Source: Gammaproteobacteria bacterium
Lineage (GTDB): Bacteria; Pseudomonadota; Gammaproteobacteria; Pseudomonadales; Azotimanducaceae
DNA length: 39,269 nucleotides
Reading direction: 5' to 3'
Assembly (NCBI GenBank): GCA_026709365.1
Contig: JAPOTD010000031.1
Span: 20,763 to 60,031 of the forward strand
Shown here: one piece after another, positions 1-39,269 of the stretch
Layout: each line of letters starts with the position of its first letter
Position numbering within the stretch: the stretch's first letter is position 1
Translations under genes and position numbers: made by a program
Notes under the pieces: model-generated
Seen by the model: the letters and a program-made list of their open reading frames with translations, nothing else
The model's database searches: none
What the model was told of the DNA's origin: nothing

Positions 1-1090
<1,090 letters not shown>

Positions 1091-1263
1091 CGCGACAACA
1101 CAGCGGGTTGGCGCGCCACTCGCTCCGTGGGGTCGTTGCCCGATCCAAGCGGATTCCCGTAGCGGGGAGGCCCCCTGCTGCAACACGCGCAAAAAAAGCA
1201 TCCAACCGTTGACAAGACGGAAACTCGCTCCGGGGGTCTCACCTGAAGCGGGCACCTCGCCCC

Positions 1264-1286
1264 GGAGCGAGGGCATCCTGCCCTCC
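1264..1286. repeat. Dispersed GAGGGCA...TGCCCTC palindromic repeat, copy 1
   Basis: GAGGGCA and TGCCCTC form a 7-bp stem around a TCC loop, flanked by GGAGC. The same unit occurs in the opposite orientation at 34521-34543 and, less perfectly, at 34640-34662. It is therefore a REP-like dispersed element rather than a local hairpin. Confidence 0.7.
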
Positions 1287-1326
1287 CAGTGGCGCTCGCC
1301 GGAGTGCCAGCCGCTCAAGTCCAGCC

Positions 1327-1366
1327 AAACTGAGCCGCTACCGAAAGTTCAAACTGAGCCACTACC
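1327..1366. repeat. Two 16-bp direct repeats, 24-bp period
   Basis: AAACTGAGCCGCTACC at 1327-1342 and AAACTGAGCCACTACC at 1351-1366 differ by one base. Such paired short repeats resemble the end arrays of some insertion sequences, for example the IS21 group, but no transposase gene lies beside them. A remnant mobile-element end is possible but unproven. Confidence 0.5.
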
Positions 1367-1647
1367 CCGCTTCGCGGATGCGAAACCCTGCGCTCGTCGC
1401 GTAGGTCAGATTCGAAGTGTTTCTGAGCTGGCGCAGCCGATCGGTGTTTGGCCGACAGTCCTGGTTCCGTCAATCCGAGCCTACGTCGGTCTTCGCACGC
1501 CTTGGCGATCGCGGCTGGTGCCAGCTTCCGCGCAGCCGACCGGCCAAAATGGGCACTGCTGACAGTTGGTTGGCGACTGCGAGATCTGGTTTTGCAGCCT
1601 GCTAATATAGGCGTCGAATTTTAGCCGGTCGGGAGGGATTGGCGGTC

Positions 1648-2142
1648 ATGGCGTTGCGCGCACGGTCATTGGGGATTGCGGCCCTGTTCGTGGCGCTGGC
1701 TTGGTCGGCATCGGCCGATCCCGAGGCTTGGGACGAGCTGCCGGATGGTGAGCCTGCGGAGTTGGCGCGGCTTTACCACACGGCGCTGGCGCTGCCGGGC
1801 GTGGGCGATTGGCCTCCGGCCCAGCGGGCGGCGCTGGTGGACGCGGCGACCCTGCGCTACCGCGACCGGCTGGTGGACCGTTCGTCCGCACCGTTCCCCG
1901 GCACCGGGCGTCGGCACCTCGAGCGTTTGGTCGTCGGCGGGGCGCCGGAGGGCGCTGTCGGCCAGGCCTGCGCGCAGTTTGGCGTCCTCGATGGCCCTTG
2001 CCGGATGCATCGCAGTTACGTTCGACGGGTGCTGGTGGTTGAGGAGATGCTCGTTCAGGAACGGCTCACCTTGGCGGATTTGGAGGCCGAGTTGACCGGT
2101 GCAACGCGGCCCGGCTTGAGCGATTCATGGCGGGTTCGGTGA
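1648..2142 (+). CDS. Small secreted protein of unknown function
   Basis: The product is 164 residues from the ATG at 1648. A TTG nine bases upstream is in frame, but the GGGAGGG ribosome site at 1631-1637 is correctly spaced only for the ATG. The N-terminus MALRARSLGIAALFVALAWSASA is a clear Sec signal peptide with a probable cut after ASA. The mature part is helical-looking and charged, with two Cys in the CAQFGVLDGPC segment that could form a disulfide. I recognise no family. It lies 36 bp upstream of the giant modular protein and is probably in the same transcript, so it may be an exported partner of that protein, but nothing in its sequence shows this. Confidence 0.7.
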   Translation: MALRARSLGIAALFVALAWSASADPEAWDELPDGEPAELARLYHTALALPGVGDWPPAQRAALVDAATLRYRDRLVDRSSAPFPGTGRRHLERLVVGGAPEGAVGQACAQFGVLDGPCRMHRSYVRRVLVVEEMLVQERLTLADLEAELTGATRPGLSDSWRVR

Positions 2143-2178
2143 GCCATCGCCCGCAAGCCACTTAGGCTGTTCCCGTTC

Positions 2179-5100
2179 ATGCGGATTGGCGGTGCGCTCT
2201 CCCAATGGTGGCCATGGACGCTTTGCCTGTTTGTCGCCGCTGCCCTCGCATTGGCCAATGTCCCTGAACCGGGCTCGTCAGCCGCATCGGCGCTCGCCGC
2301 CAACCATGTCCCCACGCTGACCCTCCACCCACCGGGCATGATCAAGGTCCGCGCTGGCGAGCGGACCCTGTTGAGGGCGGCTGCAGCCGATCCGGATCGC
2401 CTGGGGGACGGGGCCTTCGAGACGGTTTGGCTGCATGCGGCGCCCGCCGCGGGCGGCCCGGCGCCGACTTGGCTCCCCGAGGCCGGTTGGTCGGCCGGCC
2501 CGTCGGCCCATCCGCTGCTCAAGATCACGCTGCAGCCGCCGCTGGACGCGCTCCCGCAGCGCTTCCGGGTTGAGGTCGGCGCAACGGACGGGCGTGGCCT
2601 CACCAGCCTGGGAGCCTTCCAAGTCGCCGTTCTGCCCCGGTTGTGCGCCAGCCCGAACTTCAACGATGGCGGCGCCTGCCGGGAGTGTCCCGCCAACCAG
2701 GTTCCCGACGGTTCCGGGCGTGGCTGCACCCCCTGCGAAGCCGGAACGGAGCGTCCCGCTGGCGCGTCGTCTTGCGCGGCCTGCCGGAAGGGCCTGTCGA
2801 GCGACGCGGGCGGTGCCTGCGGCTGCGGCCCGGCGGGCGTTCTGGACCAAGGCCAGTGCGCGGAGTGCCCGCCGCACACGGCGGCTGCGGCCCAGGGCAA
2901 TTCGTGCGTCGCCTGCCCGCCGGGCCAGGAGCGCCCGGCGGGTTCGCCGGACTGCGCGGCGACGGCCTTGGCCATTGCCTCGAAGTCGGCGCGGGCGCGA
3001 CAGATTGCGGTGGTGGCGGACTTGGTGCGCGGGGGCTTGACGCTTGGGGAGGACGCGGGCGAAGTTCAGGTGCGCCTGGCGCTGAAGCCCAAGCCGGCGG
3101 CCGGCAACTACGGGGGCTGTCGGCTGCGGCTGTCGCAGGGCAGTGAGGCCAACGCCTCGGACGTGACCTTTTCCGACCGGCGCAAGCTGACTCCGGGGAA
3201 CGGATGGAAAGGGCAGACTGGCTTGATGACCTTGGTGGACGACGCCCTTGCGGAAGGCGATGAGACGCTGGTGGTGGAGGGCTACTGCGCATCGAGCGGC
3301 AATGGTGCGGATCCCAAGCATAGAGCCCTCGTCTCGCGGCCGTTGACCCTGACGATCCGGGACAACGACGCCGCGCTGTCGCTGTCCACCGTCCCGGACG
3401 CCATCGGCGAGTCGCTGGGCAGGCAGCCGGTCGAAGTGGCCGCCACGCTGGACCGGCCAGCGTCCCGGCCGGTGGAGGTGGCGCTCACCTTGGGCGCCGG
3501 TGCGTACTCGGTGACGGGGACGCAGCGCATTTCGATTGCCGCGGGCGCCACTCACGGGACCACGACGCTCGCCATTACGCCGACGAACGACTCCAATGCG
3601 ACCGACGATGCGGTGGCCGTTGAGGGCTCGGCGGTCGGCCACCGGGTGACGGGCGCGACGCTGACGATTCGGGAGCCGGTCATCGCCGACGGCGTGGATG
3701 TCAGCGGCCTTGGCGTGGCGCTGTCCGTGAGCCCGACGGCGCTGCGCGAGGGCCGGCGTGGCACTCATCGGATATCGGCGACATTGACCGGAGTGCCGGT
3801 ACCCCAGGCGGACGTGGCGATGGTGCTGGCGGTGGGCGGCACCGCGACCGAGGGTTCATCCCATGACTACACGCTGAAGGGGGGCCGGGACTGGCGCAAG
3901 CTGAGGGTTGCGGCGAATGACCCGTTCCTGACCGCGGGAACCAAGGTCACGGTATCGGCGCGGGCTGACGGCATTGACGAAGGCGACGAGACCGTAACGT
4001 TCGCGGTCACGCAGGTGGCTTGGGGCAGGACGGTCGTGCCGCTGAACCCGCCGGCGGTGGCGACGCTCATGATCACGGAGGCTTGGCAGGCCCCGGCGGC
4101 GCCGTCCGGGCTGACCGCGGTGCCGTCGCCCGGTGACGAGCGCCACGGGCTCGACGCGGCTTGGGATGCCGTTGCCGCCAATCCTTCGGTGGACGGCTAT
4201 GTGGTGCGGCACCGCAAGGTTTCGGACCCGCCTGCCAAATGGACGGCCTCCAAGCCGCAGCCTGGGCTGCGGGCTGCGTTGACGGGGCTGTCGGCGGGAA
4301 CGCGGTACGAGGTTCGGGTGCGGGCGAACAACGCCGCTGGCCAAGGCACGGAATCGGGCAGCGTCTTCGCCCGTACGGCCGACGGCAACTGCTCCGTTGG
4401 CGCGCCCCGGTTGACCGTCCCATCCGGGGCGCGTTCGGCGACGGAGCTAGGGGTAGCTTGGCAGGCCGCGGCCTGCTCGCCGGCGGCTTCGATCAGCAAC
4501 TACCAAGTGCGGCATCGGGAAGACCCGGACGTCGAGGGGATGGACAACGCTTGGCTGCGGCAGGCCGTAAACGGCTTGGCGACCGCGTTGACGGGCCTGA
4601 CGCCGGACACCGCCTACGTTGTGCAGGTGCGGGCCGTGGCCACGGGCGGCGACAACGGCCCTTGGTCCCCGCCCGGCCGGGCCCGCACGGGGCTGGACGC
4701 CCGGCTGCCGCCTCGGGTGGCGGCGCCCGCGGTCGCGGCGAACGCACGTCATGGCGATGCGCGGCTCGACGTGGCTTGGCGGCGGGTGACTTGGACGGAT
4801 GCCGACGATGTCGCGCAGCCCGTTCCGGATTACCAGTATCGATACCGGCCGGATGGCGGGGACTGGACCGCGCCGACCGACGCGCGAGCCTCCGGCGGCG
4901 AGCCCCAGCGCATGGCCCGAACGTTGAAGGGGCTGGCATCCGGCACTTGGCACGAGGTGCAGGTGCGGGGCGTGAACCGGCTGCAGGGTGCTGCGCATCC
5001 GGGCAAGTGGTCGGAGCCGGGCCGCGGCCGCACTTGGGGAGTGCCGGATCGCGTGAAGCAGCCCGCCGCTTACGGCGCGGGCGGCTCGGTGGCGGTGGTC

Positions 5101-8100
5101 TGGGAGGCGCCGGATGACGGCGGCTCGCCAATCAACGACTACGACGTGCAGTTCAAGGCCGACGGCCTCAACGGTTGGAAGACCCATCCTTATGCGGGTT
5201 GCGCGCGGGCGGGCTGCGCAACCGAGACGACGATAGCGACGGCAGCGACCAGGGTGCGGGTGCGCGCCAACAACGCGGTGGGCCGGGGTGCCTGGTCGCC
5301 TGCGGCCGAGGTGCGGGCGCTGAAGCTGCTGCGCGCCGCCTTTGGGACATCGAGCGCGACCCTTACCGAGGGCGGCACGCTGCCCGTCGCCGTGCGGCTC
5401 GATGGCGCGGCGGACCGGGCCGTGACGGTGCCGCTCCTAGCGGCGGGGGACGCCGACGCCTTTCGCCTGGATGGCGCGCCGGGGCAGCAGGTGTCGTTCA
5501 GCGTGGGCGAGTCCGCCAAGACGTTTGATCTGGCCGCGCTTCAGGATGCGGACCGCGACGAGGACGCAGTGACGCTCAGCTTCGGGCCGCTGCCGGCAGG
5601 GGTGCTGGCGGGCTCCCCCGCAACCCTGTCCCTGACCATCGAGGACGACGACGGGCGCAACCGAACGCCGCAGTTTGCGCAGGCCAGCGCAACCCGCACG
5701 ATCGCCGAGAACTCGGCTGCGGGTGCCGCCGTCGGCGCTCCGGCAGCGGCCTCGGATCCGGATGGCGATGCGCTGACCTATTCGCTTGCGGGCACCGACG
5801 CGGTGCTGTTCACCATTGCGGCAAGCACCGGACAGGTCCGCGTGGGGCCGGGCACGGCGCTTGACTTTGAGGGTGGCCCGACGAGCTACGCGCTGCGGGT
5901 GGACGTGAGCGACGGCAAGGACGAGGCGGGTGAAGCGGACCCAACGGTGGATGCCTCCATGATACTGACGGTGGAGGTCGCGGACGTTGCCGAGCCCCCG
6001 CTAGCGCCGGAGCCACCGACCTTGAAGCCCAGATCTCGGTCAATGTCCGTGCGCTGGTCGGTGCCGACGCACTCCGGGCCGCCGGTGACGGGCCAAGTTC
6101 TGGCGCACCGGGCGGCTGCGGCGGCGCAGTGGACGGAAACAACGCTCGAAGGGCTGGCCACAGAGGCGGAGATCGAAGGGCTGTCGCCTGGGGCGGCTTA
6201 CGAGGTTCGGCTGCGGGCCGTAAACGACGAGGGAATGAGCCCTTGGTCGGCGACCGCCGTCGCCAACACCCTGCCGACCGTATTGGTCGAGGCCAGTGAT
6301 CCAAATCCGACGATCGGGGCGGACGGTGCGTCGGTTTCGGTGACGCTGACGGCTCATGTTGAGGTGGCCGAAGGAACCTTGCAGGGCCGCTGGTCGCGCT
6401 CAGGCCGCAACGGAACGACGGAACAGCTTTCGGAGGAGCCTTTCGCGCTGGAAAGCGGCCAGGCGATCACGCTATCCGCGTCCTCATCGTCGCCGGGATG
6501 GTGGCTTTACGCCTTGCGCGTGTCCCACCGCTTGGATGGCCACCAGTCGAGCACCGCTCACGGAGCGGTGGTGGAATGGCTGCCGACGGTGGTGCTGTCG
6601 GCCGATCCGGCGGCGGTGCCCGAGGGCAGTTCCCGCACGGTGAAGGTGACGGCCACGCTGACCGGCGACGGGGCGACGGACGCCGCCAAATCGGTGTCCG
6701 TCACGGTGGCGGGCGGCACGGCCGCGGCGGGGGAGGACTTTGCGGAGGTGGAGGCCTTCAGCATCCCCATCCCGGGCGGTGCCAGCAGCGCCAGGGGGAC
6801 GTTCGAGCTGACTGCCCTGGCCGATTCGGTGGCGGAGGGTTCGGAGACGGTGCTGGTGTCCGGCAGCGCCGACCAGGCGGGCACGGCGCTGCCGGTGGTC
6901 GGCGCGACGCTGCTGATCGAGAATGTCGGCCTCACGCTGACGGTGGCGCAGCCCAGCAACGGCTACGTGACCGGCGTGGACGGCGGCGGGGCCACGGTCA
7001 TCGACTGCGGTTCGGGCGGCCGCGCCACCTGTGCGGCGACCGCGGCGCAGGGCACGGCGGTGACGCTGACGCCAACGGCGGACGCCGGCCATGGATTTGG
7101 CGGCTGGACCGGCGACTGCTCCGGGAGCGGCCCCTGCAAGGTGGTGTTGGACGCCAACCGAGCTGTGGGCGCTCGTTTCGCGGCGCTGCCCGGCAGCCCC
7201 GGCGCGCTGGCGCTGTCGCCGCTCGGCCACGACGGGCTGCGGGCTTCCTGGCAGGCGCCGGCTGGCAAGGGAACGGGCATCACCACCTATGAACTGCGCT
7301 ACCGGATGCCCGGGACCCAGGCATGGTCGGGGCTTGCGTCCTTAGGATCGGGGACGCAGGCGACCATCACGGGGCTTGCGGCGGGCACACGCTACGAGGC
7401 GCAGGTTCGCGCGCAGTCCAAGGAGGGTTGGGGGCCGCGCTCCGCTTTGGTGGAGGCGGTGACGCTGCCCGAGGTCTCGCTGAGCGTGGATGCCGCAACG
7501 CCCGTCATCGACATTGTTGACCGGGCAGCGACCGCCACGCTGACCGCCAAGGCCGTGGCTGCGGAGGGTTTGCTGACCGGCCGTTGGGTGCGGCGCACCA
7601 CCGAGGGGCTCGCCACCGTCAACGGCCAGCCGTTCGCGATGCAGAGCGGCCGGGACTACAAGGCGGCGTTCGGCCACGACGCGCCTGGGGTTCGGGCCTA
7701 CGGACTGATGGTCTCCCACGGGGTCAACCAAGCGGCGGGCGAGATCGGCGGGGTCGTCGAGGTGCGCTGGCTGCCCACCGTCATGCTTATCGCCATTCCG
7801 TCCAGCGTGGCGGAAGGCGGCGGGGCCCAGCGGGTTTCGGTGACGGCGCGGCTGTCGGGTAGCCCGGTGGAGAATGTGGCCAAGTCGGTGACGGTTCGGG
7901 TCGGCGGCGGCACGGCGACCGCCGGGACGGACTTCGAGGCGGTGGACGACTTCACGATCCGGCTGCCGGCGGGGACGCAGGGAGCCGTCGGCGGGTTCGA
8001 GTTGGCGCCGGTGGCGGATTCGGACGCGGAAGGCACCGAGACGGTGGCCATCTCCGGCAGCGCCGTTCAGGATGGCTTGGCGCTGCCGGTGGTGGGCACG

Positions 8101-11100
8101 AGGGTGCGAATCCAAGACCCCGAGCGCCACACGCTGACCGTTGCCAAGCCCGCCAATGGCCGGATTGCCGGCCCCGGCATCGACTGCGGCGGGCAAGGCA
8201 CGGACTGCTCCGAGGTCCACCCCCACGGGTCGGCGGTGACGCTGACCGCTGCGGCGGATGGCGGCCAACTGCTGCGCGGCTGGACCGGGGATTGTTCCGG
8301 AAAGGGCGACTGCGCCTTGGTGATGAATGCGGACAAGTCGGTCGGCGCATCCTTCGCGGCGGCGCGGACCCTTACGGTGGCCAAGCCGTCCAACGGCCGG
8401 ATCACTGGGCCGGGGATCGACTGCGGCGGGCCGGGCACGGACTGCTCCGAGGTGTTCTTGGATGGCGCATCAGTCACGTTGAAGGCGGCGGCGGATGCGA
8501 GCCATCTGCTGCGGGGCTGGACCGGGGACTGCTCAGGTGCGGGCGACTGCGTCCTGGTGATGGGCGCGGACAAATCGGTTGGCGCAACCTTCGCGGCGGC
8601 ACGGACTCTTACGGTGGCCAAGCCCTCCAACGGCCGGATCACGGGGCCGGGGATTGACTGCGGCGGGCAGGGCGCGGACTGCTCCGAGGTTTACTTGGAT
8701 GGCGCATCGGTCACGTTGAAGGCGGCAGCGGATGTGAGCCACCTGCTGCGCGGCTGGACCGGGGACTGCTCGGGCGCGGGCGACTGCGCCCTGGAGATGG
8801 ATGCGAACAAGGCGGTGGGCGCCTCGTTCGGGGCCAAGCGAACGCTGACGGTGGCGCAGCCGTCCAACGGCCGGGTGACCGGCAAGGTCGGCGCGGCGGC
8901 GGTGATCGACTGCGGGGCGGACTGCGTTGAGACGCTGATCGACGGGACGGTGGTGGCGCTGCAGGCGGTGGCGGCGGACGGCCACCGGTTCGACGACTGG
9001 GGCGGCGCCTGCGCATCGGAGGCGACGGCGTCCTGCTCGGTGGCGATGGATGCGGACCGTTCGGTGAGCGCCTCCTTCGCGGTCGGCTCGACCGCGGGCC
9101 GCTGCGACGAGGGCGTGGTGGACGGCTGCGCGGCGGGGACGCTGAACCGGAGCGCGTTCGGCGACACCCCCTCGCACCACCGCTGGCGCTGCGACGGCTC
9201 CGGCGGCGGGGCGCACTCGCCGCAGTGTGCCAAGGCGAAGGCGGGCTGCACGGCGGGCGGCCGCAGCTGGAGCGCGGGCGGGCTGTCCTGCTCCGGCTCG
9301 GTGGCCGCGGCGTCGAGCGGCGCGTCGGCGACGGTGCGGGATGGGGGCGACCCGACCCGGGGCTCGGCGCGGTTCCTGTGCGACGACGGGGCTTGGGTTG
9401 GGCAGACGGGCGCCACCTGCACGGTGGACCTCGGCTGCGGCGCCTCGGAGAACAGCTGCCGCACGGCCGGGGTGCGGGCGACCGGCCTGTCCAGCGCCGC
9501 GCCGGTGGATGGCCGGTGCGCGGCCAACGAGGCCACGGCCTGCTGGGGCGGCACGCCCGACCGGAACTCGCCCGCCGACGTCGTCCAGGAGGACGGGGCT
9601 TGCGGCACGGAGCTGAACGAATGCAAGGGGGGCACCAGCCACTCGCCGTCATCAACCGATGCGGCTTACCGTTGGGAGTGCCGGGGCATCGACGGCAAGA
9701 AGCGCTGGTCGTGCCTGGGCGCCGACGGCGGGAGCAGCTGGCGCTGCGGATACGGCGGGCGCTCCCGGTCCTGCTCCCTGCCGACATACGCTGTGAGCGA
9801 CTACTCGTGCAGCGAGCCCGACGGGACGGCGGACTCCTCCGTCTGCCTGCTGTGCAAGTCGGGGTATGCGAAGGACGAGAACGGAGATTGCGTGAAGGTG
9901 CCCGAGATGCCCATATGCGGGAGCACCGAGGCATTGTGTGACGTGGGCACGTCAGCCCAGTCGGGTGACAGCTTGGATCCGCCCGTTAACAAGTGGACCT
10001 GCACCAGCGCTGGCGAGACGAAACACTGCGAGGATCCCGCGCCCCCGCCGGTTTGCGGAACCAACGAGGAACGTGCCTTGATCGAAGGGGAGCTCCAATG
10101 CGTCTGTGAGAACGGCTACCAAAAGCAGGAAGGTGTTTGCGCGAGGTTGCCCGTATGCGGGAGCACCGAGGCATTGTGTGACGTGGGCACGTCAGCCCAG
10201 TCGGGTGACAGCTTGGATCCGCCCGTTAACAAGTGGACCTGCACCAGCGCTGGCGAGACGAAACACTGCGAGGATCCCGCGCCCCCGCCGGTTTGCGGAA
10301 CCAACGAGGAACGTGCCTTGATCGAAGGGGAGCTCCAGTGCGTCTGTGAGAACGGTTACCAAAAGCAGGAAGGTGTTTGCGCGAGGTTGCCTGTATGCGG
10401 AAGCAAGGAGGCCTCGTGTAACGTGGGCACGTCGGGCCAGTCTCGTGACAGCCTGAAACCGCCCGTGAACAAGTGGACCTGCAGCAGCGCTGGCGAAGTG
10501 AAACACTGCGAGGATCCCGCGCCACCGCCGGTCTGCAAAGCCAAGGAGCACCACACCTTGGATGCGTTGGGCGAATTGATCTGCGCGCCGAACCCTTACT
10601 GCCCGAGCCCGCTCGAGGAGAACCAGTGCGAGCCGGCAAGCGCAATGTTCATGGACTTGGAGGATTCGGTCGTGCATGGCGAGCGAAATGCAACCAAAGC
10701 CGAAGAGTGCAAGTTCGGTGAGTTTAAGGGCTTGGACGACGACCCGCCAAAGAACGGAAAGTGCGCCTCCCAAGCCAACCAGTGCGATGGCAACGAAATC
10801 GCCGCAACAAACCAAAGACAAACCGCAAGCGAATACCGATGGGACTGCATTGGAGTTAACGGCTCGAAGGACAACTGGAAATGCAATGGCAAGGACGGCC
10901 ACCGAAAGTGGCAATGCAGCAGCGGGTCGATGACCCAGATCTGCCAGATTCCGGTGACTGGCGTGGAGGTCGGAACCCACGACCAAGGCGGAACGGCCGT
11001 CCCGGCCACCAGCGAGCGCAACTGCGTGGCCTGCAAGCCGGGCCACAAGCTGAGCGGCGGCGTCTGCGTCAAGCTGCTCGCCGCTGACGCCGGGGGCAAC

Positions 11101-11625
11101 AAAGGCAAGTATGGGGCAATTCGTTTCGGTTTCACCCCGCCCTACTTGGGGATCAGCGCCACCTACTACACGACGACCGTCTCGGCCAGCGCGACGGGCG
11201 GCACTCCGCCCTATCGGTTCCAGTGGTCGGATCACCACATCAGCGGCGCCCAAGTAACCTACATCTTCGGCGGTACCCAGTCCTTCCCGGTCTCCAGAAC
11301 GGTCACCGTCACGGATCGCGCCACCCCTAACGCCACGGCCCAAGCCACGGCGACGATCGTCCTGCCGCCGCCGAGCGCTGCGGCGCCCGGTTCCGGTGCG
11401 TCCGGCTCTCGCGAAGGCTTTGCCTTTGAGGTGCCGCTCGGCGGCGAGCTGCTGTTCGTCTGGGGCGGGGACGGCGTGGTGGCCGTCCGCTCGGAGAATT
11501 CGGAGGTGGCGCACTTCAGCGTCGCGTCCCCGGCCTTCCGGGTCACGGGGGTGGGAGCGGGCGAGACCCACGTGATCCTGACGGTGGGCGGCGAGGCGAT
11601 GGTGCTGCCGGTGGTCGTGCGGTGA
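2179..11625 (+). CDS. Giant modular cysteine-rich secreted surface protein (FN3, Calx-beta, cadherin, InlB-type repeats)
   Basis: The 3148-residue product has a signal peptide (hydrophobic core about residues 12-27). Approximate layout: Cys-rich receptor-like segment 156-260; three Calx-beta-like domains 268-634; four fibronectin III domains 637-1048; Calx-beta 1050-1160; cadherin-like domain with DPDGD and LDFE calcium motifs 1160-1272. Then the order FN3, unknown beta domain, Calx-beta, InlB-type repeat occurs twice (1273-1670 and from 1671). A 79-residue InlB-type array (GRITGPGIDCGG, RGWTGDCSG) runs 1986-2301. A Cys-rich region with WxC motifs (2304-2960) includes three 80-residue repeats. 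The C-terminus has PKD/Ig-like and BIG2-like parts. No LPXTG, autotransporter barrel or lipobox is seen, so anchoring is unclear. Adhesion or cell contact is the likely role, inferred from the domains. The start codon has a weak ribosome site. Near 10600-10900 the DNA is visibly poorer in GC, suggesting mosaic origin. Confidence 0.85.
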   Translation: MRIGGALSQWWPWTLCLFVAAALALANVPEPGSSAASALAANHVPTLTLHPPGMIKVRAGERTLLRAAAADPDRLGDGAFETVWLHAAPAAGGPAPTWLPEAGWSAGPSAHPLLKITLQPPLDALPQRFRVEVGATDGRGLTSLGAFQVAVLPRLCASPNFNDGGACRECPANQVPDGSGRGCTPCEAGTERPAGASSCAACRKGLSSDAGGACGCGPAGVLDQGQCAECPPHTAAAAQGNSCVACPPGQERPAGSPDCAATALAIASKSARARQIAVVADLVRGGLTLGEDAGEVQVRLALKPKPAAGNYGGCRLRLSQGSEANASDVTFSDRRKLTPGNGWKGQTGLMTLVDDALAEGDETLVVEGYCASSGNGADPKHRALVSRPLTLTIRDNDAALSLSTVPDAIGESLGRQPVEVAATLDRPASRPVEVALTLGAGAYSVTGTQRISIAAGATHGTTTLAITPTNDSNATDDAVAVEGSAVGHRVTGATLTIREPVIADGVDVSGLGVALSVSPTALREGRRGTHRISATLTGVPVPQADVAMVLAVGGTATEGSSHDYTLKGGRDWRKLRVAANDPFLTAGTKVTVSARADGIDEGDETVTFAVTQVAWGRTVVPLNPPAVATLMITEAWQAPAAPSGLTAVPSPGDERHGLDAAWDAVAANPSVDGYVVRHRKVSDPPAKWTASKPQPGLRAALTGLSAGTRYEVRVRANNAAGQGTESGSVFARTADGNCSVGAPRLTVPSGARSATELGVAWQAAACSPAASISNYQVRHREDPDVEGMDNAWLRQAVNGLATALTGLTPDTAYVVQVRAVATGGDNGPWSPPGRARTGLDARLPPRVAAPAVAANARHGDARLDVAWRRVTWTDADDVAQPVPDYQYRYRPDGGDWTAPTDARASGGEPQRMARTLKGLASGTWHEVQVRGVNRLQGAAHPGKWSEPGRGRTWGVPDRVKQPAAYGAGGSVAVVWEAPDDGGSPINDYDVQFKADGLNGWKTHPYAGCARAGCATETTIATAATRVRVRANNAVGRGAWSPAAEVRALKLLRAAFGTSSATLTEGGTLPVAVRLDGAADRAVTVPLLAAGDADAFRLDGAPGQQVSFSVGESAKTFDLAALQDADRDEDAVTLSFGPLPAGVLAGSPATLSLTIEDDDGRNRTPQFAQASATRTIAENSAAGAAVGAPAAASDPDGDALTYSLAGTDAVLFTIAASTGQVRVGPGTALDFEGGPTSYALRVDVSDGKDEAGEADPTVDASMILTVEVADVAEPPLAPEPPTLKPRSRSMSVRWSVPTHSGPPVTGQVLAHRAAAAAQWTETTLEGLATEAEIEGLSPGAAYEVRLRAVNDEGMSPWSATAVANTLPTVLVEASDPNPTIGADGASVSVTLTAHVEVAEGTLQGRWSRSGRNGTTEQLSEEPFALESGQAITLSASSSSPGWWLYALRVSHRLDGHQSSTAHGAVVEWLPTVVLSADPAAVPEGSSRTVKVTATLTGDGATDAAKSVSVTVAGGTAAAGEDFAEVEAFSIPIPGGASSARGTFELTALADSVAEGSETVLVSGSADQAGTALPVVGATLLIENVGLTLTVAQPSNGYVTGVDGGGATVIDCGSGGRATCAATAAQGTAVTLTPTADAGHGFGGWTGDCSGSGPCKVVLDANRAVGARFAALPGSPGALALSPLGHDGLRASWQAPAGKGTGITTYELRYRMPGTQAWSGLASLGSGTQATITGLAAGTRYEAQVRAQSKEGWGPRSALVEAVTLPEVSLSVDAATPVIDIVDRAATATLTAKAVAAEGLLTGRWVRRTTEGLATVNGQPFAMQSGRDYKAAFGHDAPGVRAYGLMVSHGVNQAAGEIGGVVEVRWLPTVMLIAIPSSVAEGGGAQRVSVTARLSGSPVENVAKSVTVRVGGGTATAGTDFEAVDDFTIRLPAGTQGAVGGFELAPVADSDAEGTETVAISGSAVQDGLALPVVGTRVRIQDPERHTLTVAKPANGRIAGPGIDCGGQGTDCSEVHPHGSAVTLTAAADGGQLLRGWTGDCSGKGDCALVMNADKSVGASFAAARTLTVAKPSNGRITGPGIDCGGPGTDCSEVFLDGASVTLKAAADASHLLRGWTGDCSGAGDCVLVMGADKSVGATFAAARTLTVAKPSNGRITGPGIDCGGQGADCSEVYLDGASVTLKAAADVSHLLRGWTGDCSGAGDCALEMDANKAVGASFGAKRTLTVAQPSNGRVTGKVGAAAVIDCGADCVETLIDGTVVALQAVAADGHRFDDWGGACASEATASCSVAMDADRSVSASFAVGSTAGRCDEGVVDGCAAGTLNRSAFGDTPSHHRWRCDGSGGGAHSPQCAKAKAGCTAGGRSWSAGGLSCSGSVAAASSGASATVRDGGDPTRGSARFLCDDGAWVGQTGATCTVDLGCGASENSCRTAGVRATGLSSAAPVDGRCAANEATACWGGTPDRNSPADVVQEDGACGTELNECKGGTSHSPSSTDAAYRWECRGIDGKKRWSCLGADGGSSWRCGYGGRSRSCSLPTYAVSDYSCSEPDGTADSSVCLLCKSGYAKDENGDCVKVPEMPICGSTEALCDVGTSAQSGDSLDPPVNKWTCTSAGETKHCEDPAPPPVCGTNEERALIEGELQCVCENGYQKQEGVCARLPVCGSTEALCDVGTSAQSGDSLDPPVNKWTCTSAGETKHCEDPAPPPVCGTNEERALIEGELQCVCENGYQKQEGVCARLPVCGSKEASCNVGTSGQSRDSLKPPVNKWTCSSAGEVKHCEDPAPPPVCKAKEHHTLDALGELICAPNPYCPSPLEENQCEPASAMFMDLEDSVVHGERNATKAEECKFGEFKGLDDDPPKNGKCASQANQCDGNEIAATNQRQTASEYRWDCIGVNGSKDNWKCNGKDGHRKWQCSSGSMTQICQIPVTGVEVGTHDQGGTAVPATSERNCVACKPGHKLSGGVCVKLLAADAGGNKGKYGAIRFGFTPPYLGISATYYTTTVSASATGGTPPYRFQWSDHHISGAQVTYIFGGTQSFPVSRTVTVTDRATPNATAQATATIVLPPPSAAAPGSGASGSREGFAFEVPLGGELLFVWGGDGVVAVRSENSEVAHFSVASPAFRVTGVGAGETHVILTVGGEAMVLPVVVR
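8134..9081 (+). repeat. Four tandem 237-bp coding repeats (InlB-type module)
   Basis: Equivalent points lie at 8134, 8371, 8608 and 8845, a strict 237-bp (79-residue) period inside the giant gene. Copies 2 and 3 are very similar at DNA level and the fourth is more diverged. Each encodes a Trp-containing beta module with paired Cys (CGG...DCSE...DCSG...GDC). A fifth, non-contiguous member lies near 6940-7188. The period keeps the reading frame, so gain or loss of copies would only change protein length. Confidence 0.9.
9911..10560 (+). repeat. 240-bp tandem coding repeats, two nearly identical plus one diverged
   Basis: Positions 9911-10150 and 10151-10390 match at all but about three bases; the only differences seen are at 9913/10153, 10098/10338 and 10116/10356, and two of these are synonymous. 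A third, clearly diverged and shorter unit follows from 10391. Each unit encodes 80 residues with eight Cys, including NKWTCTSAGETKHCEDP and CVCENGYQKQEGVC. The near identity implies a recent duplication or ongoing conversion, and makes this a likely site of length variation or assembly error. Confidence 0.95.
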
Positions 11626-11635
11626 GGAGTGGAGT

Positions 11636-14614
11636 ATGAGCGGATTGAGCTTTGCGGGGCACAACGGGTTGTTCCGAGGCGTTTGGGCTGGCGTTGTGAA
11701 CTTGTGCGGCGAGCTGATCGGGCTCTCCCCCTGCCGACTGGTCCGTGCGGACGGCCTGCGCCGATTGGCTTTCCGGCTTGCGGTGGCCTTGGCATTGGGA
11801 ATCTCGGCTGTCGGCTGCGGGAGCGGGGGAGGCGGTCAGGACAGCCCGTCCGCGGTGGACACGGATCGCGACGGCATCCCGAACGCCTCCGACAGCGACG
11901 ATGACAACGATGGCGTGGTCGATGACTTTGATGCGTTCCCGCTGGACCCGGACGAGTCGGCGGACGCGGACGGCGACGGCACGGGCGACAATGCCGACAC
12001 CGACGACGACAACGACGGGGTGGCGGACGCCGATGATGCGTTCCCGCTGGACCCGGACGAGTCGATTGACACGGACGGGGACGGCATTGGCGACAATGCC
12101 GACATGGACGACGACAACGACCGCGTGCCGGACGAGCACGACCCCCATCCACTCGACCCCGAAAGGGGCCCCGAGCCCGTCTCCGTTCCGGATCCGGCCC
12201 TGCGCGCAGCCCTTTACTCGCGGGTGCGGAATAGGTTCGTTAAGGAACCCAGCGACCCGCTTTATGCGTATGAGCTCGCGCTAACAATGAGTTATTTGCG
12301 TGTGGTCGATAGCGGAATTCAGTCATTGGAGGGCATCCAGTTCGCCACGAGCCTGCGGACGCTGCACATCGACAACAATCAGATTTCCGATCTTGAGCCG
12401 ATTTCCGGACTGGTTGAGTTGCGGGAGTTGTCCTTTAGCGGCAACCGGGTTTCCGACCTCGGCCCCTTGGCCGGCCTGACTGCCTTGACGGAGTTGTGGG
12501 CGGGCGACAACCGCATCGTCGATGTGACGCCGCTGGCGGGCTTAAACAAGTTGCGATTCCTAAGCATCGGGAGAAACCGCATTGCCGACTTCTCACCGCT
12601 GCGAGACCTGACGGAGCTGCGTGTTCTGTATGGCAACCACAACCTAATCGCCGATCTGTCTTGGGCGTCCGGCCTGACTGAGTTGGAGGAACTTAGCCTT
12701 TACTCAAACTTCATCACTGACGTTCAGCCACTGTCCGCTCTTTCCAAGCTTTTCCGGCTGCAGATTAGCGACAACGAAATCGTGGATGTTGCACCTCTTG
12801 CCCAACTAAGCGCCTTGCGCCGGCTGACCATCGGCAGAAATTTCATTGAAGATATTGCGCCCTTGTCCGAATTATCCAATCTGGAGCGGCTGGATCTTGA
12901 GGGCAGTCGGCACATAGTGGACTACTCGCCGCTGTCCTCGATGAGTTTCCTGGACAACATTGGGCTGCAAAACAACCGGGGATTTTCAGACCTAGGGATA
13001 CTTTCGGGACTCACCGGACTCGAGACCCTGAGCTTGAATGGCAACCGAAAAGCTTATGATTTGGATAAAATTTCTAATCTCGTCAACCTTGATTTTCTGG
13101 ATATCGGATACAACCGAATCTCGGACTTGACGCCGTTGGCGGGTTTCCAGAATCTCTATGACTTGAATCTGCGGGACAATCAGGTCTCCGACCTGTCGCC
13201 ACTGACGGACTTGACAGCCCTCGACGAGTTGGACCTTAGGTCCAACCGGATTGAGGATATCGCCCCGTTGGCGGGCAACCCGGGCCTCGACGCGGGCGAC
13301 AGCGTGGACGTCCGGTTCAATCCCCTGAGCCTTGAATCGGTCGGTTCGCATGTCCCGGCGCTTGCCGAAAGGGGGGTGGCGGTCGCCTTCGACGCCTTCT
13401 CGGTGCGCGCCGCCGACGGCCCCCGCATCCACAACGGCAACCTGCTCGTGCTGCCCGTGCCCGGCAACATCGCCACGGATGACAGCCTGCCGCTCAACGA
13501 GTTCGCCCAGCGCTTCTACGCCCACTTCGAGGACGCCTTCGATTTCCTGATGTTCATCTCCAACGTCGTTTACACCGAGCGGCGCAGCCCCAGCCGGCGC
13601 TACGCCGGCCGCTACTTCACGGTGGCGAACGACACGCGCGGGCTTGGCCTGCCCGACCTTGCGGGGCAGGGCGAGTTCGGCTCCTCGGGCCGGCTTCAGG
13701 GCGTGATCGAGTTTCCGCTGGCGGCGGTCTCCATCGAGCGCGGCCCGGCGCTCCACGAGATCATGCACCGATGGGCGAACTACGCCGTCACGCCCCATCC
13801 GCACTGGGGCTTCGCCAGTGCCTTCGGGCAGCTGGGGGGCTTCCGGGCGGATCGCTTGGTGGACTGGGGCGATGGGCGCTACACCGCAGGCGACTTCGGC
13901 ACCGTTGCGAACGGCGGCAACGGCGTTCCCTACAGCCCCATCGAGCTCTACCTGGCCGGGTTCCTCCCGCCGGAGGAGGTGCCGGACCTGCTCATCGCGG
14001 AGGATGCGCAATGGCTCTATGAGAACGACGGGGAGACGACGCGGCTGGCCATCGCCGACAACGGCCAGCCCATCTTCACCGCAACGCGCATAGTCCGGCG
14101 TTCGGTGGATGACCTCGTGGCCGAGCAGGGCATCCGCATGCCGGACCATGCCCAAAGCCAGCGGGCGTTCCGGGCGGCCGCCATCCTGCTGATCGACGAG
14201 ACCCATCCGGCCTACGCGGACCAGCTGGACCAGTTGAGCGATGAGGTTGCCTGGTTCGCCAACGCGGCGGATGACGGCAACGACGGCCTCTACAACTTCC
14301 ACGAGGCCACCGGCGGACGGGCGACCATGGCGATGGGCGGCCTGTCCGAGTTCAACACCGGAACTCCGGTGCCGTCCACGCCGGTCCGGATATCCGCCCG
14401 TTCGGCCTGCACGCACCATGTCCAGGATGCCGCTGAGCAACCCCCGCCCAGTCGCCTGTTTCAGGAGCTTGAGGGAAGCCCGCGCTGGCCGCAGGTTCCG
14501 CAGGGCCACTTCGGCCCTGCCGGCTCCCACTCCGTTTGGTGCAGGCATGAATCGCATGCCGATTTACGGATACCATCTGCCGCACAGCCACAGGAGGGAT
14601 CGGGTAATGAGTAA
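11636..14614 (+). CDS. Lipoprotein with thrombospondin type 3-like repeats, 14 leucine-rich repeats and a HEIMH metallopeptidase-like domain
   Basis: The 992-residue product starts 10 bp after the giant gene, with a GGAGTGGAG ribosome site. A 40-odd-residue lead precedes a hydrophobic helix ending in ISAVGC, a plausible lipobox, so outer-membrane anchoring is likely. Residues 74-177 hold Asp-rich calcium repeats (DTDRDGIPNASDSDDDNDGV type) as in thrombospondin type 3. Residues about 236-550 contain 14 internalin-like 22-residue leucine-rich repeats (LxxLxxLxLxxNxIxDLxPLxx). The C-terminal domain has H707-E-I-M-H711 in an ALHEIMHRWAN context, an HExxH zinc-protease signature; a third ligand was not identified. 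The last 85 or so residues look like unconstrained read-through DNA. The gene overlaps the next start by 8 bp. LRR DNA is visibly less GC-rich than its neighbours. Binding plus proteolysis at the cell surface is an inference. Confidence 0.8.
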   Translation: MSGLSFAGHNGLFRGVWAGVVNLCGELIGLSPCRLVRADGLRRLAFRLAVALALGISAVGCGSGGGGQDSPSAVDTDRDGIPNASDSDDDNDGVVDDFDAFPLDPDESADADGDGTGDNADTDDDNDGVADADDAFPLDPDESIDTDGDGIGDNADMDDDNDRVPDEHDPHPLDPERGPEPVSVPDPALRAALYSRVRNRFVKEPSDPLYAYELALTMSYLRVVDSGIQSLEGIQFATSLRTLHIDNNQISDLEPISGLVELRELSFSGNRVSDLGPLAGLTALTELWAGDNRIVDVTPLAGLNKLRFLSIGRNRIADFSPLRDLTELRVLYGNHNLIADLSWASGLTELEELSLYSNFITDVQPLSALSKLFRLQISDNEIVDVAPLAQLSALRRLTIGRNFIEDIAPLSELSNLERLDLEGSRHIVDYSPLSSMSFLDNIGLQNNRGFSDLGILSGLTGLETLSLNGNRKAYDLDKISNLVNLDFLDIGYNRISDLTPLAGFQNLYDLNLRDNQVSDLSPLTDLTALDELDLRSNRIEDIAPLAGNPGLDAGDSVDVRFNPLSLESVGSHVPALAERGVAVAFDAFSVRAADGPRIHNGNLLVLPVPGNIATDDSLPLNEFAQRFYAHFEDAFDFLMFISNVVYTERRSPSRRYAGRYFTVANDTRGLGLPDLAGQGEFGSSGRLQGVIEFPLAAVSIERGPALHEIMHRWANYAVTPHPHWGFASAFGQLGGFRADRLVDWGDGRYTAGDFGTVANGGNGVPYSPIELYLAGFLPPEEVPDLLIAEDAQWLYENDGETTRLAIADNGQPIFTATRIVRRSVDDLVAEQGIRMPDHAQSQRAFRAAAILLIDETHPAYADQLDQLSDEVAWFANAADDGNDGLYNFHEATGGRATMAMGGLSEFNTGTPVPSTPVRISARSACTHHVQDAAEQPPPSRLFQELEGSPRWPQVPQGHFGPAGSHSVWCRHESHADLRIPSAAQPQEGSGNE

Positions 14615-15416
14615 ATCGCTGGAAGGCCGGGTGGCGGTCATCACGGGCGGCGCGAGCGGCTTGGGCCGGGCAACGGCCGGGCGGTTCGCGGCGGAGGGCG
14701 CCGATCTGGTGCTGGCGGACTTGAACGCCAGGGCTGGCGAGGAGACGGCGGCGGCCATCACCGCGGAAACGGGGCGGCAGGTCGAGTTCATGGCCCTTGA
14801 CGTCACCGACGAGGAAAAGACCCAAGCGCTGATGCGCCATGCCGTCGAAGCCTTTGGCAGGCTTGACGTGACGGTGGCCGCAGCCGGCGTGTCGAGCGCG
14901 GGCTACACCAGCGGCCAGGTGACCGTGCGCATTGACGACCCGGAGACCAACCACCTCATCAACAAGCCCGCCGCCGACTGGCGCCGGGTGCTGGACATCA
15001 ACCTCACCGGCGTGATGCTCACCGCCCGGGCGGCGGCGCAGGCCATGATTGGCTTGGGAAGCCCCGGCTCGATCATCAACATCGCCTCGATCGCAGGCAG
15101 GGTGCCGCTGGCCGGGGCGGCCGAGTACAGCGTCTCTAAGGCGGGCGTCATCATGCTGACGCAGGTTCTGGGCCGGGAACTGGCGGACCACGGCATCCGC
15201 GTCAACGCCATCGGCCCCGGCTTCATCGAAACGCCCATGACCGCAGGCATCCGCCAGGATCCGGAAAGCCTGGAGATGGTGATGGCGATGACCCCCATGC
15301 AACGCTTCGGCCAGCCCCGGGAAGTGGCCAGCACAGCGCTGTTCCTGGCCAGCGACGAGTCGTCCTACTTCACGGGGCAGACGCTATTTCCGGGCGGCGG
15401 CATACACGTCGGCTAA
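14607..15416 (+). CDS. Short-chain dehydrogenase/reductase (FabG-like)
   Basis: The 269-residue product is a classical SDR, an NAD(P)(H)-dependent oxidoreductase with a Rossmann fold. The cofactor motif TGGASGLG lies at residues 13-20. The catalytic set is Ser161 (NIASIAG), Tyr174 and Lys178 (YSVSK), followed by the usual NAIGPGFIETPM loop. The start ATG is set by an AGGAGGG ribosome site at 14592-14598. An Asp after the second strand (LVLADLNAR) is more typical of NAD(H) preference. The substrate cannot be told from sequence; 3-oxoacyl or alcohol substrates are both common. It overlaps the lipoprotein gene by 8 bp, yet its family gives no link to the surface proteins. Confidence 0.9.
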   Translation: MSKSLEGRVAVITGGASGLGRATAGRFAAEGADLVLADLNARAGEETAAAITAETGRQVEFMALDVTDEEKTQALMRHAVEAFGRLDVTVAAAGVSSAGYTSGQVTVRIDDPETNHLINKPAADWRRVLDINLTGVMLTARAAAQAMIGLGSPGSIINIASIAGRVPLAGAAEYSVSKAGVIMLTQVLGRELADHGIRVNAIGPGFIETPMTAGIRQDPESLEMVMAMTPMQRFGQPREVASTALFLASDESSYFTGQTLFPGGGIHVG

Positions 15417-15490
15417 CCATTGGCGCGCTTCAGGCGGCTATTGAAGCAACTGCACTGATAGCCCCCCCTCGCATGGATATGGGGCCAGCG

Positions 15491-15518
15491 TTGACGTGCT
15501 AAGCGCAGGAGGTAATAA
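15491..15518 (+). promoter_or_regulatory. Candidate sigma-70 promoter for toxin-antitoxin pair
   Basis: TTGACG (15491-15496) stands 16 bp before TAATAA (15513-15518), about 30 bp upstream of the first gene of the pair. An AGGAGG sequence inside the spacer is too far from the start codon to act as its ribosome site. The -35 is near consensus and the -10 is moderate. No operator palindrome was recognised. Confidence 0.35.
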
Positions 15519-15548
15519 TTTCCCATTCTATCGGCGGTATAAGTGGTC

Positions 15549-15875
15549 ATGCCCCAAGAAAACGTCACGACTTTGCCCCTGACAAATCGGCAGGCAGAGC
15601 TTTTGCTTCGGGAATTCGCCAAGGATTCCCGGAGGCTGGTGAACACAATCCAGTACGGGGCTGAAGAGGTTTGGTTTGAGATGGTTTCATACAACCAAGC
15701 CCTGTTGTGCCTGAAGGAGGGGCGCGTCATTGGCAGGCCCGAGGTGGATGAACACGGCAACCATGTCTGTGTGGCGCATAGGGTATGCGGCGGCTTGGAT
15801 GTCTTCGTCACCTTTGCAATTGAGCCGGCCAATGAAAAACGGATATTTATATTGAATGTGGAGAATACTCAATGA
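15549..15875 (+). CDS. Probable toxin of a type II toxin-antitoxin pair (DUF4258-like)
   Basis: The product is a 108-residue acidic-to-neutral single-domain protein, starting at ATG 15549 (GTG 15543 is an in-frame alternative; an in-frame stop lies just upstream). No signal peptide or membrane segment is present. The pattern LVNTIQYGAEEVWFEMVSYN, then LKEGRVIGRPEVDEHG and a strand-rich end resembles DUF4258-type small proteins, which resemble RelE/HicA-sized toxins and often precede a helix-turn-helix gene. The stop overlaps the next start as ATGA, so the two are translationally coupled. Toxicity and RNA cleavage are not shown by the sequence. It could also be an accessory regulator. Confidence 0.6.
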   Translation: MPQENVTTLPLTNRQAELLLREFAKDSRRLVNTIQYGAEEVWFEMVSYNQALLCLKEGRVIGRPEVDEHGNHVCVAHRVCGGLDVFVTFAIEPANEKRIFILNVENTQ

Positions 15876-16336
15876 GCAACGAGCGCTACCATTACGTCGA
15901 ATGCGGCCTGCCGAACGTTTGGTTGTCTAACGGCTTTGAGCTTATGGAAACGCCTTACGGACAAGGAGTGTCCATCCGAGACCTCCAAGGCTTGCATCGG
16001 TGCATTGCCCGAGTTCTCTGCGACAAGCCCAAGAAACTGACAGGAGCGGAGTTCAGATATCTCCGCCGAGAGCTCGATATGTCCCAAAAAATGACGGGCC
16101 AACTGTTGGGCATCACCGCAAAGCAGGTTCGCAATATTGAGCATGGCGTTACGCCGATGAAGGAACCGTACAACTGCCTGATCCGGCATATGTACTTGGC
16201 CAATGACGATCCCAACAACACCTATGCCGAGGTTTTTGAGCGCCTGCGGAACTTGGACTTGGAGTGGCATGAAACGCTGCAACTCACTAATTCGGAGGAC
16301 GAGGATTGGTTCTCCAACATCAGGCAGGTCGCCTAG
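15872..16336 (+). CDS. Helix-turn-helix antitoxin/regulator (MqsA/YgiT-like DNA-binding domain)
   Basis: The 154-residue product begins YHYVECGLPNVWLSNGFE, a conserved N-terminal signature of a family of HTH regulators found beside small toxin-like genes. It continues with VSIRDLQGLHRCIA and an XRE/MqsA-like helix-turn-helix: LTGAEFRYLRRELDMSQKMT with GITAKQVRNIEHG. No zinc-binding CxxC pairs are present, unlike true MqsA. The product probably binds the upstream toxin and represses the shared promoter. The overlap of 4 bp with the upstream gene supports a single two-gene operon in toxin-first order, as in higBA and mqsRA. Confidence 0.75.
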   Translation: MSNERYHYVECGLPNVWLSNGFELMETPYGQGVSIRDLQGLHRCIARVLCDKPKKLTGAEFRYLRRELDMSQKMTGQLLGITAKQVRNIEHGVTPMKEPYNCLIRHMYLANDDPNNTYAEVFERLRNLDLEWHETLQLTNSEDEDWFSNIRQVA

Positions 16337-16522
16337 ATTGTCTCCACACTATCGATGTCGAGTCGATTGACGCTGACGAAGTCAAAACGCCGTGTGGCAG
16401 GCTATGCACATGTTCATGCGAGGGGCAAGCTCCTCGCACTCCCTAGCCGAAGGCTCCTCGGAGCAATGTAGCTGTTGCCGAAACGGCCATTGGTAATCAC
16501 ACTTGGTTGCGGGGGTAGAACA

Positions 16523-16551
16523 TTAGCATCGACTCGGTTTTGCGCTATTCT
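16523..16551 (+). promoter_or_regulatory. Candidate promoter of the paa operon
   Basis: TTAGCA (16523-16528) and TATTCT (16546-16551) are separated by 17 bp and would start transcription about 25 bp before the paaA ATG, leaving room for its TAGGAGA ribosome site. Both boxes match consensus at four of six positions. The 246-bp gap after the antitoxin gene also holds small GC hairpins (16417-16438), but no clear PaaR/PaaX operator was recognised. Confidence 0.3.
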
Positions 16552-16582
16552 GCCCGCTCATGAGGCTACTTAGGAGAATTTG

Positions 16583-17560
16583 ATGGCGGAAGCTGCGGAC
16601 GATTTGCGCAATGCACAGGAGCGCTTTGAGGAGCGCATCGGGCTGGATGAGCGCGTTGAGCCCAAGGACTGGATGCCGGACGGCTATCGGCGCACCCTGA
16701 TCCGGCAGATTTCCCAGCATGCCCACTCGGAGGTGATCGGCATGCAGCCGGAGGGTGGCTGGATCACCCGCGCGCCGTCGCTCAAGCGCAAGCTCATCCT
16801 GCTGGCCAAGGTGCAGGACGAGGGCGGGCACGCCCTATATTTATACGGCGCTGCGGAGACCTTGGGCGCCAGCCGCGAGGAGATGATCGATGCCCTGCAG
16901 GCGGGGCGGGCGAAGTACTCCTCCATCTTCAACTACCCGGCGCTCACCTGGGCGGACATCGGCGCCATCGGCTGGCTGGTGGACAGCGCCGCCATCGTCA
17001 ACCAAATCCCTTTGCAGCGGTGCTCCTACGGCCCCTATGCCCGGGCCATGGTGCGCATCTGCAAGGAGGAGAGCTTTCACCAGCGCCAAGGCTACGACAT
17101 CATGCTGACGCTGGCGCGGGGCACCGCCGAGCAGAAGGCCATGGCTCAGGACGCCCTGAACCGTTGGTGGTGGCCGACCTTGATGATGTTTGGGCCGCCG
17201 GACGAAGACTCGATCCACAACTCGCGGTCCTTCGCTTGGAAGATCAAGCGTCACGGCAATGATGAGCTGCGCCAGAAGTTCATCGACCAAGCGGTGCCCC
17301 AAGCCGAGGTTCTGGGCCTGACCATTCCCGACCCAGACCTTGCTTGGGACGACGCCAGCGGCCACTACCGCATCGGCCCCATCGATTGGGATGAGTTCCA
17401 GCGCGTAGTGGCCGGGGACGGCCCCTGCAACCGGCAACGGCTCGCCCATCACCGGCGCGTGCGGGAGGAGGGCGCTTGGGTTAGGGAAGCGGTCGAGGCC
17501 CATGCGGCCAAGGCTCGGGCGCGGGGCGAGCCGGCGCGCGTTGACATGGCTGCGCGTTGA
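16583..17560 (+). CDS. paaA: Ring-1,2-phenylacetyl-CoA epoxidase, catalytic subunit PaaA
   Basis: PaaA is the di-iron catalytic subunit of the multicomponent oxygenase that turns phenylacetyl-CoA into its ring-1,2-epoxide, the committing step of aerobic phenylacetate breakdown in the cytoplasm. The 325-residue product has the two ExxH iron-ligand motifs expected, EGGH in [21 protein letters not shown] and ESFH in [13 protein letters not shown], plus the family sequence [21 protein letters not shown]. The ATG at 16583 is preferred over the adjacent TTG because TAGGAGA ends six bases before it. It leads paaABCDE. The thioesterase, isomerase and hydrolase genes of the pathway are not in this window. 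Confidence 0.97.
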
Positions 17561-17585
17561 GCGGGCCAGCTTTGCGCGGTTCCGT

Positions 17586-17621
17586 GTTGCACGGGTTGGC
17601 GTTGCACGGGTTGGCGTTGCA
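17586..17621. repeat. 15-bp tandem repeat upstream of paaB
   Basis: GTTGCACGGGTTGGC occurs twice in a row (17586-17600, 17601-17615) and is followed by a partial third copy, GTTGCA. It fills half of the 72-bp paaA-paaB gap and ends just before the paaB ribosome site (AAGAGG). It is probably slippage-derived spacer. Confidence 0.9.
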
Positions 17622-17632
17622 AGAGGCGCCGA

Positions 17633-17905
17633 ATGCCCCTGTTTGAAGTCTTCGTTCGCCCCCGGCGCGGCCTTCAGCATCAACATGCGGGCAGCTTGCG
17701 GGCCCAGGATGCGGAGCTGGCGCTGCAGTACGCCCGGGAAATCTATACCCGCCGCCGGGAAGGGGTGAGCCTTTGGGTGGTGCGCTCCTCCGACATCACC
17801 GCTTCCCAGGAGGAGGATGCGCCGGCCTTCTTCGACCCGGCCGACAGCAAGCCCTATCGGGATGCGACTTTTTATGAGTTGCCCAGTGAGGTGAAGGGCC
17901 TGTGA
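17633..17905 (+). CDS. paaB: Phenylacetyl-CoA epoxidase subunit PaaB
   Basis: The 90-residue product matches the usual size of PaaB, the small subunit thought to bridge the PaaA-PaaC core in the complex. Family features visible are MPLFEVFVRPRRGLQHQHAGSL at the N-terminus, DAELALQYAREIYTRR, SLWVVRSSDI and the end FFDPADSKPYRDATFYELP. It has an AAGAGG ribosome site. Its last codons lie within the first copy of a 47-bp repeat that extends to the paaC start, so the natural stop of this gene and the spacing to paaC have been reshaped by duplication. Confidence 0.96.
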   Translation: MPLFEVFVRPRRGLQHQHAGSLRAQDAELALQYAREIYTRRREGVSLWVVRSSDITASQEEDAPAFFDPADSKPYRDATFYELPSEVKGL

Positions 17906-18016
17906 GCCTGCTGGAGGCGCTTGAGTTGCCCGGTGAGGTGAAGGGTCTGTGAAGGCGTTGGCGGCGCTCGATTTGCCCAGCGAGGCCTGCGGCCAGTGAG
18001 CCTGCTGGAGGCGGTC
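17876..18016. repeat. Three 47-bp tandem repeats across the paaB-paaC junction
   Basis: Units start at 17876 (GAGTTGCCC...), 17923 (GAGTTGCCC...) and 17970 (GATTTGCCC...). Each includes the paaB tail-like GAGGTGAAGGGCCTGTGA or a derivative, and units 1 and 3 run into the paaC-start-like GTGAGCCTGCTGGAGGCG. Unit 2 is degraded at that point (GTGAAGGCGTTGGCGGCG). The period of 47 is not divisible by three, so only one frame arrangement keeps each gene intact. The paaB stop comes from unit 1 and the paaC start from unit 3, consistent with tandem duplication of an ancestral overlapping stop/start junction. Confidence 0.9.
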
Positions 18017-18736
18017 GTCGGCTTGGGCGACGACGCCTTGGTGCTCGGCCAGCGCTTGTCCGAATGGTGCGGCAAGTCGCCGTGGCTGGAGGAGGATCTG
18101 GCCATGGCCAACACGGCTTTGGACTTTCTGGGCCGCGCCCGGCTCCTGTACGGCTACGCCGAGCGGCTCGGCGGCTGCGACGAGGATGCCTACGCCTTCC
18201 AAAGGGATGCTAGAGCGTTCACCAACCTGCAGATTTATGAGTTGCCCTGCGCCGACTTCGCCTCGGCCTGCGTTCGCCAGTTCCTGGTCGATGCGTTCGA
18301 TGCGCTCCACTTGGAGGGCCTGTCCGCCAGCGCCGACGCCGAGTTGGCCGGCATTGCCGCCAAGGCCCGCAAGGAGGCGCTCTACCATCGCCGCCGATCC
18401 GCCGCCTGGCTGGTGCGGCTGGGCGATGGCACCGCCGAGAGCCGCCGCCGGATGCAGCAGGCGCTGGAGGAGCTGTGGGGCTACCACGGCGAGCTGTTCG
18501 CGCCGGTTGCCGCGGAAGCCCGCTTGGTTGCGGCTGGCGTTCTGCCGGATCGCGCGGCATTGCGCCCGCCTTGGCTTGAGGCGGTGACGGCGGCCTTGGG
18601 GGAGGCGACGCTGGAGCTGCCGGCAGCGGGTTGGGAGGCTGATGGCGGGCGGCAAGGCCTGCATACCGAGCACTTGGCCCCCATGCTGGCGGAAATGCAG
18701 CATCTGCACCGCAGCCATCCCGGAGCGCGCTGGTGA
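17996..18736 (+). CDS. paaC: Phenylacetyl-CoA epoxidase structural subunit PaaC
   Basis: The 246-residue product (E. coli PaaC is about 248) is the non-catalytic ferritin-like partner that forms the core with PaaA. Family sequence is seen in GDDALVLGQRLSEWCGKSPWLEEDLAMAN, TALDFLGRARLLYGYAE and KARKEALYHRRRSAAWLVRLGDGTAES, and at the end LHTEHLAPMLAEMQHLHRSHPGA. It starts with GTG at 17996 inside the third copy of the junction repeat; a similar but out-of-context GTGAGCCTGCTG at 17902 belongs to the first copy and is followed by a stop. It overlaps paaD by GTGA. Confidence 0.96.
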   Translation: MSLLEAVVGLGDDALVLGQRLSEWCGKSPWLEEDLAMANTALDFLGRARLLYGYAERLGGCDEDAYAFQRDARAFTNLQIYELPCADFASACVRQFLVDAFDALHLEGLSASADAELAGIAAKARKEALYHRRRSAAWLVRLGDGTAESRRRMQQALEELWGYHGELFAPVAAEARLVAAGVLPDRAALRPPWLEAVTAALGEATLELPAAGWEADGGRQGLHTEHLAPMLAEMQHLHRSHPGARW

Positions 18737-19341
18737 CGGCGCCCGTCCAGACGCCTGCGGAGGCGGCCCCACTGGGGCCGGGTTGCTCCGTCATTGGCAG
18801 CGGCGCACCGCACTTGGATCCGTCGGAGCCTGCCGCCGCCATCCCCTTGGAGACCCCGGAGTATGCGGCCCGCTGGGCCCGTCGGCAGGCCTCGGCGCAT
18901 CGGGAACTCTATGCGCTGCTCGATGCGGTGCGCGACCCGGAGCTGCCGGAACTGAGCATCTGGGACTTGGGCGTGCTGCGCGAGGTGCGGGAGGCCGGCG
19001 GCGCAATCACCGTGGCCATCACGCCCACCTACTCCGGATGCCCGGCGTTGGCGGTGATCCGGGAGGACATCGCCGCTTGCTTGACGAGGGCGGGCTGCCA
19101 AGGGTTTGCGATCGTGGAGGAGACCCGCCCGCCCTGGACCACCGCGCTGCTGAGCCGTGCCGCGTGCGCCCAGCTGCGGGCGGGCGGCGTGGCGCCGCCG
19201 GTCACCGGCCCGGTGCGCTGCCCGGTGTGCGGCAGCGCCGAGACGGCGTTGGTCAGCGAATTCGCTTCGACCGCCTGCAAGGCGCACTATCGATGCCGGA
19301 ACTGCCTGGAGCCCTTCGACCACTTCAAGATGCTCAAATAG
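18733..19341 (+). CDS. paaD: Phenylacetyl-CoA epoxidase maturation subunit PaaD
   Basis: The 202-residue product is needed for an active epoxidase but is not part of the core; family members carry an MIP18/DUF59 domain and probably help cofactor or iron-sulfur assembly. The domain is seen in LYALLDAVRDPELPELSIWDLGVLREV and ITPTYSGCPALAVIREDI. The C-terminus has a four-Cys zinc-ribbon-like segment, CPVCGS...CRNC. The GTG start overlaps the paaC stop by 4 bp. About 45 residues before the domain are Ala/Pro-rich and make the protein longer than usual PaaD (about 165); no better start is visible further in. Confidence 0.95.
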   Translation: MTAPVQTPAEAAPLGPGCSVIGSGAPHLDPSEPAAAIPLETPEYAARWARRQASAHRELYALLDAVRDPELPELSIWDLGVLREVREAGGAITVAITPTYSGCPALAVIREDIAACLTRAGCQGFAIVEETRPPWTTALLSRAACAQLRAGGVAPPVTGPVRCPVCGSAETALVSEFASTACKAHYRCRNCLEPFDHFKMLK

Positions 19342-19357
19342 GAACGCAAAGCGGGAA

Positions 19358-20434
19358 GTGAGCGCTTACGAACTTCAGGTGGCGGCGGTCGTTCCGGAAA
19401 CGGAGCAGGCGGTGCGGGTGCGCTTGGTCGTGCCGCAGGCGCTGCAAGCCCGGTTTGACTTCGAGCCCGGCCAGTACCTCACCCTCACCGAGACCGTCGG
19501 CGGCGAGGAGCTGACCCGGGCCTACTCGATCTGCAGCCTGCCCGGCGAACCCTTGGAGGTGGGCATCAAGCACCTGCGCGGCGGCCGCTTCAGCGGCTAT
19601 GCCAACCAGCGCTTGGCGGTCGGCGATCGGTTGCGGGTGGCGCCGCCCCGGGGGTCATTCACCCGTGACCCCGGCCGACTCGACGGCGTCCATTACCTGT
19701 GCATCGCCGCCGGCAGCGGCATTACGCCCATCCTGTCGATCGCCCGGGCCACGCTGGACCGCCATCCGGGCAACCGCATCACCCTGCTCTACGGCAACCG
19801 GACCACCGCCTCGATGATGTTCCGGGACGCTCTGATGGTGCTCAAGAACCGATGCATGGATCGCTTGCACTTCATTGCGGTGTTCAGCCAGGAACTGCAG
19901 GACAACGACCTGTTCAACGGCCGCATCGACAACGCCAAGGGCGCGGAGTTCATCAAGCGCCTGCTGCCGCTGGACAGCTTCGACGACTTCTTCCTGTGTG
20001 GGCCTGAGTCCATGGTGTCGGAGGTCGCCCGCGGGCTGCGGGTGGAGGGCGTGGCCAAGGCGCGCATTCACGTGGAGCTCTTCTCAGCCTCCGCCGAAGA
20101 TGCCGCCCGCCGCGTGTACAAGCAGGAGCAGCGGGCCAGCCGCTACGGCAGCCGAAGCTGCCAGGTGGCCATCCGCTTCCAGGGACGCCGCCACCAGTTC
20201 GACTTGGAATGCGATGGCGAGAACCTGCTCGACCGGGCCCGCGCCCTCGGCATCGACCTGCCGTTCTCCTGCAAGGACGGCGTCTGCGCGACCTGCAAGG
20301 CGCGCCTGCTTGAGGGGCAGGTGGACATGGACGTCAACCACGCGCTCACCGACGAGGAGCTGGCGGCGGGGTACATCCTCAGCTGCCAAAGCCATCCGCT
20401 GCCGGGCGCGGTGTCCTTGGACTTCGATGCCTGA
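19358..20434 (+). CDS. paaE: Phenylacetyl-CoA epoxidase reductase PaaE
   Basis: The 358-residue product (E. coli about 356) passes electrons from NADPH through FAD and a [2Fe-2S] centre to the oxygenase. Domains in order: FAD-binding barrel with RAYSICS and GGRFSGYAN; nucleotide-binding domain with CIAAGSGITPILSI and LLYGNRT, and FFLCGPE near its end; and a plant-type ferredoxin domain with Cys305, Cys310, Cys313 and Cys343 (C-x4-C-x2-C-x29-C). A longer in-frame opening reaches back into paaD, but the GTG at 19358, preceded by a GCGGGA site, gives the family N-terminus. It is the last gene of the paa operon; no T-run terminator follows. Confidence 0.96.
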   Translation: MSAYELQVAAVVPETEQAVRVRLVVPQALQARFDFEPGQYLTLTETVGGEELTRAYSICSLPGEPLEVGIKHLRGGRFSGYANQRLAVGDRLRVAPPRGSFTRDPGRLDGVHYLCIAAGSGITPILSIARATLDRHPGNRITLLYGNRTTASMMFRDALMVLKNRCMDRLHFIAVFSQELQDNDLFNGRIDNAKGAEFIKRLLPLDSFDDFFLCGPESMVSEVARGLRVEGVAKARIHVELFSASAEDAARRVYKQEQRASRYGSRSCQVAIRFQGRRHQFDLECDGENLLDRARALGIDLPFSCKDGVCATCKARLLEGQVDMDVNHALTDEELAAGYILSCQSHPLPGAVSLDFDA

Positions 20435-20469
20435 GCGCCCAAAGCCCTCCAATGTGCGGGCTTGAGAGA

Positions 20470-20598
20470 CATTTCGCAATCTGGCCCGTGCAACGGGCGC
20501 GGAGTTTCGCGCCAGCGAAACGCCAACCGCGACCGCAAAACATGTCGCAATCTGGCCCAAGCGACGCACGGAGTTTCGCGCAGCGAAACGCCAACCGC
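20470..20598. repeat. Two tandem copies of a palindromic dispersed repeat
   Basis: Copies at 20470-20530 and 20541-20598 share CAATCTGGCCC, then GGAGTTTCGCG followed by AGCGAAACGCCAACCGC. GTTTCGC and GCGAAAC form a stem. A third member lies at 25389-25450, between the two tRNA genes. The pattern is that of a REP-type element. These copies fill much of the 299-bp gap between paaE and ftsH. Confidence 0.85.
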
Positions 20599-20622
20599 CT
20601 CTCGCCCTCTGGGCGAGAGGCG
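20596..20622. terminator. Perfect 12-bp stem hairpin after paaE repeats
   Basis: CGCCTCTCGCCC, a TCT loop and the exact complement form a strong stem. It is followed by CGTTTGCG rather than a run of T, so it is at best a weak intrinsic terminator or an RNA-stabilising structure. It may be part of the adjoining repeat cluster. Confidence 0.3.
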
Positions 20623-20733
20623 CGTTTGCGGGACAGAACGCTAGTGGTGTAGGCTTCGCCCGGTTAAGCAATCAAGTTAGGCGGAGCGGTTGGGCCGTAT
20701 TGGGCCAACCCAGCTCCGAAGTGAGGCAATCCC

Positions 20734-22632
<1,899 letters not shown>

Positions 22633-22712
22633 CGAGCTTGCCAAGCCCGAGGGAGCGGCGCCCTTGGCGCCGGCTCGGTGGCCTTTGCAGTGTTGGGCAT
22701 GAACCGGTGGGC

Positions 22713-24047
22713 GTGAGCAAGAAGCACTTTGGAACCGACGGCATCCGCGGCGCAGTCGGGCGTTTCCCCATCACTCCGGAGTTTTGCCTGCGGCTCGGCT
22801 GGGCGGTGGGCAAGGTGTTCGCTCGCCAAGGCAGCAGCCGCATACTCATCGGCAAGGACACGCGCATTTCCGGCTACATGCTGGAGTCGGTGCTCGAATC
22901 GGGCTTGGTCTCCGCGGGAGCGGACGTCAGCCTCATGGGGCCCATGCCGACCCCGGCGGTGGCCTACCTGACCCGCACCCTGCGGGCCGATGCGGGCATT
23001 GTGGTCAGCGCTTCCCACAATCCCTACGGCGACAACGGCATCAAGTTCTTCAACGGCGACGGCAACAAGCTTGATGACGGCGTCGAGGCGGAGATTGAAC
23101 GGCAGTTGGGGGCCGAGATGGTCTGCGCTCCCTCGGACCGGCTCGGCCGGGCGTCGCGAATCGAGGACGCCGCCGGACGCTACATCGAGTTCTGCAAGGC
23201 CACGGCTGGCCGCGGCTTTCGCCTGCATGGCCTGCGCATCGTGCTCGATTGCGCCCACGGCGCCACCTATCACGTGGCGCCGGGGGTGTTCGAGGAGCTT
23301 GGCGCGGAAATCACCGTGATCGGCGCTTCCCCCAACGGCTTCAACATCAATGCCGGCCGCGGCTCCTCCCATCCGCAGCATCTGGCGGGGAAGGTGCGGG
23401 AACTGGGCGCCGACCTGGGCGTCGCCTTCGACGGTGACGGCGATCGGGTCATCATGGTTGATGCCAAGGGCGAGGTCGTTGACGGCGATGAATTGCTTTA
23501 CCTGATTGCCAGCCATCGGCAACACCAAGGCGTGCTGCAGGGCGGCGTGGTTGGCACGGTGATGTCGAACCGCGGCCTGGAGCGGGCGCTGGCGCACCTT
23601 GGCATTCCTTTCGCCCGTTCCGCCGTGGGCGACCGCTACGTGCTGGAGCTGTTGCGTCGGAAGGGCTGGAGCTTGGGCGGTGAGTCCTCCGGCCACATCC
23701 TCTGCCTGGACTTGACGACCACCGGCGATGGCATCGTCTCCGCCTTGCAGGCCCTAGTGCTCATGGTGGAGGCGGGCAAGGCCCTGCATGAGCTCAAGCG
23801 GGGCATGGCCAAGCTGCCCCAGGCGATGGTCAACGTGGCGGTCAACGGCGCGCCGACCGCGAGCGTCTGCGAGCGGGCAGCCCCGATCCTGCGCAGAAGG
23901 GAACGGGCGCTGGGCGATGACTACCGTGTGCTGATCCGCCCTTCCGGCACGGAACCCGTGGTGCGGGTGATGGTCGAGGGCGATGACGCCCAGGACGTGG
24001 CCGCCATCGCGGCGGAGTTTGCGGGGGTCATTGAGAAAGCCGTATAG
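22713..24047 (+). CDS. glmM: Phosphoglucosamine mutase GlmM
   Basis: GlmM converts glucosamine-6-phosphate to glucosamine-1-phosphate for peptidoglycan and lipopolysaccharide precursors. The 444-residue product starts MSKKHFGTDGIRG and carries the phosphoserine site SASHNP (Ser101), the metal loop FDGDGDR, the sugar-binding GGESSGH and the phosphate-binding RPSGTEPVVRVM near the end. The GTG at 22713 gives the canonical N-terminus; another in-frame GTG lies two codons upstream. In many gammaproteobacteria folP lies between ftsH and glmM, but here the gap is 80 bp and empty. Probably cotranscribed with ftsH. Confidence 0.97.
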   Translation: MSKKHFGTDGIRGAVGRFPITPEFCLRLGWAVGKVFARQGSSRILIGKDTRISGYMLESVLESGLVSAGADVSLMGPMPTPAVAYLTRTLRADAGIVVSASHNPYGDNGIKFFNGDGNKLDDGVEAEIERQLGAEMVCAPSDRLGRASRIEDAAGRYIEFCKATAGRGFRLHGLRIVLDCAHGATYHVAPGVFEELGAEITVIGASPNGFNINAGRGSSHPQHLAGKVRELGADLGVAFDGDGDRVIMVDAKGEVVDGDELLYLIASHRQHQGVLQGGVVGTVMSNRGLERALAHLGIPFARSAVGDRYVLELLRRKGWSLGGESSGHILCLDLTTTGDGIVSALQALVLMVEAGKALHELKRGMAKLPQAMVNVAVNGAPTASVCERAAPILRRRERALGDDYRVLIRPSGTEPVVRVMVEGDDAQDVAAIAAEFAGVIEKAV

Positions 24048-24086
24048 GGGTAGAATGTCGCCCCACCCCGCAGTCGAGGGTTAGCG

Positions 24087-24836
24087 ATGCGCCGTTCAAT
24101 CGTTGCCGGCAATTGGAAGATGCACGGATCGCGGGCGTCCGTGGCTGGCTTCTGCGAGGCTTTGCGCGGGGCGCGTCTTGGCGCGGATTTGGAAGTGTTG
24201 GTTTTTCCGCCGGTCGCCTACTTGGGTCAATTTGCCGATGGGGTCAGGGACGTTGGCGTCGCCTTGGGCGCCCAGGATCTGCATCCGGCTGCGCAAGGGC
24301 CCCACACCGGCGACGTGTCCGGCGCCATGATTGCCGAACTCGGCGGGCGCTGGGCTTTGACCGGGCATTCCGAACGCCGCAGCGAGCATGGCGAGAGCGA
24401 TGCGCTGGTGGCGGCCAAGTTCGGCGCGGCGCTCGGTGCGGGCCTCAAGCCCATTCTCTGCGTTGGCGAGACGTTGGCGCAGCGGCAGGCCGGGAAGGCG
24501 GAGTCGGTGGTGGCCAAGCAGGTTCGGGCGGTTGTCGAGGCCGTTGGCGTCGATGGCGTTGCCCAGGGCGCGGTTGCCTACGAGCCGGTTTGGGCGATCG
24601 GCACCGGCGAGACGGCGGCGCCCGATGATGCGGCGGCCATGCACCGCGTGGTTCGGGAAACCATCGCCGCTGCGGACGGCGCCTTGGCGGGGTCGATCCG
24701 GGTGATTTACGGCGGCAGCGTCAATCCGCATAATGCCGCCGCGTTGTTCAGCGAGCCGGACATAGACGGCGGGCTGATCGGCGGCGCCTCATTGCAGGCG
24801 GAGAGCTTTCTGGCCATAGTGGCGGCGGCCGCCTGA
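24087..24836 (+). CDS. tpiA: Triosephosphate isomerase TpiA
   Basis: TpiA interconverts dihydroxyacetone phosphate and glyceraldehyde-3-phosphate in glycolysis and gluconeogenesis. The 249-residue TIM barrel shows AGNWKMHG at the start (Lys of the active site), GHSERR with the electrophile His94, YEPVWAIGTGETA with the base Glu166 and the flexible loop, and the phosphate-binding YGGSVNPHN and LIGGASL. The start has a GAGGG ribosome site. It lies 39 bp after glmM and 42 bp before secG. The glmM-tpiA-secG order is known from pseudomonads and relatives but not from E. coli. Confidence 0.97.
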   Translation: MRRSIVAGNWKMHGSRASVAGFCEALRGARLGADLEVLVFPPVAYLGQFADGVRDVGVALGAQDLHPAAQGPHTGDVSGAMIAELGGRWALTGHSERRSEHGESDALVAAKFGAALGAGLKPILCVGETLAQRQAGKAESVVAKQVRAVVEAVGVDGVAQGAVAYEPVWAIGTGETAAPDDAAAMHRVVRETIAAADGALAGSIRVIYGGSVNPHNAAALFSEPDIDGGLIGGASLQAESFLAIVAAAA

Positions 24837-24878
24837 GGGACGAAGGCGGGCAGCGAGGACAGGATAGGGGTTGCGACC

Positions 24879-25235
24879 GTGGACATCACGACTTTTGAAA
24901 CCGTATTGATGATGCTGTTGGTGCTTGTCGCCCTGGCTTTGGGCGGCTTGGTGCTCTTGCAGCAGGGCCGCGGCGCGGACGCGGGGGCGGCGTTTGGCTC
25001 CGGGGCGTCGAACACGATGTTCGGCAGCAGCGGCTCCGCATCCTTCCTGGTCAAGGCCACGGCTTGGCTGGCAGTGGGCTTTTTCGTGATTTCCTTTGGC
25101 TTGGCCTGGTTCGCCAAGGAGCGGGCCACCGGGCTGCAGGACGTTGGCGTGCCCATCGTGGCCGATCCGGTCGAGTCCTCCGAGCCATTGACTTCCGGCG
25201 ACGAGGAATTAGATTCGGGCATTCCTGACGTTTAG
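24879..25235 (+). CDS. secG: Protein-export membrane protein SecG
   Basis: SecG is a small subunit of the SecYEG translocon that aids SecA-driven export. The 118-residue product has two hydrophobic helices (about 7-25 and 58-77) joined by the conserved LLQQGRGADAGAAFGSGASNT loop. The acidic, Ser-rich C-terminal tail is of the variable kind. It begins with GTG (MDITTFETV). The tRNA-Leu gene follows 40 bp later, as in E. coli secG-leuU, so joint transcription is likely. Confidence 0.95.
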   Translation: MDITTFETVLMMLLVLVALALGGLVLLQQGRGADAGAAFGSGASNTMFGSSGSASFLVKATAWLAVGFFVISFGLAWFAKERATGLQDVGVPIVADPVESSEPLTSGDEELDSGIPDV

Positions 25236-25275
25236 GTCCATGCGAGGCGCGGTCAGCAAGCCATCGCGCGACAAT

Positions 25276-25362
25276 GCCGAAGTGGCGGAATTGGTAGACG
25301 CGCTGCCTTGAGGGGGCAGTGGGCGAAAGCCCGTGCGAGTTCGAGTCTCGCCTTCGGCACCA
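25276..25362 (+). tRNA. leuU: tRNA-Leu (anticodon GAG)
   Basis: An 87-nt class II tRNA with its CCA encoded. The acceptor arms GCCGAAG/CTTCGGC pair fully, and the discriminator is A. The anticodon stem CTGCC/GGCAG encloses TTGAGGG with GAG at 25310-25312. There is a long variable arm (GGGC-GAAA-GCCC), and the T arm is GCGAG-TTCGAGT-CTCGC. It reads CUC/CUU. Position after secG matches leuU of E. coli. Confidence 0.97.
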
Positions 25363-25388
25363 GCACAAGGTTTGCGCGGGCTCAAAAG

Positions 25389-25463
25389 CATTTCGGAATC
25401 CGGCCTAAGCGACTAGCGCGGAGTTTCGCGTAGCGAAACTCCGTACGCGAACGTCAGTTCGCG
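25389..25463. repeat. Palindromic dispersed repeat, third copy, with adjoining hairpin
   Basis: It resembles the copies at 20470-20598: CATTTCGGAATCCGGCC, then GGAGTTTCGC-GTA-GCGAAACTCC, a 9-bp perfect stem at 25421-25441. A second stem, CGCGAAC-GTCA-GTTCGCG, follows at 25446-25463. Neither has a T-run. It separates the two tRNA genes and may end or process the tRNA-Leu transcript. Confidence 0.8.
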
Positions 25464-25470
25464 CAGGGTG

Positions 25471-25499
25471 TTGCATAGCCTGCGCTGCCTCCCTATAAT
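25471..25499 (+). promoter_or_regulatory. Strong sigma-70 promoter for initiator tRNA and nusA operon
   Basis: TTGCAT (25471-25476) and a perfect TATAAT (25494-25499) are separated by exactly 17 bp. Transcription would start about eight bases before the mature tRNA. The sequence after the -10 box is CCGCCCCC, a GC-rich discriminator typical of stable-RNA promoters under stringent (ppGpp) control. The regulation is inferred from the motif alone. Confidence 0.8.
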
Positions 25500-25514
25500 C
25501 CGCCCCCTTGCTAA

Positions 25515-25591
<77 letters not shown>

Positions 25592-25654
25592 AAGGATGCA
25601 GGTGCGCGGTCCTGCCGATGGGCAAGGTGGCGCACTGATGAGGCCCCTATGCGG

Positions 25655-25677
25655 AAAGGCCCGGTATCGGGCCTTTT
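25655..25677 (+). terminator. Intrinsic terminator/attenuator after metY
   Basis: AAAGGCCCG-GTAT-CGGGCCTTT forms a 9-bp stem running into five T residues. It lies 64 bp after the tRNA and would end many tRNA transcripts while letting some polymerases read on into rimP-nusA-infB. E. coli also has terminators at this place. Confidence 0.75.
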
Positions 25678-25766
25678 TGGCCGGGGCCTTTTAGTAGGTT
25701 TCGCCGCCACGGCTTGCTTGTGGCGGCGCCGCCGGTGATGGCGGTCCTTGAGGTGGCTTGCCCGTA

Positions 25767-25786
25767 AGGCGAGGTCGCCTGTTTTT
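25767..25786 (+). terminator. Second terminator-like hairpin upstream of rimP
   Basis: AGGCG-AGGT-CGCCT followed by GTTTTTG, a short 5-bp stem with a T-run, lies about 100 bp before the rimP start. It may add to attenuation of the nusA operon. NusA autoregulation through such leader terminators is known in E. coli; here it is inferred. Confidence 0.5.
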
Positions 25787-25889
25787 GTTGGGCCGAATTT
25801 GAAGATGGGCGCGACCCGAAAGCTGCGGTGGCCTTTGCGATTGGCGCTGGCGCGGCCGAGGGGTCTAGCCCATTTTTTGTTGGTGGACT

Positions 25890-26369
25890 GTGAATCGCAC
25901 GGAATCGAAGATCAGCGAGCTTGCGCAAGTGACGGTTGAGGCAACTGGTTGCGCCCTCTGGGGCGTGGAGTACCAAGCGGCTGGCAAGCGGTCGCGGCTG
26001 CGGGTTTACATCGACAAGCCCGGCGGCGTTTCGATCAGCGACTGCGAGCAGGTCAGCCACGAGCTCGGCGACTTGCTGGAACTCGACGGCGTGGTGGGCG
26101 GCAGCTACGACCTTGAGGTCTCATCGCCCGGGCTTGACCGCATTTTGTTCAACGCGGAGCAGTACGTCGGCCACGTCGGCGACCGGGTCGATGTGCGGCT
26201 GAACTTTCCCTTTGAGGGCCGCAAGCGGTTCGTCGGGCTGTTGGCCGGCGTCGAGGACGGCCAGGCGCTGGTGCGGATTGAGGATGAGGAGTACGTGCTG
26301 CCATTGGAAAACGTCCAACGGGCCAGGGTGGTGCCGACGTTTGACCCCTCCAAGGCCAGTTTCCGCTAA
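25890..26369 (+). CDS. rimP: Ribosome maturation factor RimP
   Basis: The 159-residue cytoplasmic protein is needed for late 30S subunit assembly. Family features are VEATGCALWGVEYQ, RVYIDKPGGVSISDCEQVS and the hallmark LEVSSPGLDR near residues 75-85, with a C-terminal Sm-like barrel (FVGLLAGVEDGQALV). The start is GTG with only a weak GGTGGA site close by; there is no ATG near, so low or coupled translation is possible. First protein gene of the operon, after two terminator-like hairpins. Confidence 0.95.
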   Translation: MNRTESKISELAQVTVEATGCALWGVEYQAAGKRSRLRVYIDKPGGVSISDCEQVSHELGDLLELDGVVGGSYDLEVSSPGLDRILFNAEQYVGHVGDRVDVRLNFPFEGRKRFVGLLAGVEDGQALVRIEDEEYVLPLENVQRARVVPTFDPSKASFR

Positions 26370-26438
26370 CGCGGCGGCACGGGCCGGCAGGGGCGCGGCA
26401 AACCCGTCAAGGGCGCGGTAAACAGTGCAGTAGAGAGC

Positions 26439-27965
26439 ATGTCGAAAGAGATTTTTCAAGCCATTGAAGGGGCATCGCTGGAGAAGGGCGTTTCCAAGGA
26501 GGTCATATTTGACGCCATGGAAAGCGCTTTGGCCAGCGCCACCAAGCGGCGGTATGACGAGGACGCCGAGTTCCGCGTTGCCATTGACCGGGAAACGGGC
26601 GACTACCAGACGTTCCGGGTATGGACGGTGGTGGATGTGGAGCAGCTTGAGGAGCCGCTCAATCCGGCCGCTGAACTCACTCCGGAGGATCCCCGGGCTG
26701 TCGGGCTGGACATCGGCGACACCATCGAGGCGCCCGTCGAATCCGTGGCGTTCGGCCGCATTGCCGCGCAGACCGCCAAGCAGGTCATCGTGCAGAAGGT
26801 GCGCGAGGCGGAACGGGCTCGCGTCTTCGAGGAGTACACCCCCAAGGTCGGTCAGCTCGTCGGCGGCGCCGTCAAGCGCGTTGGCCGGGACAACGTCATC
26901 GTCGATCTCGGCAACAACGCCGAGGGCCTGCTGACCCGTGAGCATCTTATACCGAGGGAGACGTTCCGCATTGGCGAACGGGTCCGGGCCATGCTGCTGG
27001 AGCTGCGTCCGGAAAACCGCGGCCCCCAGCTTATGCTGTCCCGAACCTCCCCGGAGATGCTGGCGGAGCTGTTCAAGATCGAGGTGCCGGAGATTTCGGA
27101 GGACATCATTCAGATTCGCGGCGCGGCGCGCGATCCGGGCTCCCGCGCCAAGATCGCGGTCAGCACCAACGACGGGCGGATCGATCCGGTGGGCGCCTGC
27201 GTCGGCATGCGCGGCTCCAGGGTGCAGGCGGTCTCCGGGGAGCTCGCTGGCGAGCGCATCGACATCGTGCCTTGGAACGACAATCCCGCCCAACTCACCA
27301 TCAACGCCATGGCGCCCGCCGAGGTTGCCTACATCCAGATCGATGAGGACGCCCACGCCATGAACATCGCCGTTGCCGAGGACAAGCTGGCGCAAGCCAT
27401 CGGCAAGGGTGGCCAGAACGTCCGCTTGGCGAGCGACCTCACCGGATGGACGTTGAACATCATGACCGAGCAGGAAGCCGCCGATCTGCAGGAGGCCGAG
27501 GCGATGCGCATGGTGGAGGAGTTCAAGGAGTCCCTGTCCGTGGACGAGAACGTCGCCACGGTGCTTGTGGAGGAGGGCTTCACCACGCTGGAGGAGGTCG
27601 CCTACGTCGCCGAGGAGGAAATGAATGCCATTGAGGGCTTCGATGAGGAAATCGTCGAGGAGCTCAAGAACCGGGCTCGCGACGCCCTGCTGACCCGCGC
27701 CATAGCCAGCGAGGAGGCTCGTGAGCCCAGTGAGGATCTGCTGAACATGGCTGGCATGGAGCGCGACCTGGCCTATCGCCTGGCTGGACACGAAGTCCTC
27801 ACCATGGAGGACTTGGCGGAGCTGGCGGTGGGTGAACTGCTGGAGATCATCGACGACCTTGGCGAGGAGCGGGCGGCCGAACTCATCATGACGGCCCGAG
27901 CGCCCTGGTTTGAGGAGGCGGAAGCCGGCCCCGAGGATGAATCCGGCGCCGGCGACGGGGCCTAG
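26439..27965 (+). CDS. nusA: Transcription termination/antitermination factor NusA
   Basis: NusA binds RNA polymerase and nascent RNA, tuning pausing, termination and antitermination. The 508-residue product has the N-terminal polymerase-binding domain (about 1-125), an S1 domain (GQLVGGAVKRVGRDNVIVDLG), and two KH domains (GACVGMRGSRVQ and AQAIGKGGQNVRLA). Two acidic C-terminal repeats (DENVATVLVEEGFTTLEEVA and MERDLAYRLAGHEVLTMEDLAE) are as in E. coli NusA. It lies 69 bp after rimP and 18 bp before infB. Confidence 0.98.
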   Translation: MSKEIFQAIEGASLEKGVSKEVIFDAMESALASATKRRYDEDAEFRVAIDRETGDYQTFRVWTVVDVEQLEEPLNPAAELTPEDPRAVGLDIGDTIEAPVESVAFGRIAAQTAKQVIVQKVREAERARVFEEYTPKVGQLVGGAVKRVGRDNVIVDLGNNAEGLLTREHLIPRETFRIGERVRAMLLELRPENRGPQLMLSRTSPEMLAELFKIEVPEISEDIIQIRGAARDPGSRAKIAVSTNDGRIDPVGACVGMRGSRVQAVSGELAGERIDIVPWNDNPAQLTINAMAPAEVAYIQIDEDAHAMNIAVAEDKLAQAIGKGGQNVRLASDLTGWTLNIMTEQEAADLQEAEAMRMVEEFKESLSVDENVATVLVEEGFTTLEEVAYVAEEEMNAIEGFDEEIVEELKNRARDALLTRAIASEEAREPSEDLLNMAGMERDLAYRLAGHEVLTMEDLAELAVGELLEIIDDLGEERAAELIMTARAPWFEEAEAGPEDESGAGDGA

Positions 27966-27983
27966 GGGCGCGGGGGAAAGTCA

Positions 27984-30533
27984 ATGGCTGACGTTACGGT
28001 CGAAGAGCTTGCCGCCACGGTGAAGACCCCGGTGGAGCGTCTGCTCAAGCAGATGGCGGATGCCGGGCTGCCCCACACCAACGGACAGGAGAGCGTTTCC
28101 GAGCAGCAGAAGCATGATCTGCTCGCGCACCTGCGCAGCAGCCACGGTGCTGGCGCCACCCTGAAGCCGCGCGGCACGATCAGCCTCAATCGCCGTTCGG
28201 TCGGCACCGTCAAGGCGGTCAGCCAAGGCCGCACTGGCCACAAGGTCAAGGTCGAGGTGATGCGTCGGCGCACCTACGTCAAGCCAGACGAAGCGGCGGC
28301 GCCTACCGCTCCGGCCGCCCGCGGGCTCTCTGCGGCGGAGCAGGAGGCGCAGCGCATCCGCGAACAGGAACAGCAGCGCAAGGAGGCGGAGGAGGAGGCC
28401 CGTCGGGCGGCGGAACTCAAGGCGGAGGAGGCCGAGCGGCTGCGCCAGGAGGAGCGGCGCGCTCAGGAGGAGCAGGCCGCCAAGGCGCAGCAGCAGGCGG
28501 AGCCGCCGGGCCGGTCGGGGCGGGCCGGTGCGGAAGCCCTCACTCCGGAGGTTGCGGCAGCCGAGGCCCAAGCCAAGGCGCAGGCCACGGAAAAGGCGGG
28601 CAAGCGGGTCAAGGGCAAGGATCGGGAGCGCGCCAACCGGAACGGTTTTGGCCAAGGCCGAGCCGGACGCCGGGAGCTGTCGCTCAAGTCCGAGCGCCGC
28701 GGGCGTCGCAAGATCCGCCGGGCTCATGCGCCCATCAAGGTCGATCAGCAGGGCGGCGAATTCAAGCCCACCGAGTTCATCGCCCGGGAAGTCGAATTGC
28801 CAGAGATGATCACCGTCGGCGAACTCGCCCAGCGCATGACCGTCAAGGCCGGCGAAGTCATCAAGACGCTGATGGACTTTGGCTTGATGGCCACCATCAA
28901 CCAAGCCATCGACCAGGACACGGCGACCACGGTGGTCGAGGAGCTGGGCCACAAGGTCAAGCTCATCCATGAGGACGCCATGGAGCAGGCCCTTGAGCAG
29001 TCGCTGCGCATTGAAGGCGAGGGCGAGCCCCGACCGCCGGTGGTGACGGTGATGGGTCACGTCGATCACGGCAAGACGTCGCTGCTGGACAAGATTCGCC
29101 ACACTCGGGTGGTCAGCGGCGAAGCGGGCGGCATCACCCAGCACATCGGCGCCTACTCCGTGGACACCGACCACGGCCGCATCTGCTTCATCGACACGCC
29201 GGGACACGCGGCGTTCACCGCCATGCGGGCGCGCGGCGCCCGGGTCACTGACATCGTCATCCTCGTGGTCGCCGCCGACGATGGCGTCATGCCGCAGACC
29301 GAGGAGGCCATTCAGCACGCCAAGGCCGCGGATGTGCCGATCGTGGTCGCCATCAACAAGATGGACCTTGAGGGCGCGGATCCGGATCGGGTCACCAAGG
29401 AGTTGGCGGCCAAGGACGTGGCGCCGGAGGCTTGGGGCGGCGACATCCAGTTTGTCAACGTCTCCGCGGTGACCGGCGAAGGCCTCGACAGCCTGCTCGA
29501 AGCGGTGCTGCTGCAGGCCGAGATCCTGGAGCTCAAGGCGGTTCCCGATGCCTCGGCTCGGGGCGTGGTGGTGGAGTCGCGCCTCGACCGAGGGCGCGGC
29601 CCGGTGTCCACCATCCTTGTCCAAAACGGCACTTTGCAGCGGGGCGACATCATCATCGCCGGGGAGCATCACGGCCGGGTGCGCGCCATGCTCGACGATC
29701 AAGGCGGCCAGGCCACAAGCGCCGGACCCTCGCAGCCGGTGGAGGTGCTCGGGCTGAATGGCACGCCGGCTGCGGGCGACGCCTTCTCGGCGGTCACCGA
29801 CGAACGCTCCGCCCGGGAACTGGCGGAGTTTCGCCGCGACAAGACCCAGGAGCAGCGTCAGGCGATGCAGCAGGCGGCCAAGCTCGACAACATGTTTGCC
29901 AGCCTTGGCGAGGGCGAAAAGCGGGTGCTCAAGCTGGTGGTCAAGGCGGACGTGCGCGGCAGCCTGGAGGCCATCGTGCAAGCCTTGGCGGAGCTTGGCA
30001 ATGACGAGGTCGCGGTCAACGTGCTCGGCTCCGGCGTCGGCGGCATCACCGAAAGCGACATCAACCTGGCGCTCACCTACGGGGCCGCCGTGTTCGGGTT
30101 CAACGTCCGCGCTGACGGCGCCGCCAAGGACGTCATCGAATCCGAAGGCGTGGATCTGCGCTACTACAGCGTCATATACGAGTTGATCGACGATGTCAGG
30201 CAAGTGCTCAGCGGCATGCTCGCGCCGGAGGTGCGCGAGGAGATTCTCGGCGTCGCCGAAGTGCGCGACGTGTTCAACTCCCCGCGTTTGGGCCAGATTG
30301 CCGGCTGCATGGTGATCGAGGGCACCATGCATCGGAGCAAGCCCATCCGCGTGCTGCGTGACAATGTGGTGATCTACGAAGGTGAGCTGGAGTCCTTGCG
30401 GCGCTTCAAGGACGATGTGGCCGAGGTGCGCCACGGCACCGAATGCGGCATCGGGGTGCGCAACTACAATGATGTTCGGCTTGGCGACCTCATCGAGGTC
30501 TTCGAGTCGCAAGAGATCGCGCGCGCCCTTTGA
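27984..30533 (+). CDS. infB: Translation initiation factor IF-2
   Basis: IF-2 is the GTPase that brings fMet-tRNA to the ribosome and promotes subunit joining. The 849-residue product has the IF2_N start ([20 protein letters not shown]) and a long charged Lys/Glu/Ala helical stretch (about 100-240). A second N-domain ([14 protein letters not shown]) follows. The G domain has GHVDHGKT (358-365), DTPGH (404-408) and NKMD (458-461). Beta-barrel and C-terminal tRNA-binding domains follow. In-frame internal starts could give shorter isoforms as in E. coli, but none is evident. The partner initiator tRNA is encoded upstream in the same operon. Confidence 0.98.
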
Positions 30534-30556
30534 GGGCGCAGGCTGGCGAGCGGCAC

Positions 30557-30934
30557 GTGCCGGAAGCCGGACTCCATCTGCGCATGGCCGATTTCGCGCG
30601 CGCGGAAATCGCCCGAGTCATTCAGTTCGAGATGCGGGATCCGCGCGTTGGCATGGTCAGCGTGAACGACGTGCGCGTCAGCCGGGATCTCGCTTTTGCG
30701 GACGTCTATGTGTCGGCCATGCCGTCGGGGTCGGTGGCGGACCAGGAGGCGCTGGTGGGGGTCCTGAACCGCGCCTCGGGCTACTTCCGCTCCAAGCTCG
30801 CCCGGCGCCATCGCATGCGCACCACCCCCAAGCCCCGCTTTCACTACGATGAGTCCGTGGAGCGCGGCCGTCGGCTGGAGCGGTTGATCGATCAGGCCGT
30901 CGCCGTCGGCCAGCCTAGCGCCGGCCATGTCTAG
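30557..30934 (+). CDS. rbfA: 30S ribosome-binding factor RbfA
   Basis: RbfA is a small KH-fold protein that binds immature 30S subunits and aids 16S rRNA 5'-end processing. Family sequence is seen in ARVIQFEMRDPRVGMVSVNDVRVSRDLAFADVYVS and RASGYFRSKLARRHRMRTTPKPRFHYDESVERG. The GTG at 30557 is chosen because it puts the first conserved Arg at residue 9, as in E. coli and Pseudomonas. A TTG at 30530 overlapping the infB stop is the alternative. It overlaps truB by 8 bp. Confidence 0.93.
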   Translation: MPEAGLHLRMADFARAEIARVIQFEMRDPRVGMVSVNDVRVSRDLAFADVYVSAMPSGSVADQEALVGVLNRASGYFRSKLARRHRMRTTPKPRFHYDESVERGRRLERLIDQAVAVGQPSAGHV

Positions 30935-31865
30935 GCGTGGCCGTCGGGGGCGTGACGTCGATGGAGTGCTGGTGCTCGACAAGCCCGCCGCCATGAGTTC
31001 CAACGACGCGGTGCAGAAGTCCAAGCGCCTGTTCGGCGCGCGCAAGGTGGGCCATACCGGCAGCTTGGATCCGCTGGCCACGGGGGTGTTGCCGTTGTGT
31101 TTCGGGCAGGCGACCAAATTCTCCCGCTACCTGCTCGACTCCGACAAGCGATACCGGTCGCGCATCAAGCTCGGCGTTGCCACCGACACCGGCGATGCCG
31201 ACGGCAAGGTGGTCTGCTCAAGGTCGGCGGCCGCCGTGCGCGGTGCGGACGTGGAGCGCGCCTTGACGCATTTTCGCGGCCCCATCAAACAGGTGCCTTC
31301 GATGTTCTCCGCCATCAAGCACAAGGGGCAGCCGCTTTACAAGCTGGCGCGCCAAGGCATCGAAGTGGAGCGCGAGGCCCGCGACGCCACCATCTACTCC
31401 AACGAAATGACCGCCTTCGAGGGCGATGAAGTGGAGTTGGAAATTCACTGCAGCAAAGGCACCTACGTGCGCTGCATTGCCGAGGAGCTGGGCGAGCGGC
31501 TTGGCTGCGGCGCCCATGTGTCGGCGTTGCGCCGCCTGCAGGCCGGTCCCTACGGGGAAGGGGACCTGGTCACTTTTGACGACTTGGAGCAGGCCCGCGC
31601 GCGCGCCGCCCTGGATCCGCTCCTGCTGCCGGTGTCGAGCACGGTGCGGCACTGGCCGGACGTTCGCTTGCCGCCTGCCGCTGCCTACCATCTGCGCAAC
31701 GGACAGCCGGTCATGGTGCCGCAGGCCCCCACCAGCGGCTGGGTGCGGCTTTCGGAGGCTGGCGAAGGCCCGGAGCATGAAGGGCTGGGCTCCCGTTTTC
31801 TCGGCGTCGGCGAGGTGCTTGAGGATGGGCGCATCGCGCCGCGTCGGCTGGTGGGCCAGACTTGA
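30927..31865 (+). CDS. truB: tRNA pseudouridine-55 synthase TruB
   Basis: TruB makes the universal pseudouridine in the T loop of tRNAs. The 312-residue product has GVLVLDKPAAMSSNDAVQ, the catalytic loop GHTGSLDPLATGVLP with Asp48, KRYRSRIKLGVATDTGDADG, QVPSMFSAIKHKGQPLYKLAR and the SKGTYVRCIAEELG strand, then a PUA-like C-terminus. The start overlaps the end of rbfA, which indicates coupled translation. A 137-bp gap follows before rpsO. Confidence 0.97.
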   Translation: MSRRGRRGRDVDGVLVLDKPAAMSSNDAVQKSKRLFGARKVGHTGSLDPLATGVLPLCFGQATKFSRYLLDSDKRYRSRIKLGVATDTGDADGKVVCSRSAAAVRGADVERALTHFRGPIKQVPSMFSAIKHKGQPLYKLARQGIEVEREARDATIYSNEMTAFEGDEVELEIHCSKGTYVRCIAEELGERLGCGAHVSALRRLQAGPYGEGDLVTFDDLEQARARAALDPLLLPVSSTVRHWPDVRLPPAAAYHLRNGQPVMVPQAPTSGWVRLSEAGEGPEHEGLGSRFLGVGEVLEDGRIAPRRLVGQT

Positions 31866-32002
31866 CGGGGCGCAGCGAAGGTTCGATCCCTTAAGGAATT
31901 TGGCGCCGGCCCTGTGACGGGAGGCGCGAAACGCAAGGCTTGGCTGCAAATATGCGCGGCGTGCCTTGATTCATTCAACTTGAGCATATTTGGAGAAAAA
32001 AC

Positions 32003-32272
32003 ATGGCGTTGTCAGCCGAAACCAAGGCGGAGGTCATCAAGGCGTATCAAACCCAGCAGGGCGATACGGGGTCACCTGAGGTTCAGGTGGCTTTGCTGAC
32101 CACCAACATCAACACGTTGCAGGACCATTTCCGGGCGCACAAGAAGGACCACCACTCGCGCCGGGGCCTGATTCGCATGGTGAACCAGCGGCGCAAGCTG
32201 CTCGACTACCTGAAGGACAAGGATCGGTCGCGTTACCAAACGCTGATCAAGCGCCTTCAACTCAGGCGCTAG
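32003..32272 (+). CDS. rpsO: 30S ribosomal protein S15
   Basis: The 89-residue product, the same length as in E. coli, binds the central domain of 16S rRNA. The sequence [57 protein letters not shown] and a basic end are diagnostic. A GGAG ribosome site lies seven bases before the ATG. E. coli S15 represses its own mRNA through a leader pseudoknot; the 137-bp leader here is long enough, but no specific fold was made out. Confidence 0.98.
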
Positions 32273-32282
32273 GCTGGGATGG

Positions 32283-32361
<79 letters not shown>

Positions 32362-32385
32362 AGAGAGCATTGGAAGGAGAACATT

Positions 32386-34485
<2,100 letters not shown>

Positions 34486-34494
34486 CGGGGCCGG

Positions 34495-34511
34495 AACCCG
34501 CTTTGCGGGTT
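34495..34511 (+). terminator. Weak intrinsic terminator after pnp
   Basis: AACCCGC-TTT-GCGGGTT forms a 7-bp stem 10 bp after the pnp stop and is followed by TCGTC, so the T-run is poor. It runs into the first unit of the repeat cluster and may be part of it. Confidence 0.4.
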
Positions 34512-34735
34512 TCGTCAATGCGAGGGCAGGATGCCCTCGCTCCGGTGGATGGCGGAGTTCGGGCGTGGACTCTCGGAGCGAGTCCCGCCCTCCAATCATC
34601 TTGGCGGCGGGGAAATCCACCTCATGGGTTCCGTCAATGGGAGGGCAGGAACCCTCGCTCCGTGGGATGACGCCAAGTTCAGGCGTGGACCCTTGGAGCG
34701 AGATAAGGGCGTCCCGCCCTCGACTCCGAACGGCG
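34511..34735. repeat. Two tandem copies (119-bp offset) of a palindromic dispersed element
   Basis: Copy A begins CGTCAATGCGAGGGCAGG at 34513 and copy B CGTCAATGGGAGGGCAGG at 34632. Both continue with CCCTCGCTCC, a GGCGTGGAC(T/C)C segment, GGAGCGAG and CCCGCCCTC. The core GAGGGCA...TGCCCTC hairpin also occurs inverted at 1264-1286. The 450-bp gap between pnp and the next gene is made of these copies plus about 200 bp (34736-34935) where nothing is recognised. Confidence 0.8.
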
Positions 34736-34935
34736 CATGGGCGGTTTAACGCCTCTACATGTCCTGTTGCGGCCGCTGGAAAGACGGGAAACCGTCTGCG
34801 ACTGGCACAGCGGCCTGTGCGACTTTGACCCGTGGCGGGCGCGGACGATGTCCTCGGTTTTGCGGCGGTGATTTCACCCAATCGGTGCAGAGATAACGTA
34901 CAGACTTTCCTGTAGCGGTCCGTCAGCATGGCGTC

Positions 34936-35958
34936 ATGGACAGACCGCCCGGGAAGCGTCCCAGTAGGCCCAAGGGTGCCAAGCCGCAGCCCCACGACTT
35001 GGCCTTCAAGTCGCTCTACGGCTTCCGCCTCATGGCGGAAGACCTCTTCGAGATCCTACTCCCTCAGGAAGTGCTCGATCGCATCGACTGGACTACCTTG
35101 GAACGCCTGCCCGCTGAATGGCTCAGTTCAAGTCTTGAGCGTCGTGACGGGGACTGCGTTTGGCGAGCGCGGCTGCACGGCGGCGGAAGTCTCATTGTCC
35201 CCGTTGAGTTCCAGCGCGGACTGGACCGCCTGATGCCGGTGCGGCTGAACACCTACTCGTCGTTGCTCGTGGAGGACTTGGCCAAGCGGGGCGAGTTGGA
35301 TCAACGCCCAAGGGGGCGGATACTGCCGCTCGTCCGCCCGGTGGTGCTTTACAACGGCCTGCGTCCGTGGCGCAGCCCTTTGCGCCTGTCCGCGCTGACA
35401 CCTGACGGCAAAGGGGACTGGCCGGAGATGACCTTGCTTGACATAGGACGGATGGCGATTGAGGATTTGCCTGCCGGCAATGCAGTGACTTCGCAAGTCG
35501 AAATATTCCAAGGCGGGCTGGCGCGGGATGCGGACGGTGTTCTGGACCGGATGGCGAAGCGTTTCGGCGGCTCGGAGCATCGGGAACTGCGCTCGGCGTT
35601 CGTCCAGTGGGTCTGGCACTCGGTGGCACCGGACTTAGGCGTGGATGCAGCGTTGCTGGAGCCGGAGTTGCTGAGAATTTCTGAACTGGGAGAGGTGCGC
35701 GAAATGAAAACGCTGGTGATGAAGTCAATGGTGGACCACTGGCTTGCTGAAGGCCGTTCGGAGGGCGAAGCGCGGGCGCGGGCCGACCAGCGGGCGCAGT
35801 TGCGTCGGCAGGCGGATCGCAAGTTCGGCGCGCGGGCGGCTAAAAGGCTGTCGGAGTTGGTCAGAGGCGTGACCGATCCGGAGCGGCTGGCGGAAGTCGG
35901 CGACTGGATCATTGACTGCCGTACCGAGGCCGAGTTTCTGGCACGTGCTGAGCGCTGA
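34936..35958 (+). CDS. Rpn/YhgA-like PD-(D/E)XK nuclease family protein
   Basis: The 340-residue product resembles the Rpn (recombination-promoting nuclease, YhgA-like) family, once annotated as putative transposases. The start HDLAFKSLYGFRLMAEDLFEILLPQEVLD is the family N-terminus. The nuclease core shows Asp73 (DGDCVW) and Glu91-Phe-Gln93 (VPVEFQRG), then LNTYSSLLVEDLAKRG and VVLYNGLRPW. Residues about 250-335 are charged helices (ARADQRAQLRRQADRKFGARA, DPERLAEVGDWIIDC), similar to the DUF4351 tail. E. coli Rpn proteins are DNA endonucleases that raise recombination and some act in phage defence. The gene stands alone between repeats and the DUF4007 operon. The start has no strong ribosome site. 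Confidence 0.8.
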   Translation: MDRPPGKRPSRPKGAKPQPHDLAFKSLYGFRLMAEDLFEILLPQEVLDRIDWTTLERLPAEWLSSSLERRDGDCVWRARLHGGGSLIVPVEFQRGLDRLMPVRLNTYSSLLVEDLAKRGELDQRPRGRILPLVRPVVLYNGLRPWRSPLRLSALTPDGKGDWPEMTLLDIGRMAIEDLPAGNAVTSQVEIFQGGLARDADGVLDRMAKRFGGSEHRELRSAFVQWVWHSVAPDLGVDAALLEPELLRISELGEVREMKTLVMKSMVDHWLAEGRSEGEARARADQRAQLRRQADRKFGARAAKRLSELVRGVTDPERLAEVGDWIIDCRTEAEFLARAER

Positions 35959-36142
35959 AGTGCTGGAGCCTACCTCAACTTATTGAAAATATTGAATTTG
36001 GAACTTTGAGAGATCGAGTTGTGCATTGTCGTCATCGGAAAAAGATCGCCGTTGTCGCAAATGTAGTCCAAATCTCGTAGGGCTTGGATCCGCTATCCTC
36101 GGTCTTGGGAATCCAGCCATAGGGCAGGTTGCACAAGGGTAT

Positions 36143-36170
36143 TTGAGGGCCTGCAGGTGTTCGGTATAGT
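36143..36170 (+). promoter_or_regulatory. Candidate promoter of the DUF4007-NTPase operon
   Basis: TTGAGG (36143-36148) and TATAGT (36165-36170) are 16 bp apart, with transcription expected near 36177, 35 bp before the ATG. The surrounding 253-bp gap is noticeably AT-richer than the housekeeping block, particularly near 35975-36005, and holds no gene. Confidence 0.4.
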
Positions 36171-36211
36171 GGCTACCGACAGCAACGGTGTCGGGCAGAG
36201 AAACAATCGAA

Positions 36212-37117
36212 ATGCAGTATGTAGTGGGACATTTTGGTGGGTTTCCACTCAGGCTTTCTTGGCTTCCTAGAATGGTCCACAGATACAGGGACGAGGGGAA
36301 AGTGCCTGCCAATCTGGAAAAAATCGCCTGCGAATTGGGCGTGGGGAAAAATATGGCGAAGTCCATGCGCGCATGGGGCCGGGTGAGCGGCGTCCTGGGC
36401 GACGGGGGCGAAATCACGCGGCTGGGAAAACGCCTGTTCGTTGACCACGACCCATTCCTTGAGCGGCCGGAAAGCATTGCGTTCCTGCATTGGCAGATTA
36501 CCGCGAACGTCGAAAGGGCTTGCGCTGCGGCTTGGGCTTTCAATCGCATTACTGATGATCGCTTTACGACCGACGAAGCGATAGGCAACTTTATTCAGCA
36601 CCTGTCATCCGCCGCTGGGGTCGCCTACTCGAAAGGGACTGTGCGTGGGGACGTCGAAGCCGTGATTCGCATGCACACGCGTGATGCCAATAACCTCAAC
36701 GAGGATATTGGGGACCGCTTCTTTGCGCAAATGGGCCTGCTGACAGAAGGCGGACGCGGTCGTCAAGGACGGCATAGACGAACATGGGAGAGCAACCGAG
36801 CCCACGTCACGGAACGTGTTGTTGAGCACGCCCTGCTGTCCTCCTTGGCGAAGAGAAGGGCTGAATCCTCAACGCTATCCTCTCTGTATCTGAACCGCAA
36901 CGCGCTTGCATCTCCTGGCGTGGTTTTCGGTCTCACAAGCGATGGATCTTATAGTTCTGTCGAACGTATCTGTCGAAGGCGGCAGGCCCCCCTTTCGCTA
37001 GCCGAGATGCCGGGCGGAGACTCCATGCTAGTGGCTTGCGGAAGATGGGGCGAAATCTGCAGGAATGGGCAGACTGCACACGTGGATGACCGCTTCTTCG
37101 AGCGATACGAAGCCTGA
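36212..37117 (+). CDS. DUF4007 family protein, probable defence or DNA-modification component
   Basis: The 301-residue product matches the DUF4007 pattern: a GHFGGFPLRLSWLPR start (family form GHETFPLRxxWLPK), LGVGKNMAKSMRAW near residues 42-55, then LGKRLFVDHDPFLERPESIAFLHWQI and an AWAFN segment. The fold looks like winged-helix units with an N-terminal conserved face; no catalytic motif is evident. The ATG at 36212 fits the family start; a GTG at 36188 is in frame. The next gene follows after 9 bp. As I recall, DUF4007 genes lie in islands with large P-loop NTPases and DndC-like PAPS-reductase genes, which I cannot check here. Codon use and GC differ from the nusA block, suggesting transfer. 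Biochemical function unknown. Confidence 0.8.
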   Translation: MQYVVGHFGGFPLRLSWLPRMVHRYRDEGKVPANLEKIACELGVGKNMAKSMRAWGRVSGVLGDGGEITRLGKRLFVDHDPFLERPESIAFLHWQITANVERACAAAWAFNRITDDRFTTDEAIGNFIQHLSSAAGVAYSKGTVRGDVEAVIRMHTRDANNLNEDIGDRFFAQMGLLTEGGRGRQGRHRRTWESNRAHVTERVVEHALLSSLAKRRAESSTLSSLYLNRNALASPGVVFGLTSDGSYSSVERICRRRQAPLSLAEMPGGDSMLVACGRWGEICRNGQTAHVDDRFFERYEA

Positions 37118-37126
37118 TACGCTCAA

Positions 37127-39269
37127 ATGCGTCTTTCCACCAACATTGAGAGCATGGAGGACATCAGGTGGGCAAACGAATGTTACTGCCCAACTGACCA
37201 AGCCATGGAATTCGTTGGGGAACTGTCCACAAAGGCCCTTGCCGGTGGTGCCGCATTCGCGCTGGAGGGGCCATATGGGGTAGGAAAGTCATCCCTGCTG
37301 GCCTTCTTGCTGAATCAGGTTGCCAGTCCGATAGGTGAGCGTTCGTCGTCGTTTGCGTCCAAGCAGCTGCGTAAAACGAATTGCCCAGCGAGCCGATTGC
37401 GCACGGCGGGCGGGTTGGTTCCCTTGGCATTCACTGGCTCACTCGAAAGTCTCGCGTCGAAAATCCTCTCTTTCGCGGAAGACTTTGTCGAACGCAATCC
37501 GGACGCCGTAGGAACGGACGCCCTCCGCTCCTCGCTGTCCGCTTCCGCTGGCAAAAGCCCCCAAGCGGTGGCGGCGGAGTCTTTGAGGGCCTTTGCCAAG
37601 GCTATCCGCTCTAGCGGGGGCGCGGGCGTTCTCTTGGCCATTGATGAGTTCGGCAGGCATTTGGAACAGATGCTTGGCTCCGTGGGAGGCGCCGACCTCC
37701 ATCTACTTCAGGAACTCGCGGAGGCGGCCGGGCGCCCGGATGCGCCGCTAACCTTGGTTATAGTGCAGCACCATGGGCTGGACCACTACGCTGATAGGTT
37801 GCTCGGCGATGATCGAACAGAGTGGGAGAAGGTTCGGGGACGGTTCAGAGAGACGGTGCTTCAGAACTCCGAAACGGACACCGCCCACATCATTGCGGGT
37901 GCCCTGCGCTCCCTTCCCACAGATCACACCGGGCAGGCACCCGCCCCAATTGCGCTCGACAAGAGCAAGTCGGCCCCACCGTTGATGCGGGATCAGGTCT
38001 TCCTTGACGCATGCGTTTCCTGTCGTCCGCTACACCCCATGACCATCGCTTTGCTCGCACGACTTTCGCGCCTACTCGGCCAGCAGGACCGCACGGTTGT
38101 GGGCTGGCTGTCGTCGGAAAAGCCAGCGGGATATGCCGCCGCCCGGGATTCCGCATTGGGTGGATGGGTGCGTCCCGACGCTCTCTTCGACCACTTTTTC
38201 GCGGACGCTTTGAAAACCCCTTCAAACCCCGTGTTTGCCAAGCGGTTTGCCGCCATTTACGAGGCTTGGGAGCGTGTCGGCGATGACTTGGAGTCAGGGG
38301 CCCGTTCACTGTTAAAGGTGATGGCACTGCTCAGCTTTTGCAGCGGGCGCGGAATCTCCGCTAACCGGGGAGGTGCGCGCGCCTGCCTGCCTTCCGGCTT
38401 TCCCTTCAAGGCCAACATTGAGCGCTTGGTCAGCCGGGCCCTGCTTGTCTATCGCGAGTTCCGAGGCGAGTATGTCGTCTGGGACGGGAGTGACTACGAT
38501 GTCGTCGGCAGGATCGACGCGGAAATGTCCATGTTTGAACTGGACGCCGCCCTAGAGATGAACCAGAGGTTCGCTCGCGATGTGCTCGCCCACCGTCACT
38601 ACATCGAGACGGGAAACCGGCGCACGGCTCGCTTAGCGTGGCTGAATCCGGGTCAGCAGGTTCCCCCATCTTCTGGGGCGCCTCGCATCCTAGTTTGGCT
38701 CGACGCCCTCCCCGGAGGGGCAGCCTGCACTGGCATGGATGTTCGCGCCTACATTCCCTCTGCCGCCCTGATCCCTCACTTGAAGGCATGCGCTGCCATC
38801 CGGCGACTTTTGGAAGGCGATGCCGACCTTCTGGGCGATAAAGTGGCCGCTAAGGAGATGCGCATTCGTCTTGAGCACCACGATGGTGCGGTTTCGGCTC
38901 TTGTTGAAGATTGGCTCGCCTTGTCCAAGGCCGCATGGAGGATTGGGGACCATGAGTTTGCCTCAATGCAGGAAGCGGTGACCGCGGCAATGGACAAGGC
39001 GTATCCGATGGCTTTCGATCTCCACTTGGACATGTTCAACAGGGAGCAGTTGAGTGGGCCAGCAACTGCAGCCTTCAGGAAGCTCATTGAAGCCCTGTGC
39101 GGATCCCCGTCGGCGGAGAGGCTGGGTATTGAGCGATTCCCGGCCGAACGTATTCTTTACGAGGCGTTCATCAAGCGATGCCATTTGCATGTGAAGGATC
39201 GCGACGGAGCGTGGCGACTCACCATAAATGCGAGAGCAATGCCTGACAATCTTCGGCAGATATTGTCGG
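37127..39269 (+). CDS. Large P-loop NTPase of putative defence operon, 3' end beyond window
   Basis: The frame is open for 714 codons from ATG 37127 to the window edge, with no stop. Walker A is GPYGVGKSS at residues 48-56, directly after the strand AAFALEG. Walker B is LLAIDEFG with Asp173-Glu174. Residues about 300-330 read RPLHPMTIALLARLSRLLGQQDRTVVGWLS; as I recall, large NTPases of defence islands carry a similar HPxTxxLLxxLSRxxGQxxRT block. The later part is helical (for example KACAAIRRLLEGDADLLGDK) with no nuclease motif seen so far. It resembles STAND/AAA-type ATPases of the BrxC/DUF499 size class rather than a helicase: no SAT or QxxGRxxR motif was found. It is coupled to the DUF4007 gene. 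Role in defence is inferred from partner and location. Confidence 0.75.
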   Translation, partial: MRLSTNIESMEDIRWANECYCPTDQAMEFVGELSTKALAGGAAFALEGPYGVGKSSLLAFLLNQVASPIGERSSSFASKQLRKTNCPASRLRTAGGLVPLAFTGSLESLASKILSFAEDFVERNPDAVGTDALRSSLSASAGKSPQAVAAESLRAFAKAIRSSGGAGVLLAIDEFGRHLEQMLGSVGGADLHLLQELAEAAGRPDAPLTLVIVQHHGLDHYADRLLGDDRTEWEKVRGRFRETVLQNSETDTAHIIAGALRSLPTDHTGQAPAPIALDKSKSAPPLMRDQVFLDACVSCRPLHPMTIALLARLSRLLGQQDRTVVGWLSSEKPAGYAAARDSALGGWVRPDALFDHFFADALKTPSNPVFAKRFAAIYEAWERVGDDLESGARSLLKVMALLSFCSGRGISANRGGARACLPSGFPFKANIERLVSRALLVYREFRGEYVVWDGSDYDVVGRIDAEMSMFELDAALEMNQRFARDVLAHRHYIETGNRRTARLAWLNPGQQVPPSSGAPRILVWLDALPGGAACTGMDVRAYIPSAALIPHLKACAAIRRLLEGDADLLGDKVAAKEMRIRLEHHDGAVSALVEDWLALSKAAWRIGDHEFASMQEAVTAAMDKAYPMAFDLHLDMFNREQLSGPATAAFRKLIEALCGSPSAERLGIERFPAERILYEAFIKRCHLHVKDRDGAWRLTINARAMPDNLRQILS

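Follow-up and report, generated by a model that had tools for sequence, protein, structure and literature searches.

A helicase-GHKL-PLD module beside sspBCD genes, a candidate restriction arm in a gammaproteobacterial genome

The closest described systems are SspABCD-SspFGH and SspABCD-SspE, which, in the text available from the two papers concerned (PMC8092258; PMC13251355), have in common the genes sspB-sspC-sspD, a desulfurase encoded beside them or elsewhere, and further genes in a restriction slot. In the locus reported here this slot is filled instead by an SF2 helicase, a GHKL ATPase and a PLD-family protein (the triad). A 2025 review, in its available part, gives dndFGH/sspFGH, sspE and pbeABCD as the restriction branches. 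According to the sections available of a 2021 survey, 2,211 of 2,678 sspBCD loci (printed as 83.9%) are without SspE or SspFGH, and its authors ask whether further restriction partners exist (PMC8092258). Histidine kinase genes have been reported nearby as well: the accessible portion of a 2025 Acinetobacter baumannii paper places one near an ssp locus devoid of known nucleases, with a new variant suspected, and that of a 2020 microbiome paper places them beside SspE in 211 Acinetobacter strains.

Other systems are similar in part. PbeABCD/CxC-ABC (PMC6459918, PMC10853773) shares the link to phosphorothioation and the combination of an SF2 helicase with a PLD/HKD domain, but in the available text PbeA is a single fusion protein, PbeC is an ABC ATPase and PbeD a DndE relative, whereas the present locus encodes helicase and PLD separately, with the gene for a MORC-like ATPase in between. 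Type-4 BREX has a DUF4007 protein, a BrxC-like ATPase and a PAPS reductase as well, but also PglZ in all loci and BrxL in most, as far as the accessible part of the source goes (PMC12839542). Work from 2008 described MORC/paraMORC GHKL ATPases with an SF2 helicase, and sometimes an HKD domain, and proposed a restriction role; these operons sit with DNA methylases and Vsr-type nucleases, whereas the present GHKL gene lies beside ssp genes. The available text of that paper does not mention PAPS and no sulfur link was noticed there; since Nitrococcus mobilis and Anabaena variabilis occur in its legends, it may have included these same operons without the sulfur link (PMC2292703). In the accessible text of PMC3506569 and PMC5512222, MORC appears in the reference list only. 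We found no description of helicase-GHKL-PLD as a partner of sspBCD in searches of an open-access library (most subscription papers and all bioRxiv preprints lie outside it).

The stretch of DNA analysed here (the window, 39,269 nucleotides) ends where its contig, C40, ends (60031). A preliminary description had placed in its last part a DUF4007 gene 9 bp before a frame of at least 714 codons, and both frames are present at those positions. The first (36212..37117, plus strand, 301 residues; in the mechanical list of open reading frames it begins earlier, with a GTG at 36188) is separated by 9 bases from the second, which is open over 37127-39268 for 714 codons and runs off the contig end. The DUF4007 domain was correctly recognised (PF13182, E 2.3e-36), and matches to PADLOC SspB (2.1e-42) and PDB 6juf (2.5e-9) identify the protein by homology as SspB, the predicted DNA-binding/nicking subunit of single-strand phosphorothioation, which rules out that the gene belongs to an unknown DUF4007 system. 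The second gene (37127..39269, plus strand) is sspC, encoding an AAA+ (BrxC-like) ATPase of which the N-terminal two thirds precede the contig end. Its translation contains Walker A and Walker B motifs and the HPMTIALLARLSRLLGQ block, as claimed for it, and a PADLOC SspC match (2.4e-106) covers residues 17-700, with BrxC-PglY as a weaker relative (4.9e-44). The P-loop matches in Pfam are weak and under the cut-offs (AAA_16 0.001, BrxC_BrxD 0.024). The DUF4007/SspB protein and the SspC piece have no match in NCBIfam at 0.001, and a PDB sequence search with the SspC piece likewise returned none.

The region had further been called AT-richer than the neighbouring housekeeping operon, and its GC content is indeed 0.59 (36188-39269) against 0.67 in window positions 1-36000. 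For the promoter suggested upstream, the consensus scan finds one sigma-70-like site (TTGAGG-16-TATAGT, 36143..36170, plus strand) with a score of 9/12; given one site against a mean of 0.3 in shuffled sequences, it is a weak candidate. Since the DUF4007 gene and its NTPase partner are the known sspB-sspC pair, the modification half is not 'uncharacterised', as had been proposed, and the novelty sits in the neighbouring module, outside the window.

The prediction that modification or effector genes of the same operon lie just past 39269 is supported. Contig C103 of the same assembly repeats the last 68 window bases (67/68 identical) and continues the SspC frame, and the join is backed by a same-genus genome (L019) with an unbroken frame of 1085 codons, 82% identical to both SspC halves. 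Ahead of the overlap, the first 53 or so bases of the contig include a 13-base inverted repeat and resemble sequencing adapter, which makes the assembly quality doubtful. On C103 (positions in L004) the remainder of sspC (about 54-1194) shares an ATGA overlap with sspD (1191-2090; PADLOC SspD 2.8e-81, PAPS_reduct 1.3e-7), whose product contains the PP-loop motif SGGKDS. Then follow an SF2 helicase gene with an interrupted frame (within 1999-3439; 279 + 258 aa in two frames), a GHKL ATPase gene (about 3495-5459; HATPase_c_3 9.5e-20) and a gene for a PLD-family protein (5447-6361; PLDc_2 0.0022 and PLDc motif 0.012, both below the Pfam cut-off), the first ATG of which overlaps the GHKL frame by 13 bases. 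Extension of the contig, proposed as a way of looking for a PAPS reductase, a helicase or a nuclease, thus leads to SspD, the SF2 helicase and the PLD-family protein. Genes that read as housekeeping begin only at 6498, and since SspD and the triad come first a plain housekeeping continuation of the window can be ruled out; neither this outcome nor an absence of DUF4007 or P-loop domains, which the preliminary description had named as refuting it, occurred. Its guess at a phosphorothioation-like system fits the modification half, as judged from the sspB-sspC-sspD gene content.

The genome contains a second, divergent copy on contig C86, which agrees with the first in its six genes and in their order (30% identity to the C103/C40 copy for SspC, 34% for GHKL) and in which helicase (540 aa) and PLD are again separate genes; the PLD proteins of the two copies have 304-306 aa. 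An SspA cysteine desulfurase was not recognised beside the C103 or the C86 locus; elsewhere, an IscS encoded on C66 exceeds the NF010611 cut-off (578.9 vs 548 bits) and C95 carries another desulfurase-like gene, and such a gene adjoins the locus in L020, L105 and L106. By homology the locus is placed in the SspABCD module through its SspB, the directly downstream SspC, SspD and a desulfurase provided as IscS from elsewhere. In this assembly the helicase frame on C103 is interrupted and the GHKL gene on C86 is split, so that an intact copy is not seen, and it might be argued that both are decaying relics of a system that works in other genomes. We consider this unlikely, as the C86 split coincides with a 10-base N run of the assembly, the C103 interruption lies on the contig with the adapter-like start and close relatives such as L019 have open frames.

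With regard to the triad itself, RadD is nearest to the helicase among solved chains and NCBIfam models, and PbeA models are matched in part only (2.1e-18). The GHKL protein contains the GHKL ATP-site motifs and a MORC/MutL-like ATPase module and matches MzaB over parts of the model (4.1e-15 and 3.0e-10), and the PLD protein matches ZacB, MkoB and DrmC, also over parts of the models (best 7e-14). No NCBIfam model (June 2026) reaches its cut-off on the tested effector proteins. The strict MORC motif of the S5 domain, GhXhhpXXRhl (PMC2292703), is found in 0 of 86 GHKL proteins; ten of its eleven positions fit in all 86, the tenth being Glu in every one. This rules out MORC proper, and we therefore call the protein 'MORC-like'. 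The phage collection searched yielded no GHKL relative at E up to 1e-10. Of 74 PLD proteins (loci among the best 80 of 329 GHKL relatives, see below), 28 lack the Asp of the strict HxK(x)4D motif. SauUSI is a single fused protein acting on methylated DNA. Its structure (PDB 7clg), with a PLD nuclease fold and a helicase in one restriction enzyme and with no ssp and no GHKL component, is the best structural match to the predicted PLD structure.

Membership in the SspE, SspFGH, PbeABCD and type-4 BREX systems was rejected. The PADLOC scan took in the proteins of the C40/C103 and C86 loci apart from the interrupted helicase on C103 and the C-terminal GHKL piece on C86, and gave no match to SspE, SspF, SspG, SspH or PbeC. 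Genome-wide, SspE yields weak partial matches on C36 only (best 4.7e-8) and SspH a single FtsK-like frame of 755 codons, matched in the last part only (1409-1762); for both, 8 of the 14 control genomes match too. On these results, with SspF and SspG judged from the scanned proteins of the two loci, we reject SspE and SspFGH membership, and PbeABCD is rejected for the lack of a fused PbeA and of a PbeC match in the scanned proteins. The own genome has 0 matches to PglZ (2 of 14 controls have one), which excludes type-4 BREX.

A scan of genome contigs, with a query built from ssp-linked members, identified 329 GHKL relatives, the best 80 of which were fetched (many are close Streptomyces). Within these best 80 of 329, the helicase adjoins GHKL in 77 loci and PLD does so in 72; all three ssp genes are near GHKL in 64, one or two in 6 and none in 10. 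In loci that extend 9 kb or more to either side, the three ssp genes are present in 46 of 49 (best 80 of 329), and conservation of the neighbourhood across genomes, a check that had been suggested, is thus evident. Without L092, where the sole SspD-like frame lacks the SGG(K/R)DS motif, the counts become 63/80 and 45/49 (best 80 of 329). An accessory gene of Streptomyces and kin that resembles PAPS reductases was drawn into the iterated SspD profile: an SspD-labelled frame without the motif occurs in 25 of the 80 loci (best 80 of 329), 23 of which also have one with it, and motif-bearing SspD is absent from L086 (a contig-end fragment, not counted as complete) and L092 (counted). L057 was scored as having no adjacent helicase due to the stop-to-stop frames of the HMM annotation, its helicase ending at 9989, inside the lengthened GHKL frame; L103 and L104 begin at contig ends. 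The three exceptions among the 49 are L066, whose flank edge carries the end of an SspC gene and a class-V aminotransferase, and L071 and L095, which have helicase-GHKL without PLD or ssp, beside sugar-metabolism genes. Relative to GHKL, SspC is divergent in 31 loci, upstream on the same strand in 21, convergent in 13, downstream on the same strand in 2 and unseen in 13 (best 80 of 329).

Judged by contig titles, the relatives are spread over Streptomyces, other actinobacteria, Proteobacteria, Bacteroidota, Chloroflexi, cyanobacteria and more, and include the named isolates Streptomyces scabiei 87.22 and Nitrococcus mobilis Nb-231. Plasmids account for 20 records with a GHKL relative at E up to 1e-20; two of these, Trichormus variabilis plasmid A and Roseobacter litoralis pROLI83, are annotated with ssp genes and all of the triad, together with a DndB/DGQHR gene and a cysteine desulfurase. 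GHKL matches were obtained in 8 of 200 genomes of the host family (own included). Five of the other seven have the triad and ssp genes (L018-L022, the fetched stretch of L018 ending inside SspC), L023 has a lone PLD with a GHKL tail, and in L024 a distant GHKL relative lies beside apparent methylase and Vsr-type genes.

The association was also viewed from the ssp side. SspD searches of 398, 369 and 390 genomes of the host phylum, class and order found 11, 10 and 13 positive genomes, respectively (own included each time). In a limited sample of 30 ssp loci fetched via SspD alone, with the own genome and one repeat left out, helicase-GHKL is present in nine (L108, L110, L111, L112, L114, L122, L127, L131 and L135), eight of them with PLD. 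The module was not seen in the remaining 21 sampled loci, which divide into those with an SspF/SspG/SspH protein (11/30), SspE (2/30) or PbeC (1/30) and an unassigned group (7/30). The PADLOC scan for effectors covered these 21 loci, with one large frame in each, so effectors may have been missed in the seven unassigned ones; among these, L128 carries a frame that matches DndH (3.6e-67) and SspH (4e-23).

This distribution bears on the idea that the triad has a regulatory or DNA-repair role and processes nicks or damage left by phosphorothioation, instead of restricting phages. The nearness of the helicase to RadD would agree with such a role, as would the description of SspB as a nickase in the accessible part of PMC8092258. 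Yet in the sampled loci the triad seems to take the place of SspFGH, SspE or Pbe proteins (9 vs 11, 2 and 1 of 30), which fits a restriction slot, and HKD plus SF2 helicase is a recognised restriction pair according to the available text of PMC10853773; a repair role therefore seems very improbable.

Among 28 non-redundant loci out of 57 complete ones, pairwise identities correlate at 0.93-0.97 within SspB, SspC and SspD and at 0.78-0.90 within helicase, GHKL and PLD. Between the modules r is 0.64-0.80 (0/999 permutations as high), a correlation that can also come from shared host ancestry. The modules are exchanged as well: L030 and L031 are 87%, 90% and 86% identical in helicase, GHKL and PLD, against 27%, 22% and 53% in SspB, SspC and SspD, and the reverse pattern is seen for L022 and C86 (SspB-C-D 80-88% in the main pieces, triad 29-43%). 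From these exchanges it follows that the effector set accepts a change of specificity pair, which speaks against an endonuclease whose own fixed site has to be covered by the mark, unless all swapped SspB-SspC pairs mark one motif; the available text of PMC8092258 gives 5'-CCA-3' as the marked motif in described ssp systems.

Defence genes cluster in islands. It might thus be argued that we deal with an ordinary SspABCD modification locus and that the triad is an independent neighbouring defence system (MORC-type restriction-modification or Mokosh-like) in shared islands, the more so as L071 and L095 are without ssp genes and as MORC/paraMORC with an SF2 helicase, sometimes with HKD, is known from methylase loci in the available text of PMC2292703. 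However, ssp genes beside the triad in 46/49 fully covered loci (best 80 of 329), in several arrangements, the recovery of the triad from 9 of the 30 loci picked by SspD only and the between-module correlation, within the limit set by host ancestry, speak against independence, which we judge improbable.

Our preferred reading, in which we have good though not full confidence, is that the locus would be a phosphorothioate-based restriction-modification (anti-phage) system of two modules. It builds on the gene content, on the conservation of catalytic residues and of linkage across several arrangements, and on modules that co-vary and are exchangeable. Comparative genomics supports well the view that the modification half is the known one, as predicted by homology, and the neighbouring module a putative new variant of the restriction arm. 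Very likely the cluster marks the DNA of its own cell with sulfur, and helicase, MORC-like ATPase and nuclease probably destroy unmarked phage DNA. SspB would bind and nick the site with SspC as the ATPase, upon which SspD and a cysteine desulfurase (here IscS encoded elsewhere) would insert sulfur into the host DNA backbone. On incoming DNA the RadD/ResIII-type SF2 helicase would translocate, the MORC-like ATPase would close as an ATP-driven dimeric clamp, and the PLD-family protein, with one catalytic motif, would act as a dimer and cut, the proteins presumably forming a complex. The sulfur mark would separate self from non-self and may either block cutting (as reported for SspFGH) or license it (as reported for SspE).

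Several observations do not sit easily with the two-module reading: loci L071 and L095, the SspD-like frame of L092, the missing PLD Asp, the departure from the strict MORC motif and the setting of L024, and further the interrupted C103 helicase, the split C86 GHKL gene and the 21 of 30 ssp loci without the module. The make-up of the GHKL set (best 80 of 329, an ssp-linked query, many close Streptomyces) also counts against it.

The helicase-GHKL-PLD module may fill part of the gap left by the 2,211 sspBCD loci. More tentatively, and at somewhat less than even chances, it could be a widespread, as yet unnamed restriction arm of sspBCD in which the MORC-like clamp reads backbone sulfur, directly or via the helicase. 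If true, a relative of the eukaryotic MORC/SMCHD1 silencing ATPases would be central to a DNA-backbone self/non-self system. The question of further ssp restriction partners would become a three-gene deletion experiment, and MORC-like ATPases would be placed beside a chemically simple, measurable DNA mark.

The contig that continues sspC beyond the window (C103 of the same assembly) carries a 13-base inverted repeat within positions 1-53 of its start (L004), a stretch that resembles residual sequencing adapter. The assembly break inside sspC may be due to this adapter-like sequence. On the window itself, sspB lies immediately 3' of a YhgA-like Transposase_31 gene (34936-35958; PF04754, 9.3e-16), and further upstream the 6-base unit GCAACA is repeated in 12.7 copies (32282-32361) just 5' of a frame named polynucleotide phosphorylase from sequence reading.

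On two plasmids, the loci combining ssp with the helicase-GHKL-PLD triad are accompanied by DndB/DGQHR proteins (PF14072; L105 4851-7157 and L106 11830-13083). Many actinobacterial loci show, after the PLD gene, an additional PAPS-reductase-like gene with a SYGGGVQS motif (for example L048 13295-14584 and L037 13500-14525), for which the two proteins scanned gave no Pfam match at 0.001. Three loci fetched via SspD contain, besides a normal sspBCD, a second and divergent SspB/SspC-like pair (L107 3791-9226, L121 1754-7792 and L130 528-6004), which in L121 is adjoined by a PglZ-domain frame.

Among the fetched GHKL relatives (80, the best of 329), the helicase-GHKL pair of two Chloroflexi-type MAGs (L071 8333-11788 and L095 8313-11788) occurs without PLD and ssp genes and is adjoined by sugar-metabolism genes. 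On a Rhodoferax contig (L072) a second, divergent GHKL-helicase pair (8594-12537) adjoins the first with the gene order reversed.
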